Positions 1 to 64,000 of a stretch of DNA of 64,000 bases are shown piece after piece (the stretch's first letter is position 1; each line of letters starts with the position of its first letter). The translations under genes and the position numbers were made by a program. Location: contig JAUWLF010000011.1 in assembly GCA_030613785.1 (NCBI GenBank), forward strand, positions 1 to 64,000, read 5' to 3'. The DNA comes from Chloroflexota bacterium (GTDB taxonomy: Bacteria; Chloroflexota; Anaerolineae; UBA7937; B3-Chlor). Below the pieces are notes generated by a model. The model saw only the letters and a list, made by a program, of their open reading frames with translations, was not told the origin of the DNA and made no database searches.

Positions 1-741
1 CCGACCAGACCAGACGTGCGATATGCTTTCTTTGCTCACCTCGTAGACCTTCGCGGCTACGTCTGGGATCAGGTAGACACTCTGGGCTATCCCGTTTCTA
101 GCTGGATAGAAGGGGATCTGGTAGTGCAGGCGTTTGACCTCTCGCTTCCCCCCGATATGCCGCCGCTCGACTATCAGGTGAAGATGGGCATGTATGATCT
201 GTCGACAGGCGAACGCCTAACGCCCATGGTTGAAGGCGCTGTCCTGCCCGACGGTGTGGTCGTCTCTGAGCGTTTCCCGGTCACAAAGGCGGCCACTCCT
301 CCCACCTTCGAGGAGTTGGACGTCCCGCGCAAGCGTGAAGCGAACTTCGACGACGAGCTCAGTCTTCTGGGCTGTGATCTGGCGCCGCTTCAGGTTGGCC
401 CCGGTGACCCCGTACACATCAGCCTCTATTGGCAGGCGTTGGCCAAACCGCAGTTTGACTACTTGATCTCTGTGCTGTTGACAGACAACGAGGGAAAGAC
501 GCTCGATGAAGTCACGCGCCAGCCTCTTGATGGCTACTATCCTACCACCCAATGGGAGAAGGGTGAGGTCGTCCGTGATCGTTTTGACCTATTCATCAAC
601 GCCTTTGTTCCCAGCGGCAGACATCGGCTCTGGGTCCGTGTATACGATCCGAACACGCAGACCTATCTTCCCCTTGTGGATTCCGAGGGGGATCGGGTTC
701 GAGTTGGAAAGGTTCGTGTCGTCCGTGAGGAGGAAGGCTAG
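1..741 (+). CDS. 3' part of a protein with repeated beta-sandwich (LYW-type) domains; truncated by the window edge
   Basis: Frame is open from base 1; motif VHISLYWQAL...FINAFVPSGRHRLWVRVYDP resembles domains in the ORFs at 1063 and 60277. Confidence 0.6.
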   Translation, partial: PTRPDVRYAFFAHLVDLRGYVWDQVDTLGYPVSSWIEGDLVVQAFDLSLPPDMPPLDYQVKMGMYDLSTGERLTPMVEGAVLPDGVVVSERFPVTKAATPPTFEELDVPRKREANFDDELSLLGCDLAPLQVGPGDPVHISLYWQALAKPQFDYLISVLLTDNEGKTLDEVTRQPLDGYYPTTQWEKGEVVRDRFDLFINAFVPSGRHRLWVRVYDPNTQTYLPLVDSEGDRVRVGKVRVVREEEG

Positions 742-1062
742 GACCTCGCTGCTGAACGACGGAGACGGCAGGTCCTCTACCTCTTGACGAGGCGCGGGCG
801 TATCGCTACGGCCAGGGCACTGGCGAGAGGCACGAAACGCGATTGGGTCCAAGTGGGGCCCAGTGGACGTCTTGCTGAAGGCCAAGATGGCTGAGAATGC
901 GAGAAGGGTAGACACTCTGAACAGGTATCTGAGCGAGATGGAGTCTTTCCTTGGGGAGGAGAAGGCTGCACTGGAGGCGCTGCGGCAGGTAAGGCAGGGA
1001 AAGGGAACTGGCCGTTCTCGCGCAGGACCTCCTTGCCTGTTGCATTCCCAAAACGGTTGTGA

Positions 1063-3879
1063 ATGTGGGACAGGGAAGTGATCTGCCAGCTCAAGCATAG
1101 AGGGCGCTCACTCGGCGAGCGTCTCACAGGGGTCGCGGCGCGGCTGGACTTTGGTCTGGTAGTTGTGATGCTGCTCCCGGTCTTTGCGATCCTCCCGCTG
1201 CTTCAGCCTGGCCTACCCAGAACCGCCGATGGTTTCCTCCATCTGCTGCGCGTGGTGGAAGTGGATCAGATCTGGGGTGATGGCGTCTACTATTCCCGCT
1301 GGGCGCCCGACATGGCCTTCGGCTATGGATACCCTATCTTCAACTACTTCGCCCCTTTGCTTTACTACATAACGGAGACGGTGCACCAGATAGGGTTCGG
1401 CTTTGAGACGTCTCTGAAGGTGGTGCTGATCGGGTGCATGGTTCTGGGTGGGTGGGGGATGTACGCCCTTGTCAAGGATATCCTGGGCGCCAAGGCGGGG
1501 ATCTTGGCCGCTGCGTGCTATGTCTACGCCCCCTACACTCTCAGAGGGGTTTTCTTGACGGGGGCTTACGCTGAGTTCTTGGCGTTGTCCCTGATGCCTA
1601 CCGTGTTTTGGTCATTCAATCGGCTCGTAGCCAGAGACAGCCCTTTGTATCTGGCTACGAGTCCTCTTCTTCTTGGTGCAGTGATCATCAGCCACAACAT
1701 CAGCGGAATGCTCCTCTTTGCCCTCCTATCCTTGTTCTCCGCCTGGACCATCTGTGTGTGGCGACGATGGCATAGGGTCAAGCACGTCCTCTTTGCCCTG
1801 TCGCTCGCCTTGGCGCTGGTGGCGTTTTTCTTTGTCCCCGCGCTCTTGGAGAAGTCCGTGGTCAGGCTTGATAGATTGACCGAAGACTATTTCGATTTCC
1901 GCGGGCACTTCTTGACACTACGGGAGGTTTTTTCTCCTTCGGCTGTTCCCGATAGCTCCTCTTTCAATCCAGTCTGGAGGCGCAACCTTGGAGTAGCGCA
2001 GGTGGTCCTGGCATCTCTAGGGTTGGTGGGCATGGCCTCGGCATCTCTCACACGCAGACAGAGGATGCAAGGCCTTTTCTTCTTGCTCGTTCTGGTCATT
2101 TCCATATTGATGGCATTGCCTGCGTCCACACCGTTGTGGAAGTATATGCCTCTGCTGCCCTTCACTGAGTTTCCGTGGCGATTCCTTGGTATAGCTGCGC
2201 TGGGCAGCTCCCTTCTCGCAGGTGCAAGTGTCCAGTTGTGGTCTAGACTGCGTTGGCGTCACTCAAGTATGGTTGTGTTGGCGGTGCCTCTGGTTTTCAC
2301 GATGGTAACTGCTTTCGTTCACCTGTACTTGCAGTGGCCTCCCTCCCGACACGAGGAACTGTCTGCCAAAGACGTGGTGCTGCACGAGTCAAGGACCGGG
2401 ATTCTTGGCACGACGAGCGCCAGCGAGGTCCTTCCGATCTGGGTGGTGGAAGAACCGATCGACTCCCCTTTGGTGGCTCAGTATCTCTCTGATGACTCTA
2501 TCCAGAAACTGGATGACTCGAGTCTGCCCGCCTCTGCCCGAGCTGAGTTGCTACGGCACACGGTAGTTTCCGACGAGTATCGCGTCGTCACCTCTGAGGC
2601 TTTCACGGTTCAGTTCAACACTATCTACTTCCCCGGCTGGCAAGCTTTTGTGGATGGACGGCCCGTGCCCGTTACTCCCTCCTATCCTCAAGGTCTGATC
2701 ACTTTTGATGTTCCGGCCGGTGAGCATAGGGTGGTGGTGCGCTTCGGGGACACTCCGGTCAGGACTGTGGCCAATCTTGTATCACTCGCGGCTCTGGTGA
2801 CTGTGGTCGGCGCAACGGTGTTCCTGAGCTTCAGGGGAAGGGAAGGTGAGAGCTTCCGTCCCCAGGAAGTGACTGAGAGCCGCCTCTGCTTCACAGATAG
2901 TGGATTCTTGATTCTCGTCGTCCTGATCCTGCTATTGATCAAGGCAGTTATCATCGATCCTCATACCACTTGGTTCCGGAAAAGCTCTCCTCCTGGACGC
3001 GTGCTGGGGGTGCACCACCCGAATCACATCAACCTCGAAGATGAAGTGCTGTTCCTGGGGTACGACATCGGAAGCGAGAGCGTGGTGCCTGGCGGCACCC
3101 TGCATGTGACCCTGTATTGGGAAGCACAGCGCAGGCTACAGGAAGACTACAGTGCTTTCTTGCATCTTGACGATCTACGGCCAAACTACATCTCTTGGAG
3201 CTTGTCGGAGGAGATCAATCCAGCCGACCTTCCCACTTCGACTTGGACCCCGGGGTTCTATGTCTCGGACAGCCACGACTTGCTCATATCACCGGAGACC
3301 CCCCCAGGGCTGTACGTGCTGCGCGCCGGCCTCTATCGCCGGGAGAGTGGACAACGCTTAGCGGTATTGGACGACCAGGGCAATGCGGTTTCCGGTAGCG
3401 TGGAACTGGCCACCATCCGTGTGCGCCGGACAACACCGGTGAATGTGACTGGTGTGACCAGGGAGGAGCCCTTGACGTTCGGGGATGGAATCCGGCTCTT
3501 GGGCTACAGGCTTGAGGAGAAGAGCACCACGCCTGGTGACTACTTCAGCCTGGTTCTGTACTGGGAGGCCCTGGCCGAGATGAGCGAAAGCTACACGGTC
3601 TTTGTCCACCTCAGGGATGACAGCGGGCAGACATGGGCACAAGCCGATGGTCTTCCAGTCAACGGCACGTATCCGACCTGGGCCTGGCTACGAGGCGAGA
3701 CCGTGGAAGACGAGCATTTGGTGCTGTTGGACAAGACGGTGCCGCCGGGCACATATCGCCTAGCGGTGGGCATCTATGAACTGGACACCCTCAAGCGACT
3801 GGGAGTGACCGGTCCCGCAGGTGAGCCATTGGGCGACGAGGCACTTCTTCAAACACCCTTCGAGGTGTTGAGCCCCTAG
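1063..3879 (+). CDS. Large multi-TM protein, 6-pyruvoyl-tetrahydropterin synthase-related (PTPS_related) type, with C-terminal beta-sandwich repeats
   Basis: 938 aa; TM-rich N-terminus (PRTADGFLHLLRVVEVDQIWGDGVYYSRWAPDMAFGYGYPIFNYFAPLLYY), two C-terminal LYWEA domains. Confidence 0.7.
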   Translation: MWDREVICQLKHRGRSLGERLTGVAARLDFGLVVVMLLPVFAILPLLQPGLPRTADGFLHLLRVVEVDQIWGDGVYYSRWAPDMAFGYGYPIFNYFAPLLYYITETVHQIGFGFETSLKVVLIGCMVLGGWGMYALVKDILGAKAGILAAACYVYAPYTLRGVFLTGAYAEFLALSLMPTVFWSFNRLVARDSPLYLATSPLLLGAVIISHNISGMLLFALLSLFSAWTICVWRRWHRVKHVLFALSLALALVAFFFVPALLEKSVVRLDRLTEDYFDFRGHFLTLREVFSPSAVPDSSSFNPVWRRNLGVAQVVLASLGLVGMASASLTRRQRMQGLFFLLVLVISILMALPASTPLWKYMPLLPFTEFPWRFLGIAALGSSLLAGASVQLWSRLRWRHSSMVVLAVPLVFTMVTAFVHLYLQWPPSRHEELSAKDVVLHESRTGILGTTSASEVLPIWVVEEPIDSPLVAQYLSDDSIQKLDDSSLPASARAELLRHTVVSDEYRVVTSEAFTVQFNTIYFPGWQAFVDGRPVPVTPSYPQGLITFDVPAGEHRVVVRFGDTPVRTVANLVSLAALVTVVGATVFLSFRGREGESFRPQEVTESRLCFTDSGFLILVVLILLLIKAVIIDPHTTWFRKSSPPGRVLGVHHPNHINLEDEVLFLGYDIGSESVVPGGTLHVTLYWEAQRRLQEDYSAFLHLDDLRPNYISWSLSEEINPADLPTSTWTPGFYVSDSHDLLISPETPPGLYVLRAGLYRRESGQRLAVLDDQGNAVSGSVELATIRVRRTTPVNVTGVTREEPLTFGDGIRLLGYRLEEKSTTPGDYFSLVLYWEALAEMSESYTVFVHLRDDSGQTWAQADGLPVNGTYPTWAWLRGETVEDEHLVLLDKTVPPGTYRLAVGIYELDTLKRLGVTGPAGEPLGDEALLQTPFEVLSP

Positions 3880-3930
3880 GTCTACCGCTCGATGATTCGG
3901 GTAGATGGAGCTCTTGGAGGCGGCAGCGGG

Positions 3931-4866
3931 CTAGACGGCATGCACGACGGCATACACCGGGGTGATCCACTTCATGTAGTCTTCCCTCTTACCACGGGCG
4001 ATGCTGAAGTACAGGTCTTGCAACTGTGTTACGATGGGGCCGATCTTACCGGTTTCCACTGGGCGATGGTCGATCTCGGTGATGGCAACTATCTGCACCC
4101 CCGTGCCGCAGAAGAAGGCTTCCTCCGCCACGTATAGCTCTGTGCGGTCTATGGGCCGCTCTATCGTTTCTATCGCGAGTTCCTTCCCAGCGAGCTCGAT
4201 GAGTGTCGATTTGGTTATCCCCTCCAGGATGTCCTCCGTGACTGGCGAGGTAATCAGCTTGCCGTCCCTGACGATGAAGAGGTTCTCCGCGCTCCCCTCG
4301 GAGACGTGTCCCGCTTGAGTGAGCACGATCGCTTCGTCGAACCCGTTCATCACCGCATCGGTTTTGATCAAGGCGGAGTTGATGTACGCTCCCGTGATTT
4401 TCGCGCGTGCAGGAACTGCATTGTCGCTGATGCGGCGCCAGGAGGAAACCCCCACCTTGGCCCCTTCTTCTTTCTCTATGTACTTGCCGAATGGGGTGGC
4501 GAAGAGAGCGAATTGATCCTACAGATCGTGCAACCTGACACCTATGCCGGTGTCGGCCTTGTAGGCGAGAGGGCGGATGTAGGTGTCCTCGCGGAAACCC
4601 TCCTTCCTCAGCAACTCTAAGGTCGCGTTGCACAGCTCGTCGACGCCGTACGGGAGGGAGATAAAGAGGATGTGACAAGAGCGCAACAAACGATCATAGT
4701 GTTCTCTGAGCTTGAATACGTAGAGTTGCTCCTCAGCTTGGTTCCAGTATGCCCTGATGCCCTCGAAGCACCCCGTGCCGTAGTTGAAGGCGTGGGTCAT
4801 GATGCTGATCTTTGCCTCATCTATGGGCACGATTCTGCCCTCGAAAAAGGCGTATTTGGTGGTCAT
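3931..4866 (-). pseudogene. ilvE: Branched-chain amino acid aminotransferase interrupted by one in-frame TAG
   Basis: ORFs 4519-4866 and 3931-4455 are in the same frame; GVRLHDL-TAG-DQFALFATPFGKYIEKEEGAKVGVSSWRRISDNAVPARAKITGAYINSAL is continuous with IlvE. Confidence 0.8.
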
Positions 4867-5018
4867 CGATCCTTTCCTCCTTCTCCCCGTCAGGGGAGCA
4901 TAGATGTTGTGCTTTCGTCGATCTGCAAGACCCGTTCAGGATGAGGGCCTGATCGCCTACGTTTGGGGAAAGCAGTGAGACTGCTGCTAGGCACGAGTGC
5001 TTGGAAGCGCTCGCGTTC

Positions 5019-5543
5019 TCATCCCACCAACTCGGTGACCTCTTTCAAAGAGCGACGGTTCGTCCGAGGCGGGAGAGGGCCAGCCGGGTAGCCCAAGGGA
5101 ATGATGGCCATGGGCCGTAGACGGGATGGCAGGTCCAATGCGCGGGAGGCTTCCTCCTCATCAAAGGCGCCTACCCAACAGGCGACCAGGTCGGATGCCA
5201 CAGCCGCCAGGAGCATGTGCTCTGTGGCCGCAGCGGTGTCCTGGACTGAATAGAGGTATCGCCCCCGGTCCCCGTACCTCCTCGCCGATCGCTCTGGCTC
5301 AGCACAGACCACGATCACTACGGGCGCCTCGGCGAGGAACCGCTGGTTCAGGGCCGCGCTCGCCAGGGCTCTCTTGACATCTTCGTTCCGCACGACGAAG
5401 AAGAACCAGGGTTGGCAGTTTCCCGCCGATGGCGCGTGGATGGCCGCCTGTAGCACCCTGGTGACCATCTCCGGGGGCACGTCACGATTCTGGTCAAAAG
5501 AACGAACACTATGTCTTCGCTCCACTACATTCCAGAAATCCAT
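5019..5543 (-). CDS. Nitroreductase family protein
   Basis: MDFWNVVERRHSVRSFDQNRDVPPEMVTRVLQAAIHAPSAGNCQPWFFFVV is a typical nitroreductase N-terminus. Confidence 0.85.
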   Translation of the reverse strand: MDFWNVVERRHSVRSFDQNRDVPPEMVTRVLQAAIHAPSAGNCQPWFFFVVRNEDVKRALASAALNQRFLAEAPVVIVVCAEPERSARRYGDRGRYLYSVQDTAAATEHMLLAAVASDLVACWVGAFDEEEASRALDLPSRLRPMAIIPLGYPAGPLPPRTNRRSLKEVTELVG

Positions 5544-5570
5544 CGCCGCTTTCCGATGCTGCGTGTCCTT

Positions 5571-6368
5571 TCACCGGTGGCTTTCGCTTCGTGCGGAGCT
5601 GACCTGTTTGCCCAAGCTCCAACTCCTCAGTTCCTCGATGAAGCCCTCGTCAGTCATATCCAGGTGAATGGGCGTAATGGATACCCGGTCGCGAGCCAAG
5701 GCCCAGATGTCGGTCCCTTCATCTTCAGCGAAGCCGGTGGGCCTATCTCCACCGATCCAGTAGTATTCTCGCCCTCTTGGATCCTGGCGCTTCACGAGTT
5801 TATCCCGATAGAGGCGCCGGCCTAGCCTGGTGATCTCAACGCCCTCGATCTCGCCCGCAGGCACATTGGGCACGTTGACGTTGAGAAGAACGTTCCGGGG
5901 CAGTCCTCGGGCTACCACTTCCTTCGCCAAGCAGGCCACGAAGCGGGCAGCGTACGTGAAGTCTGCATCTTCGTAGGTGTCCAGCGACGCCGCCAGAGAA
6001 GGTATGCCGGAGACGGTGCCTTCGAAGGCCGCTGCAAGCGTGCCAGAGTAGGTGATGTCGTGTCCCACGTTGGCTCCGATGTTGATGCCGGAGACAACGA
6101 GGTCGGGCAGTTGCGGCAGGAAGCCCAGAACCGCGAGGGCTATGCAGTCAGAAGGCGCGCCGCTGCTGACATAGGCCCGGGAGCCATCTGGAAGTTCAAC
6201 TTGACTTATGCGCAAGGGCTTGTGCATGGTCTTGGCGTGACCGGAAGCGCTCCACTCGTGATCGGGAACTATGACCGTGACCTGCCCCACGCTATCGAGA
6301 GCCTGCTTCAGATGCAAAAGGCCGGGAGAGTCGATACCGTCATCGTTGCTGACCAAGATCCTCGTCAA
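5571..6368 (-). CDS. surE: 5'/3'-nucleotidase SurE (probable TTG start, overlapping the PBP stop)
   Basis: ILVSNDDGIDSPGL...SGAPSDCIALAV...VVSGINIGANVGHDITYSGTLAAAFEG. Confidence 0.9.
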   Translation of the reverse strand: MTRILVSNDDGIDSPGLLHLKQALDSVGQVTVIVPDHEWSASGHAKTMHKPLRISQVELPDGSRAYVSSGAPSDCIALAVLGFLPQLPDLVVSGINIGANVGHDITYSGTLAAAFEGTVSGIPSLAASLDTYEDADFTYAARFVACLAKEVVARGLPRNVLLNVNVPNVPAGEIEGVEITRLGRRLYRDKLVKRQDPRGREYYWIGGDRPTGFAEDEGTDIWALARDRVSITPIHLDMTDEGFIEELRSWSLGKQVSSARSESHR

Positions 6369-9300
6369 GCCGTTGCTCCCAGCTCGTCTTCCCGCCGTAC
6401 GACGGCCCAGCGGTTCTCTGTCCAGACATCCCAACTCGTCTCTTCTGTTTCTTCCTCCTGCTTGTGAATGATGTAGATCAGGACTTCCTCGCTCTCCATG
6501 CGATTCCCCGCCGCATCTACTGCCACCACGTGGATCTTGTGAGGCACCGTTATGCTGTTCGTGATGGTGATGGGCGAAGTTTCGGTGACGGTTTTCCGCA
6601 ACGCAGCGTCCTCCTCCAGCGTGGTGGTCATGACTATGGTCCACCTTTGGTTGAAAGGGCTCACCGTGTCGTAGGTGAGGAGTTCGTCGTCCAGATAGAA
6701 TTCGACGCGATCCATGGAGAAGTTGTCCGTCGTCTGGGCTTGGATGCTGACCCACTCATCGTCCTCCATCACGTAGAGTTGGTCTGTGATGGGATACGTG
6801 ATCTCGACCGTGGGTGAGATATTGTCTACCGTGACCTGGATGGTGGCCTGACGGTAGTAGCTGTTCCAATCCACCACCGACAGTTGCAGGGTGTAGAGGC
6901 CATCCAAGTGCTGGACATCCCAGGTTTCAAGCAGACCGTTGTCCACCGTGTTATAGTGATCTTGACCAATCTGGGTCCAGGACGAAGGATTGAGCCCCGG
7001 CCCGTACTGTAGCCGGTATAGCTGGACGTCGGGCCCGCGAGCGTTGCCCTGGACCTGAACTATGCCTCGTATGTAGCCATAGGGGCGGGGCTTGGTGATA
7101 GCGACATCGCCACTTGCCGGAGTGGGACCGTGGACATCGCAGTACTCGGTAGGCGGCTGGGCGACATCGTTCTCCCGTACCCAGTCGGCAGCCTCGGGAG
7201 GGTAGATCTCGAAAACCCTCTCCGTCACCTCGTCCAACGGACAGTAGACCGTAGCTAGCTTGCCCGTGGTGCGGCAGATGTGAAACATCCGGTGTATGTT
7301 ATCATGCTCCGTGGGGACCGTGCCTGGTAGGAACACCTCTCTCACGGTACCGGAGCTGTGTTGCGTGGGCAACAGTCCGGAGGTGGCATCTACGACAGCC
7401 CACTCCAGTCCTGGAGGCTCAATGAAGGGAATGACTGGCTCGGATTCGAGGGCGGCCAGCATGAAGTCGTGCCATATGGGTGCTGCGCCTCGGGAGCCAG
7501 GAACGTGCTCCATGGCCTCATTGTCGCTGTTGCCCACCCATACCCCGGTGCATAGCTGGGGGGTGAACCCCATGGTCCAGGAATCCCGGAAGTCTTCCGT
7601 GGTCCCCGTCTTAGCCGCGACGGGCCGATCATTCCCCAACCAGAGCATGCTTCGAGAGCCAAAGGCGGGAGTTCGAGCCACGTTGTCTGACAGCATGTGG
7701 GTGCTGACGTATGCCACCTGAGGGCTGATCACCTCCCTCAGTTCCGGGCTGTGGTATTCCTCCAAGACGTTGCCGCTGGCATCCTCGACTCGCAGGATAG
7801 CCACCGGATCTAGCTCTCGGTACCCAGGCCTCAGCTTGTCTTCAGGCACAGGTTGTCCAGCCATGTAGCCCCCATTGGCAAGAACGCTGAAAGCGTACGT
7901 GTGGTCGATCAGCCTGACTTCTCCTCCGCCCAGTGTCAAACTCAAGCCGTAGTAGTCCCGAGCGAGTGTGTTGATCCCCATGCGATGAGCCAGATCTATG
8001 ACGTTTCTCACTCCGACCCAGCTCATGACCTTCACCGCGGCCACGTTGATGGAACGAGCGAGGGCTTGCCGGAGTCGCAAGGGGCCGTGGAATTTTCGAT
8101 TGTAGTTCTCCGGGGTGTAGGGGTGGGCGTAGTCCGGATCAGGGAACGTAGTGCGCACGTCCATGACCATGGTGGCTGGAGTGTACCCCTGCCGGAGGGC
8201 CTCGGTGTACGTGAACATCTTGAAGGAGGAGCCTGGCTGTCGCTCGGCCAGGGCCACGTTCACCTGTCCATCTATCTCCCTGTCGAAGTAGTCCAGGCTG
8301 CCCACCATGACCAGAATCTCGCCGGTGGCAGGCTTGATGGATACGACGGCGGCATTGGAGGCGTTGCGGTCGTCTGCCTGAAGTTCAGCAATATGCTCCC
8401 GAGCGATGTCTTCCGCCACGCGCTGCAGATCCAGATCCAGTGTAGTGTAGACCTTCAATCCTCCTTGATAGACTAAGTCGGAGCCATATCGCTGCTCGAG
8501 CAACTGGCGCACATACATCACGAAGTGGGGTGCCTTGATGTCGAATCTCACGGGCGCGTAGCGCAGTTTCTCGGCCTTGGCGGCCACAATCTCGTCGTAC
8601 GTGAGATATCCTTGTCGGAACATGGCATCCAGAACCAGGTGTTGACGGATCTTGGCCTCCTCGGGATTCACAAGAGGCGAATGGGTGGCAGGGGCGTTGG
8701 GCAGTACAGCCAGCATGGCGCACTCGGCCAGGCTCAGGTCCTGCGCATGTTTTCCGTAGTAGGCCTGCGCAGCAGCCTCAACACCGTAGGCCATGTTCCC
8801 ATAGAAGACCGTGTTGAGGTACCACTCGAGGATTTGATCCTTGCCGTAGCGTCGCGTGATTTCGACAGCTAGGATGGCTTCCCTGATCTTGCGCGAGACG
8901 GTACGCTGAGTTCTTTCCTCAGGGGGGATGATCACGTTCTTGACTAGCAGCGTAGTTATGGAACTGCCTCCCTCGAACCCTTGCCCAGTTACGTCTACGT
9001 AGAAGGCGCGAAGGATTCCACGGATGTTGATGCCGGGATTGGTGTAGAAGTCCTGGTCCTCGATGGCGATGGTGGCGTTTATCAAGTCATCGGGGATCTG
9101 ATCCAAGGACACCACTGTGCGGTTGCCCCAGCGGGGGTCGAAAACCTCATAGAGCAGCTTGGTGCCGGTGCGGTCGTATATCTTAGTGGTCTTGAAGCTC
9201 TCAGCGGTCCGAACTTCGATCATCTCCGGCGGGGGTACCTGCTGGGCGTAGTGGGCATACACGCCCGCCACCGATCCCAGGCCGGCGACCACTGAGAACA

Positions 9301-9427
9301 CCAAGCTCAAGACAATCACCCCGAAGGCAGAGATGGTTATCTTGGGGAGTTGGTTGTTGTTCTTGGCGAGGTGTCGGCGTTGTCTACGCCTGGCGATGAT
9401 GAGTCTGATATTGGTGGTCATGGTCAC
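6365..9427 (-). CDS. Bifunctional penicillin-binding protein 1A (transglycosylase/transpeptidase)
   Basis: IEDQDFYTNPGINIRGILRAFYVD...GGSSITTLLVKN (GT51), RQPGSSFKMFTYTEAL and AKTGTTEDFRDSW (transpeptidase motifs). Confidence 0.92.
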   Translation of the reverse strand: MTMTTNIRLIIARRRQRRHLAKNNNQLPKITISAFGVIVLSLVFSVVAGLGSVAGVYAHYAQQVPPPEMIEVRTAESFKTTKIYDRTGTKLLYEVFDPRWGNRTVVSLDQIPDDLINATIAIEDQDFYTNPGINIRGILRAFYVDVTGQGFEGGSSITTLLVKNVIIPPEERTQRTVSRKIREAILAVEITRRYGKDQILEWYLNTVFYGNMAYGVEAAAQAYYGKHAQDLSLAECAMLAVLPNAPATHSPLVNPEEAKIRQHLVLDAMFRQGYLTYDEIVAAKAEKLRYAPVRFDIKAPHFVMYVRQLLEQRYGSDLVYQGGLKVYTTLDLDLQRVAEDIAREHIAELQADDRNASNAAVVSIKPATGEILVMVGSLDYFDREIDGQVNVALAERQPGSSFKMFTYTEALRQGYTPATMVMDVRTTFPDPDYAHPYTPENYNRKFHGPLRLRQALARSINVAAVKVMSWVGVRNVIDLAHRMGINTLARDYYGLSLTLGGGEVRLIDHTYAFSVLANGGYMAGQPVPEDKLRPGYRELDPVAILRVEDASGNVLEEYHSPELREVISPQVAYVSTHMLSDNVARTPAFGSRSMLWLGNDRPVAAKTGTTEDFRDSWTMGFTPQLCTGVWVGNSDNEAMEHVPGSRGAAPIWHDFMLAALESEPVIPFIEPPGLEWAVVDATSGLLPTQHSSGTVREVFLPGTVPTEHDNIHRMFHICRTTGKLATVYCPLDEVTERVFEIYPPEAADWVRENDVAQPPTEYCDVHGPTPASGDVAITKPRPYGYIRGIVQVQGNARGPDVQLYRLQYGPGLNPSSWTQIGQDHYNTVDNGLLETWDVQHLDGLYTLQLSVVDWNSYYRQATIQVTVDNISPTVEITYPITDQLYVMEDDEWVSIQAQTTDNFSMDRVEFYLDDELLTYDTVSPFNQRWTIVMTTTLEEDAALRKTVTETSPITITNSITVPHKIHVVAVDAAGNRMESEEVLIYIIHKQEEETEETSWDVWTENRWAVVRREDELGATA

Positions 9428-9502
9428 TTGTCGGCGAAATTAGTCTATTCTCATGGTAACAGATGGGGAGGGAAAGTGCAAGCACACTATCGAACGACTC
9501 TG

Positions 9503-10246
9503 CTAACTAGTCGCGTTCGCTGGTCTTTGCACGACCATGAAGTGTGAGAGGCCAAATATCCGCAGAGGCGTGCCTTCGAAGAAGTATGTGATGCGGCGCA
9601 ATGAAGCTCCCAGTCGGCTATGGCGGCTGCAAATGCTGTCATAGCCGGGGAATATCTGGCAGTGAATGACCGTTTGCAGGTCAAGGTCAGAAAACAGCCG
9701 ACGTAGGTCTCTGACGGTATACGTTCTGACGTGGGGGCAGAGATGTGCTCGCAGCGGATGTGGCAGATAACTGACCGCAGGGAAGTTGCCGAAGCGATAT
9801 TCGCCGCGCCAATAGACACCGTGGGTTTCGAATGGATACAGCCGGTTGGGAGCGAAGATGACCATTCTGCCTCCCGGCCCAAGAAGCCGGTATGCCTCCC
9901 GCACTGACTGGGCGTCATCCTCTACGTGCTCCAGAACCTCGTGCAGCAGAACAACGTCAAAACAGCCATCGGCGAAAGGCAGTCTCTCGGCCGCAGCAAC
10001 CAGGAGGTTGGGCAGCCTTCTGCCGCCCTCCATTACTCTCTCCACTTCGATATCAATACCGTACACCCGGTCACTGAACTGGCGCAGCTTCTCGACATAC
10101 GTGCCCAGTCCGCAGCCCACGTCCAGGATTCTCTTTCCGCTCAGGGGTGCGTACCTGTCTATGAGAGCCAGTCGTCGCTCTTGGCCAAAACGCCAGACGT
10201 AGCTGGGATGGCCTAAGATCGCCCCTCTGTCTGCGTGGACACTCAC
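9503..10246 (-). CDS. Class I SAM-dependent methyltransferase
   Basis: GKRILDVGCGLGTYVEKL...FDVVLLHEVLEHVEDDAQSVREAYRLLGPGGRM. Confidence 0.85.
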   Translation of the reverse strand: MSVHADRGAILGHPSYVWRFGQERRLALIDRYAPLSGKRILDVGCGLGTYVEKLRQFSDRVYGIDIEVERVMEGGRRLPNLLVAAAERLPFADGCFDVVLLHEVLEHVEDDAQSVREAYRLLGPGGRMVIFAPNRLYPFETHGVYWRGEYRFGNFPAVSYLPHPLRAHLCPHVRTYTVRDLRRLFSDLDLQTVIHCQIFPGYDSICSRHSRLGASLRRITYFFEGTPLRIFGLSHFMVVQRPANATS

Positions 10247-10477
10247 TGAACAACCACCAGTTCTTGAAGTCGGCGCGGCTGGGATATGCAGCCAAGGGTA
10301 ATCTTAGCAGAAAGTGAATGCTCTTGTCAACGGTGGTCAGGCGGGATACAATACCAGGTGCTGTGAACTGGTCGCAGTGAGTCGGAAGAGGTGCTCATCC
10401 GACAACGGCGCAGATTGTGCTAACCGGCCTCGCTGTTGGGCGGGGAGACGTAGATTCTGTAGTGGGGGTAGACGAGA

Positions 10478-11425
10478 ATGGAACCGCACAACTTGGTGAT
10501 CATTGGCTCTGGGCCGGCAGCTCTGACGGCAGCCATTTATGGTGCTCGCGCTAACCTTTCCCCCTTGGTTATCACCGGCAAGGATCTGGGAGGGGCCGTG
10601 GGGCAAACCGACCGGGTGGAGAACTACCCCGGCTTCCCCGAGGGCATCGGAGGCTTTGAGCTGGCCCAGTCAATGCAGAAGCAGGCTGAACGCTTTGGGG
10701 CTGAGATCACGATGGACGAGGTTGCGGAGGTAGATCTCGCCACCTCTCCGTTCAAGGTCGGGGCGCATGGGAGCGAGCATGAGGCCAGATCGGTGATCAT
10801 CGCCACGGGAAGGTCGCCCCGTAGGTTGGGAATTCCAGGGGAGAGCGAGTTCGCAGGGCGCGGTGTATCCACTTGTGCAACGTGTGATGGGTACTTCTAT
10901 CGCGACCAACGAGTGGTAGTCGTCGGTGGTGGGGACACTGCGGTGAAGGAGGCGGTCTTTCTGACCAAGTTCGCCAGTGAGGTCCATGTCGTGCATCGGC
11001 GAGATAGGCTGCGGACGGAGAGAATCGTGGAAGACATCGCCAAGAGCAACGAGAAGATCCACTTCGTCTGCGATACCACGGTCACTGAGATTATGGGAGA
11101 TGGTGGTGTGAACGGCGTTCGCTTGAAGAACGTCAAGACGGGAGAGGGATCGACCCTGGAGACACAAGGGGTCTTCATCTTCGTGGGCAATGTACCGAAC
11201 AGCGAGCTGTTCAAGGGTCAGTTGGAGTTGGATGAGGCGGGCTACATCGTCACCGATGAGCGACAGATGACCAGCGTGGAAGGCGTCTTCGCCGCCGGCG
11301 ATGTGCAGGAGCGGGTGGCCTGGCAGATCTCAACCGCCGTCGGATCGGGCGCGAGGGCGGCCATGCAGGCGGAGGAATACATAGCTGAATTGGAGGGGCG
11401 GGCTCATCCTGAGCGTGATGCGTAG
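10478..11425 (+). CDS. trxB: Thioredoxin-disulfide reductase family protein
   Basis: IIGSGPAALTAAIYGARA, STCATCDGYFYRDQRVVVVGGGDTAVKEA, VEGVFAAGDVQ. Confidence 0.9.
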   Translation: MEPHNLVIIGSGPAALTAAIYGARANLSPLVITGKDLGGAVGQTDRVENYPGFPEGIGGFELAQSMQKQAERFGAEITMDEVAEVDLATSPFKVGAHGSEHEARSVIIATGRSPRRLGIPGESEFAGRGVSTCATCDGYFYRDQRVVVVGGGDTAVKEAVFLTKFASEVHVVHRRDRLRTERIVEDIAKSNEKIHFVCDTTVTEIMGDGGVNGVRLKNVKTGEGSTLETQGVFIFVGNVPNSELFKGQLELDEAGYIVTDERQMTSVEGVFAAGDVQERVAWQISTAVGSGARAAMQAEEYIAELEGRAHPERDA

Positions 11426-11547
11426 CGGACGAACCCTGTCTGCTCACGCTCTCGTCGGCGGGCAGGGAGGGGGCCCGTGAGTCCGAGCCGATGGCGCGGT
11501 CGATTCGAGGCATCTTGAGTGGCATTCCCTGAAGAGGAGATCTTCTC

Positions 11548-12315
11548 TTGCCCACAATTGAGATCGCTGGCGAGAGTCTGTTCTACGCCCGACGGCTAGC
11601 GAAAGGGACGAAGTCCTGTCTGGTCTTTGTTCATGGCGCAGGCGGTACGCATCGTCATTGGGGACGGCAACTGAGGTGGTTGCAAGGCGCGAACTTGTAT
11701 GCGCTGGACCTGCCCGGACATGGTCGTTCAGCAGGTGGGGGGCGGGCTTCGGTTGACGCTTATGCGGCGTCTCTACAGGCGTTCTTGGAAGCTCTGGGCC
11801 TGACGCGGGCGATTCTGGCGGGACATTCCATGGGTGGGGCGATCGTCCAGCTTCTAGCCCTCGAACATTCGTCTATGGTGGGGGGACTGATTCTCGTCGG
11901 TACCGGAGCCAGACTGCGGGTGCTGCCCAGCCTGCTGGATGCGTTGGCGAATGGCTTCGAGGAGACGATAGAGGCCCTACTGGGCTATGCCTACTCGCCC
12001 TCTGCTCCCATGGATCTGGTCGAACTCGGTCGGCAGGAGTGGCTGGCGAACTCCCCGGCGGTGATCCGTGGCGATTTCCTGGCCTGTGACCGGTTTGATG
12101 TGATGGACAGGTTGGGAAGGATCCACTGTCCGACACTGGTGCTGTGCGGCGAGGAGGACAGGCTGACTCCGCCGAACTACTCGCACCTCCTGCGGGACAG
12201 CATCACCGACGCAGCGCTGACTGTCATCCCCGATGCGGGTCACATGGTGATGCTGGAGCAACCTCAACGGGTGAATCGTGCCATCGAGGAGTTCCTCCAA
12301 ACCACGGTTGCATAG
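11548..12315 (+). CDS. Alpha/beta hydrolase
   Basis: VFVHGAGGTHRHWGRQL, LAGHSMGGAIVQLLA, VIPDAGHMVMLEQPQRV. Confidence 0.88.
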   Translation: MPTIEIAGESLFYARRLAKGTKSCLVFVHGAGGTHRHWGRQLRWLQGANLYALDLPGHGRSAGGGRASVDAYAASLQAFLEALGLTRAILAGHSMGGAIVQLLALEHSSMVGGLILVGTGARLRVLPSLLDALANGFEETIEALLGYAYSPSAPMDLVELGRQEWLANSPAVIRGDFLACDRFDVMDRLGRIHCPTLVLCGEEDRLTPPNYSHLLRDSITDAALTVIPDAGHMVMLEQPQRVNRAIEEFLQTTVA

Positions 12316-12343
12316 GCTGACCTTCTCCTCCGTGGTTTCGGAA

Positions 12344-13723
12344 CTAGAAAGCAGGATCTCGCTCGAATTCCTGTCCCTGTGCCTCCAGCCAAGCCGCCCT
12401 CGCATCACCGACCAAGTGCAGAGAGCCGGTGACACACACGAGATCCTCTTTGTCCGCCAACTCCAGTGCTCGCCACAATGCCGAAGCCGGGTCGGACACG
12501 ATAGTGAGAGGGGTTTCTGAGGGTTCCGTGCGCTCCACAATGACCGCGGGCTCACCCGCCCGGGGATGATCTGCTTGCGTGACGATCACTTCCTCGGCGT
12601 GAGAGGTCAGCTCTCTCATTATGGCGGTGATATCCTTGTCCAGCGAGAACCCTACGACGAGAATCAGATCGTCGAAAGCCAGATACTGTCGCAGAGCCCC
12701 CATCAGCCGTTGCACCGAATCGACGTTGTGCGCCCCGTCCATCACCAACAGAGGCTCTCGTGTCAGGATCTCCAGGCGGCCCGGCCACTTCACTCGCCGC
12801 AGTCCCTCTGCCACGTGCTCGAGGGAGATGCCTATCTCCTGGCGGCACAACTGATCTATGGTGGCGATGGCGGTGGTGGCGTTCACTAACTGGTAGCGAC
12901 CCAGAAGGGGGATCCAGAAATCCCGGCTTCTCTGGCCCTCGATCAGTCCACCTGGATCGGGGATCCCACACCTCGCTTCGAAGGACTGGCCTTCCATGTT
13001 TGCCTCACCTGGCTGCCACAGCCAGTCCCTGCCCACGCGGATCAACGGAGATCGCTTCTTGTGACAGACATTGGCGATCACCCGCTCAGCGGCTGCCATT
13101 TGTGGGGAACAGACCACCGGTCTCCCTTCCTTGATGATGCCTGCTTTCTCGCTGGCTATCTCCTCTAGTGTATCGCCCAGGATGTAGGTATGGTCGTAGC
13201 TGATGGAGGTGATCACCGCCACCAGCGGCTCGATCACGTTGGTTGTATCCAGGCGGCCCCCTAGACCAGTTTCGACCACGGCCAGGTCCACTTTCTGCTC
13301 GGCGAAGTGCTGAAAAGCCAGAGCGGTCATGATCTCGAATGTGCTGGGATCCGGCAATTGCTGTATGAAAGGCTTGAGACCATCGAGGGCTGCAATCATC
13401 TGCTCCTCGGTCATGAGGCGGTCGTTGATCCTGATCCGCTCACGGAACGTATGCAGGTGGGGTTGGGTGAACAGCCCGACTCGGTATCCCGCCGCCTGTA
13501 GTACGCTGGCGGTCATCGCGCAGGTGGAGCCCTTGCCTTTGGTGCCGGCGACGTGAATCGCTCTCAGTCGCCTGTGGGGGTCACCGACCATCGAAAGCAG
13601 GGTCTTCATGTTTTCCAGGTCGAAGCGCGTGGGGACATACTTGTCGGGGGCCAGCTTCTCCTGGTCCACGAAGCTGTAGATGTAATCGAGGGCTTCTTGG
13701 TATCTGCGATCTTGGCTAGTCAC
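12344..13723 (-). CDS. folC: Folylpolyglutamate synthase / dihydrofolate synthase; probable GTG start at 13723
   Basis: RRYQEALDYIYSFVDQE...HVAGTKGKGSTCAMTASVLQAAGYRVGLFTQPHLHTFRERI; upstream part of the 498-aa ORF runs antisense through the recombinase. Confidence 0.9.
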   Translation of the reverse strand: MTSQDRRYQEALDYIYSFVDQEKLAPDKYVPTRFDLENMKTLLSMVGDPHRRLRAIHVAGTKGKGSTCAMTASVLQAAGYRVGLFTQPHLHTFRERIRINDRLMTEEQMIAALDGLKPFIQQLPDPSTFEIMTALAFQHFAEQKVDLAVVETGLGGRLDTTNVIEPLVAVITSISYDHTYILGDTLEEIASEKAGIIKEGRPVVCSPQMAAAERVIANVCHKKRSPLIRVGRDWLWQPGEANMEGQSFEARCGIPDPGGLIEGQRSRDFWIPLLGRYQLVNATTAIATIDQLCRQEIGISLEHVAEGLRRVKWPGRLEILTREPLLVMDGAHNVDSVQRLMGALRQYLAFDDLILVVGFSLDKDITAIMRELTSHAEEVIVTQADHPRAGEPAVIVERTEPSETPLTIVSDPASALWRALELADKEDLVCVTGSLHLVGDARAAWLEAQGQEFERDPAF

Positions 13724-15239
13724 TGAGTTGGGGGTTTGTAGAGTCGGCGCTGATGATGACACGGAGGCCGATCTGGCGGAGCATGGCCTTGATCTCTTTG
13801 ACATCATCGCGGCTACTCCACCGGCGGCGGAAGCGGTCAACGGAAGGGCCTACTAACTCGGCAAAGCTCTTCTCCATGGCGGTGGGATCAAGGCGGGTGA
13901 TGGTGTGCTGCTTGCCTTCTAGTTCACTCTGGATCATCTCCAGTTCATCCTCTAGCGTCCCCCGCCGCATGTAATATTCTGATCGGTCGATGAGCAGGCT
14001 CTCATAATCGCGGGTCCATTGCTCCAGGGTGCGTAGGATCCTGGTCTCCGCCGCTTGTAGGCCAGCCAGGTCCTCAGCGGCGCCCTCCGTTTTCTGATCA
14101 GCCAGGGCCAGCAGCTCCTCCTCGAGTAGGCTGGGCTCGGTGGCCCGCGCGATGAGCCAATCCAGAACGTCCTCTTCGACCATCTCCAGCCGGACACCAT
14201 TGCGGGGTGTGGGCCGGCGGCATTCGCTTCGGGGGCGAGGACAGATGAGATACTTGAAGAAATGCTTGGTGCTCCCGCCTCCGGTGATGGTCATGCGGCC
14301 GCCACAGTACCCGCAGTAGACGAAGCCGCTCAAAGGGTACTGCGTATAGGGGTGGCGCTTGCCCTGTTCTCTCCTGGCGGCCATCTCTCGCTGCACTGCA
14401 TCCCAGGTATCCTCGGAGATGATGGCCTCGTGTTTCCCTGGAGCGGAGACCCAATCGCCTGGATCCCGCCAATCGCGCTCTCGATGATCCCAGCGGCGCC
14501 AGGTGACGCGGCCTGAGTAGTAGGGAGAGGCCAGCATGTACTTGAGTGCCGTGGCGTTGCGGGGATAAACCTCGACTGCATGTGCCTTGGCCAGGCGCAG
14601 GATGCCCTCATAGGTATTGCCTTCCAGGAACCATCCGAAGCACTGACGCACGAGTTGGACTTCCGGTTTGTAGGGAATCCCATAGCCTTCATCGCCGAGG
14701 CGGTATCCGAAGGGGATCCGATTGTTCGGGTGATAGCCGTCTTTGACACGCCGGCGGGTGCCCATGCGAAAGCGGGCCTGGAGCTCGGCGACCTCATCCT
14801 GGCTCCTGGCTCTCTCTACACTGCGGAGCCAGATGGACGCACGATCTCTCTGCTCGGCGAACTCCTGGGGATCCTGGACCCGGGTGGGCATGGCCATGGA
14901 ATAGACCTGCACCTTGTACTCCGCCAGATACTCTTCCACCTGGGCGATCAAGGCATCCTTCCGACCGAGGCGATCACGTCCACGGCAGATGAGCAGGTCA
15001 ATACTACCCGATCGGGTGAGGTCCATCAGTTCTGTGTACACAGGCATTTCAGTGGCGGCATCGGCCAGGAAGATGTAACCCCGACTGTGGCCGGGGATGA
15101 TCAGGGGATCGTGGACTTCGTGCCAGCGCTCGTTACGTTCGATGAGCTCGCGGGCGGCGGAGATCTGCGAGGGGATGGAATCCTTCTCCTCAGAGGCTTG
15201 GGGCTTGCTGGAGACAGCAGCCCAGATGATGCAGCGCAT
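13716..15239 (-). CDS. int: Large serine recombinase (prophage integrase)
   Basis: IIWAAVSSKPQASEEKDSIPSQISAARELIERN, LICRGRDRLGRKDALIAQVEEYL, RVKDGYHPNNRIPFGYRL, GFVYCGYCGGRMTITGG zinc motif, C-terminal coiled coil. Confidence 0.95.
   Translation of the reverse strand: MRCIIWAAVSSKPQASEEKDSIPSQISAARELIERNERWHEVHDPLIIPGHSRGYIFLADAATEMPVYTELMDLTRSGSIDLLICRGRDRLGRKDALIAQVEEYLAEYKVQVYSMAMPTRVQDPQEFAEQRDRASIWLRSVERARSQDEVAELQARFRMGTRRRVKDGYHPNNRIPFGYRLGDEGYGIPYKPEVQLVRQCFGWFLEGNTYEGILRLAKAHAVEVYPRNATALKYMLASPYYSGRVTWRRWDHRERDWRDPGDWVSAPGKHEAIISEDTWDAVQREMAARREQGKRHPYTQYPLSGFVYCGYCGGRMTITGGGSTKHFFKYLICPRPRSECRRPTPRNGVRLEMVEEDVLDWLIARATEPSLLEEELLALADQKTEGAAEDLAGLQAAETRILRTLEQWTRDYESLLIDRSEYYMRRGTLEDELEMIQSELEGKQHTITRLDPTAMEKSFAELVGPSVDRFRRRWSSRDDVKEIKAMLRQIGLRVIISADSTNPQLSD
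13730..13738. repeat. Candidate attL core GGGGGTTTG
   Basis: 9-bp match to 52939-52947; lies between folC GTG and the integrase 3' end. Confidence 0.5.
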
Positions 15240-15244
15240 TGGTT

Positions 15245-15260
15245 TACCGAGCGCCCGGTA
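15245..15260. repeat. Dispersed 16-bp near-palindrome copy 1: TACCGAGCGCCCGGTA
   Basis: Located just upstream of the integrase ATG; matches TACCGAGCGCNCGGTA. Confidence 0.85.
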
Positions 15261-15263
15261 GAG

Positions 15264-16034
15264 TCATTGGCAGAGACTCTCGCATGGTTCTCCATCCTGG
15301 TTCTGATCAAGTTTGGAGGGATCGCCCGGGCAGGCGTTCCAATAGGACATGACATCTGCGCATGAGGAGAAATCGCCGCAGTTGTAGAGATCCCCGCTGC
15401 AGTCCCAGGATGGCTCTGGGCTGGCGGGGGATGTTGTTGGCATCTGTGGCTGTGGAGATGTTGCTGTTGGAGCCGCGACGGTAGCCTGGGCCCAGAGGCC
15501 CCTACCGCCCTCTCTGGCCTCCCGCTCGAGATCAACGAACAGATCAGCGAACGCCACATCAGGCGGGTAGGTAGCGGCCTGCGCATAGCCCAGCGCGACC
15601 AATTCAGCGTTGACGAACAGCTCTCCCACATACACATATCGGAGAAGCCTGCCATATCGGTCCACGTCTGATACGTCTTTCTCCAGTTTCACCAGTTGGC
15701 CTTCCACTAACTGTCGATTCGCTTCGGTCGCCTCGGAGCCGCCTGGCTGATCGGATTCAGGACAGTTGATGCCGATGTACCTGACAGAGAACAGCATACC
15801 TCCTATGTCGACCTTGATCGTGTCGCCATCGATGACTCTGACGACCGCCACTTCTGTCATGGTCTCAGGACTAGGCTCTTGCGGAGTTGTAGCCGTCGCT
15901 CCTATTACACTCGGCGCAGTCGTCGCTAGGGGGATGGGCGTTGTGGTTGGAAGGTCTGGGGTGGGCGCTGCGCCGCAGGCGAGGGAGAGCAGGAGCCAGA
16001 GAGTCGCTATTGATGCGCACAGGCCGCGCTTCAT
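15264..16034 (-). CDS. Prophage-encoded lipoprotein: thermonuclease (SNase-like) domain plus excalibur calcium-binding domain
   Basis: Signal LLLSLACGAAPTP; VVRVIDGDTIKVDIGGMLFSVRYIGINCPES...YGRLLRYVYVGELFVNAELVALGYA; DQNQDGEPCESLC. Confidence 0.88.
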   Translation of the reverse strand: MKRGLCASIATLWLLLSLACGAAPTPDLPTTTPIPLATTAPSVIGATATTPQEPSPETMTEVAVVRVIDGDTIKVDIGGMLFSVRYIGINCPESDQPGGSEATEANRQLVEGQLVKLEKDVSDVDRYGRLLRYVYVGELFVNAELVALGYAQAATYPPDVAFADLFVDLEREAREGGRGLWAQATVAAPTATSPQPQMPTTSPASPEPSWDCSGDLYNCGDFSSCADVMSYWNACPGDPSKLDQNQDGEPCESLCQ

Positions 16035-16480
16035 TCTTCGCCCTCCTCAGTGTATTCTCCTCGCTCCTCAGCTACCAACCGAAGCCGGTCCTGCACGATG
16101 CGATCCACGTCGGTGGAGAAGCGCAGCAAGCCCATGATGTTATCTAGTATTTCTCGTCTTTCAACGGGAGATCTGATCTTGCGAAGCATGCCAATGAGTT
16201 CGGTTTCATCTCTGGCCAGATCCTCGGTTTGCTGCTGAGATGGGAGCCAGCCGGCTATCTGACAGAAGTAATCCACCCCGAGGCCGAATGCGAGCGCAAT
16301 GCCAGCGAGCTTCTTCGCAGATACATTCGGATGTTCCCCGTGCTCAAGGCGGTTGAGATAGGACTTTGCGACCCCGGACCTTTGCTCAAGCTGTCCGAAG
16401 GTCCAAGCGTGGGCCTCCCTATGTTTCTGGATGGCCCGGCCGAATCTGACAGCATCGACGCTCTTCTCTTTCTTGGTCAT
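16031..16480 (-). CDS. XRE-family HTH transcriptional repressor (CI-like)
   Basis: RFGRAIQKHREAHAWTFGQLEQRSGVAKSYLNRLEHGEHPNVSAKKLAGIALAFGLGVDYF; divergent from the Cro-like gene. Confidence 0.85.
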   Translation of the reverse strand: MTKKEKSVDAVRFGRAIQKHREAHAWTFGQLEQRSGVAKSYLNRLEHGEHPNVSAKKLAGIALAFGLGVDYFCQIAGWLPSQQQTEDLARDETELIGMLRKIRSPVERREILDNIMGLLRFSTDVDRIVQDRLRLVAEERGEYTEEGEE

Positions 16481-16486
16481 ATCACC

Positions 16487-16495
16487 ATTGTACCA
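16487..16495 (-). promoter_or_regulatory. Candidate extended -10 promoter (TGGTACAAT) for the repressor, giving a near-leaderless mRNA
   Basis: Minus strand TGGTACAAT-GGTGAT-ATG; the -10 ends 6 nt before the ATG. Confidence 0.5.
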
Positions 16496-16536
16496 GACAA
16501 GTGTTGCCAATTGGGGATTGTTTAAGCTTCTAGGGC

Positions 16537-16564
16537 TTGACAAATGGCAAAAAGCGTGTATAAT
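16537..16564 (+). promoter_or_regulatory. Consensus sigma70-type promoter for the early rightward operon
   Basis: TTGACA (16537-16542), 16-bp spacer, TATAAT (16559-16564). Confidence 0.85.
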
Positions 16565-16584
16565 AGGGGATGAAAGGTGCGAAT

Positions 16585-16845
16585 ATGGAACAGGTAGCAG
16601 ATCTGATCGTCAGGCTGGGAGAGAAGGCGAATAGCACGACACAGAGGGACGTGGCTCGCAAGATAGGCATCAGCGAGACACAGCTAACTAGGCTGCTGAA
16701 AGGCGAAAGGCAGCCGGGGAGCAAGACACTGGCTGGTATCGTTCAGGCCTACCCGGACTTGTTGCCTTACGTATCCCTTTTTTTGGCTGAGAAAGTGCAG
16801 ATTGGCAACGGTCAGGAACCAATTAGGGATGCAAAGCGCCCCTAG
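16585..16845 (+). CDS. Cro-like XRE-family HTH protein (alternative ATG at 16570)
   Basis: TTQRDVARKIGISETQLTRLLKGERQPGSKTLAGIVQAYPDLLPYV; AAAGGTG SD-like sequence upstream of ATG 16585. Confidence 0.75.
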   Translation: MEQVADLIVRLGEKANSTTQRDVARKIGISETQLTRLLKGERQPGSKTLAGIVQAYPDLLPYVSLFLAEKVQIGNGQEPIRDAKRP

Positions 16846-16905
16846 CCATCGGTAGGTGAAAGACCAACGTCTGGTGGCGGGGGCGCTCTTTGTGGGGAGG
16901 GAGAG

Positions 16906-17145
16906 ATGAGTTCAGTCGAGCCTATATTGGCAGTAGTGAAGATCACGGATCAAAACAGGCAAACAATCTTCGAGATGGCTATGCGAGTTTACTTGGGCGA
17001 GAAGTGTGCGTATTGTGGCCGTACTTTCGCCACTCTTGACGATGTGCAAGAGGCTGTTTGGTACGGTGCTCACGCAAATGGTCGGCGCGCATGTGAAGCC
17101 TGTTGGGATGCCGCGCACGTGGAGGGACAGAGTGAAGACGATTGA
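16906..17145 (+). CDS. Small putative zinc-binding phage protein
   Basis: CAYCGRTF...RRACEACW motifs; GGAGGGAGAG RBS. Confidence 0.6.
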   Translation: MSSVEPILAVVKITDQNRQTIFEMAMRVYLGEKCAYCGRTFATLDDVQEAVWYGAHANGRRACEACWDAAHVEGQSEDD

Positions 17146-17344
17146 GTTCGCAACCTGGCTCCTAGCGATCGTTCTCTTGCTGATCATGGCAGCCCTGGGA
17201 TGCCTGGGATGCCTGGGGCTGCCCTTTCCACTGCCATGACGATCATCATCAAGGACGGGAAGAGAATCGAGATCACGGCGCGGGTGTCCGACGACGAGGT
17301 GGGTCGGATCTTCCTGCGCTATATGTTGTCCCTGGGAGGGAGAG

Positions 17345-19498
17345 ATGATACCGCAGAAGCTGACTCTGGAAAACTTCATGTGCTACGGCCCTCAGCCGAC
17401 GACGCTGGACCTGAACGGGATCCACCTGGCGTGTCTGGCCGGCGAGAATGGCCACGGGAAGTCGGCAATCATCGACGCGATCACGTGGGCGCTGTGGGGG
17501 AAGGCGCGATCACGCCGCGATGATGAACTGATCCACCTGGGACAGGAGCAGATGAGCGTGGGGTTGGACTTCCTACTGGGCGACGAGCAGTACCGGGTGC
17601 TTCGCCAGAGGAGCAGCACTGGCCGGGGCAACAGCGCGCTAGAGCTTCAGATCGTCAACAACGGCCAGGCCAGGCCGCTGACAGGGAATACGCTACGAGA
17701 GACGCAGCAAGCGATCATCGACACCATCTGCATGGACTACGACACGTTCATCAACTCGGCTCTGCTCCTACAAGGCAGGGCCGACGAGTTCACCAACCAG
17801 CCCCCCGGCGAGAGGAAGAGAATCCTGGGCGAGATCCTGGGGCTTTCTCTGTGGGAGACATGGGAGCAGCGGGCCAAGCAGCGGAGCAGGGCTGCAGAGC
17901 TACGCCTGGGCCAGGTGCAGGCAGCAGCCGCTCAGATCGAGGAGGAGCTGGACAAGAAGTTTGATTACCAAGAGGAGTTTAACTTAGCGCAGACCTCCGT
18001 TGGCAGATTGGCGGCTGAACTGCAGGAGCAGACGAAGCAATTGCGTGCAGTTCAGGACAAAGCCGCCGAAGCTGGCCTGAAGAAGCAAGCCCTCACCGAC
18101 GTCAGACTTGAGCTCACGAATCGGCAGAGGGAATTGCAGACGCTCAACGATCGAATCGCGTCGGTGGATCCAGAAGCGGCGGAGAAGATCAGCCGGGAAC
18201 TGCAGGTAGTGATGGAGCAATTGGCCAGCGCTGGCGATGCGGAAGCGGAGAAGCTGGCGAGCGCTGAGGATCATGAAGCGGAGAAGGAACCCTATCAGAA
18301 ACAGCGCGAGGTACTGGCCAGCGAGGAGGCCGGTCTACAAGCCACCAACAAGCAGTTGAAGGCGGACATGGATGCCCTGGCCGAGGAGATCGAATTACTC
18401 AAGCGGGCCGAGGCTCAATGCCCGCTGTGCGATAGCGAACTCACGGAAGAGCATCGACACCAGATCCTGGCCGATAAGCAGGCCGAGGGAAAGGCGAAGG
18501 CAACGAGCTACCGGGACAACAAGACGCGCATCTCAGAGATCGAGCAGAAGGAGTTGCCGCAGGTCAGACAGATGCTCTCGAACATAGATCGAGAACTGGC
18601 GGAGGCAAAGAGGCTGAGGGAACGAGACCTGGCGGAAGCAAAGAGGCTGAGAGAACGAGAGCTCACACTTTCTCAGGAGATCGCCCGACTGAAGAGCGAA
18701 GGGGAGCGATTGGCGGAGTGGGAGGAACAAGCGATCGCCCTGGACCAAACGCTGGAGCAGCTCACCGATCGGAAGGATCTCCTGGAGGAGGAGTTCCGCA
18801 GCCTGGAGGAGATCACAGCAGTCAGGGCAGGACTGGAGATGAAAGTCCGTCAGCTCGAGGAACAAGCATCGCACGCGAAGATGCGGCTGGGCGCGGTGCA
18901 GCAGAAGCTGGATCACTGCACCTACCTGGAGGGTGAGAAGGAGAAGAGGCAGGAAGAGCACGACGAGGCCGGCCGGGAGAAGGCGATCTTCGATGAGCTC
19001 CGCCTGGCGTTCGGCAAGAGGGGGATCCAGGCCATGATTATCGAGACGGTGTTGCCTGAGATCGAGGAACAGGCCAACCAACTGCTGGAGCAGATGACCG
19101 ATGGCCGAATGCATCTGTCATTCGAGAGCCAGAGGGAGACGAAGAAGGGCACCCTGATGGAGACGCTGGACATCGAGGTCTCCGATGAGTTGGGAAGCCG
19201 GAACTACGATCTCTTCTCCGGCGGGGAGGCCTTCCGCATCAACTTCGCCATCAGGATCGCCATCTCGAAGCTGCTGGCGAATCGGGCGGGGGCCCAGCTC
19301 CGGACGCTGATCATCGACGAGGGCTTTGGGAGCCAGGATGGCCATGGCAGGGACCGGCTGGTGGAGGCCATCAACTCCGTGCGTGATGACTTCGCGCTGA
19401 TCCTGGTGGTCACGCACATTGAGGAGTTGAAGGGAGCGTTCGGCAACAGGATAGAAGTAGTGAAGGGCCCCGCGGGGTCCATGATCTCGGTGAATTAG
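17345..19498 (+). CDS. Phage Rad50/SbcC-like ATPase
   Basis: LENFMCYGPQPTTLDLNGIHLACLAGENGHGKSAIIDAITWALWG Walker A; zinc hook QCPLCDSEL; TLIIDEGFGSQDGHGRDRLVEAI. Confidence 0.9.
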   Translation: MIPQKLTLENFMCYGPQPTTLDLNGIHLACLAGENGHGKSAIIDAITWALWGKARSRRDDELIHLGQEQMSVGLDFLLGDEQYRVLRQRSSTGRGNSALELQIVNNGQARPLTGNTLRETQQAIIDTICMDYDTFINSALLLQGRADEFTNQPPGERKRILGEILGLSLWETWEQRAKQRSRAAELRLGQVQAAAAQIEEELDKKFDYQEEFNLAQTSVGRLAAELQEQTKQLRAVQDKAAEAGLKKQALTDVRLELTNRQRELQTLNDRIASVDPEAAEKISRELQVVMEQLASAGDAEAEKLASAEDHEAEKEPYQKQREVLASEEAGLQATNKQLKADMDALAEEIELLKRAEAQCPLCDSELTEEHRHQILADKQAEGKAKATSYRDNKTRISEIEQKELPQVRQMLSNIDRELAEAKRLRERDLAEAKRLRERELTLSQEIARLKSEGERLAEWEEQAIALDQTLEQLTDRKDLLEEEFRSLEEITAVRAGLEMKVRQLEEQASHAKMRLGAVQQKLDHCTYLEGEKEKRQEEHDEAGREKAIFDELRLAFGKRGIQAMIIETVLPEIEEQANQLLEQMTDGRMHLSFESQRETKKGTLMETLDIEVSDELGSRNYDLFSGGEAFRINFAIRIAISKLLANRAGAQLRTLIIDEGFGSQDGHGRDRLVEAINSVRDDFALILVVTHIEELKGAFGNRIEVVKGPAGSMISVN

Positions 19499-19507
19499 GA
19501 GGGAGAG

Positions 19508-20737
19508 GTGAAAGCATTGCACTTTGCTGACGTGCACCTGGGCTCCGATGAGTCGGGGCCCATAGACCCAGAGACAGGACTGAGTGCCCGGTTGATGGAT
19601 TTCCTGAAGTCTCTGGATGCCATCGTGGAGTATATCAAAGCCGAGGAGATCGATCTGGTCCTCTTCTGCGGGGATGCATACAAGACCAGGACGCCCACGC
19701 CCACCTTGGTGAGGGAATTCGCCCAGCGGATCCGCTTGATGGCGGATCTTGCGCCTGTGGTCCTGGTGGTGGGGAATCACGACTTGCCTGGGGCCTGGGG
19801 CAAGGCGCACACGCTGGAGATCTACCGCACCCTGAATGTCGAGAACGTCTACATCGCCGATCGTCCCCAGCTATTCCCGATCGAGACCAAGTCCGGCGTG
19901 GTGCAGGTGGTGGCGATGCCCTGGGCCACGCGGCATAACCTGATGGCGCAGGAGAAGGTGCAGGGGCTGCCTCTCGACCAGATCAATGAGCTGATCGCTG
20001 ATGCGGTGGCGCAGACCATCGAAGGCTTCGCCCGGGGCCTCACTCCAGAGCAGCCGGCGATCCTGGCCGGGCACATGACAGTGGCGGGAGGCGCGTTTGG
20101 CTCGGAGCGGAGCGTGATGCTGGGCTCCGACATCGTGATCCCGCTGGAGGCGGTGGCGTTACCTCAGTTCGACTACGTGGCCCTGGGCCACCTGCATCGA
20201 CACCAGATGCTCCACGATTCTCCCCCAGTCGTCTACTCTGGCAGCATAGAGCGGATTGATTTCGGCGAGGAGAAGGAGGAGAAAGGCTTCATGGTCGTGG
20301 AGATCGGGCGGGAGGAGGAAGGATTGTTCGATGGCGCCTACGTGGAGACAGAGTTCATCCCCCTGAACGTCCGGCACTTCCTGACGATCGAGGTCTCCGT
20401 GGACGGGAGCGATCCCATGACGGCCATCATGGAGGCCATCGATGCTGAGAAGCTCCAGGAGAAGGTAGTGCGGATGGTGGTCAATAGCACGGCCGAAGGA
20501 GAGGCATTGCTGGACAAGGCACAGATCCAGAAAGCATTAGGGGCAGCCTTCCGGTTGGCGAGCTTGACGACGAACGTGGAACGGGCGACCCGGGTGCGAT
20601 TGGGAGACATGGACTACCGCGAAATGGGGCCGCTGCAGCTGCTGGAGGCGTACCTGGAGAGCAAGGGCAAGCCAGCAGAGGAGCAAGAGGCCCTGGTGAA
20701 GGCGGCTGAGGAGTTGATCAAGGAGGGAGAGCAATGA
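19508..20737 (+). CDS. Phage Mre11/SbcD-like nuclease
   Basis: ALHFADVHLGSDE...DLVLFCGDAYKTRTPTP...VLVVGNHDLPGAWG...LAGHMTV...ALGHLHRHQ. Confidence 0.92.
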   Translation: MKALHFADVHLGSDESGPIDPETGLSARLMDFLKSLDAIVEYIKAEEIDLVLFCGDAYKTRTPTPTLVREFAQRIRLMADLAPVVLVVGNHDLPGAWGKAHTLEIYRTLNVENVYIADRPQLFPIETKSGVVQVVAMPWATRHNLMAQEKVQGLPLDQINELIADAVAQTIEGFARGLTPEQPAILAGHMTVAGGAFGSERSVMLGSDIVIPLEAVALPQFDYVALGHLHRHQMLHDSPPVVYSGSIERIDFGEEKEEKGFMVVEIGREEEGLFDGAYVETEFIPLNVRHFLTIEVSVDGSDPMTAIMEAIDAEKLQEKVVRMVVNSTAEGEALLDKAQIQKALGAAFRLASLTTNVERATRVRLGDMDYREMGPLQLLEAYLESKGKPAEEQEALVKAAEELIKEGEQ

Positions 20738-21672
20738 GCATCGTCGGGATGAAGGACACGTACCGCCCGAAGAAGATCGGACGGGTGGGTCTCGGAATCA
20801 CGGTGCCTGTGGAGGACGAGCACGGGGAAGTGAAGATGAGAGATGGGGAGATGGTGACCATGCCCAAGGCCACCGATTACTTCGTGGTAGAGGAGGAGGT
20901 ACAGGAGCTGTACGGTGCTGAGCCCAAGCAATTGCCGATCTTCTTTCTCATGGACAAGGAGAGGGAGGTATTCCCGCACAACCTGATGTTGTATGCCGCC
21001 CGGGGGTTGCTCTGCATGGGAGATGGAGAGCGGGTCCACTTCCGCCGCCACGTCAAGGGCAAGGAAAGCGAGGTCCTGATCTACGGGCAGGTGGCGAAGT
21101 GGGAGAAGATCGAGCGCAATGGTGTCGCCGACCTGTGGAAGAGCGATAAGGGCTATGGGACGGTGGAGAAAGTAGGCAACTCTGTGCAGTGTCTGTATTT
21201 CGAATGCCCGCGGTTCAAGCCGTGGATGTGCCGTCCCACAGGGATGCTAAAATTCGCCATCAAGGGCATCGTCCGGCAGGGATATTGGCAGATGACCGTG
21301 CATCTGAATCCTATGGAGGAGCTTCTAGGGCAGTTGAGGCATGGCCGGCATTTCATCGAGCAGTATTGTGGGCGGGCAACGATCGAGCACGCCGAGTGGC
21401 TGCTGACGCTCACGGGCCCAGAGAAGAAGTGGATTGACACCAGGCAGGGCCGCCGACTCATCGATGTCTGGACTCCAGAGCTGGAACTGGACCCGGCGTG
21501 GATGACGCGGGCCATGGAGGGGCGGGTGAAGCTCCCGCACTTAGAGCAGGTGACGGTGGATGACGTGTTTGGCCCGGCGAAGGAGCCCGAGCCAGCGATG
21601 GATAGCGAGCTGCTGGACGATCTGCCATACGATCCGACGGGCGAGGAGGAGCAGGAGGCACTGCTGTTCTGA
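20734..21672 (+). CDS. Putative recombination directionality factor-like (phiC31 Gp3-like family) protein
   Basis: KIGRVGLGITVPVED...MPKATDYFVV...LPIFFLMDKEREVFPHNLMLYAARGLLCMGDGERVHF...CPRFKPWMCRPTGMLKFAI pattern. Confidence 0.5.
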   Translation: MSIVGMKDTYRPKKIGRVGLGITVPVEDEHGEVKMRDGEMVTMPKATDYFVVEEEVQELYGAEPKQLPIFFLMDKEREVFPHNLMLYAARGLLCMGDGERVHFRRHVKGKESEVLIYGQVAKWEKIERNGVADLWKSDKGYGTVEKVGNSVQCLYFECPRFKPWMCRPTGMLKFAIKGIVRQGYWQMTVHLNPMEELLGQLRHGRHFIEQYCGRATIEHAEWLLTLTGPEKKWIDTRQGRRLIDVWTPELELDPAWMTRAMEGRVKLPHLEQVTVDDVFGPAKEPEPAMDSELLDDLPYDPTGEEEQEALLF

Positions 21673-21674
21673 TC

Positions 21675-21857
21675 ATGCCTTTCATGGACACGTGCATCTA
21701 CTGCGGCATCTCGTACTACCCGATGATGCGGTGGACGAAACAAGATCACAAGGAGGTGATCACCGTCTGCTACCAGAAGAAGTGTGAGCGAGCAGCCAGG
21801 GCAGCCGGATTCAAGCGGCTAACCGGGCTGACTGTATACACGGAGGGAGAGCAATGA
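21675..21857 (+). CDS. Small Cys-containing phage protein
   Basis: MPFMDTCIYCGISYYPMMRW...CERAARAAG; compact gene spacing. Confidence 0.5.
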   Translation: MPFMDTCIYCGISYYPMMRWTKQDHKEVITVCYQKKCERAARAAGFKRLTGLTVYTEGEQ

Positions 21858-22033
21858 ACCAAGACCAAGTTAAGATCCAGTTCTGGAAGAAGATCGACAT
21901 GACGGGAGAGGGAGAACCCTGCGATGAGTACATGGCGAAGCCGGTGTGCAGGCTCCGAGACCAGTTGCACAAGCTCAAAGTGGAGGGCAAGGACAAAACC
22001 ATCATTGAGTCGTGGGATTTGATGGTGTCCTGA
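21854..22033 (+). CDS. Small phage hypothetical protein (59 aa)
   Basis: GGAGGGAGAGCA-ATG; MNQDQVKIQFWKKIDMTGEGEPCDEYMAKPVCRLRDQLHKLK; overlaps the previous stop. Confidence 0.5.
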   Translation: MNQDQVKIQFWKKIDMTGEGEPCDEYMAKPVCRLRDQLHKLKVEGKDKTIIESWDLMVS

Positions 22034-22193
22034 TCCTGAGAAGAACTTGCGAGGCTAAAGCGATGAAGGACGAGATCAGAGACATCCTCTGGCCGATAGG
22101 ACTGACGTTGGTCGGAGCCTGGGTATTCTACCATCTGGCCCAAGACATGATGCGCGGGCTGTTGACGCTAACAGGGATGTTCTAACCGAGGTC

Positions 22194-22523
22194 ATGCTAC
22201 TGACAGCGGTCATCGTAGGCAGCCTGTGCACGGTAGTCGGCGCATTGACTGTGCTGGTGGCCATACGGAAGGGAAACTTAATGGCGGCGTGGACGAGGAA
22301 GAAGGCATTGAACGAGGAGGACATCGGGATCGCCCTTCTGCGCGCTGTCAGGATCAATGAGAAGGCGGAGGCCGTGTACCTGGAACATCAGGATCCCCGG
22401 CTGCTGGTGATGGCGAAGGACTCGAAAGAGATACACACGAGGCTGACGCGGGTCATGTACCGCACGTATGGCCAGGGAAGGTTGTTTGATGAAGAAGATC
22501 AGGATTCGCAAGCCTTGGGATGA
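22194..22523 (+). CDS. Phage hypothetical protein, N-terminal TM segment
   Basis: MLLTAVIVGSLCTVVGALTVLVAIRKG. Confidence 0.45.
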   Translation: MLLTAVIVGSLCTVVGALTVLVAIRKGNLMAAWTRKKALNEEDIGIALLRAVRINEKAEAVYLEHQDPRLLVMAKDSKEIHTRLTRVMYRTYGQGRLFDEEDQDSQALG

Positions 22524-22758
22524 ACAGGGATCGCTGGCGCTGGTCCGGGCATTGACCTATCTCGGAATCGTGTGCTGCTTTCAGAACGACAACGGCCAGG
22601 GCGCGATCATCATCGAGATGGATGATGCGGACGACCAAGCGCTACTCCGGCTGTGGGATGAGCTGACGGATCTCCGGGTCAGCTACATCGAGGCGAAGCA
22701 GGAACTGATGGTCACACAGCTTAGCTACCTGGGGGGTGATGGTGCCGCTGCCACCTAG
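22489..22758 (+). CDS. Phage hypothetical protein
   Basis: Internal ATG (MKKIRIRKPWDEQGS) overlapping the previous gene; compact operon. Confidence 0.45.
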   Translation: MKKIRIRKPWDEQGSLALVRALTYLGIVCCFQNDNGQGAIIIEMDDADDQALLRLWDELTDLRVSYIEAKQELMVTQLSYLGGDGAAAT

Positions 22759-23449
22759 ATACAGCCTGTTGCCGATGGCGGTAGTCAGGATGCGGGAGCT
22801 ACCACAGCACCTCAAATGGACTTACGCCGTACTCTACGCCCTGGCATGGATGCATGATTATCAATGGTCAGACGAAACACTCGAACAGCTCGCACGGACG
22901 TTCACAGACCTCGGAGACGAAATCAACCCCCGGGGGATCAGACAGCGGCTTTCAGATCTGAAGCGATATGGCCTCATCGAGAGGCGCCAGGTCGGAGGTC
23001 GATACAGAACGTGCCTCAAGGTACGCCACGATCAGACAGGTGACGCCCCCAACGTCACCCCTCAGCGCTCAGGTGACGCCCTAGAACGTCACCCTATTAA
23101 TAATAGTGTTGTTGTTGAAGCTGATTCTGAGAAAAAGAAACTAGATCATCAACAACAACAGATTAATACTAAGGGGGGTGACGTTGAGCGCAACGAGGAG
23201 CTCCTGGCGGACATGGGCGTCGTCGGCGGAGTGCGGTACAGGCTGGCCACGGAGACCTGGGTGACGCCCGACTACCTGGAAGCCATCAGGGAGTACAAGG
23301 CATCGGAGGCGGCCAAGGGCAATAAGCTGGGGCCCGGGTGGGTGGTGAAGTTCGTAGGGGAGAAGCGGCCCGCGCCGGAAGTCGAAGCGACAGAGCCGGA
23401 TCGCTATCGGTATGTGGAAGGGAAGTACAAGGATTACATCAAGCATTGA
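22736..23449 (+). CDS. Phage replication initiator-like protein (N-terminal winged-helix type)
   Basis: LKWTYAVLYALAWMHDYQWSDETLEQLARTFTDLGDEINPRGIRQRLSDLKRYGLIERRQVGGRYRT; low-complexity linker coded by an iteron/AT-rich segment. Confidence 0.65.
   Translation: MMVPLPPRYSLLPMAVVRMRELPQHLKWTYAVLYALAWMHDYQWSDETLEQLARTFTDLGDEINPRGIRQRLSDLKRYGLIERRQVGGRYRTCLKVRHDQTGDAPNVTPQRSGDALERHPINNSVVVEADSEKKKLDHQQQQINTKGGDVERNEELLADMGVVGGVRYRLATETWVTPDYLEAIREYKASEAAKGNKLGPGWVVKFVGEKRPAPEVEATEPDRYRYVEGKYKDYIKH
23039..23185. other. Candidate prophage replication origin: five GGTGACG/CGTCACC iterons flanking an AT-rich segment with nested inverted repeats
   Basis: Iterons at 23039, 23053, 23072, 23087, 23177; 12-bp inverted repeat TGTTGTTGTTGA (23107-23118)/TCAACAACAACA (23149-23160); TATTAAT/ATTAATA. 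Confidence 0.75.
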
Positions 23450-23458
23450 GGGAGGAAG

Positions 23459-23674
23459 ATGCAACGACAAGTGGATCATGCGGCGGAGGGATTGACTTGC
23501 GCGATCATCCTGCTGCTGTCGGCGAGCGGTGCCATCGGCGCTAGCTTGGAGGCCATAAGGATTCACCCTGCCTACGGGAAAGAAATGCCTTGGCTTAGGA
23601 CCGGTATGAATCTGAGCGATCAATCATACCGCGATGAAGTGGCAAGAATCTTGGAGGCGGTAGGGAAGGAATGA
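23459..23674 (+). CDS. Phage hypothetical protein
   Basis: 71 aa, in operon context, gagggaggaag RBS. Confidence 0.4.
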   Translation: MQRQVDHAAEGLTCAIILLLSASGAIGASLEAIRIHPAYGKEMPWLRTGMNLSDQSYRDEVARILEAVGKE

Positions 23675-24126
23675 GAGCGCGGCAATGCGTGATCACGTTT
23701 GACGAGCCCGGGCTGGACCGCGAAGTGAGGGCCGGCAAGTTCGTGTGGATCCAGATAACCAAGCGGCCGAAGCGAGGCTATTGGGCCTACGTGAACAACG
23801 TCTCGGTGCAATGGGACCTGATGCAGGAGCTAGATGCCTGGGGGATCGCGCCCTGCGTGCTCCAGGCGATGGAAGAGATGGGGATCGACCAGATCCACTT
23901 CTGCTGCAAGGAGGAGAAGGCCACATACATCACCGATGTGGCCACGGTGAAGAGATTCGGGATCCTGCGGAGGTATGGGAACAGAGGAACGCACTGGCAT
24001 CTACCGCGGCGATACTGGAACCGCCCCCATGGTGGTTTGGAATATCCGTGGGTGAACAAGGAGTGGAAACTGAAATGGCTTGAGCCTGAGAAATTGCAGG
24101 CGGAACAGATGGAGATGGCGTTGTGA
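23671..24126 (+). CDS. Phage hypothetical protein
   Basis: 151 aa, ATGA overlap with previous gene, GTGA overlap with next. Confidence 0.5.
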   Translation: MRARQCVITFDEPGLDREVRAGKFVWIQITKRPKRGYWAYVNNVSVQWDLMQELDAWGIAPCVLQAMEEMGIDQIHFCCKEEKATYITDVATVKRFGILRRYGNRGTHWHLPRRYWNRPHGGLEYPWVNKEWKLKWLEPEKLQAEQMEMAL

Positions 24127-25988
24127 GCGGAAGCGGAATCAACGAGGGTAATCTATACCGTGAGCCGCCACTCCTCTTCCGCTGCGAGCGGTGTGGCAGG
24201 GAGCAGCCATGGCATCTCAACAGGCTACCGGAACCGTGGGAATGCATGTGTGGTGGAGAGATGAAAAGGATTAAGGAGGGAGAGATGAGGAAGGGAACGG
24301 ATGTACTAAGCGACGCTCACTGCGTACCGAAGAACAAGATCGTGACATCGCGCTGGCAACCGAGGGAGGATGGTCATAGCGGAGAACGGTTCGATGGGCT
24401 GGTGAAGTCGATCGAATGCCACGGGATCATCAACCCGCTACAGGTCTTCGTGAATGAACAGGGCCAGTACGAACTGATCACGGGACATCGCCGCCTCGCA
24501 GCGGCCAAGAGGACACAGGACCGCAATGTCCAGATCCCTATCCGAGTCATAGGGGATCTGGAGCAGGGAGAGGTCACGAAGCAATTGGCCTGGTTCCACG
24601 AGATGGTCCTGGTGGACAACCTGCATCACGAGGACCTGACGCCGATCGAGCAGGCGAAGGGGATCCACAGCCTGATGGAGGAAGAGGGCCTGACCCAGCA
24701 AGATGTCGCCAAGGCCATGGGCAAGAGCCAGCAGTGGGTGAGCGACCGGGTGGCGCTCTTGAAGTTGGCGCCGGAGGCCCAGGAGGCCGTTACCGAGCGC
24801 GCGGTAGAGGTCACGATCGCGCAGAAGCTGGCGCAGTTGCCGGAGGACATGCAGATGCTGGTGATGGAGAGGATCAAGCATCGGACATCCAGGGAGGCGG
24901 CCGGGGTGATCGGCGCGATCAAGGAGGCGCTGGAGCCTGGCTTCTGGGACCTGCCGGAAGATGAGCTGTGGACGCCGGCGATGATCAACATCAAGCGGTA
25001 CGTGGATCATTGCCTGGAGCAGGTGAGGGCGCTGACGCCTGATAAGATGGGCGAGATCATCAACAAACTTCACAAGCAAAGAATGCTGGGCCGGATCAAG
25101 GAACTACCCAGTTACTGGATGACCGCCTTCGGCTCCGCCTGCGGCATCGGCAACGTGAGCCTGACCGATTGGCTGAAGGAGCAGGGCCATAGCTGCGAGA
25201 CGTGCATCTGGAGAGAGGACGAGATCTGGATGGAGTGCGGTGGCGAGGATGATGGGATCTGCGGCCACTTCATGCACCAGGATGATCCGATCCGTCTGGA
25301 ACCCTTGGAAAGCGAGGATTGCGAGGATTGCAAAGAGGATCCTGGCTGGTGCACCGACGTCGGCTGCTTCATCAAGCACGTGAAGGCGGCGAAGGCCAAG
25401 AAGGATGAAGCGAGCGGCGAAGATGATCTCTCAGGAGAGATCGAAGATCACGATCGGCTGAGGGAGTTCTACAACCGCCAGCAGCAGGAGGATGTGGACT
25501 GCCATCACTGGCAGGCCCAGGCCTGCGAGCACTGCCGGCAGTTCCGGGGGCCTGACCAACGGGACCAGTGCGGCGCGGTGGGCGGTGAGCACAATATCTG
25601 GACAGACTTCTGGAGATCCGGAGACGTCATCGTTCCCAGGTGCTCAGTGTACTGGCTGCGCGATCTATCCAGAGTGCCGGAGGTATCGCAGAGTGCGCTA
25701 CGCGAGATCATGAGCAGTTGGGTATCCGAGATTGCCTGTGGCTACAGGACTATGGGTTGGCTGGTCGATGTCGAGGACAAAGACGTGCGCGGCGCACTCG
25801 AAGAGATGGATCTGAATCAGAAGCAGTTGGCATCGGTCGTCTCCATGGCCATCAATGCGAATCGGCTCACCAGGATGATCGGTATCGGTGGGACCGATCG
25901 CAGGCAGATGGATCCGGTGACAGGGGAATACACCACGTGGCAGAGGCTGATAGAAGGCGAGGACGATACGGAGAACTCGCTGGAATGA
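24123..25988 (+). CDS. ParB/Spo0J-like protein with long Cys-rich C-terminus; alternative start at 24285
   Basis: NPLQVFVNEQGQYELITGHRRLAAAKRT, ENLHHEDLTP-like VDNLHHEDLTPIEQAKGIHSLMEEEGLTQQDVAKAMGKSQQWVSDRVALLKL. Confidence 0.85.
   Translation: MSGSGINEGNLYREPPLLFRCERCGREQPWHLNRLPEPWECMCGGEMKRIKEGEMRKGTDVLSDAHCVPKNKIVTSRWQPREDGHSGERFDGLVKSIECHGIINPLQVFVNEQGQYELITGHRRLAAAKRTQDRNVQIPIRVIGDLEQGEVTKQLAWFHEMVLVDNLHHEDLTPIEQAKGIHSLMEEEGLTQQDVAKAMGKSQQWVSDRVALLKLAPEAQEAVTERAVEVTIAQKLAQLPEDMQMLVMERIKHRTSREAAGVIGAIKEALEPGFWDLPEDELWTPAMINIKRYVDHCLEQVRALTPDKMGEIINKLHKQRMLGRIKELPSYWMTAFGSACGIGNVSLTDWLKEQGHSCETCIWREDEIWMECGGEDDGICGHFMHQDDPIRLEPLESEDCEDCKEDPGWCTDVGCFIKHVKAAKAKKDEASGEDDLSGEIEDHDRLREFYNRQQQEDVDCHHWQAQACEHCRQFRGPDQRDQCGAVGGEHNIWTDFWRSGDVIVPRCSVYWLRDLSRVPEVSQSALREIMSSWVSEIACGYRTMGWLVDVEDKDVRGALEEMDLNQKQLASVVSMAINANRLTRMIGIGGTDRRQMDPVTGEYTTWQRLIEGEDDTENSLE
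24791..24806. repeat. Dispersed 16-bp near-palindrome copy 2: TACCGAGCGCGCGGTA
   Basis: Inside the parB-like gene; exact match to copy 3. Confidence 0.85.
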
Positions 25989-26058
25989 CCATGGCGTCCG
26001 GCGGGTACGGGGCTGGGAGAGGTATGGGCGACCTTCGCCCAGCCCTGGAATCATAGAT

Positions 26059-26448
26059 ATGACCAAACTCTTCATCATCGCTGCGATCTGCGGCCTCCTC
26101 GGGCCCCCCCAGGTGGGTGTGGGAGGGTTCTACACGGAGCCGGGGCTGTTCAAGGAAGTGTGCGAGCGCAGGATGGCCAACCGCTGGCATCCCGAAGGCG
26201 TGGAGCTACACTGTAACTGGCCGTGCCTCGTGGCTGGCATTGAGCACGACACGCTGGGCCGCTGGGTCGTGGTAGACGTGGGCGCATCGTTGCACCTTTG
26301 ACAAGTCGTTGACGTGGGGTGCGGAGCGCACCTCGAAGAGCTGCGAGAGAGGGGCGAGGTGATCGAGATCCCCTACTGGCTGGCGATGGAAGCCGGATGG
26401 GATGGGTATCAGCCGAACGTGAGGGTGTGGTGGATTGGAGGTCGCTGA
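26059..26448 (+). other. Split or recoded small phage gene: 80-aa ORF, in-frame TGA (26299-26301), then 48 more sense codons ending in TGATG overlap with the next gene
   Basis: GASLHL-TGA-QVVDVGCGAHLEELRERGEVIEIPYWLAMEAGWDGYQPNVRVWWIGGR-stop; next gene ATG at 26448. Confidence 0.6.
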
Positions 26449-26612
26449 TGAAGGCCAAGCCCATCTGGAAGTGGCTCCTCGGGCGGGAGGAGAAGAAGCC
26501 GACACTGCCTGGGCCCGGGATACGCACAATGCTGATCGTCGGTAGAGTTACAAAGGGGCCAGATGGTGCGCCCGCCGTGGTGGGGCGCGTGATAACGATC
26601 TGGTGGAATTAA
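26448..26612 (+). CDS. Small phage hypothetical protein
   Basis: MKAKPIWKWLLGREEKKPTLPGPGIRTMLIVGRVTKG..., TGATG coupling to the upstream frame. Confidence 0.45.
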   Translation: MKAKPIWKWLLGREEKKPTLPGPGIRTMLIVGRVTKGPDGAPAVVGRVITIWWN

Positions 26613-26613
26613 G

Positions 26614-26796
26614 ATGACTGAGAAACGCTGTGCTGTATGCAAGAAGGTGATTACTGAGGACGACCTGTCAACGACATTGAGGGCGAGGGGACGGGATGTT
26701 GCGACTTGCTGTTCGTCTAAGTGCTTCACGGCATTGTGCGAGTTGGCCCCAAAGATGGTAGTGGCGCGACGACAGGGGCGGCGGAGATGCAACTGA
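26614..26796 (+). CDS. Small zinc-finger-like phage protein
   Basis: MTEKRCAVCKKVITEDD...CCSSKC. Confidence 0.5.
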   Translation: MTEKRCAVCKKVITEDDLSTTLRARGRDVATCCSSKCFTALCELAPKMVVARRQGRRRCN

Positions 26797-27143
26797 TCAC
26801 TAGAATGCCGTGGAACAAGGACTTATCGGTGAACCATTCTCGGATGGGGCCGAAGGGCAACTGGCATCTGAAGCGCCCCGTTGAGGCGTGGATGGAACGG
26901 CTATCGTGGGAAGTGAAAGCTCTCAACGTGCTGAATTGGGGCTTGCCGCTAATCGTGACTGTTGACTTTCGGTTCCCCGACAAGCGCAAGCGCGATGACC
27001 ACAACTACTACAAGGTCATCTGCGATGCCGTCGCCGCTGGCCTGGACATCGACGACAAAGACCTCCGGATCAGCACGGGTACGGTGGAAGTCAATCGCGA
27101 GAATCCGGGGTTTACCATAAGTGTGGAGGACGAAAGCAAGTGA
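26787..27143 (+). CDS. RusA-like Holliday junction resolvase (putative)
   Basis: VTVDFRFPDKRKRDDHNYYKVICDAVAAGLDIDDKDLRIS resembles the RusA core. Confidence 0.6.
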   Translation: MQLITRMPWNKDLSVNHSRMGPKGNWHLKRPVEAWMERLSWEVKALNVLNWGLPLIVTVDFRFPDKRKRDDHNYYKVICDAVAAGLDIDDKDLRISTGTVEVNRENPGFTISVEDESK

Positions 27144-27601
27144 GGTTCCTGCTTGCGCTCATCATCTGGTCATCGACGTTCCTGACGTGGACGCCCGATG
27201 GCAAGGATACATTGGCCAAGATGGCCGTTGAGCCAATGCCTCACGACTCCTGGTGTCAAATCGCGGAGTTGCATTATGTCATGCCCGCCTGTGTGGTGGA
27301 AACAACTATCTACTACAGGCCAGCATTCGAGATGTGGGTCCTCCTGCATGAATCCCAGCATGTCCTCTGCACCAAGTACGGTATCGGCAACTCGGACTGG
27401 GACAAGTTCGCAAGGGTAGCGATGAAGGCACTGAGGAAGGGCGACTACAGCCGCACTCAGATAAGGGAGGCCAAATACATGACATCGTATGGAGGCCATG
27501 AGCTTCATGCACAGCTTCCCTGGATTGTGAAGGGCAAGATCCCGCCGTGTCTCCAGCGCTGGTATCCGTGGTTTGAGCTCAGCGAGGGAAAGGCCAAATG
27601 A
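27140..27601 (+). CDS. Small exported protein with a zincin-like HExxH motif
   Basis: N-terminal hydrophobic signal MRFLLALIIWSSTFLTW; MWVLLHESQHVLCTKYG. Confidence 0.5.
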   Translation: MRFLLALIIWSSTFLTWTPDGKDTLAKMAVEPMPHDSWCQIAELHYVMPACVVETTIYYRPAFEMWVLLHESQHVLCTKYGIGNSDWDKFARVAMKALRKGDYSRTQIREAKYMTSYGGHELHAQLPWIVKGKIPPCLQRWYPWFELSEGKAK

Positions 27602-27807
27602 CTGAGAGAATCGCGTCGCTGATCACTGAGGACGGTATCTGGTTGCCGGTGAAGAAGCGGACCGCGGCGGTGATCCGGGAGGTGTATGTACTGCAAGACA
27701 AGATCGAGTCTTGCAAGAAGGGGAGCATCGAGATTATCATTGATTTCAAGGACGGGACGGTGAAGCCGACGGTGCGCGAGGTGGGAGAACCGAGGAGGAT
27801 TGAGTGA
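27598..27807 (+). CDS. Small phage hypothetical protein
   Basis: ATGA overlap; ends in GGAGGATTGAGT junction. Confidence 0.5.
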   Translation: MTERIASLITEDGIWLPVKKRTAAVIREVYVLQDKIESCKKGSIEIIIDFKDGTVKPTVREVGEPRRIE

Positions 27808-28001
27808 TGGACAAGCCGACAATGATTCAGGAAGATGGCGGATGGCATCTTATTGTGGCTATGCCCCACAAGTACATCTATAGGGTCAAGGAAGGCCGTA
27901 CACTAATGGCCTTGCCAGTTGAATATGCTAAGGACTTGGCGGAACTCATCTTGGATACGGCGCAAGAGGGACCGCCCCAGCGTATAGAACGGGAGGATTG
28001 A
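27804..28001 (+). CDS. Small phage hypothetical protein
   Basis: GTGATGG start region (ATG 27807 also possible); ends in the same GGAGGATTGAGT junction. Confidence 0.5.
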   Translation: MMDKPTMIQEDGGWHLIVAMPHKYIYRVKEGRTLMALPVEYAKDLAELILDTAQEGPPQRIERED

Positions 28002-28163
28002 GTGAACGAGATAGACAAAGCGTTGGAATCGCAAATCGCACAAGCGGTCAAAGAAGGGAAGCCGCCAGGGGTCATTCACCAAGAGGCTCTTGATACCCTT
28101 GACCGGGCATTCATGGAGTATCTATTGGAGCAATGTCCTTGGTTGAGAGGCGAGGAGGATTGA
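28002..28163 (+). CDS. Small phage hypothetical protein, 53 aa, absent from the ORF track
   Basis: VNEIDKALESQIAQAVKEGKPPGVIHQEALDTLDRAFMEYLLEQCPWLRGEED; GTG start right after the TGA, same junction motif. Confidence 0.5.
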   Translation: MNEIDKALESQIAQAVKEGKPPGVIHQEALDTLDRAFMEYLLEQCPWLRGEED

Positions 28164-28166
28164 GTC

Positions 28167-28901
28167 ATGGACTTGCCGCTTTGTGAATGCGGGTGCGGGG
28201 AGCGGGTGACCAAGCCGGGGAATCGGTTTGTGCACGTTCATTGGACAAGAACGGATGCGGGACGGGATGTACTTCGCCAAGCAAGTCTTGGCCGCAAACA
28301 GACGCAGGAAACCATTGACAGGAGAAGGGCAACTCGGAAGGGGTATAGGCATAGCGAAGAAACCAAAGGCAAAATAGGAAAGGGCAATCTGGGCAAAAAG
28401 CCTACGAAAGAAGCTAGGCAACATATGAGCGATGCCCACAAGGGAAAGATGACTGGCGAATCTCATTGGCGATGGAAGGATCGCCCTGTTCTAGTTCATT
28501 GTGATTATTGCGCAAAGCCTATTTACAGACACCTTTACCGAATCCGCGCCTATAGGCACCAGTATTGTTCACGAGAATGCAGAAACCAGGGCATGTCAAG
28601 AACGCTGGGGGGGAGCAATTCCTATCTGTGGCAAGGCGGCAAATCCTTCGAACCTTATAGCCCGGAGTTCAATAACGCGCTCAAACTGATGATCCGAGAG
28701 CGCGATGGATTCGCTTGCCGATTATGTGGCATACCGGAGAACGGGCAGGCGCATCACTGTCATCACATCGATTACATCAAAACGAACAACGGTCCAAGCA
28801 ACTTCGCCACACTCTGCCTAAGCTGCCATTCTAAGACCAACGTCAACCGTGCCTTCTGGACGAACCTATTCCAGGCGCGGGTGAAGATGGGCCTGACTTG
28901 A
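28167..28901 (+). CDS. HNH endonuclease with NUMOD-type repeats
   Basis: RRATRKGYRHSEETKGKIGKGNLGKKPTKEARQHMSDAHKGKMTGESHW; CRLCGIPENGQAHHCHHIDYIKTNNGPSNFATLCLSCHSKTN. Confidence 0.88.
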   Translation: MDLPLCECGCGERVTKPGNRFVHVHWTRTDAGRDVLRQASLGRKQTQETIDRRRATRKGYRHSEETKGKIGKGNLGKKPTKEARQHMSDAHKGKMTGESHWRWKDRPVLVHCDYCAKPIYRHLYRIRAYRHQYCSRECRNQGMSRTLGGSNSYLWQGGKSFEPYSPEFNNALKLMIRERDGFACRLCGIPENGQAHHCHHIDYIKTNNGPSNFATLCLSCHSKTNVNRAFWTNLFQARVKMGLT

Positions 28902-28927
28902 CAGCGCACTAGGTATTGTGGTATACT
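28898..28927 (+). promoter_or_regulatory. Candidate late-operon promoter
   Basis: TTGACA (28898-28903), 18-bp spacer, TATACT (28922-28927), overlapping the HNH stop codon. Confidence 0.75.
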
Positions 28928-28986
28928 GAACACAGCACAACTAAATATGGGCTGCTGAGGTAGCCGGAGCGGTAACCGTAGTAAGG

Positions 28987-29025
28987 GCCGCCGAATTCCC
29001 CGAGAGGGGCGTCGGCGGCTTTTTT
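28987..29025 (+). terminator. Rho-independent terminator in the late leader, upstream of terS
   Basis: GCCGCCGA-ATTCCCCGAGAGGGGCG-TCGGCGGC-TTTTTT, with inner CCCC-GAGA-GGGG. Confidence 0.85.
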
Positions 29026-29046
29026 GTTACCTGGAGAGTATAGACA

Positions 29047-29472
29047 ATGGCACGAGGCCAGAAGTACGGAGACGAGGACACAGAGCGGGGACTCCAGGCG
29101 CTGGCAGAGGCAGGGGGCAACGCTGCCAAGGCGTCCCGGGCCTGCGGAATCCCCCCCAGGACACTCAGAGATTGGAAGAACGGCAGCTTCGCCGATGAGT
29201 TCGCCGAGCTTCGCCGCGAGAAAAGGGGCGGCCTGATCGACAAGGTTTGGGCTGGCGCAGAGAAGGCCCTCGACTTGCTCTTGGTTGCGCTGGAACCAGG
29301 AGAGGATGGAAAGAGCAAAGTCAAGGCCCGGGAGCTGGCGGTGATTATGGGCATCCTCACCGATAAGGGCCTGCTGCTGGGCGGAGAACCAACCGAGATC
29401 ATGAAGCAATTGCCACAGATCGTCTTCAGAGGCGTGGACATGAGCGACTACGAGGAGCGTGAGACCGATTGA
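29047..29472 (+). CDS. Terminase small subunit-like
   Basis: GNAAKASRACGIPPRTLRDWKNGSFADEFAELRREK HTH; directly upstream of the large terminase. Confidence 0.65.
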   Translation: MARGQKYGDEDTERGLQALAEAGGNAAKASRACGIPPRTLRDWKNGSFADEFAELRREKRGGLIDKVWAGAEKALDLLLVALEPGEDGKSKVKARELAVIMGILTDKGLLLGGEPTEIMKQLPQIVFRGVDMSDYEERETD

Positions 29473-30760
29473 GATCGTCCGCGACTTCTTCCCGGAGCAA
29501 GGCGAATTCGTCGGCAGCGCGGCGGACGAGGTGCTGTTCAGCGGCGCATGGGGAGCCGGCAAGAGCCTATCGCTGTGCGCCAAAGCTCTCATGCTCTCGC
29601 TACGCTACCCAGGCAACCGGGGAGGCCTGTTTCGCAAGGAGTTCAAGGCACTGAAGGCGACCACGCTCATCACGCTCCTGGAGGGCGATGGGCGAACCGG
29701 GCCGGTCTTGCCGCCGGAGTACATCGCCAAACACCACAAGACCGAAGCGACAATCAGGCTCAAGAACGGCTCGACGATTCTATACGGGGGGCTAGACAAT
29801 CCAGGATGGATCCTCTCGCTGAACATAGGATGGTTCGCGGTAGACCAGATCGAGCAGCTCACGGAGCAAGACTACAATATGCTCCTGGGTCGGCTGAGAC
29901 ATCCCGTCCCGTCCGTGAGGCAAGGCTTCGGGGCCTGCAACCCAGAGGCGCCGACACATTGGCTCTACCAACGGTTCTTTCACAAGAAGCCGCCCGGCAC
30001 ACACGCCATCACGGCCAATACGTTCTCAAACCCCTATCTCCCCGACGACTATGTAGCCCGGCTGAAGAAGCTGAAAGGCGTCTATCGCCTCCGGTACGTG
30101 GAGGGCAAATGGATCGCCTTCGAGGGCATGATCTACGACAACTTCGAGCCCACGACACACATTATCGATCCCTTCGAGATCCCGCACGACTGGCCACGGT
30201 ACAGAGTGATCGACTTCGGCTACCGGAATCCGTTCGTCTGCCAGTGGTGGGCGGTCTCTCCGGACGACATCTACTACATGTACCGCGAGATCTACATGAC
30301 TCACCGACTGGTGAGCGAGCACGCGAAGGAAATCCAGCACCTCGAAGAAGTGGGACTCGACGACGAAGGCAATGAGATATGGCGAGAACGACCAGAGAGG
30401 AGTTGGGCCGATCACGATGCAGAGGATCGAGCCACGCTAGAGGCCAATGGAATCTACACTCGGCCAGCGATCAAGGACGTCTCACCGGGGATCCAGGCGG
30501 TGTATGAGCGGCTCAATATCGGAGAGGACGGCAAGGCGGGCATCTACTTCTTCCGGAACGCACTGGTGGAGATCGACCAGCATCTCGAGGCAGAGGAAAA
30601 GCCGGTCTCTAGTCTCGACGAGATACAGAGCTATGCCTGGAAGAAGCCGGGGCCAGGCCGCCCGACGAAAGAGGAGCCAGTGAAGGAGAACGATCACGGC
30701 ATGGATGCGATGAGATATTTCGTATACAGCATGGCAGCAGCACCAAGGGCATATTACTAG
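29459..30760 (+). CDS. Terminase large subunit
   Basis: VLFSGAWGAGKSLSLCAKALM Walker A; YRVIDFGYRNPFVCQWWAV nuclease motif; SWADHDAEDRATLEANGI. Confidence 0.9.
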   Translation: MRPIEIVRDFFPEQGEFVGSAADEVLFSGAWGAGKSLSLCAKALMLSLRYPGNRGGLFRKEFKALKATTLITLLEGDGRTGPVLPPEYIAKHHKTEATIRLKNGSTILYGGLDNPGWILSLNIGWFAVDQIEQLTEQDYNMLLGRLRHPVPSVRQGFGACNPEAPTHWLYQRFFHKKPPGTHAITANTFSNPYLPDDYVARLKKLKGVYRLRYVEGKWIAFEGMIYDNFEPTTHIIDPFEIPHDWPRYRVIDFGYRNPFVCQWWAVSPDDIYYMYREIYMTHRLVSEHAKEIQHLEEVGLDDEGNEIWRERPERSWADHDAEDRATLEANGIYTRPAIKDVSPGIQAVYERLNIGEDGKAGIYFFRNALVEIDQHLEAEEKPVSSLDEIQSYAWKKPGPGRPTKEEPVKENDHGMDAMRYFVYSMAAAPRAYY

Positions 30761-32854
30761 ATGGGATTTCGGGACCGATTGTACAGGGCAAGCTGGGCCT
30801 TGATGGGGCGGAAGGGCATCGGCGGGCTGGACATGCTGTTGGGTGCCGACGCCAAGAGCTGGTATCCCAAGACCGATTTCGAGAGGCTGAGCAAGGAAGG
30901 CTACGAGTACAACGCGGTGATCTATGCCTGCATCAACGAGCTCATGGACTCGTTGTCGGAGGCACCGATCCTGGTGGAGGTCCAGAATCGCAAAGGCGAG
31001 TGGGAAGTGAAGTCCGATCATGCATTGGCTCAGTTGCTGGCCAGGCCCAATCCCGATATGTCGGTGGATGACTTCACAACTGGGACGACGATGTACCAGG
31101 CGATCGCGGGCAATATGTTCTGGGAGAAGGAGCGCAGCGGGGCCGGCCGCGTCGTGGGACTCTGGCCCATGCGCCCCGATCGCGTGGGGATCGTCTCGGT
31201 GACGAGCAAACCTGGAGAACGGGTCAAAGAGCGGATCCTGAACTATACCTGGCGCCACCATGCGGATGTCGTGAGATTGCCCGCCAGCGACGTAATCCAC
31301 TTCAAGGAACCGAACCCCAGGGACGAACTGTTTGGGCTGCCTCCGCTGGCCGCGGGGGCCCGAGAGGGCGACACAGACAACAGAGCCACAAACTACGTTG
31401 GCAGCTTCTTCGACAACGCCGCGGTGCCCAAGGGCCTGTTGAAGGTGCAGGGGCGCATCGATCCCGCGGAGGAAAAGCGCCTCAAAGAGCGGTTGCAGAG
31501 GCTCTTCAGCGGCCGAGAGGGCTGGCACGATCCGTTGATCCTGGGTGAAGGCTCGGAATGGACCGAATTGGCAGAGAGCTTCAAGGACATGGACTTCCCG
31601 AACTTGAGAAAGATCACGGAAACCCGGATCTGCATGCTCTTTGGTGTCCCGCCCATCATCATCGGGAGCTTCGCGGGCCTGGAGCAGGCGACCTACGCCA
31701 ACTACGGAGAGGCGAGGAAATCGTTCACCCAGGAGACATCGATTCCCATGCACCGCCGGCGGGACACCGTTCTGAACCGGATGCTGGCGCCAGAGTTCGG
31801 AAAAGGCGTGCGGGTGCGCTCGGACACATCGAAGCTGGCGGCGATGATGGAAGACATGAACCAGATCTGGGAAAGAGCTCAGGGGGCGCTCGTCGCCAGC
31901 GGGATCATGGTGAATGACTTCCGCGAGCAAGTAGGGCTACCCAGGGTGGAGGGCGGAGACATCTTCCTCCGATCGCCGATGATGATGGAAGTCCCGGGCA
32001 AGATAGAAGGCCAGAAGGCAATCACCATCCACGAGAGCAAGATGGCGAATCAGGTGCCGGAGGACAATATCGAGGTCTACTACAAGGCTTTCGACATGGT
32101 GGCCAGGGCCTGGGAGAGCCCCTTCAGGAAGAAGGCGCGCGACTTGTTCCAGCAGGAGTTGGAAGAGATACTGAAGATCCTGAGAAAAGAGGGCAAAGCC
32201 TCGATCGAGGGGGAGCCATTCCACAAGTTCCTGGATCTCGTCGTAGCCTACCTGATACAGCGCAAGGAGGCCTGGCAGCAGGCCTTCCTGCCCCTGTTCA
32301 CAGACTTGACGGCGTCCCAGGGCGAGAACGTGCTGGGGGCCCTGGGGATAGCGTGGGACATCGAAAACCCGTATGTGCAGGAGTTCCTGCATGGCTACAC
32401 GATCAAGTTCGCCGACAAGATCGAGGACACTACCGAGCGCGCGGTAAGAGGTCTGGTAGCCACCGCTCAGGAAGAGGGCTGGTCGGTGCCCACTCTGCGC
32501 GGCGAGATCGATGGTCTATTTGATGAATTCGACAAGCAACGCGCCGACGCCATCGCCAGGACAGAGACGATCAGGAGCTCCAATGCTGGCACGGTAGAGG
32601 CCTGGGAGCAGGCGGGGATCAGTAGAAATCAATGGTATGCCAGCCTGGACGGCCGGCAGTGCCAGTTCTGCGAGGCCATGCACCACAAGTACGGCCCAGG
32701 GACGCAGGGCTTCGCCATCAAAAGTACCGTGGCTTCCCTGGGAGAGTCGATCACCGGAACGGAGGGCGGGACGATGACAGTGAGCTATGAGAACGTGCAA
32801 TACCCGCCCCTGCACGTCAAGTGTAGATGCACGGTGCTGGCGATAGTGGAATAG
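30761..32854 (+). CDS. Portal protein fused to a MuF-like head morphogenesis domain
   Basis: N-terminal HK97-type portal (PLILGEGSEWTELAESFKDMDFPNLRKITETRICMLFGVPPIIIGSF); C-terminal ARTETIRSSNAGTVEAWEQAGISRNQWYASLDGRQCQFCEAMH...PPLHVKCRC. Confidence 0.88.
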   Translation: MGFRDRLYRASWALMGRKGIGGLDMLLGADAKSWYPKTDFERLSKEGYEYNAVIYACINELMDSLSEAPILVEVQNRKGEWEVKSDHALAQLLARPNPDMSVDDFTTGTTMYQAIAGNMFWEKERSGAGRVVGLWPMRPDRVGIVSVTSKPGERVKERILNYTWRHHADVVRLPASDVIHFKEPNPRDELFGLPPLAAGAREGDTDNRATNYVGSFFDNAAVPKGLLKVQGRIDPAEEKRLKERLQRLFSGREGWHDPLILGEGSEWTELAESFKDMDFPNLRKITETRICMLFGVPPIIIGSFAGLEQATYANYGEARKSFTQETSIPMHRRRDTVLNRMLAPEFGKGVRVRSDTSKLAAMMEDMNQIWERAQGALVASGIMVNDFREQVGLPRVEGGDIFLRSPMMMEVPGKIEGQKAITIHESKMANQVPEDNIEVYYKAFDMVARAWESPFRKKARDLFQQELEEILKILRKEGKASIEGEPFHKFLDLVVAYLIQRKEAWQQAFLPLFTDLTASQGENVLGALGIAWDIENPYVQEFLHGYTIKFADKIEDTTERAVRGLVATAQEEGWSVPTLRGEIDGLFDEFDKQRADAIARTETIRSSNAGTVEAWEQAGISRNQWYASLDGRQCQFCEAMHHKYGPGTQGFAIKSTVASLGESITGTEGGTMTVSYENVQYPPLHVKCRCTVLAIVE
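32431..32446. repeat. Dispersed 16-bp near-palindrome copy 3: TACCGAGCGCGCGGTA
   Basis: Inside the portal-MuF gene; identical to copy 2. Confidence 0.85.
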
Positions 32855-33032
32855 GGAGGAAGTATGAAGACGAAACGAATCTTGGGCTATCCAGTGGTGC
32901 TCTTCGGGTATCCAGTGGTGCTCGTTGAAAACATGAAGACACCGAAGATGAAAATCGAGGACATCAAGGTGATCGAGCTCTGGCGATATGTAGAGTGCCG
33001 CTTGATACGCAAGAGCGAACAGGGAGGGAATC

Positions 33033-33803
33033 ATGGAACTGGAACGCAAGTCATTTCCGTTTGAACTGAAAGAAGAGGGGCTGGATTCGGAGGAGCGGAC
33101 TTTCGAGGGCTTCGCCGCCGTGATGGGTAACGTCGATGACCAGCAAGATGTCATCGTCAATGGCGCCTTCAAGAAGACGATCAAGGAGATGCGGAAGCCC
33201 GATGGGTCATCCAGAATCAAGGTCTTCTGGATCCACAACTTCGAGGTCCCTATCGGTCGCGTGCTCGACATCAAAGAAGTGCCGAAGAGCAGGCTCCCGA
33301 AGGAAGTGCTCGAAAGAGCACCGGATGCCACTGGAGGGCTATGGGTAAAGGGTCACATCAGCCCGACATCTGATGGCGACGCCGCCCTGATCTTGATGAA
33401 GGATGCAGTCCTGGATGAGCTGAGCATCGGCTACAGATCTGTCAAGGAGGAATGGGACGACGATGAGGAGCTCCGTTATCTGAAGGAAATCAAGCTCAAG
33501 GATGTTTCGCCAGTACCTCTTGCGGCCAACGTGGCCGCGATCGTCACGGAAGTGAAGCGATACGGGCCAGGGCTCCGCGAATTGGCGGAAAAGGTCGGAG
33601 CGGAAGTTGGTCTGGATACATCCGAGGCATTCGACTCATTCGTGGAAGCATTCGCAGCTCAACTCACTGCCAAGGGAGGCAAGACCGAGGAGACCGAGGT
33701 AGGCGACCCGGAGCCTGACACAGAGACACAAAAGCAGGTCGTAGACGCATTGATCCAAGGAGCCAAGATCCAGAGGGCAGCGATCGAGGCCTTGGCAGAA
33801 TAG
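33033..33803 (+). CDS. HK97-family prohead protease
   Basis: RTFEGFAAVMGNVDDQQDVIVNGAFKKTIKEM...KVFWIHNFEVPIGRVLDIKE...DAVLDELSIGYRSVKEE. Confidence 0.9.
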   Translation: MELERKSFPFELKEEGLDSEERTFEGFAAVMGNVDDQQDVIVNGAFKKTIKEMRKPDGSSRIKVFWIHNFEVPIGRVLDIKEVPKSRLPKEVLERAPDATGGLWVKGHISPTSDGDAALILMKDAVLDELSIGYRSVKEEWDDDEELRYLKEIKLKDVSPVPLAANVAAIVTEVKRYGPGLRELAEKVGAEVGLDTSEAFDSFVEAFAAQLTAKGGKTEETEVGDPEPDTETQKQVVDALIQGAKIQRAAIEALAE

Positions 33804-33923
33804 GTCAAGAATCCAAGAGCAAGCCGAGCCGGACTAGGGTCCACTCACTTGCGGGCGATCCGGGGACCAGGGTTCTCGGAAAGGCCGGGAATGGCGACCA
33901 ATAACCATTCACGGAGGTGAATT

Positions 33924-35243
33924 GTGGGCGACATGGACATCGGAGCACTGAGAGAGGAAGCAAGGGCCCTGAATCTCAAAGGTCTGGACATCTATGACCA
34001 GATCATGAAGGGCGACGTCGGCATCGAGAAGCGTGAGGAAGCCGACAAGTATATCGCAGAGGCAGCGGAGAAGCTGGATACCTCGAAGGGAGCCTGGGAG
34101 GCGCTGCAACAGAACGCGCACCTGGTCGAGGGCATGGGATCCCTCACCGCAGGCGATCCCGCCACCGGCGACCCGCAGCAGCAGGTGAAATCGGGCTGGG
34201 ATAGCTCCTTACAATGGCTTCTGGCGGTGACTGCCAGCGGCGTGCCGGAGCATGCTCACATACTGGTGAATCAGGGCTTGCTCCCTGAAGACTTCGAGCA
34301 AAAGCTGTATGAGGAAAAGGCGCTGGCAGAGGGGACAGGTGCAGCGGGCGGGTTCCTCGTTCCTGTCGAGTACCGCCCAGAACTGTTCGCAAAGCCAGGG
34401 GAAGCCGCAATCGTGCGGCCACGCGCCAGAGTGCTCCCCATGGGTACGAGGCAGTTGCAGCTACCGTCGTTGGACCAGACGATCACGCCAGCCGATGCGA
34501 AGTCGGCGTATTTCGCAGGCATCCTGTTCGAGTGGATCGAAGAGGCAGAGGAGAAGCCAGAACAAGAGCTTTTGTTCAAGCTCATCGACCTGAATACACA
34601 CGAACTGGCGGGGTGGCTACCTGTGTCGAATCGCTTGATCCGAATGAGCGCGATTTCGCTGGACGTGCTGCTTCGCGACTTGTTTGGCCGGGCGATGGGC
34701 GACGCGGAGGACTGGTGGTTCCTGAACGGCAACGGCGTAGGACAGCCGCAAGGCATCATCAGCGCACCTTGCACTATCCAGCCTAACCGGACAGGTGCGA
34801 ACGCCATCGTGTGGGCGGACATCATGGCGATGTACCATGCCTTCGAGCACAACCCCCGGGGTGTCTGGGTAGCCCATGTCTGCACCACACAGCAGCTCAT
34901 CGGGCTGAAGGATGGCAACAACAACTATATGTGGATGGCCAACATGCGGGACGGAATGCCACAGAACTTGCTGGGCTATCCGATCATCTTCACGGAGAAG
35001 GTGCCGAACTTGGGAACCAAGGGAGACATCAACCTGTGTGACTTCGGGTACTACCTGATCGGCGATGAGGAGGGACCGATGGTTGAGTCCAGCATCCACG
35101 AGCGATTCAGGAAGAACCAGACGACATATCGCATTTCCGAGATGGTGGATGGCCAACCGTGGCTGAGCGAGCCGATCGAGCTACGGCCTGATGGAACGGT
35201 GAGCATCTCACCGTTCGTCAGCTTGGACGTGCCTGCACAATAA
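33924..35243 (+). CDS. HK97-fold major capsid protein
   Basis: AAGGFLVPVEYRPELFAKPGEAAIVRPRARVLPMGTRQLQLPSLD...AGWLPVSNRLIRMSAISLDVLLRDLFGRAMGDAEDWWFLNGNGVGQPQGII. Confidence 0.92.
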   Translation: MGDMDIGALREEARALNLKGLDIYDQIMKGDVGIEKREEADKYIAEAAEKLDTSKGAWEALQQNAHLVEGMGSLTAGDPATGDPQQQVKSGWDSSLQWLLAVTASGVPEHAHILVNQGLLPEDFEQKLYEEKALAEGTGAAGGFLVPVEYRPELFAKPGEAAIVRPRARVLPMGTRQLQLPSLDQTITPADAKSAYFAGILFEWIEEAEEKPEQELLFKLIDLNTHELAGWLPVSNRLIRMSAISLDVLLRDLFGRAMGDAEDWWFLNGNGVGQPQGIISAPCTIQPNRTGANAIVWADIMAMYHAFEHNPRGVWVAHVCTTQQLIGLKDGNNNYMWMANMRDGMPQNLLGYPIIFTEKVPNLGTKGDINLCDFGYYLIGDEEGPMVESSIHERFRKNQTTYRISEMVDGQPWLSEPIELRPDGTVSISPFVSLDVPAQ

Positions 35244-35274
35244 GCTGGACACAAACCATTCACGGAGGTGAAAC

Positions 35275-35835
35275 GTGGGAACTGAGAGAAAACTGACCGA
35301 ACGATCACGGTACACTGGGGACTTCGACACCATAGAGACCGGTCCCCTCACCCCTCTAGCCTATGCCGGACCTTGCCTACTCCCGCCCCAGGTTGTCGCT
35401 GCTGGTGGGCCGTACTACACCCCCACAGTTGACATGCAGGGGTACGAGAAGTGCCTGATCTGTGTGCTTGGCGGCGCGGGGGGAGACAGGGACGTCACTC
35501 TGGCACTCGAAGTGTTCCAGGCCACTGCCGCACAGGGAGTGGGCAACACTATTGCCACCGGGGCCAAGGCCCTCGCTGGCTTGTCGGGTGCGAAGATCAT
35601 CTCCGACGCGGCTGGAGGCGACTATTCCTATGGAGGTTGGTACTACTACAACATGAATAGGAAGTGGCTCCTCGAGATCGACGTCGAGGAGATGGACGTG
35701 GACGGCGGGTTCCGCTACCTGCAAGTGTCGTTTACTGTCGCAGGGGGAACCTGGCTCTTGGCTATGGAAGCTGAGCGCAGCTTGGCTCACTACGAGCCGT
35801 GTCCACAGACGAATGCTGATGAGGTAGTTGCATGA
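35275..35835 (+). CDS. Phage structural-module hypothetical protein
   Basis: Follows the capsid; shares its 19-bp upstream RBS element AACCATTCACGGAGGTGAA. Confidence 0.55.
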   Translation: MGTERKLTERSRYTGDFDTIETGPLTPLAYAGPCLLPPQVVAAGGPYYTPTVDMQGYEKCLICVLGGAGGDRDVTLALEVFQATAAQGVGNTIATGAKALAGLSGAKIISDAAGGDYSYGGWYYYNMNRKWLLEIDVEEMDVDGGFRYLQVSFTVAGGTWLLAMEAERSLAHYEPCPQTNADEVVA

Positions 35836-36050
35836 TGAAAGTCAAGTTCCTGACACACTGCAGGGACGCCGTTACCAGAGAGCATTACCTGGAAGGCGCG
35901 GTCGTGGACTTGCCAGAGGCCAGGGCACTCCACGCCGTGGCCGTGGGTCACGCAGAGGAGATCCTGGAACTCGATGAGCCGAAACCGGCCAAGCGCAAGC
36001 GCGGGAGACCGCGAAGGACGAAGGCGATGAGGCCGACTGAAGACAAGTGA
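35832..36050 (+). CDS. Small phage protein with basic C-terminus
   Basis: MKVKFLTHCRDAVTREHYLEGAVVDLPEARALHAVAVGHAEEIL...KRKRGRPRRTK. Confidence 0.55.
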   Translation: MMKVKFLTHCRDAVTREHYLEGAVVDLPEARALHAVAVGHAEEILELDEPKPAKRKRGRPRRTKAMRPTEDK

Positions 36051-36053
36051 ATA

Positions 36054-36121
36054 GTGGGGGCGGTGGTAGAACACAAAATCCCTGCCATTGATAGCTGGAA
36101 GGGCTTCCAGCCCGCCCCCAC
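36054..36121 (+). ncRNA. Structured leader: 10-bp outer stem enclosing a 7-bp hairpin, upstream of the glyco/methyl cassette
   Basis: GTGGGGGCGG (36054-36063)/CCGCCCCCAC (36112-36121); CTGGAAG (36095-36101)/CTTCCAG (36104-36110). Confidence 0.55.
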
Positions 36122-36132
36122 AAGAGGGCATC

Positions 36133-36654
36133 ATGCACGAAGAAGCGTTGCGGATGATGACCGACATGCTCAGTGGCCTGGACCTGCATAACGCATCGGT
36201 GCTGGACGTGGGCAGCCATGCGGGGATGGGCAGTTTCAAGCCCCTGGTCGAATCCCTGGGGTGGGCATACGTGGGCCTCGATCTGGCGCCAGGGCCGGGC
36301 GTGGATGTGATCACCATGCACCCATACGAGTATCCATTCGACGATGGGGCATTCGACGTGGTGATCTCTGGCTCCACGATGGAGCACGTGCAAGCATTGT
36401 GGTTGTGGGTGCCGGAATTGTACCGCCTGTTGAGGAACGGCGGCTGGCTGGCGATCTGCACGGTGATGAGCTGGGAGTTGCACCGCAATCCACTGGATTG
36501 CTGGCGCATCATGCCCGATGGGATGGCGTTCCTGCTGCATCGGGCCGGGTTCCAGTATTTCCAGATCAAGCACGTCGGCGACAAGGACATCAGGGCCTTG
36601 GCATATAAGGGGGAAGATCTGCGGTGTCCCGAATTGTTGTCTACACCGTCATAA
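36133..36654 (+). CDS. SAM-dependent methyltransferase
   Basis: SVLDVGSHAGMGSFKPLVESLGWAYVGLDLAPGPGVDV...FDVVISGSTMEHVQALWLWVPELYRLLRNGGWLAI. Confidence 0.8.
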   Translation: MHEEALRMMTDMLSGLDLHNASVLDVGSHAGMGSFKPLVESLGWAYVGLDLAPGPGVDVITMHPYEYPFDDGAFDVVISGSTMEHVQALWLWVPELYRLLRNGGWLAICTVMSWELHRNPLDCWRIMPDGMAFLLHRAGFQYFQIKHVGDKDIRALAYKGEDLRCPELLSTPS

Positions 36655-37295
36655 CGGGGCAGTACGAGCCGCTGCTGTCGCCACACGTAATCGACCCCAA
36701 TGCCGAGTACGTGTGCCTGTGCGATATGCCGATACCCGAAGTGGAGCCCTGGCAAATCAGGGTGGTGGAGCGTGAGTGCGAGGACGCAGCCAGGGAATCC
36801 AGAAGGCTCAAGATTCTATCGCACCGGCTCTTTCCAGATGCAGAGTACACCTTGTATCACGACGCCAACATGCGGCTGAAGACTACCGATCCGCTGAGTT
36901 GGCTTGACAAGCACGACATGGCCCTGTGCGTCCATCCTCATACCGATTGCCTGTACGAAGGTGCTGAGGCCTGCATCGAAGACGGCAAGGGCGACCCGAG
37001 CGAGATCAGGGCGCAAATAGCCCGCTACAAGGTGGCAGGCTATCCCGAACATGCGGGGCTGGTGGCGGGGACAGTCATCCTGCGAAGGCACACCGAAGCC
37101 GTGGTGCTATTCAACGAATGGTGGTGGCGGGAGGTCGCGATGGGAAGCGTGAGGGACCAGGTGAGCTTCAACTACGTCTGCTGGAGGCTGGGCATGGAAT
37201 ATAGCCTGATACCGGGGGGATTGTACGGGAACTCCGCCTTTGAATACACATTTCCGTCGTTCCACCTGCCCCCGAGAGAGGAGATCTGGCTGTGA
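36624..37295 (+). CDS. Glycosyltransferase (DUF616/TOD1-MUCI70-like), GTG start
   Basis: RIVVYTVITGQYEPLLSPHVIDPNAEYVCLCDMP...SRRLKILSHRLFPDAEYTLYHDANMRLKT. Confidence 0.7.
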   Translation: MSRIVVYTVITGQYEPLLSPHVIDPNAEYVCLCDMPIPEVEPWQIRVVERECEDAARESRRLKILSHRLFPDAEYTLYHDANMRLKTTDPLSWLDKHDMALCVHPHTDCLYEGAEACIEDGKGDPSEIRAQIARYKVAGYPEHAGLVAGTVILRRHTEAVVLFNEWWWREVAMGSVRDQVSFNYVCWRLGMEYSLIPGGLYGNSAFEYTFPSFHLPPREEIWL

Positions 37296-38503
37296 TCGAC
37301 GGCGTGGTAAGGCTGGGCCCGCAAGACTATGAGGCATACCTGGATCATCAGATATGCGGGCTAGAGGCCCAAATGGACCTCTTGCCGAGCTACGAGACAC
37401 GGTATCAGCTCGAGCTGGCCGAAAGGCTCCAGAGATTCGGAGCTGTACGACCAGGCACGAGCGTCTTATGTCTTGGCGCTAGATTGGGGGCGGAGGTCAG
37501 GGCCTTCATCGACCGCGGCTGCTTCGCCGTTGGCTTGGATCTGAACCCAGGCGAAGGAAACAGACACGTCCTATATGGCGACTTTCATCAACTCCATTTC
37601 GCCAGTGACAGCGTGGACGTGATATTCACCAATGCGCTGGATCACGTTTTCAACCTCAGCATCTTCATCAACCAGATATGTCGGGTGCTGAAACCCAATG
37701 GCCTGCTGATCATGGATCTCGTGAGGGGCAGCGGCGAGGGTGTGAAACCGAGCGTCTATGAGAGCCTGTTCTGGGAGAGGACCGACGACATCCTGGCACC
37801 CTTCCTGGCGGGGGAATTCACCCTGATCGCCAGGGCCGATTTCGCTTGGCCCTGGGCCGGCGAGCACGTGGTACTGAGCAGAAGGGAACGCATGAGCCAG
37901 AGGCAAATGGTCGGCAACGTGATCGAAGAGGCCGCCAGCTTGCCCGGGCGGTGCATGTACCCGGAATTGATATTCCTGCACCAACTGGCGATGGTAGCCC
38001 CTCCAGGCTTGCCCATGGTCGAGCTGGGCACCTTCCAGGGCAGGACCACCGCGCCACTTTGTGCGGCGGCGAAGCAGATCGGCTCTGAGGTCGTGACGAT
38101 CGACAACTACATGCAGGACCCAGCCTTCACCGACTGGCCGAAGGGATACGACGAAGACCCAGAATGCGGCAAGACGCCCGAGGAGTATGCGGAACTGACA
38201 CGGCAGAACCTGGCCAGCCTGGGCTACGAGCCCCGCATCATCATCGGCGATTCGGCTACCGTGCCCGAAGGGATCGAGGAGGTGGGCCTGCTGTTCATCG
38301 ACAGCGAGCACACAGCGGAGAAATTCAAGGAAGAGTGCGATGCCTGGCTTCCCCTGATGAAAGAGGGCAGCATCCTCGCTTGCCACGACTACGAGCAACC
38401 GACGTGGCCCGCGATGACACCAGCGATAGACGAACGAATCACGCCGGACGAGTGGGAGCGCTTGGGCCTGGTGATTTGGCTCATAGGATTCAAGAAGAAA
38501 TGA
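37292..38503 (+). CDS. Two-domain SAM-dependent methyltransferase protein, GTG start
   Basis: N domain TSVLCLGARLGAEVRAFIDRGCFAVGLDLNPG; C domain LPMVELGTFQGRTTAPLCAAAKQIGSEVVTIDNYM...GLLFIDSEHTAEKFKEECDAWLPLMKEGSILACHDY. Confidence 0.75.
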   Translation: MIDGVVRLGPQDYEAYLDHQICGLEAQMDLLPSYETRYQLELAERLQRFGAVRPGTSVLCLGARLGAEVRAFIDRGCFAVGLDLNPGEGNRHVLYGDFHQLHFASDSVDVIFTNALDHVFNLSIFINQICRVLKPNGLLIMDLVRGSGEGVKPSVYESLFWERTDDILAPFLAGEFTLIARADFAWPWAGEHVVLSRRERMSQRQMVGNVIEEAASLPGRCMYPELIFLHQLAMVAPPGLPMVELGTFQGRTTAPLCAAAKQIGSEVVTIDNYMQDPAFTDWPKGYDEDPECGKTPEEYAELTRQNLASLGYEPRIIIGDSATVPEGIEEVGLLFIDSEHTAEKFKEECDAWLPLMKEGSILACHDYEQPTWPAMTPAIDERITPDEWERLGLVIWLIGFKKK

Positions 38504-39471
38504 AGATCCTGGTCGCAACGCCGGTCATGCGTGGCGAACTATTCAAGCGGGCTTGGATGTCCTGGTATGGGATGGACTGGGATGGACAAGTTGACTACTT
38601 CCAGATGGTCGGTGGCGACGATGCTCCTCTCCCATACGACAACGTAGTCGGGAAGTACAACGATGCTCGGACGGCACTGCTATGTGGCGATTACGACGCA
38701 CTGTTGACCGTCGAGAGCGACACGATCGTGCCCAAGGACACGCTGACGCGTCTCGTGGCCATGGACACAGATGTAGCTTATGGCCTCTACGTGTGGCGCC
38801 ACGGCTATCCCTGGTGGACAGCCTACACCATCGTGGAGGAGGCGAAGGGCCAATCCCTGAGCGGCATACCGGAGAAGGCAAAAGAACTGTGGGGACAGGT
38901 CATAGAGACGCAGGGCGTCGGCAATGGCTGTACGTTGATCAAGCGTCACGTGATGGAGGCCATAGAATTCAAGTGGTCCATGGGGGAGTTCGGTTGCTGT
39001 GACTGGCATCTCTCACTGGACTGCCAGCGGCTTGGCTTTGTCCAAAAGCATGACCTGGGCCTGATCTGCGGCCACATCGCAACAGAGCCACTTCACAGGA
39101 TCCTGTGGCCGGATGCCGAAGCCGAGGGGCTATATCGGACGGAGATGTTGGGCAGCTGGAATCCACTACCGAAACACGAAGACGACAAATGGCTGACGGG
39201 AACAAACCTAGCAGAGCCAGCAATAGAAGGAGCAATAATCATGGACGGAACGGTGAAGATGGAAGTCGTGCAACGGTTTCACTGGAAGGACGGCATCTAT
39301 GGCGATCCGGGCCAGGTGATCAGCGTATCTGAAAAGACGGCTGAGAGGCTGGAGCGCCGGGGCATGGCAAAGCTGGTGAAGGAGAAGCCAAAGAGACGGA
39401 AGGCGAAGAGCGAGGTCGAAGAGCCGGGCCTGAAGCTGAAGGAGCCGTGCGCGGGGTGTGACGAGGATTGA
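38500..39471 (+). CDS. Glycosyltransferase (GT-A-like)
   Basis: ATGA overlap; MKILVATPVMRGELFKRAWMSWYG...NDARTALLCGDYDALLTVESDTIVPKDTLTRLVAM. Confidence 0.7.
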   Translation: MKILVATPVMRGELFKRAWMSWYGMDWDGQVDYFQMVGGDDAPLPYDNVVGKYNDARTALLCGDYDALLTVESDTIVPKDTLTRLVAMDTDVAYGLYVWRHGYPWWTAYTIVEEAKGQSLSGIPEKAKELWGQVIETQGVGNGCTLIKRHVMEAIEFKWSMGEFGCCDWHLSLDCQRLGFVQKHDLGLICGHIATEPLHRILWPDAEAEGLYRTEMLGSWNPLPKHEDDKWLTGTNLAEPAIEGAIIMDGTVKMEVVQRFHWKDGIYGDPGQVISVSEKTAERLERRGMAKLVKEKPKRRKAKSEVEEPGLKLKEPCAGCDED

Positions 39472-40625
39472 GAGCCGCACCGAGGAGCTTTGAGCTAATC
39501 GCGAAGGCCAGGACCTTTGCCTTAGACGCCGCGCCAAGAACCTTCGCACTGATAGCCAAGGCACGCGCTTTAGTGAGGATATACATGGCACGATTATTGG
39601 AAACAGGCCAAGAGACTTGCTACTCAGTGTGGGACGATGGCGACTATGAGATCGGCGTCGACAAGGCGTACACCGTCGAGACGCTGGGCGACTACGCGGG
39701 CAATAGCGACATCGAAGTTGCCCACTACGCCAGCAATCAAATCACCTTCACCGCCATCGGGAACATCGTTGCTGATGGGGCTGGTGGGATGGTTACATTC
39801 TTGGCGGGTGACACTGTTGTCATCAAGGGCAGCGCAAACAACGATGGTGTCTTTACCGTGGCAGTTGGCGGTGTGGCCGGGCAGTTCACCACAATAGAGG
39901 CGATAGTCAATGAGGGGCCTGGGGCTTACATCTCGTTCTACAAGAGGACAGCGCATTCAAATAACGCTGTCCAGGATGACCAAACGGGTCTGATGTGGAG
40001 CAGGAATACCAGCGTTGGCGAGCGGGTGGGTGAACTTAGCAACGGCACACTGGATTGGTATGATGCGGTGGGGTCACGGTTCCCTCTCTACGCCATCGCC
40101 AACACAGTTAGTTGCATCATGCCAGGCAATATCTTCCGTGTCATCGGTGGTGCCGCCCTCACACAATTCCATCAAGGGGATATGATTCAATGTGCGGGAT
40201 TCGTCAATCCCGTCAACAACCTACCGAATATGTACGTTGTCTCAGCAACGCCCAACGGTGCTGACTTGGACATTCTTGTGGACAGCGGCGAAGAAGTCCT
40301 CATAGCAGAAGGCGCAGTAGGTGATACCATCTATCTCGTGTGCCGCTCTATCTTCGCATACATGGCTGGCGCACGGCTGGCGGGCCTGAGCAACCTCACG
40401 GATTGGCGGGTGCCGAACTGGAAGGAAGCGGAGTCTTTGTTGGACCATGAAGCACCAACTGCCTATCCCGACGCCGTGAGTTTTCCAGCCTGGCCTGCCT
40501 ATGTATGGACAGGGACCACTTATACTTTCGCAGCGGCCTTCGCAATGTTTATGCGATACGATAGACCCCTACCTAGTGCTACCGCGAAAACAGCCGTATA
40601 CATCACCGCCCTAGTCCGAGGATAA
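39468..40625 (+). CDS. Structural/adhesin-like protein with Lcl/DUF1566-like C-terminus; alternative ATG at 39585
   Basis: DQTGLMWSRN...GARLAGLSNLTDWRVPNWKEAESLLDHEAP...YVWTGTTY...YITALVRG. Confidence 0.6.
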   Translation: MRAAPRSFELIAKARTFALDAAPRTFALIAKARALVRIYMARLLETGQETCYSVWDDGDYEIGVDKAYTVETLGDYAGNSDIEVAHYASNQITFTAIGNIVADGAGGMVTFLAGDTVVIKGSANNDGVFTVAVGGVAGQFTTIEAIVNEGPGAYISFYKRTAHSNNAVQDDQTGLMWSRNTSVGERVGELSNGTLDWYDAVGSRFPLYAIANTVSCIMPGNIFRVIGGAALTQFHQGDMIQCAGFVNPVNNLPNMYVVSATPNGADLDILVDSGEEVLIAEGAVGDTIYLVCRSIFAYMAGARLAGLSNLTDWRVPNWKEAESLLDHEAPTAYPDAVSFPAWPAYVWTGTTYTFAAAFAMFMRYDRPLPSATAKTAVYITALVRG

Positions 40626-40626
40626 C

Positions 40627-40968
40627 ATGACAGAACTCACACCAGCAGAACTACAGAAGTTGACGCAGGCAGAACTCATCGCCATTATCCTAGACGACCA
40701 GCGGATTGACGCCAGCCTACCCATCGAGCGGGACAAGTACGGCAACTCTATCAGGCAGTTGCAGAGAACGAAGGATGCCTATGGCAAGGTTGTTGAGGAG
40801 CGGGTCATTCGCTGGACATACTACGATGCCGAAGAGGGCATTGTGGACGAAATCATCGTTGAGGATGATAAAGAGCAGCTAGTTGTAAAGCACCACATAG
40901 ATGGCAGGCAGCCAACTGCAGTGAAGCGATTGATAGCTGAGCTGACACCAATTCCGTTGGAGAGATAA
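40627..40968 (+). CDS. Phage hypothetical protein
   Basis: 113 aa, between structural genes. Confidence 0.5.
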   Translation: MTELTPAELQKLTQAELIAIILDDQRIDASLPIERDKYGNSIRQLQRTKDAYGKVVEERVIRWTYYDAEEGIVDEIIVEDDKEQLVVKHHIDGRQPTAVKRLIAELTPIPLER

Positions 40969-41312
40969 TGGGCGAACGAGGAATCGTAGGCACTCAGACC
41001 CTTGAACACGCGGTGGGCGAAGAGATAACACGCACGCTCGACGTTGGCCTAGTGGGCACTGCCGCAGGCGCGGTGACGAATCCAGACATGACAGTGACGC
41101 GACTATCCGATGGCGTGGACGTGACTGCAATAGTTACCAGCGGAATTATGGCAATCGCTGGCCAGATCATTACCCTGTTGACGGTAGGTGGCGTGGCTCC
41201 TGCAAGTCTCACTGAGGGCGAGCAATACCGCGTGGATGTGACCTATGACAAAGACGGGCAGGTGGACGTGAAAACCGAGTTCAAGTTGGCCTGCCCGGAT
41301 GTGGAGCCATAG
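40968..41312 (+). CDS. Phage hypothetical protein
   Basis: 114 aa, ATG overlaps the preceding stop region. Confidence 0.5.
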   Translation: MGERGIVGTQTLEHAVGEEITRTLDVGLVGTAAGAVTNPDMTVTRLSDGVDVTAIVTSGIMAIAGQIITLLTVGGVAPASLTEGEQYRVDVTYDKDGQVDVKTEFKLACPDVEP

Positions 41313-41314
41313 AC

Positions 41315-42157
41315 ATGGCCAGAAATGAATGCGACTACTGCGAAGTTGACGACATCAAACTGGCGCTGGGAGACCAGTGGACCTCCGGGGCCAAGCATGA
41401 CCGCTCACTGGAACATGCCATAGAGGAAGCGTCGCGGCTGATAGACCTGGAGCTTGGCTGGGGCGATTGCCATTGTGCAGCCAGGGATTCGACGCCAACA
41501 GCCCGATACTTCGATTCGCTGAGTGGGCTAGAGGCAGAGATCGACCGCTGCCTGGATGGTGCATACTACGCAGCGAACAGCATCACCTTCACCTTGCTAG
41601 GTAGTACCATCACCGACACAGCCAACGGTCTCGCCGTTTTTCTGACCGGGGACGTCATCCTGATCAGTGGATCAGTCAGCAATGATGGGACCTACATCAT
41701 TACTACCGGCGGTGTGGCGGGCACGATAGTTGTTGCTGAGGCGTTGGTCGGAGAACCGGCCGGGGCTGTTGTGTCCATCACCACATTCAGGGTAGAGGTC
41801 GATGAAACCGAGACGGGCGTGTACGTCACCTGGATCAAAGGCACCGACTTCATCGTCTGGCCGTACAACAACGACTGGCTGGCGCGCCTAGTGATCAAGA
41901 CCGGGGCCACCAAGATCTTCTCGGAGGGCCAGCAGACCTTGAGGATAACCGCGCGCTGGGGAGGCTACAGGATCCCGCCGGCGGTGATCAGGAAGGCCGC
42001 GATCATCATGGTGGCCAAGGCGTTCAAACGGGGCATGCAACTGTACCAGGACACCGGCGCCATCGAGGAACTGGGCCAATTGAAGTACGTGCTGGCCATC
42101 GACCCGGAGGTGGAGGAGATCCTGAAGATCGTGCCGAGGAGGGTGAACTTTGGCTGA
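41315..42157 (+). CDS. Head-tail connector-like protein with an inserted beta-domain
   Basis: Helical N- and C-terminal halves separated by AANSITFTLLGSTITDTANGLAVFLTGDVILISGSVSNDGTYIITTGGVAG. Confidence 0.55.
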   Translation: MARNECDYCEVDDIKLALGDQWTSGAKHDRSLEHAIEEASRLIDLELGWGDCHCAARDSTPTARYFDSLSGLEAEIDRCLDGAYYAANSITFTLLGSTITDTANGLAVFLTGDVILISGSVSNDGTYIITTGGVAGTIVVAEALVGEPAGAVVSITTFRVEVDETETGVYVTWIKGTDFIVWPYNNDWLARLVIKTGATKIFSEGQQTLRITARWGGYRIPPAVIRKAAIIMVAKAFKRGMQLYQDTGAIEELGQLKYVLAIDPEVEEILKIVPRRVNFG

Positions 42158-42590
42158 TCCAGAAACCTACTTCGAGATGTCCAGCCGCGAGGCGGCTGCT
42201 GGTGGTGGCCCCTTCACCATCGAGGTGGAAGGGCTTGACGAGCTGCAAGAGGCATTGGAGAAACTGGGAGCCGACTGGAAAAAGTATGCCGGCCCAGCAT
42301 TGGGCCATGGCCTGGCGGCGATCGTCACCGATGCGAGGAAAGAAGCCCCCGTCGATGAGGGCATCCTGCGGGCCAGCATAGGCTCAGAGATCCTGCGGAC
42401 GGCTGGATCCGAGATCGTGGGCAGGGTAGGCAGCAAGGTAGTCTATGCCTCCTACCAGGAATTCGGGACGCGCTACCAATCAGGCAAACCCTTCTTGCTA
42501 CCTGCCCTGGAGAAGAACCGCGATAGGGTGGTCAAACTTTTCGAGAAGGGCATCGACGAGGCACTGAGACGATTGGGGCTGAAGCCATGA
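42150..42590 (+). CDS. HK97 gp10-family head-tail protein
   Basis: VEGLDELQEALEKLGADWKKYAGPALGHGLAAIVTDARKEAPVDEGILRASIG...YASYQEFGTRYQSGKPFLLPALEKNRDRV. Confidence 0.85.
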   Translation: MADPETYFEMSSREAAAGGGPFTIEVEGLDELQEALEKLGADWKKYAGPALGHGLAAIVTDARKEAPVDEGILRASIGSEILRTAGSEIVGRVGSKVVYASYQEFGTRYQSGKPFLLPALEKNRDRVVKLFEKGIDEALRRLGLKP

Positions 42591-43033
42591 GCCTACCAGC
42601 CATCCTGACAGCGACCGCTGCGCTGGAGAATGCAAACCAGGTGGCCTTGGGAATCAACCACGCTTTCGACACCCCGCCTGAAATCCTGAGCGATTTGCCG
42701 GTGGCGGTACGCTTCGCCGAATCGACACCCATGATGCACGGCTCAGGCATGATGGGCCGATACAATATCTACAACTTCAAGATCGAGGTCCACTGGCCGC
42801 GGGGAGTCCTGCTCGAGGCCGTCGAGCAATGCTTCCCCACCATACGAGCCTACCAGGACCTCTACACCGCAAACCTGAGCATCAGCGGGACGTGCGACGT
42901 GAGCGGCTTCAGGGAGCCGGCCTGTGATGGCCCCGTTCGGCTGAAGTATGGACCTGAGAGCGAAGAGACGATCGGCATCATATTCTACATGTGGGCGAAG
43001 GAGATCCTGGACGACATAACGGTCGAGCTATAG
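42587..43033 (+). CDS. Tail completion/minor tail protein (putative)
   Basis: Position between the gp10-like gene and the major tail gene. Confidence 0.5.
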   Translation: MSLPAILTATAALENANQVALGINHAFDTPPEILSDLPVAVRFAESTPMMHGSGMMGRYNIYNFKIEVHWPRGVLLEAVEQCFPTIRAYQDLYTANLSISGTCDVSGFREPACDGPVRLKYGPESEETIGIIFYMWAKEILDDITVEL

Positions 43034-43043
43034 GGGGTGAAAC

Positions 43044-44141
43044 ATGGTAACGGGAATACGTGATCTACGACAGATGCAGATCGCATTTCAGAAGGACGAA
43101 GAGGGCGAGCCAGCATGCTCCAGGGCGGTGACACCTTCGGCCAGGCTGGTGGGCAAATACGGGATGAAGAAGACGGTCAATCGTGTCTTCCCCACCGAGG
43201 CGACGGGGCTCATAGCCAGCCACATCATCGGCAGGAACTACGATCCGTGGCTGCTTTGCGAAGTCCCAATGGATACCGGGGATGAGGCCTTGACATACGA
43301 ACAGTTCCCCTGGTATCTGGCAATGGGCATCAAGAAGGGTGTGACTGGGGAGGGTGTGGGGCTGGACAAGACCTGGACCTATTGCCCGACTCTCACCGCA
43401 GGCGACATGCCCGACTTGGCGACGATCCGCTATGGTGACAATGCGGCGGTGTGGCAGACCACGTGCGCGTTCGCCAGACAACTCGTGATCAGCGGCTCGT
43501 TCAAGGGACCCTGGAACATGAAGGCGGACGTGATCGGCCGCGACATGAAGAACACCTACCTCTACAAGGGCTACGGTCTCTACGGCGACTACCCCGACCC
43601 GTACAGCCCGTACTACGACATGTTCTTCGAGACGATCGCGTATCCGACGCCGCTCAACACGATCCTGGGCCAGACCACTAGCTTCTACATCAATACATCA
43701 TGTGAGTTCGCAGCTACGCCCACGAAGCACACGGGATCCCTGATCGACTGGAAGGTGACGATCCCTGCGTTCCATCCCAAGTTCTTCCAAGACGGCGAGC
43801 TGTATTACACCACCATGGGCCAGGCGTCCCGCCATTTGGCCTTGGAGGCCACACTGGAATTCGACACCGATCTGGCGAAGCACAAGGTGTGGGATGGCTG
43901 GATAAACCGGACCCCGATGTACATCCGCCTACAGTCTGTAGGGGCCATGATGACAGGCGTAGCAGTGCCGTACTCAGCCACGATCGACATGGTGCTGGAG
44001 ATAGACAGCTTCGAGACGCTGGACGAACGCGACGGGAACGATACCATCAAGTTCACCGCACGGAGCGTCTACGACGTGGCCTGCGACGTGCCGGAATGGT
44101 GCATCTACGTAGTGAACCTCGATAGCGCGCTGCCTACATAG
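43044..44141 (+). CDS. Major tail protein-like
   Basis: 365 aa, upstream of the tail chaperone frameshift pair; beta-rich composition. Confidence 0.6.
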   Translation: MVTGIRDLRQMQIAFQKDEEGEPACSRAVTPSARLVGKYGMKKTVNRVFPTEATGLIASHIIGRNYDPWLLCEVPMDTGDEALTYEQFPWYLAMGIKKGVTGEGVGLDKTWTYCPTLTAGDMPDLATIRYGDNAAVWQTTCAFARQLVISGSFKGPWNMKADVIGRDMKNTYLYKGYGLYGDYPDPYSPYYDMFFETIAYPTPLNTILGQTTSFYINTSCEFAATPTKHTGSLIDWKVTIPAFHPKFFQDGELYYTTMGQASRHLALEATLEFDTDLAKHKVWDGWINRTPMYIRLQSVGAMMTGVAVPYSATIDMVLEIDSFETLDERDGNDTIKFTARSVYDVACDVPEWCIYVVNLDSALPT

Positions 44142-44148
44142 GAGCAGT

Positions 44149-44166
44149 CTACCGAGCGCTCGGTAG
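44149..44166. repeat. Dispersed palindrome copy 4, perfect: CTACCGAGCGCTCGGTAG (16-mer core 44150-44165)
   Basis: 18-bp perfect palindrome, intergenic before the tail chaperone gene. Confidence 0.88.
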
Positions 44167-44184
44167 GAATAACAGGAGGGAGAG

Positions 44185-44433
44185 ATGGCCAAGGAAACGT
44201 GGGAGATCGAACTTTCAGAAGTGACGCTCGACGACGTTATCACATTAGAGGGTATGAGTAGCGGCCTTATCTCATGCAAAGAGATCAAGACATTCCTGGG
44301 GCGCCTAGTGTCCAACAAGACCGAAGAAGACATCGGACAGATACCTCTTCCTGAACTCAGAGAGCACTTGACGGCAGTGGGTATAGCCGTCAAGGAAGCG
44401 GTGGCCATCCCAAAAGAGAGCGCCACGCCCTGA
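44185..44433 (+). CDS. Tail assembly chaperone, zero-frame product (82 aa)
   Basis: Position between major tail and tape measure genes; GGAGGGAGAG RBS. Confidence 0.75.
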   Translation: MAKETWEIELSEVTLDDVITLEGMSSGLISCKEIKTFLGRLVSNKTEEDIGQIPLPELREHLTAVGIAVKEAVAIPKESATP

Positions 44434-44600
44434 TAGCGTGGCTTGATGGGGCCGACATCTCACCGCCTTCGTGGGTGAGCTCACTGGTGCTGGCAGAACT
44501 GTGGCACATGCCGCCATGGGAAGTGGAAAAGGCCCCGCTGATCTGGATCATCAGGGCCGCTGAATTCTGCAAACTCCGACAGTCGATCAAGGGATACTAG
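44185..44600 (+). CDS. Tail assembly chaperone, -1 frameshift product (77 + 61 aa)
   Basis: Slippery C_CCA_AAA at 44409-44415, 6-nt spacer, GCCACGC/GCGTGGC hairpin 44422-44442; -1 frame open to TAG 44598-44600. Confidence 0.85.
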
Positions 44601-45680
44601 ATGCCGGAAGTCTTCATACTCCTCAAAGCGAAAGACGAAGCCAGCGGAATCATCAAGGGCATCGCCAAGGAAAGCGGTGACCTCAAAAGCGCCTTGCTGG
44701 GCGCAGGTCTGCTCGGAGTCACCGCCATTGCCGGCATAGGCGTGGGACTAGGGAAGCTGGCCTACGATGCCGCACAGTTAGAACCTGTCCGCATCACCTT
44801 CGACAACCTCACCGAAAGCATTGGCTCCAGCGCTGATGAAATGCTGAACGCCCTCAAGCCCGCCACGATGGGCGTAGTATCCGAGGCCGACTTGATGAAA
44901 GCGGCCAATAAGCTGATGGCGATGGGTCTTGCCGACAGCGCAGAGGAAGCAGCGCAGCTTGCAGAGATGGCCGTCACATTGGGCGTGGCGATGGGTGAAG
45001 ATGCCGTCCCTGCCTTAGAATCATTCACCTTGATGCTTGCCAACCAATCAATCCCCAGGCTGGACACCTTCGGCATCTCGTCGGGCAAGGTTCGTGAGCG
45101 CATAGACGAGCTGATGAAGTCCACCGAAGGCATGACCCGCGAAGAAGCGTTTATGATCGCGGTTCTGGATGAAGGCAACAAATCTATGGACAAGGCGGGG
45201 GACATCACCGGAACCGCCGCGGTGAAGATGGGGGCCTTCCAAACCAAGGTAAAGGATGCCAAGGACGATCTAGGCGAGGCGCTGCTGCCGGTGCTGGAGA
45301 CCCTCTTGGACGAAGCGATCGGCCCGTTGATCGAGATGCTGGCCGATGACCTCATCCCCATCATGGCGGAGCACCTACCTGGAGCGATCACAGCCACGAT
45401 TGAGGTATTCCGAACCCTTGCAGACCTGATCGGCGACATCCTGGAAGCGATCCAGGCGTTGGACAAGTGGACGGCGGAGCACCTCGCGCCGCCGGAGATG
45501 CGTGGCTACATGGGGCGTGTCGCGGGCACAGAATACACGCAAAGCTACATGGGGCCAACCGAAGGCGGCAGGTGGGGCCAACGGGTGGAGATCAACGTCC
45601 ACGGGCTACCTGGGGTGGCCGATTACATCAGGGACGCCATCGAGACCGAGGGCGGCCACACCATAGGGCCAGGGATATAG
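44601..45680 (+). CDS. Short tail tape measure protein (359 aa)
   Basis: Ala/Gly-rich helical protein directly after the chaperone pair; LGAGLLGVTAIAGIGVGLGKLAYDAAQLEPVRITFDNLTES. Confidence 0.75.
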   Translation: MPEVFILLKAKDEASGIIKGIAKESGDLKSALLGAGLLGVTAIAGIGVGLGKLAYDAAQLEPVRITFDNLTESIGSSADEMLNALKPATMGVVSEADLMKAANKLMAMGLADSAEEAAQLAEMAVTLGVAMGEDAVPALESFTLMLANQSIPRLDTFGISSGKVRERIDELMKSTEGMTREEAFMIAVLDEGNKSMDKAGDITGTAAVKMGAFQTKVKDAKDDLGEALLPVLETLLDEAIGPLIEMLADDLIPIMAEHLPGAITATIEVFRTLADLIGDILEAIQALDKWTAEHLAPPEMRGYMGRVAGTEYTQSYMGPTEGGRWGQRVEINVHGLPGVADYIRDAIETEGGHTIGPGI

Positions 45681-45687
45681 GAGAGAG

Positions 45688-47661
45688 ATGACTGAATACT
45701 TCCGCATCGAAGGCTTGCACACCATCGACTACGACCTCGGAGCGACGCCGACAGGCCGCTACCGCCTCACGGTCAACCGCCCGCCCACCGGACTGAGCAA
45801 ACCCTTGACCAGGCAGGAAGTTCTGATGAACCTGGCACGGCTACCTCAAGGCGTCCGGGGCCACGCGCTGAATCGCGGCATGTCCGTTGTTACCATCACT
45901 ATGAACATCCAGGGCAGTACCGACGCCGACATGGAGGACGCCGAGCACGACCTGAACGAGACCCTGGTGGACGCCGCACTGTACATCGAGACACAGGGCG
46001 CCAGGGGAACGCGGCCGGTCTTGCGCGTCAAAGCCGATGGCGCGGTGATGAACAGCTACAAGACCATCTACCACGGCATCCTGAACGAAGCGTCTGGACG
46101 GGACACTCTCGGAGCCAAGATCAAGGAGCACCTCCATAGCAACCTGATCTTGACGCTGTACTGCGAACCGCATTGGCGGCCCGAGACGGCGATCACGTTG
46201 GGGCCGAACGAGATATACTGCCCGTCCTTCGAGGAGGATGGCGACGACAACGGGCGGGCCGACGACTGGGCGACCATCAATGTGCCGACCTTGACGATAG
46301 AAGATACCATCGTCTTGCATGGATGCCACAGCCAAAAGGTGGTCACACGGAACCTGATCGGAGACGGAATTCAGAGCACTATCGCCGTAGCCCCAGGGGG
46401 TGTGACAAGTGCAGTCTGCTATGCCTGGATTGCCCGGCCCGCCGCGCCACCGTCCGACATCATTGTGGAACTCTATGACTCCACAGCCCCCGCGGTCAGG
46501 GGATCGGCCTTATATGATACGGGGGGATGGGATGAGGCAGAGGCCAAGGACGGCGTTACTACATTCTACCGCATCGAGGTTCCTGTGGCTGCTGGGATAG
46601 TACCCGGCAACAACCACAGGATGCGGATTCGCAATACGCAAGACACAGCGACCACCTTCTACGTGGACAAGTGCTACTGGAAGTGGGACACGGTGGTCAT
46701 CCCCGACGAATGGTGCGACCACTGGCTGATCTACAACCACTACGACACCGATGAAGGGCACCAGAACTACTACGACGTCGACGGCCTGAAGGGCGATGTG
46801 GATGCGCGGCTGCTGATGCGGACAGAGTTTGAGAAAATTGCCGATGAAGATTATGCCCGCCACCTAACTGTAGCTCGCAGAACAAGATTGCCCTGTTCCT
46901 ATGGCCACTGGCTCGAAGGCGAGAACCACGGTGCCAATCTGCAATGGGCAATCTTAGGTGGACTGGCAAGATGTTCCGCTGGCGACTGCGTATCTAATGC
47001 TGTCAATGTTACTGGCTGGATCAGATATAGTTTGGGCCTCGCCGCCCCAAGAGATATAGTCCGGTGGCTTGGCAAACATGATCTCTTTGTCGTGGTCTAT
47101 ACGGACGATCCAGTCAATACGCAATACCGTATAAGCTGGCGCTGGGGCACCTTCGGGCCGCAGGTAGATGGGTCGTGGACCAAGCAGACGGCAACGAGCA
47201 AATGGCAGCTACTTCGTCTCGGTTCAATTGATTGGGATGTGTTCTTTAGGACGCCTATCCTGCCCCAATATGTCAACCTGGAAATTCATTATGAGAAAGA
47301 TGCCGCCGATACCGTTCGCCTTGACTGTATTTGGCTCGTTCCAAAAGATGAACCACAAATGAGATTAGAGGTTTTGACTGGCGGCTGGGTTATCATTTCC
47401 AATCTATGGGCTGTTGGGCGTGATGAGGATTTCGATTACATTGGCCGCGAGGACCCGGCATGGTGGCGCCACAGACTGGTCAGGCACGGCGAGGCTATGG
47501 GGTTGTGCCCCAGAAAAGAAAATAGGCTCTACTTTGTTTGTGAAACGCTCGACTCTCCAGATGACATCTACGAAGCGCACCGCATCGCCGGCCCCGCCAA
47601 CGCTCTAGAGATGGTTGTCAATATCGACTACCTCCCGCAATACATCTCGCCCTTGGAATGA
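45688..47661 (+). CDS. Tail protein (distal tail-like)
   Basis: Downstream of the tape measure; 657 aa, beta-rich. Confidence 0.6.
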   Translation: MTEYFRIEGLHTIDYDLGATPTGRYRLTVNRPPTGLSKPLTRQEVLMNLARLPQGVRGHALNRGMSVVTITMNIQGSTDADMEDAEHDLNETLVDAALYIETQGARGTRPVLRVKADGAVMNSYKTIYHGILNEASGRDTLGAKIKEHLHSNLILTLYCEPHWRPETAITLGPNEIYCPSFEEDGDDNGRADDWATINVPTLTIEDTIVLHGCHSQKVVTRNLIGDGIQSTIAVAPGGVTSAVCYAWIARPAAPPSDIIVELYDSTAPAVRGSALYDTGGWDEAEAKDGVTTFYRIEVPVAAGIVPGNNHRMRIRNTQDTATTFYVDKCYWKWDTVVIPDEWCDHWLIYNHYDTDEGHQNYYDVDGLKGDVDARLLMRTEFEKIADEDYARHLTVARRTRLPCSYGHWLEGENHGANLQWAILGGLARCSAGDCVSNAVNVTGWIRYSLGLAAPRDIVRWLGKHDLFVVVYTDDPVNTQYRISWRWGTFGPQVDGSWTKQTATSKWQLLRLGSIDWDVFFRTPILPQYVNLEIHYEKDAADTVRLDCIWLVPKDEPQMRLEVLTGGWVIISNLWAVGRDEDFDYIGREDPAWWRHRLVRHGEAMGLCPRKENRLYFVCETLDSPDDIYEAHRIAGPANALEMVVNIDYLPQYISPLE

Positions 47662-49880
47662 GCATGATTCCTTTGAACCTAGAGATCTACGATACGTACG
47701 GGCTGCAATACCTACCAGCCTTCCGCAACCTCCGCTTCGCCAAGTCCTGGCAAGGCGGCGAAGATCTCTGGCTCTCCTTCGACCTGGACCGTGACATCCG
47801 CATCGACTACCGCGACATAGCGTATGGCAACGACGTGATCCTGCGAAGGGGCCTCACCGCCATCTGGGCGGGCGAGATGCGCCAGATCGACCAGCAAGAG
47901 GAGTCGATCACCATCAACTGCCTGGGGCGGTGGGTGTATGCGGATGACATCAATCATGGTGATCAGCAAAGGGTATGGTGCGAGTCCAGATACAAGATTT
48001 GGAGGGAAATGAGCGCTGATCGCTTCGGGTTCAACTTTGCCCCACAGAAATTCTATCTACAGAACGATAACCAGCTATTCATGGCACCACGGAAGGGCGA
48101 GACGTTTCAGATTGTAGGGGATTTGGGTTATGGGGGGCTATATGTGCTGACCGGTACCCCGGGTGGTCCATACTTTGACCCCTACGTGCGGATTTCCTTT
48201 GACTACGACGTAGTGCTTCCGAGCGATTGGCGGCTTATGATGTACGCTGCTGGAAGTGGCGGGTTCGCGACTGAGTGGGAGGTCATAGGGGGAGGGGCAT
48301 CATCCGGTGTCAAGGATTTTACCTTTACGAATCCCGCCGTGAGGATGGACTTTAGGCTCTGGAAACAGACAGGGCCTTCGACTTATGCGGGCGAGACTGG
48401 AGTCGACTGTTACGGCAAAATCACCAACCTCCGTCTCTGGGGCCAACCCACCGAAAGCCCCTGCATGATCCACGTCACCGAAGACATCATAGATACGATA
48501 GAAGCAGGCACGCCGATAGACGCCAGCCACGACCTGGTGCAGGAGCAATTATTCGTGAGGGACACCTTCACCGACAACAACGGCGTGCTATTGGCGAATC
48601 ACCAGCCCGACGTGGACAAGCTGAGGGGTGGGTGGGCGATAGACGTGGGCGGCTACAACATCCAAGCGAACGAAGCCAACAATACAGCGCAGCCTGCAAG
48701 GGCGGTGGTGAACACTGGTGAATCCGATGGGGTGGTCTGCCTGGATCCAGAGACGCCAGCCGCAGGGAACTATGGCGTGGGGATCGTATTCCGCTGGGTG
48801 GACACAAACAACTATTGGCTCTGGGTTCTAAGGCAGACTGGCGACATACGGTTGCGGAAAGTCGTAGCTGGAGTGCCCACCAACTTTGACACCGCGATTG
48901 GCGTTGAACTAGCATTTACCTATCACCTCATGGTCAAGCTAAGAGGCGATCTGATCGAGGGATACGTGGGCGGCATTCTGCGCTATTCTAGGAACGATAC
49001 TGACCACCAGACAGCCACCAGCCACGGCATAAGTGAGAGTTCGCAGAATAACGTCCGAGTAGACAACTTCGAGATGTACAAGGCCCTCCCCATCTGGCCG
49101 ATGTTCTACGAAGACGGCGAATCCTGCTATGCGGCCATGAAAGACGTGGCCAGCTTCGGAGACTGGAACCACAAGGCCATCGGCTGGGGCGTGGAGGCTG
49201 GCGGTGATAGGCTGTACCTCCGAGAAGCCGATAGGGAGACCGTGCGCTACGTCATCCCCCGCGAATACGTTGCCCGAATGAGCGTGCGTGGCAACACCCA
49301 TAGGGAGTATCTGAGCGAGGCCTGGGCGCGGTATACGGACGAGGAGGGCATCAAGCGGTGGACTGAGAAATACTACGTCCACGTCACCAACGACGGGCTG
49401 GTAGTCAACACCACCGCCACCGGCGATGACCTGGCCAGCGTAGTCTATGGAGTGATGAAGGATAAAGCGGTAGACTTCGGACGGGTGGATGCCGAGCTTG
49501 CTGTGGAGTACCTGATTCAGCACTTGCAGGAGCGCGGTCATCCGCAAACCAAGGCGACCTACGATGTCTATGGCCCGGTGCAGGATCTCCACCGAGGCGG
49601 CGCGTGGATTGATCCCGTGGAGCTGGAGATGGGCTACCTGGTGCAGATGCCCTTCTTCCGAGCCACAGAAGCGGAGGGCGTGGCAGGGAGCGACCTGAGA
49701 GACGCTGACACCACGTTCCTGCTGGTGGGCATGGAGCACGACCACGAGCGCGGCATTACGCGCTTGATACCGGAGGGAGCCACTGAGGACCTAGCGCGGA
49801 TCATCGCCTATGCGAGGGCGTTCCAGTACGAACAGGATCGGGAGCACATCAGCAAGAGGAGCAAGGTGTTGGGGGGCTAG
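47658..49880 (+). CDS. Tail/baseplate protein
   Basis: 740 aa, ATGA overlap; beta-sandwich region FTDNNGVLLANHQPDVDKLRGGWAIDVGGYNIQANEANNTAQPARAVVNTGESDGVV. Confidence 0.6.
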   Translation: MSMIPLNLEIYDTYGLQYLPAFRNLRFAKSWQGGEDLWLSFDLDRDIRIDYRDIAYGNDVILRRGLTAIWAGEMRQIDQQEESITINCLGRWVYADDINHGDQQRVWCESRYKIWREMSADRFGFNFAPQKFYLQNDNQLFMAPRKGETFQIVGDLGYGGLYVLTGTPGGPYFDPYVRISFDYDVVLPSDWRLMMYAAGSGGFATEWEVIGGGASSGVKDFTFTNPAVRMDFRLWKQTGPSTYAGETGVDCYGKITNLRLWGQPTESPCMIHVTEDIIDTIEAGTPIDASHDLVQEQLFVRDTFTDNNGVLLANHQPDVDKLRGGWAIDVGGYNIQANEANNTAQPARAVVNTGESDGVVCLDPETPAAGNYGVGIVFRWVDTNNYWLWVLRQTGDIRLRKVVAGVPTNFDTAIGVELAFTYHLMVKLRGDLIEGYVGGILRYSRNDTDHQTATSHGISESSQNNVRVDNFEMYKALPIWPMFYEDGESCYAAMKDVASFGDWNHKAIGWGVEAGGDRLYLREADRETVRYVIPREYVARMSVRGNTHREYLSEAWARYTDEEGIKRWTEKYYVHVTNDGLVVNTTATGDDLASVVYGVMKDKAVDFGRVDAELAVEYLIQHLQERGHPQTKATYDVYGPVQDLHRGGAWIDPVELEMGYLVQMPFFRATEAEGVAGSDLRDADTTFLLVGMEHDHERGITRLIPEGATEDLARIIAYARAFQYEQDREHISKRSKVLGG

Positions 49881-50111
49881 ATGGCAAAGCCAGTGTCTAA
49901 CAGACAGATCTGGAAAGAGATAGAGCGCCTGGCAGACGAGCAGCACGAAGCAAACGGCAGGCAACGGGATCTAACCAAGGAGTTGTTCACCATCAAGACA
50001 CGACAAGAGGAGTGCCCCATCTGGAGAGGAGGGCGGTTGAACGATCCGCGCGTGATGCTGGCAATCCTTGGGGGGATGCTTGCGGTCTTCGAGATCATAC
50101 ACCGGCTGTAG
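49881..50111 (+). CDS. Small phage protein, C-terminal TM segment
   Basis: MAKPVSNRQIWKEIERLADEQHEANGRQRDLTKELF...VMLAILGGMLAVFEIIHRL. Confidence 0.55.
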   Translation: MAKPVSNRQIWKEIERLADEQHEANGRQRDLTKELFTIKTRQEECPIWRGGRLNDPRVMLAILGGMLAVFEIIHRL

Positions 50112-50121
50112 GAGGAAGGGC

Positions 50122-52329
50122 ATGAGACCGGGTCTACATCTGTCTAACGGAACCCCAATCACACCAGCCGACGAGGACATCATCAGACGCTGGGCCCCCC
50201 TGAGTGCTCTGCTGGCGATGAACAACATCGTCGAAGACAACGCCGAGATCGAGAAGCTGGTCACGCTGTGGGACATAGCAGGCCAGCCGCTACTCGTTCT
50301 ACGCAAGTATTTCGAGCCTTCATGCGGGCCAAAGCCTAACTGGTGGAGCATCCACGCCGTGGAGAGCATCGCCATGGCTAGGCGGTGCATGGAACGTGGG
50401 ATCCCCGCGGGGAAGATCGCGCTGAAGCCGTTCAACGAACCCAACATGCCACACTGGGCACAATGGGAGGGGTTCGGAGACCAGCCAGCGGACATCGAGC
50501 TCTACAATCTGGCACTGAAGACCTTCATCCAAGTCGCCAAGGATCAGGAGCCGGATGTCCTCATCGGGGGTCCTCACCTGACAGTCGGAAATTACGACAT
50601 CAGGTTCCCGAATAATCCCGAAGGCCGGTACTACTACGGCCCCAACTCTCTATGCCAAGAAGCGCTCGACATGCTGGACCTGCATTTCGTTCATTGCTAC
50701 GGTTTCAGGCGAGGTCAGTACGCCGATCGGGCCCATGGCCTGCGCTTCTTGGAATACGAGAAATACTTCTCTGGCAAGGACATTTACATCGTCGAAGGAT
50801 GCTACGGCATCCAGTGGGAGAACGGCAATGCCATCGACCCCACGCATAACAACGTGCGTGGTGAGGACACGGTTGCCTATCTGCGATTGCTCGAGCAGTA
50901 CCCCCAGGTGAAAGGGATCACGCTGTGGATCGGGGGAGATAGGGGATGGCAGGATCACCGGCACAGCGACGGCTGGGATGAGAGCACACACAGGCCAGTG
51001 GTCCACTTCGTGGGCGACTACGTTGCTGGGGAGCCAGATCCCGAACCGGAGCCACCCGACCCAGAGCCTGAGCCACCGGAGCCGGGAGAGATTCCAGAGC
51101 TGGAGCTACACACATGGGACGGCCGGCTCCTCTATGGGCAACATGCTCACAGCTACATCGAGCAAGAGTATGGATCGGCGATTGTGAGATTCCCGGGATC
51201 CATCTATCCAGGGCCGACAGAGGGCGACCCGATCATGCGCATCGTCCGCATCGATGAGATGGAAGGGCCGAATGTCGTCAAGTGTCGCACCAAGGATGGT
51301 GGCATTGCCACCTTCGCCTTCAGATGGGATGGCGGACCAGAGCTCTTCCCGGGTGAATGGTATCCGCGAGGTGACAAGCGCACAGGCGCCGAGGTGGACT
51401 TTGTTCTGGGCCCCGACAGTATCGCCTTCCCTCCCAACGGTGGAGGCCATGCCTTGTGGGTCCTGGACCAGCCCTCGGACCTGGCTGATCGATGGGGCTG
51501 GAAACCGATGACCCCTCATCGGAGCTTGTACGTCACCTTCGATTCGATACCGTACAAGGAGGACGCCATGCCACCAGAGGTAGACTATCCAGGGGCAATC
51601 TGGAAGGGACCGGCTGCGCCAGGCAACTTCCAGACAGGCAGATTGGGCGTCATTCGCTTCATAGTCCTGCATGGGACGGGCAAAGGGCAGAATGTCCCTT
51701 GCGACGCTCCGCTCGCTCAGTACGCCGTCAATTGGTTCAAGGACCCTGCCTCGGAGGTTAGTGCTCATTACGTGGTGACTAGGCAAGGAGAGGTGTGGCA
51801 GGTTGTGCGGGAAGTAGACACTGCTTATCATGCTGGCAAGGGTACTGGATACAATAGGCCGTCCATCGGCATCGAGGGGGAGCAGTGTGGGCTTGAAACT
51901 GATCCTTGGACAGAACCACTGGTTGAGAAACTCATCGAGATGCTGAAGCACCTGGTGAACAAGTACAACATTGCACAAGAGAACATTCTCCGGCACAGCG
52001 ATATTGTTGCGACCGATTGCCCTGTGAACTTGCCGCTCGAAGAGATACTAGAGGAGGTATTCGGACCGATGCCAGACGAACCGTCAGTCCATGAAATCCT
52101 GACCCTCGTGTACGGTCCAGCTTGGACCGATCAGTGGGCCGGTATGGTCATAGCCAGGGAGCAGAGCCAATTCTTTCCGTACTTCTTCCCTGATCAGTTC
52201 CAAGGTCATGGAATGATCGGGGCCACGAGGCTTGATTGGCAATTGATGCCAGATATGCTGATCTACTGGTTGAATCAGAACTGGCAGGATTCCAGGGTGA
52301 TGAGGTGGCCCCCACAGGTGGGGCAATAG
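50122..52329 (+). CDS. Modular lysin: N-terminal glycosidase-like domain, Pro/Glu linker, C-terminal N-acetylmuramoyl-L-alanine amidase
   Basis: LKPFNEPNMPHWAQWEGF...; PEPEPPDPEPEPPEPG; RFIVLHGTGKGQNVPCDAPLAQYAVNWFKDPASEVSAHYVVTRQGEVWQVVREVDTAYHAGK...ILRHSDIVATDCP. Confidence 0.88.
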   Translation: MRPGLHLSNGTPITPADEDIIRRWAPLSALLAMNNIVEDNAEIEKLVTLWDIAGQPLLVLRKYFEPSCGPKPNWWSIHAVESIAMARRCMERGIPAGKIALKPFNEPNMPHWAQWEGFGDQPADIELYNLALKTFIQVAKDQEPDVLIGGPHLTVGNYDIRFPNNPEGRYYYGPNSLCQEALDMLDLHFVHCYGFRRGQYADRAHGLRFLEYEKYFSGKDIYIVEGCYGIQWENGNAIDPTHNNVRGEDTVAYLRLLEQYPQVKGITLWIGGDRGWQDHRHSDGWDESTHRPVVHFVGDYVAGEPDPEPEPPDPEPEPPEPGEIPELELHTWDGRLLYGQHAHSYIEQEYGSAIVRFPGSIYPGPTEGDPIMRIVRIDEMEGPNVVKCRTKDGGIATFAFRWDGGPELFPGEWYPRGDKRTGAEVDFVLGPDSIAFPPNGGGHALWVLDQPSDLADRWGWKPMTPHRSLYVTFDSIPYKEDAMPPEVDYPGAIWKGPAAPGNFQTGRLGVIRFIVLHGTGKGQNVPCDAPLAQYAVNWFKDPASEVSAHYVVTRQGEVWQVVREVDTAYHAGKGTGYNRPSIGIEGEQCGLETDPWTEPLVEKLIEMLKHLVNKYNIAQENILRHSDIVATDCPVNLPLEEILEEVFGPMPDEPSVHEILTLVYGPAWTDQWAGMVIAREQSQFFPYFFPDQFQGHGMIGATRLDWQLMPDMLIYWLNQNWQDSRVMRWPPQVGQ

Positions 52330-52445
52330 AGGCCCGGCTGGTGACCGACTGGATGTGCTTTGACCAGGCGCAGGAGTGGCAATGGTTGCTCCGGGCCAGT
52401 GATCCAGAGCTCGTGTTGGTGATGGAGTCGAAGGAGGAAGAGTAG
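52305..52445 (+). CDS. Possible small ORF between lysin and holin
   Basis: GTG start; VAPTGGAIEARLVTDWMCFDQAQEWQWLLRASDPELVLVMESKEEE. Confidence 0.3.
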   Translation: MAPTGGAIEARLVTDWMCFDQAQEWQWLLRASDPELVLVMESKEEE

Positions 52446-52475
52446 GGAGTGGCAATAGAGGATAGGAGGTGACAG

Positions 52476-52880
52476 ATGCTGACAAGATTGAGTGGCTGGA
52501 TGCCTAGAGCGGTGGTGTTGATATTCCTGGTCCTGGCAGCCCTGTTGGTGATGGGCTTCCAGGCGGTGGAGCCACCCGCTACGCTGTGCGAAGCGCTGGC
52601 GCTGCTGGGGACGGTGGCTCTCATCAACATGCTGGTAGGGGCGTTCGTTGCAGCCTTGGTAGAATACTGGCCGGCATGGGAGGGGTTGCCGCCGAAGTGG
52701 AAGCGTCCCATTATCTTCGTCTTCTGCCTGGTGGTACCTTTGATCTCATTGCTGGCAAGATACGCTCTGTGCGGCGCTGTTCTAAACCAGGACACAGCAT
52801 ACGTTGCATTTGTGGCTGGTCTGGCAGCGTTCACGGGAAGCCAGTTCGCGCACATCAAGAAACTACCGAGCAGATACTAA
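52476..52880 (+). CDS. Holin-like multi-TM protein
   Basis: AGGAGGTGA SD; several TM segments (AVVLIFLVLAALLVMGF, LLGTVALINMLVGAFVAALV, IIFVFCLVVPLISLLARYAL); next to the lysin. Confidence 0.6.
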   Translation: MLTRLSGWMPRAVVLIFLVLAALLVMGFQAVEPPATLCEALALLGTVALINMLVGAFVAALVEYWPAWEGLPPKWKRPIIFVFCLVVPLISLLARYALCGAVLNQDTAYVAFVAGLAAFTGSQFAHIKKLPSRY

Positions 52881-52938
52881 ACCTGCCCCAAGTCGGGTAG
52901 GCTCTTCCTCCGCCAGATCCCCTGGGTGGAGCCGCCTG

Positions 52939-52947
52939 GGGGGTTTG
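52939..52947. repeat. Candidate attR core GGGGGTTTG
   Basis: Matches 13730-13738; lies just after the last phage gene. Confidence 0.5.
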
Positions 52948-53204
52948 GTTATTGGGATACTTGGATGGAGGCAAAGGCACCTTAGCGATGAGTGGGGCCC
53001 GCTGGGAGGTGAATTGGGGAGGTGGGAAGGCAGCGGATGACAGGAGGCCAGGGCTTGCTGGTAGGTGGACATCGCGGTTTCTCTCTGTGGCTATTCTATA
53101 GCAGCTAGCGCCAAAAGCAAGTCGCGATATGGTTTGCCGAACACTCCTTACAGTGGCTATACTATGAGGGCTTTGGCAACCTGTCGCTTTGATGCTGCCA
53201 CCGC

Positions 53205-55877
53205 ATGTGCTCGTCGATTGGCTCTGGGTCGCAGTCAAGTCACGAAGAGGAGTACCCAGGTTTGGGCAACCGCATCTGTTGGAGACGCGATATCGCCGTC
53301 CTAGGCTTGTATCTCTTGGTGGCCGTGATCCTCACCTACCCTCTCGCGCTCTACTTCACTACTCATGTGCCCGGCGATGGAAGCGATGATCCAGCGTTGG
53401 TGTGGAATCTGTGGTGGCTCAAGCACGCCCTGCTCGATCTGAGAACCAACCCTCTCATCTGCGACTACATGTTCTATCCCATCGGTATTGATCTGACCTT
53501 CTACACTCTGACTATACTCAATGGGTTGACCTCAATGCCCCTGCAAGCGACAATGGGGGTGGTACCCACCAACAACGTGATCCTGCTCGCCACTTTCGTA
53601 CTGTCTGCGTACGGTGCTTATCTGCTGGTCAAATACCTTCTGCCGAGGGGGGCGCACTCCTTCATCCCCTTCACCGCTGGGCTGATCTTCGCCTTCTCGT
53701 CGAACAGGTTCATCTATGCCTCCCTCGGCCAGTTCAACATCATCAGCACGCAATGGATACCATTCTATGTTCTCTTCTTGGTGAAGACCCGGCGACGAGC
53801 GCACGGCATGCGCTATCCCCTCTTGGCCGCGCTTTTCCTCGTGTTGAATGGCTACACCGAGTTCACCTACGCCTCTTTCCTCATCATTCTCACCTTCATC
53901 TATCTCCTGTATTGGCTGGCGATTGACGGGCCGCGGGAGAGTCTACCCTTCCTCAGGAGCCTGGGGCTTATCGCGATCGTCTTTCTCTTGGGCATGTCTC
54001 CCATTCTGTACCGCATGGTGAGGGTGATGGCGGTGGAGGGAGATTTCCTGGTCGAGGGTTTGGGCTTCGCCAACGTCTTCTCGGCGGATCTCCTGGGCTT
54101 CTTTGTGCCCAGCCATCTTCATCCTTTGGCAGATCTGTGGCGCAAGTCGTTCCATTTCTCATATCTCAACTTCGTCTTCATCGGCTACACTGTACTTGCT
54201 CTGGCCGCTTACGGTTCCTGGAAGCACTTCGAAGATCGCACGGTGCGGTTCTGGGTTCTGGCGGCGGTGGTCTTCGGGTTCATCGCCTTGGGTCCCACAC
54301 TGCGCGTCAATGGCAGGGAGTTCGGCCTGCCATTGCCCTTCGACCTCTTACAAGCGCTGCCCTTCTTCAAGGGCAATCGATATCCCAGTCGCTACAGCGT
54401 CATGCTCGCGCTCTGTTGGGCAGTCCTGGCCAGCTATGGCTTGCATCACCTCACACGTTCGTGGAGAGGGAAGACACGCACGTGGGGTGTGCTCGCTGTC
54501 ATCGCTCTGCTGATCGTGTTCGAGCATCTTTCTATCCCTTTGCCTGTTTCAGACATGAGAGTGCCGCAGGTATACCAGGCCATCGCCTCTGAGCAAGAGG
54601 ATTTCACCGTCCTGGAGATCCCTCTGGCCTGGAGGAACGGGTTTCGGGTGACGGGGACGCGGGATCCGGTGATCATGTTTGAGCAGTTCTACCAGACCAC
54701 ACATCAGAAAAGGATACTGGGGGGCAACACCTCACGCAATCCAGAGTTCAAGTTCCAGTACTTCACCGAGGCTCCCGTCATCAACAGTATCATCGCTCTG
54801 GAGACGGGACACGACTTGGACGTAGAGACCTGGCAGCGGGACAAGGAACTGGCCCCCTCGGTACTCCGTCTACTAGGCGTACGGTACGTGATCTTGCACA
54901 CAGACAAGATCCCAGATTCCCTCCACGACTACGTCAGGTTCGTAATCGGTGGGGAGAGAGTCTACGACCAAGGTGGTATCGTAGCCTACAGGGTAACCCT
55001 GCCTCCGCCTGAGCAGAAGACGGTCATCGATCTGGGTGGCGATGCCGCGCGGCTCAACCTGGGAGAGGGCTGGAGCGAGAGCGGCGGCGACTACGTGTGG
55101 GCGCAGAGGCGGGAAGCGCGCCTCTTCGTCCCCTTGTCTCGCGGAAGCCAGCGGATGACGCTCCGTCTCATGTCGCCTGCCTCCGGTCAGTCGGTGGAGA
55201 TCATCCTGAACGGGCACTCTGTTACCCGCCTCGATCTCGCCACAGGCTGGCGCGAATACCAGGTGGCCCTTCCCGTGGATCATCTGCGGGCTGGCCTGAA
55301 TGAGTTGCGCTTCCGCTTCGGGCGACTCTTCCCGGTGAGCGAGATCAGAGATGGCGGCTATGTGATCGGAGAGACCGGGGTTTCCGCTCCAGTCAACATC
55401 CTGGTCAAGAGCGCCGGTGAGGAGGTGGGAGATTTCGGTCACATCTACGTAGACGGGCGGAATGTGTCTCCTGACGAGCGAGGGTACAACGTCGTGGTCT
55501 TGGACCCGGTCTCGGGGCGGGTGGAGAGCACGGGACATTTCGACACCTTTGCTGAAGAGGAGGAGTCCCGGCGCTTGGCCGATTTCATTACCGCCATTCC
55601 CGAGGGGAAGATCGTGGCTGTGGCCGTGGCGGACGAAGCTTCGCTGCACTTGACCCAAGAAGCAGTTGAGGCCTTGGCTACAATCGGGGCCAAGGGGGAC
55701 TTGCGCGATATGTTTCGGTGGGAACACGCCGTCATTGGCGTCAAGGGAGCAACTGCGGGCCAGGCGCTGGAGGAGCTTGGTCTGCTAAAACCCGTGACCG
55801 CACGAGTGGGCCAGGGCTTCACCGAGCCTGCTGCCGCTGCTGCTTTCGACTATGTCGGCTTCCAGGTCGACGACTAG
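53205..55877 (+). CDS. Multi-TM membrane protein (YfhO/glycosyltransferase-like); true start probably downstream of 53205
   Basis: IAVLGLYLLVAVILTYPLALYFTTHVPGDGSDDPALVWNLWWLKHALLDLRTNPLICDYMFYPIG. Confidence 0.75.
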   Translation: MCSSIGSGSQSSHEEEYPGLGNRICWRRDIAVLGLYLLVAVILTYPLALYFTTHVPGDGSDDPALVWNLWWLKHALLDLRTNPLICDYMFYPIGIDLTFYTLTILNGLTSMPLQATMGVVPTNNVILLATFVLSAYGAYLLVKYLLPRGAHSFIPFTAGLIFAFSSNRFIYASLGQFNIISTQWIPFYVLFLVKTRRRAHGMRYPLLAALFLVLNGYTEFTYASFLIILTFIYLLYWLAIDGPRESLPFLRSLGLIAIVFLLGMSPILYRMVRVMAVEGDFLVEGLGFANVFSADLLGFFVPSHLHPLADLWRKSFHFSYLNFVFIGYTVLALAAYGSWKHFEDRTVRFWVLAAVVFGFIALGPTLRVNGREFGLPLPFDLLQALPFFKGNRYPSRYSVMLALCWAVLASYGLHHLTRSWRGKTRTWGVLAVIALLIVFEHLSIPLPVSDMRVPQVYQAIASEQEDFTVLEIPLAWRNGFRVTGTRDPVIMFEQFYQTTHQKRILGGNTSRNPEFKFQYFTEAPVINSIIALETGHDLDVETWQRDKELAPSVLRLLGVRYVILHTDKIPDSLHDYVRFVIGGERVYDQGGIVAYRVTLPPPEQKTVIDLGGDAARLNLGEGWSESGGDYVWAQRREARLFVPLSRGSQRMTLRLMSPASGQSVEIILNGHSVTRLDLATGWREYQVALPVDHLRAGLNELRFRFGRLFPVSEIRDGGYVIGETGVSAPVNILVKSAGEEVGDFGHIYVDGRNVSPDERGYNVVVLDPVSGRVESTGHFDTFAEEEESRRLADFITAIPEGKIVAVAVADEASLHLTQEAVEALATIGAKGDLRDMFRWEHAVIGVKGATAGQALEELGLLKPVTARVGQGFTEPAAAAAFDYVGFQVDD

Positions 55878-56102
55878 CCAACACGCGTCCTTGACGGTCT
55901 TTGCTCCTTCGGCTATGATAGTGACCACCAATGTAGTGGGTGCTCTCTTAGTGCCGTGGTCTGTCGAAGAGGAGTTGGGCATGATCGGGCGCCAGTTGTC
56001 CCGCAGAATCGTGTGACAGTTGGCGTCTCTCGTTTTGGGCGAGGGATCGAGGGCAGGAGAGGGATTCCCTTTTCGTCCGGAAACCAAAAGCAAGGAGGAG
56101 AG

Positions 56103-57257
56103 ATGAACAGACGTCTAGTGGTCGCATTTGGCTGGCTGGCTATGCTGCTCCTGGCCGCTGCACTCCTGCCCGCCTGTGCTGGGGAGGTCGACATAGCTCG
56201 CCCCCGGGTGTGGATTGCAGCTCCTCTGAATGGCAGCCACCATGAATTGGGTGCGATACCTGTCATGTCCCATTCCTCCTGCAAGACAGGCATCCAGGAG
56301 GTGGTGTTGCTGGTGAACGCGGGGGAGTACCGCAGAGATGCACCCGACAACGCTGGCGAAACCCTGGTCACCATCGTGCAGTCCTGGGAACCCCCGGCGG
56401 AAGGGCAGTATACCTTGCAGGTCGTCGCCTACACCAGAGGAGGTTTGGCCAGCGAGCCGGCCACTGTGCGGGTGACGATAGGAGCTCCCAGAGGAACCAC
56501 CCCTCCGACGGTCGCACCGGTTACAGCGCCACCTGTGGCTCCCGAAGAGCCGACCCACGCGCCGGCGATAGCACCGCCGCCGGAAGAGGGGCCTGCGTTC
56601 ACACCGACTCACACGCCAGGCTCAGAGCCGCCCACCCATACCCCTGCCTCCCCTGCACCTGCGAGAGCCCCGGAGATCAGCTACTTCGAGGCCTATCCCG
56701 CTACTGTCAGTGCTGGCGCTTGCAGCGAGTTGCGGTGGGGTGTGGAATACGCAACTGCAGTGTTCCTCGATGGACAAGGAGCAGTTGACCACGATACAGC
56801 TCGGGTCTGCCCCGCCAGCACCACAAGTTACACATTGGTGGCCAGGTCGGCCGGGGGCGAGCGACAGGCCAGTGTCACCGTGACCGTCACCGAGGCTCCT
56901 ACGGCGACCTCTATGCCAGACACGGCGGGTCCCGAGATCATTGACGTCCAGGAATCTGCGGACCCCATCTACACATCTTACCCTGGGGGGTGTGACCCCA
57001 CGCAGGTGACCATCACGGTTAGAGTCACCGACCCGTCGGGTGTGGATGAAGTCAGGCTTCGATACAGGGCTGGCAGTGGGGTCTGGGAGGGACCCGTATT
57101 CCTGGGAGCCATCGGTGGCAACAGGTATCGGGTCACCCTACCTGTGCAGCCGGACATGCCGACAGCCATTCAGTATCAGATCCGGGCTAGGGATACCCTG
57201 GGCAATCAGTCCGGTGTCCAGCAGGGAACGGTGGAAGTCAGGCAATGCACCGGGTAG
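56103..57257 (+). CDS. Lipoprotein with Ig-like domains and Pro/Thr-rich linker
   Basis: MNRRLVVAFGWLAMLLLAAALLPACAG lipobox; AGGAGGAGAG RBS. Confidence 0.7.
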   Translation: MNRRLVVAFGWLAMLLLAAALLPACAGEVDIARPRVWIAAPLNGSHHELGAIPVMSHSSCKTGIQEVVLLVNAGEYRRDAPDNAGETLVTIVQSWEPPAEGQYTLQVVAYTRGGLASEPATVRVTIGAPRGTTPPTVAPVTAPPVAPEEPTHAPAIAPPPEEGPAFTPTHTPGSEPPTHTPASPAPARAPEISYFEAYPATVSAGACSELRWGVEYATAVFLDGQGAVDHDTARVCPASTTSYTLVARSAGGERQASVTVTVTEAPTATSMPDTAGPEIIDVQESADPIYTSYPGGCDPTQVTITVRVTDPSGVDEVRLRYRAGSGVWEGPVFLGAIGGNRYRVTLPVQPDMPTAIQYQIRARDTLGNQSGVQQGTVEVRQCTG

Positions 57258-57331
57258 GATCCTGAGCCTGTTTTGCAATAGACACGTCCACATGACACCC
57301 AGTACCTAGCCATGGCACTGAAGGAGTGAAG

Positions 57332-60043
57332 ATGAGAGCACGATGGATGGTCTTAGTCGTCTTGATCGGCATCCTGGCCTGTGTTTGCCTGCCTCTCGGC
57401 TTGGCCTGGCTGGGGGGGCGGCTGAAGTACACGCCGGGCAGCGGTCCGCCAGTCAGGATCACCAACCCTCACTATGGTGACCGGGTGCCTATGGAAGCGG
57501 TGGTGCTGGTGCAAGCGGAGGCCAGGGACACCGCCAACCTGGTGACCAGGGTAGAGTTGTGGGTGGATGGCGAACTCCAGTGGGTGAATAGCAGCGACGA
57601 GCCCGAGGGCACCGCTCATTTCTTTGCCGCTCAGGGCTGGCTTCCGTCATCGTCAGGGCCACATACCGTGATGGTGAGGGCCGTTGACAGCAGTGGGGCT
57701 GTGGAACAGGCGACCATCGTCGTGGAAGCGGTGGAGGGCGTCATCGGCTTTGGCCCCGAGGGGCAAGAGGTATACCTGGACGACCTGACCTCTGAGGCAT
57801 ACGTGGCTTCTGAGGGTCAGACTCTGGGGGGTATTGCCGAAAGCCGCGGTGTATCCGAGGAGGACATCCTGGAGACCAACCCAGATCTGGGTGCTGACGA
57901 GCCTCTGGCCGAAGGACAGGTTGTGCTAGTGCCCTTCGCGGCTGGCATCATACCGGAGCACGGGGAGGAACTGGAGGAAGAATCTGGTATAGGGCCCCAA
58001 CTCGTCGGGGACGAGGGGCCGCAGATGGCTGCCCAGGTGATCTATCATGACTATCAGGAGGGCACGTGGGCCACTTTCTTGCTTGACAATATCGGCAACG
58101 TAGCGCTGGAAAGCATGCACGCGGCTTTGAGTTGTGGGGGAGAGCCCTCGACCGAGGTCCAGGATGATCAACCCTTCCTCTCTCGGCCCGACAACCGACC
58201 GCCCCAGGGTTCCGTGTTGCACGCTGGCGGACTGGCCTTCCTAGCCATCGAGATAGGTCGCATTGGAGTTGGCACATCGTGTGAGGCCGAATTCACGCTC
58301 TACAGCGAAGACGGTGGTGGCGGCCTAGCCACGGACAGGATCGTTGTGCCCTTCACAGTTGAAGGGGAACGGCGGTCACCAAGCCCAATCCCGCAAAATC
58401 CCCTGGGCAACATCAGAAGACTGATTTGGCGACTCAGGGATCGTGGTCATGTTCTCGTGACCTATGACAACGGTTGCGAAGATGAGACCGCTCCTGATCC
58501 TCCTAATCTTCATGCGGAGCATGGAGGAGAATGTGACGTGGATATTACGTGGTGGTCTCCTTGCTTCAGCGAGTTGGGGTTCACCCTCTATCGCTACGAT
58601 GCCACCACGGGAGGGGACTTCGTGATGATCGGCGAGTTCCCCCCAGCTCAAGGGGATGTTTGGACAACAGATACCGTCCCCCAGGCGGGTGACTACTATT
58701 ACTACGTAATGGCCAGCAACCAGTTCGGCGACGCCGCCAGTGACATCAGTAGGGCACAGGTACCGGTTGATGCTTGCTCTGCTGCTGCCCCCTCGGCGGA
58801 ATCCAATCTGGTGACTCTGGAGGTGGAGGTGCTCGACGGACTTGTGGGGTCGGGATACGATAGGGTCTACTGCCTAGCCTCGCTACAAGGGCCGCCAGAG
58901 CTGAGGTTCCCGCTCGACCAAGATGAGTTCCTCCTGGTGGAAGAACCATCCTTCAACATCGAGGAGTATCTGGGTGGTGAGAACAGCCGCCTTGTCACTG
59001 TGTCTGCTGATGACGCTGTGCACGTCTTCTTCGAGTGCTATGGTTGGCCTCAGGGCGGAGAGCCGGATCTGCCAGATCCCTTGGGTGACTTCACAAATCT
59101 ACATTGGGATGAGGATTGGGACGGCGATCTCTTGGTCGGCCAAGGGGATTTATTCAGGGTGAATTATGTGATCAACCGGGTTGCAGCACCGGACATCCCA
59201 GAGGAGTCCGTGGAGGGTGGGACCTATGAGGGGTTTTTATGTCCAGATATTCCCGTGCCCTGTGACCTGGAGGTGACGGAGGAGGGCCGGCTGAGATGGA
59301 CTTGGGATTGGTATTTGGATGGGATAGATGGTTTCTGGATATCACAGAACGGGTTGAGAGTCCAGTGGGTGGACAAGAGCTCTGTTGGGAGAGTCTCCGG
59401 CGAACCCAATAGGTATTGGCGAAAGCTAGATGACTTCCTGGCCTCTCCACCTTGCGAGGGCGGGGGCCGCCTGAGCATGGTGGCCGGATTGAAGGATGAG
59501 CCCGGGGCGTCGGACCCGTGTGGAAACTCGGCTCGCAGCGAGACGGTTCAACGCTGGGGTCCTCCTTGCGAGGCTCGCGTCAGCGTGCGCTTCGACACCA
59601 TCGAGTTTCCGTGGCTAGAGGGTGGCACGGCTGCGATCTACGGCTATCTTGTGGTCAACGACGAACACCTAGGCCTCGGCCTTCCCTATTATCCTGACCC
59701 TGCCTTTTTCCGAGCTTATCCGGACCAGACTTATGACTTGGGAAGCCTTGGCCCTCTCGTAGCCCGCTACGAAATGGTCTCTGCAGGCGAGTGGGTGATA
59801 GGACAGTACAGGGCTTCGGAACCCGAGTTGAGCGTCGCCTTGGACGAGAACACACAGCTGGACATCATGATAGAGTTGCATGAGTTTTTTACCGAGGAGA
59901 TACTGTGCTTCTCCCATGTCTTGTCCGGAGCACTGCCCCCCGAGGGCTGGGCTCGTGTCAATACGACTGAGACCACGGGGGGATCGAGCGAGCATGGATC
60001 CTGTGCTGTAACCTATACTATCTCTGGTATAGCGTCAGACTAG
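57332..60043 (+). CDS. Exported multidomain protein with LysM-like domain
   Basis: N-terminal signal; YVASEGQTLGGIAESRGVSEEDILETNPDLGADEPLAEGQVVLVPF. Confidence 0.65.
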   Translation: MRARWMVLVVLIGILACVCLPLGLAWLGGRLKYTPGSGPPVRITNPHYGDRVPMEAVVLVQAEARDTANLVTRVELWVDGELQWVNSSDEPEGTAHFFAAQGWLPSSSGPHTVMVRAVDSSGAVEQATIVVEAVEGVIGFGPEGQEVYLDDLTSEAYVASEGQTLGGIAESRGVSEEDILETNPDLGADEPLAEGQVVLVPFAAGIIPEHGEELEEESGIGPQLVGDEGPQMAAQVIYHDYQEGTWATFLLDNIGNVALESMHAALSCGGEPSTEVQDDQPFLSRPDNRPPQGSVLHAGGLAFLAIEIGRIGVGTSCEAEFTLYSEDGGGGLATDRIVVPFTVEGERRSPSPIPQNPLGNIRRLIWRLRDRGHVLVTYDNGCEDETAPDPPNLHAEHGGECDVDITWWSPCFSELGFTLYRYDATTGGDFVMIGEFPPAQGDVWTTDTVPQAGDYYYYVMASNQFGDAASDISRAQVPVDACSAAAPSAESNLVTLEVEVLDGLVGSGYDRVYCLASLQGPPELRFPLDQDEFLLVEEPSFNIEEYLGGENSRLVTVSADDAVHVFFECYGWPQGGEPDLPDPLGDFTNLHWDEDWDGDLLVGQGDLFRVNYVINRVAAPDIPEESVEGGTYEGFLCPDIPVPCDLEVTEEGRLRWTWDWYLDGIDGFWISQNGLRVQWVDKSSVGRVSGEPNRYWRKLDDFLASPPCEGGGRLSMVAGLKDEPGASDPCGNSARSETVQRWGPPCEARVSVRFDTIEFPWLEGGTAAIYGYLVVNDEHLGLGLPYYPDPAFFRAYPDQTYDLGSLGPLVARYEMVSAGEWVIGQYRASEPELSVALDENTQLDIMIELHEFFTEEILCFSHVLSGALPPEGWARVNTTETTGGSSEHGSCAVTYTISGIASD

Positions 60044-60276
60044 GATGAGGTTTGGTAGGCAGGAATCTTCTGGAGGGGGCGACAGTTGCGGTATCAAGAA
60101 GATCCTCCCCACGTTTCCAAGGTCTGAGGAGTCTTGAATTCGTTCAGACGGACCCTTCCCGCAGGGACTACGTGAGGAAACGCTCCATCTTTCTTCTGTG
60201 CTCAGGAGTCCCTGCTTGGTTTGTCAGAAGGGGGCCGCTATGGTAAGATACCTCGGAGAGAAACGGGTATCAGTCC

Positions 60277-63200
60277 ATGGGCAATCCAAGGCGCATTCCT
60301 CGTGTGGTTCTAGTCCTGGTTCTCGCACTCCTGGCCTTCACTTTGTACATCTTCCGCCTGGACCACCAGAGCCTGTGGTATGATGAGGGGTTCAGTGTCT
60401 ACCTGGCGGAGATGAGCCTGGGCGAGGTCACCGCCCGCACAGCCAGTGACATCCACCCCCCTCTTTACTACTTTCTTCTCCACTTCTGGATGCTGGTCTC
60501 CGGTAGCACCGAGTTCGCCCTGCGCTTTCTCTCCCTCATCTTCGGCGTGTTGACCGTGCCTCTCATCTACGTCGTGGGGAGACGGCTTCTGGGAGACGCG
60601 GCCGGTCGCCTGGCCTCCGGGTTGATCGCTATCTCTCCCCTGTTCTTGTGGTATTCGCAAGAGGCGCGGATGTACACACTGGTCACCTTTCTGTGTCTGC
60701 TGTCCACGTACCTTTTGCTGCGGGTCATGGATGGGCAGGGGAGCCGCCACCTGCTCTGGACCGGGTACGTACTGACCAATATCGTCGCCGTCTACGCGCA
60801 TTTCTACGCCTTCTTCGTGCTGGCCTTTCAAGCGCTGTTCTTCTTGGCCTGGTGGGTGCTATGGGCCAGAGGGCGCATGCGTGAGCGTTGGCCTACGCTA
60901 GCGAGCGGTGTCATCTGCCAATTGGCGGTTCTATTGGCCTATCTGCCGTGGAGCGGCTTCGTCCTGCAAAGATATGGTGCGGACGTCAGCTATTGGAAAG
61001 GAACCCTGAGGGTGACAGAGGTCTTGCGCAAGACGCTCATCACCTTCAGCACCGGACACAGCGTCTTGGAAGCCATAGCCCAACCCCTGTCCCTGGGCTA
61101 TCTCATCATCCTGGTGGCGGGCGTCGCCATTCTGATCCTGAGGATACTGCGTGGGTGGCGGGCCGAGGGTGAACAGGCTCGTGGTATGGCACCCTTCGTC
61201 GAGCGGTGGCCTTGGCTCACTCTATCCAGCTTGCTTCTCTACCTGGGCCTACCATGTTTGCTTCTGTTGATTGTCTCCTATCAGCGGGCCAAGTTCCATC
61301 CTCGCTATCTGATGTTGGCCTCGCCTGCCTTCTTCCTCCTCATCTCGGCTGGAATCGCCAGCCTCTTCGCCATGGCGCGCAGGAGCGCCGGGTGGCGGCG
61401 GACTGGTGCATTAGCGCTTGCCTCCCTGTTCCTATCCTTCGTGGCGCTCTCCTCTCTGTATGCGGTCTTCAACGCCTACTTTGACATCAACTTCCTGAAG
61501 GACGATTTCCGAAGCGTGACCACCTTCATCGAGGAGCACAAGGGGGATAACGAGGTGGTCATCCTTACCTCAGGGCACTTCTTCCCGGTCTTCACCTATT
61601 ACTACGATCAAGACGACTGGTATCCCATCCCCGATGAGCCTACCCTGTCCGCAGAGCGTGTGCTGAACTACGGTCTAGCCAACGAACTGAACCGCATATT
61701 GCCCGGCAAGGAGGGGGTCTGGGTCGTCCTGTGGCAGCAGGAGGTGGTGGACCCCGTGGGCTTTCTGACGATGATGCTGCACCAGGAGGGGACCCTGGTG
61801 CCCTACGAGGGGGGCTTCTGGGGTTTGAGACTGCTGCACTATGGGCTCCCATCCGACCTCCATTTCTCCAGCGAGCCCCAGGTACAGCATCCGTCGATCA
61901 TCAATTTCGACGACCAGGTCCAACTCCTGGGGTACACCGTGCCCCAAGGGAAGGCCACAACGGATGACTTGGAGGTTGTCCTCTACTGGCAGGCCGTCCA
62001 GGAACTGGAAGAGGACTACAAGGTATCGTTGCGGCTAAGCGATGATAGGGGGCACGAGTGGGGAGGCTACGACGGCCGCCCCACGTCCCTGCTGTATCCT
62101 ACGTTTCGCTGGCACGCCGGTGAGAAGCTCTTCGGTAAGGTGGTTGTTGTGCCGCAGGCGGCTACCCCTCCCGGCGAATACCAGTTGCACGTCAGCCTAT
62201 ACAGCGACGTCAACTTGGTGGGACTCGACATCCTTGACTCACAGGGCACGCCTGTAGGAACCACCGCGTCCCTGGGCACCGTGCAACTGTCGAAAGGCCG
62301 GGCGACATCCCTGGCCGAGGTACAGCCATCTCACTCCGTGGGGAACTCTTTCGGTCAGGGGTTGGAACTAGTGGGGTACGATCTGAGCACTGATGTAGCC
62401 CAGCCTGGCGATACTGTTGAGGTGGCCGTCTACTGGCACGCTCAGTCGTCGCTGACGGACGATTACGTCTTCTTGTTTCAACTCTACGATGAGGAAGGGA
62501 ACCTGATAGACGATGGGATAAGCGGGCCTGAAGTGGTGGAGTGGTTTGCGCTCGAGGACTCGGCTCCTGGCGGCCAGGTCTATCACCCGGCCAACCGCTG
62601 GTATCCCACGTCGCTTTGGGAAGCGGGAGAAGTGGTACGGGGCCAGTATGACTACACTGTGCCTCGGCACGCTCCATCGGGCGAGGGACAATTGCGAGTT
62701 GCGTTACTCCGGTGCCTCGACGGGGTGAGGGCGGCCTCCCGTTCATCTCTTGAAACCGAAACCCGCGATGGTGAGATCGTGATCGCCTTCGAGCCTCCCA
62801 GTGAAGCTGGAGGCCAGGTGCTGGCCTGCCGGGGCGAGTCAGTGCCATCCCAGGTGATGCTTACACCTTTCCGGGTGGAGGCCACGGAGCGTGTCTTCTC
62901 CGCGCCTGAGGTCCAACATCGGGTGGAGTATGGCAACCTCGGGAACAAGATCTCTCTGTACGGCTACGACTTGAGCTCCGATATCGTGCGTCCCGGAGAA
63001 ACCGTCCACCTGACGCTCTATTGGCTGGCTCTGGACACCATGGAGACGTCATACACTGTCTTCACTCATCTGCTCGATAGCGAGAACCGCGTACGCGCTC
63101 AGATGGATGGCCTGCCACAGGGTGGGACTCGTCCCACCACTGGGTGGGTACCAGATGAGTACGTCCGCGATGAATACGAGTTGGTGCTTGACACCGAAGC

Positions 63201-63345
63201 CTTGCCGGGAGAGTACCTCATCGAGGTGGGGATGTACGATGCATCCACGCCTGATTTTCAGCGCCTTCCTCTGGTGGACGTGGCTGGGAATGTGTTGGAC
63301 AACCGCATCGTGTTGGAAGCTGTAATCCGAATCGAGGGGCGGTAG
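60277..63345 (+). CDS. GT39/PMT-like membrane glycosyltransferase with C-terminal beta-sandwich repeats
   Basis: DHQSLWYDEGFSVYLAEMSLGEVTARTASDIHPPLYYFLLHFWMLVSGSTEFALRFLSLIFG; three LYW/VYW domains. Confidence 0.82.
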   Translation: MGNPRRIPRVVLVLVLALLAFTLYIFRLDHQSLWYDEGFSVYLAEMSLGEVTARTASDIHPPLYYFLLHFWMLVSGSTEFALRFLSLIFGVLTVPLIYVVGRRLLGDAAGRLASGLIAISPLFLWYSQEARMYTLVTFLCLLSTYLLLRVMDGQGSRHLLWTGYVLTNIVAVYAHFYAFFVLAFQALFFLAWWVLWARGRMRERWPTLASGVICQLAVLLAYLPWSGFVLQRYGADVSYWKGTLRVTEVLRKTLITFSTGHSVLEAIAQPLSLGYLIILVAGVAILILRILRGWRAEGEQARGMAPFVERWPWLTLSSLLLYLGLPCLLLLIVSYQRAKFHPRYLMLASPAFFLLISAGIASLFAMARRSAGWRRTGALALASLFLSFVALSSLYAVFNAYFDINFLKDDFRSVTTFIEEHKGDNEVVILTSGHFFPVFTYYYDQDDWYPIPDEPTLSAERVLNYGLANELNRILPGKEGVWVVLWQQEVVDPVGFLTMMLHQEGTLVPYEGGFWGLRLLHYGLPSDLHFSSEPQVQHPSIINFDDQVQLLGYTVPQGKATTDDLEVVLYWQAVQELEEDYKVSLRLSDDRGHEWGGYDGRPTSLLYPTFRWHAGEKLFGKVVVVPQAATPPGEYQLHVSLYSDVNLVGLDILDSQGTPVGTTASLGTVQLSKGRATSLAEVQPSHSVGNSFGQGLELVGYDLSTDVAQPGDTVEVAVYWHAQSSLTDDYVFLFQLYDEEGNLIDDGISGPEVVEWFALEDSAPGGQVYHPANRWYPTSLWEAGEVVRGQYDYTVPRHAPSGEGQLRVALLRCLDGVRAASRSSLETETRDGEIVIAFEPPSEAGGQVLACRGESVPSQVMLTPFRVEATERVFSAPEVQHRVEYGNLGNKISLYGYDLSSDIVRPGETVHLTLYWLALDTMETSYTVFTHLLDSENRVRAQMDGLPQGGTRPTTGWVPDEYVRDEYELVLDTEALPGEYLIEVGMYDASTPDFQRLPLVDVAGNVLDNRIVLEAVIRIEGR

Positions 63346-63485
63346 CGAGGATGAACAGCTCCGCGATTCTCGACTTGAGTACTGGATGGGCCACATTGTG
63401 ATCTGCCTGTGCCTACTGGTGGTGAGGCCGACTTGTGACGCACTTTCCGTTGTTGAAAAAGCTAAGGTGGGATAGGGTCGATGAC

Positions 63486-64000
63486 ATGAGACCAAGGGTA
63501 GCCAGGATCCCATTGCTCTTGATTTGCTTTGCCCTGATTGTCCCTTTGTGCGGCCCTGCTTCCACGAGGGCTCAGGGGGATGGGGAGGAGACGATCCGCT
63601 GCCGCTGTCACTCCGACGCCGGCAGCATGGAGCTTGAGTTCCCGGCGGACGGCGGCCCCATCGAGGGAAGCTATCGGAGCGCATACACAGAAGAGGATAC
63701 GTCGCTCCTGTACGACGAGGATGGTTCTGGCGCGCTCTATGCGGAGCAGCGCTCGGTGAGCATCGCTATCGAGTTTGACGGAGAGTACTCAGGCGGCGAT
63801 ACCGGCCTCTTCACATTTCTGGTTAGGGGCAGCGCCACGGTGGACATTGACAACCTGGAGGATGACGGCTTTGATCGGTCATACCGGGCTGAACTTGATA
63901 CTACCACGACTGGCCATTGGAACGAGGACGGTACCCTCAAAGTGCATGATATAACCGGCCAGTTCACGCCGGTGGGCATGAGTGCCAATGACATTCCCAA
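63486..64000 (+). CDS. Exported protein, truncated by the window end (absent from the ORF track)
   Basis: MRPRVARIPLLLICFALIVPLCGPASTRAQGDGEETIRCRCHSDAGSMELEFPADGGPIEG..., frame open to the window end. Confidence 0.6.
   Translation, partial: MRPRVARIPLLLICFALIVPLCGPASTRAQGDGEETIRCRCHSDAGSMELEFPADGGPIEGSYRSAYTEEDTSLLYDEDGSGALYAEQRSVSIAIEFDGEYSGGDTGLFTFLVRGSATVDIDNLEDDGFDRSYRAELDTTTTGHWNEDGTLKVHDITGQFTPVGMSANDIP

What the first reader, a model, noticed from the sequence alone, without database searches (positions are those of the whole stretch)
15264..16480. Surface nuclease lipoprotein translationally coupled to the prophage repressor: candidate superinfection-exclusion or lysogenic-conversion system
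The repressor stop and the nuclease start overlap (ATGA at 16031-16034). The product has a lipobox-like signal, an SNase-type domain and an excalibur motif. Being co-expressed with the repressor, it would be made in the lysogenic state and displayed outside the membrane. A membrane-anchored nuclease made in lysogens could cut incoming phage DNA, analogous in logic to prophage exclusion lipoproteins such as Ltp of TP-J34.
Basis: partly seen in the sequence, partly recalled or inferred. Interest (0 to 1): 0.75.

Follow-up and report, generated by a model that had tools for sequence, protein, structure and literature searches.

The report
Phage repressor operon carries exported nuclease
A dormant virus in a Chloroflexota-type bacterium makes a DNA-cutting enzyme displayed outside the cell membrane from the same operon as the repressor that keeps the virus asleep; the same pairing recurs in temperate phages of several unrelated bacterial groups, which suggests that prophages repeatedly use exported nucleases to police DNA entering their host.

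Summary
Window 15264-16034(-) encodes a 256-aa lipoprotein-like exported SNase with a C-terminal Excalibur-type motif. Its ATG overlaps the stop codon of a Cro/CI-type repressor (ATGA, 16031-16034), with a strong Shine-Dalgarno, inside an apparently intact ~39-kb prophage. It lies between the repressor and a serine integrase, the slot held by Ltp in phage TP-J34. Catalytic Asp/Arg/Glu/Arg are kept and the predicted fold matches staphylococcal nuclease (TM 0.90).
In 82 deduplicated virus-contig SNase clusters, 33 have a same-strand HTH repressor within 800 bp upstream, against 1 of 101 host-genome clusters (p ~1e-12), and SNases exceed other genes of the same contigs. Linked cases span Chloroflexota, Bacilli and Proteobacteria. 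In five families the SNase is 71-99% conserved while most repressors are only 20-44% identical; the closest relative keeps the ATGA overlap behind a 32%-identical repressor.
Function is inferred, not shown. Location fits expression in lysogens. Best reading: an envelope 'barrier' nuclease that degrades DNA entering lysogens. The only functional precedent, SPbeta YokF, lowers transformation; superinfection exclusion is possible but untested. New variant of a known kind.

The parts
15264..16034 (-). Exported SNase lipoprotein: signal/lipobox (aa 1-20), low-complexity linker, SNase domain (aa 84-183), Excalibur-type motif (aa 217-252)
   Evidence: ORF; Pfam; lipobox; AF2 model pLDDT 93-98 over SNase and about 91-94 over Excalibur; Foldseek to staphylococcal nuclease TM 0.90, rmsd 1.5 A
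16031..16480 (-). Cro/CI-type repressor (HTH_31/HTH_3), no peptidase domain detected
16031..16034 (-). ATGA overlap of repressor stop and SNase start, preceded by AGGAGG Shine-Dalgarno 8 nt before the ATG
   Evidence: sequence; same overlap in relative L201
13716..15239 (-). Large serine integrase, 24 nt after the SNase gene, same strand
16570..16845 (+). Divergent Cro-like HTH protein
16537..16564 (+). Perfect sigma-70-type early promoter TTGACA-16-TATAAT before cro and early genes
16504..16550 (.). Operator-like inverted repeat TTGCCAATTG / CAAATGGCAA in the repressor-cro intergenic region
17345..20737 (+). Phage SbcC-like and SbcD-like early genes (also in relative L201)
29459..35243 (+). 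Terminase, portal (with Mu-F domain) and capsid genes: show that the element is a prophage
   Evidence: Pfam

Best explanation
The gene is a lysogenic-conversion gene of an apparently intact prophage: a surface-anchored SNase translated from the repressor mRNA and therefore probably made whenever the prophage is dormant (inferred from operon structure). The Sec/lipobox signal puts the nuclease on the outer face of the cytoplasmic membrane in monoderm hosts; homologues in diderm hosts have ordinary Sec signals and would be periplasmic. There it acts as a barrier nuclease that cuts DNA crossing the envelope. The best-supported substrate is free double-stranded DNA on its way to uptake, so that the lysogen is not transformed and the prophage is not replaced; naked phage DNA exposed at the membrane may also be cut. 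Shown: genes, overlap, fold, catalytic residues, recurrence, retention behind exchanged repressors. Inferred: expression, location, activity and benefit.
For: ATGA overlap and strong SD; no terminator-like site on this strand between the genes. Same-strand repressor upstream of exported SNases: 13/82 virus clusters within 150 bp vs 0/101 host-genome clusters (p 1.7e-5), 33/82 vs 1/101 within 800 bp (p 8.6e-13); against other genes of the same contigs 32/80 vs 76/907 within 800 bp (p 7.5e-13). The SNase domain stays 71-99% identical while most repressors are 20-44% identical. D71, R85, E93, R129 invariant in 20 homologues, matching D21/R35/E43/R87 of staphylococcal nuclease (numbering from memory). 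Signals are lipoprotein-, TM- or Sec-type in nearly all linked copies. Host has Lgt, LspA, ComEC and DprA families and no other SNase. YokF, same architecture, lowers transformation about tenfold (PMC4774983).
Against: No expression or activity data. Ca ligand D40 of staphylococcal nuclease is Asn here (also in A403, AP45, L201), effect unknown. ComEC and DprA families also occur in E. coli, so they do not prove competence. Many phage-borne SNases are not linked to a detected repressor (37 of 82 clusters, including SPbeta yokF). A weak promoter-like site lies inside the repressor gene, so independent transcription is not excluded.
Confidence: 0.5

Rival explanations
1. Superinfection exclusion proper: the anchored nuclease cuts phage DNA during injection, protecting the lysogen from heteroimmune phages that the repressor cannot stop.
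For: Same slot and strand as the exclusion lipoprotein Ltp (int-ltp-peptidase-repressor in TP-J34; PMC3952083). SNase kept while repressors are exchanged, as expected of a function that adds to immunity. A membrane-bound nuclease cutting DNA during injection exists (SNIPE, PMC13190303).
Against: SNIPE's nuclease is on the cytoplasmic side and is recruited by the tape measure protein; here the nuclease is outside and no recruiting domain is seen. Injected DNA is normally shielded by the tail channel (general knowledge). No SNase exclusion protein found in the papers searched.
Confidence: 0.27
2. Host-benefit conversion: the nuclease degrades extracellular DNA for nutrients, biofilm turnover or competition, and the phage carries it to raise lysogen fitness.
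For: Homologues are ordinary genes in 152 of 299 genomes of the host class; B. subtilis yokF/yncB deletion reduces growth on external DNA (PMC3929857). This host has no other SNase.
Against: Diderm copies carry plain Sec signals and would be periplasmic, out of reach of bulk external DNA unless exported further; does not explain tight repressor linkage over free moron sites.
Confidence: 0.2
3. Neutral or positional hitchhiking: any gene that lands downstream of a repressor is tolerated because it does not disturb the lytic programme; the pairing says nothing about function.
For: The slot is optional: empty in integrase relatives L322 and L325, and held by an unrelated membrane-anchored protein in L324.
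Against: SNases exceed other genes of the same contigs, repressor linkage is scattered over many SNase branches, and the SNase is kept when the repressor is swapped.
Confidence: 0.1

Closest known systems
YokF (SPbeta prophage SNase lipoprotein, B. subtilis)
   Same: Lipoprotein + SNase + Excalibur; prophage-borne; near the serine-integrase end of the prophage; 38% identical over the nuclease domain
   Different: yokF is not next to a repressor; no coupling. Its effects (transformation, heat-shock DNA degradation, growth on DNA) are reported for YokF only
Ltp of Streptococcus thermophilus phage TP-J34
   Same: Lipoprotein in the slot between integrase and repressor, same strand, expressed in lysogeny (PMC3952083)
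   Different: Ltp is not a nuclease; it blocks DNA injection, with the tape measure protein as target. Our protein is accounted for by SNase + Excalibur
Anoxybacillus phage A403 and Aeribacillus phage AP45 thermonucleases
   Same: Same-strand repressor-...-SNase-Excalibur-...-serine integrase with divergent cro
   Different: TM-anchored rather than lipobox; one or two genes between repressor and SNase; annotated only as nuclease
Moraxella phage Mcat8 hypothetical protein (KR093632 32347-33066)
   Same: Secreted SNase-Excalibur directly behind a longer CI-like repressor
   Different: Sec signal, probably periplasmic; annotated as hypothetical
SNIPE
   Same: Membrane-bound nuclease acting on entering DNA
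   Different: GIY-YIG + DUF4041, nuclease in the cytoplasm; a different nuclease family
Dns nucleases of C. jejuni integrated elements CJIE1/2/4
   Same: Mobile-element DNases that block natural transformation (PMC4774983)
   Different: Different nuclease family (from general knowledge); not repressor-coupled as far as known

Membership tests
SNase (PF00565) | Profile match above curated cut-off | tested here: met
   61.3 bits vs 21
SNase (PF00565) | Catalytic D21, R35, E43, R87 of staphylococcal nuclease | tested here: met
   D71, R85, E93, R129 invariant in 20 sequences; correspondence by profile alignment to a PDB chain
SNase (PF00565) | Ca ligand D40 (varies inside the family; not required by the Pfam profile) | tested here: not met
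   Asn in window, A403, AP45, L201; Asp in others
SNase (PF00565) | SNase fold | tested here: met
   Foldseek TM 0.90 to 6u0x, rmsd 1.5 A
SNase (PF00565) | DNase activity | not testable with these tools
   needs purified protein
YokF-like prophage SNase-Excalibur lipoprotein | Lipobox + SNase + Excalibur in a prophage | tested here: met
   Excalibur sub-threshold in this copy, above threshold in L201
YokF-like prophage SNase-Excalibur lipoprotein | Lowers transformation, degrades DNA | not testable with these tools
   reported for YokF only
Ltp-type superinfection-exclusion lipoprotein | Lipoprotein gene between integrase and repressor, same strand | tested here: met
   window 13716-16480(-) vs TP-J34 table
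Ltp-type superinfection-exclusion lipoprotein | Ltp ectodomain instead of an enzyme | tested here: not met
   ectodomain is SNase + Excalibur
Ltp-type superinfection-exclusion lipoprotein | Blocks phage DNA injection | not testable with these tools
   needs plating and injection assays
SNIPE | GIY-YIG nuclease + DUF4041, cytoplasmic nuclease | tested here: not met
   no such Pfam match; nuclease follows an export signal
Cro/CI-type phage repressor | HTH of XRE type, divergent cro, operator-like repeats | tested here: met
   repression itself not tested

The most novel reading that the evidence does not exclude
A widespread, previously undescribed class of prophage defence: exported nucleases made from the immunity-repressor operon that destroy entering phage DNA on the outer side of the cytoplasmic membrane, giving every lysogen a sequence-independent second layer of exclusion that survives exchange of the repressor.
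Probability: 0.22. Interest if true: 0.85.

Novelty: new variant of a known kind. Interest (0 to 1): 0.6.

Why it matters
Prophages and other mobile elements often carry secreted nucleases, and why they do is open (transformation blocking, defence, host benefit). A recurring repressor-SNase operon ties such a nuclease to the lysogenic state in several bacterial groups and gives ready test systems (cultured phages A403, AP45; Pseudomonas prophages L238, L254). If the nuclease blocks DNA entry, immunity and a sequence-independent entry barrier are co-inherited.

Tried and rejected
Close relatives of the window SNase or repressor in IMG/VR by single-sequence scans: none; alignment-based scans then found L201 and many others. 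The first mixed alignment was too divergent to search with. Direct-repeat att core of 10 nt or more between the integrase side and the distal side: none, so the exact prophage ends are unknown. Prophages with a similar repressor in 299 class genomes: only weak HTH hits. Mu-like phages TJ1 and Mae-JY22 have the SNase just before lysis-type genes in the same run, so linkage there is ambiguous (TJ1 is nevertheless counted in the 33). Considered and rejected: intracellular nuclease (export signal), SNIPE membership, and a unique oddity of this genome. No paper found that describes the pairing; the library holds open-licence papers only. A strict lipobox regex missed the window and was replaced by the PROSITE-type pattern.

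Full report
1. Observation. ORFs 15264-16034(-) and 16031-16480(-) exist as described and overlap as ATGA. The nuclease start is preceded by AGGAGG eight bases upstream. SNase is a strong Pfam match; Excalibur is below its cut-off in this copy but above it in the nearest relative. The N-terminus fits a lipobox in the permissive PROSITE form, and the genome holds Lgt and LspA.

2. Context. The genes belong to an apparently intact prophage: serine integrase 13716-15239(-), SNase, repressor, then divergent Cro-like gene, SbcC/SbcD-like genes, Gp3-like protein, ParB-like protein, terminase, portal, capsid, amidase. A perfect TTGACA-16-TATAAT site lies on the plus strand before cro, with an operator-like inverted repeat. 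TACAAT lies 6 nt before the repressor ATG, which would give a nearly leaderless repressor message as in lambda PRM (inference; the lambda fact from memory). The SNase gene ends 24 nt before the integrase start. No terminator-like site on the minus strand separates repressor and SNase; one weak promoter-like site lies inside the repressor gene.

3. The protein. AlphaFold2 (20 window or related-locus sequences) gives pLDDT 93-98 over the SNase fold and about 91-94 over the Excalibur region, with a low-confidence linker. Foldseek places it on staphylococcal nuclease, TM 0.90, rmsd 1.5 A. D71, R85, E93, R129 are invariant. Asn replaces the Ca ligand D40, as in several relatives.

4. Recurrence. 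Among sequenced phages, A403 and AP45 have repressor, one or two further genes, SNase-Excalibur, two genes, serine integrase, all on one strand, with divergent cro. Mcat8 has a CI-like repressor followed directly by a secreted SNase-Excalibur. Scans of IMG/VR and GTDB genomes with an HTH profile made here gave, after clustering at 85% identity, a same-strand HTH gene within 150 bp upstream in 13 of 82 virus-linked clusters vs 0 of 101 host-genome clusters, and within 800 bp in 33 vs 1 (the one exception, L244, may itself be a prophage). A further adjacent pair, L050 with a Pfam Phage_CI_repr repressor, was missed by the profile. Pfam gave HTH-domain matches in 9 of 10 sampled repressors (L209 had none, and L213's two matches are just below the curated cut-offs). 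Within the same virus contigs, SNases exceed other genes (12/80 vs 41/907 within 150 bp; 32/80 vs 76/907 within 800 bp); these contigs were cut out around the SNase, which makes this control conservative. Caveats: mechanical gene models, flanks of about 1.5 kb for Chloroflexota genomes, non-random sampling by sequence patterns.

5. Nearest relative. L201 (IMGVR_UViG_3300031999_000131) is a related phage: integrase 75%, SbcD 60%, SbcC 55-57%, SNase 64% overall and 71% in the domain, but repressor 32% and Cro-like 39% over a short stretch; it keeps the ATGA overlap, SD and gene order. L212 has a one-base TAATG overlap. Across five families the SNase domain is 71-99% identical except for one pair at 78-79% being typical of the lower end; in 17 of 19 pairs the repressors are 20-44% identical, the exceptions being L050/L053 (63%) and L034/L048 (100%). 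So the nuclease tends to stay when the repressor is exchanged. Integrase relatives L322 and L325 lack any gene in the slot, and L324 has an unrelated membrane-anchored protein there: the slot is optional.

6. Origin. Homologous SNases occur in 152 of 299 genomes of the host's class; this host has only the prophage copy. On a domain tree repressor-linked SNases are scattered (26 parsimony changes; shuffles from 26, mean 31.6). The short domain resolves poorly, so this supports several independent recruitments but not a number. SNase homologues also match 2274 plasmid records, 1643 of them predicted conjugative, so mobile elements in general carry this family.

7. Function. Location predicts expression in lysogens. 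Linked copies carry lipobox, TM or Sec-type signals; Chloroflexota-type ones tend to lipoboxes and proteobacterial ones to plain Sec signals, which places the enzyme on the outer side of the cytoplasmic membrane in either cell type. This favours a role against DNA crossing the envelope over bulk external DNA degradation. The PLoS Biology 2016 paper (PMC4774983) states that YokF reduces transformation about tenfold and lists other mobile-element DNases that do so, with the rationale that transformation can delete the element. Ltp (PMC3952083) shows that the same slot can hold an exclusion lipoprotein, and SNIPE (PMC13190303) that a membrane nuclease can cut DNA during injection, though from the cytoplasmic side. 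Which of these applies here is undecided; the umbrella 'barrier nuclease' model gets 0.5, exclusion proper 0.27.

8. Verdict. Real, recurrent and not described in the papers searched, but made of known parts: new variant of a known kind, interest 0.6.

Noticed in passing
L212:4929-5639 and L209:1438-2286: Repressor-linked SNase lipoproteins with an Ada-type metal-binding domain at the C-terminus where others have Excalibur.
   Followed up: no
L324:3169-3684(-): In a distantly related prophage the integrase-repressor slot holds a membrane-anchored protein with a Pro/Thr linker and no Pfam match.
   Followed up: partly
window 17345-20737: Prophage carries its own SbcC- and SbcD-like genes shortly after cro, conserved in L201.
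   Followed up: no
window 36088-39471: ORFs among the virion genes that look like methyltransferases and a glycosyltransferase, by eye from the translations.
   Followed up: no
PLSDB plasmids: SNase homologues in 2274 plasmid records, 1643 predicted conjugative, mostly Klebsiella and other enterobacteria.
   Followed up: no
L050:5518-5949 and L053:5535-5948: Two repressors share the C-terminal part (NPREQAILELYRALDEDAQR) but differ in the HTH half, as if the DNA-binding half had been exchanged.
   Followed up: partly
window 30761-32854: Portal protein fused to a Mu protein F-like domain.
   Followed up: no
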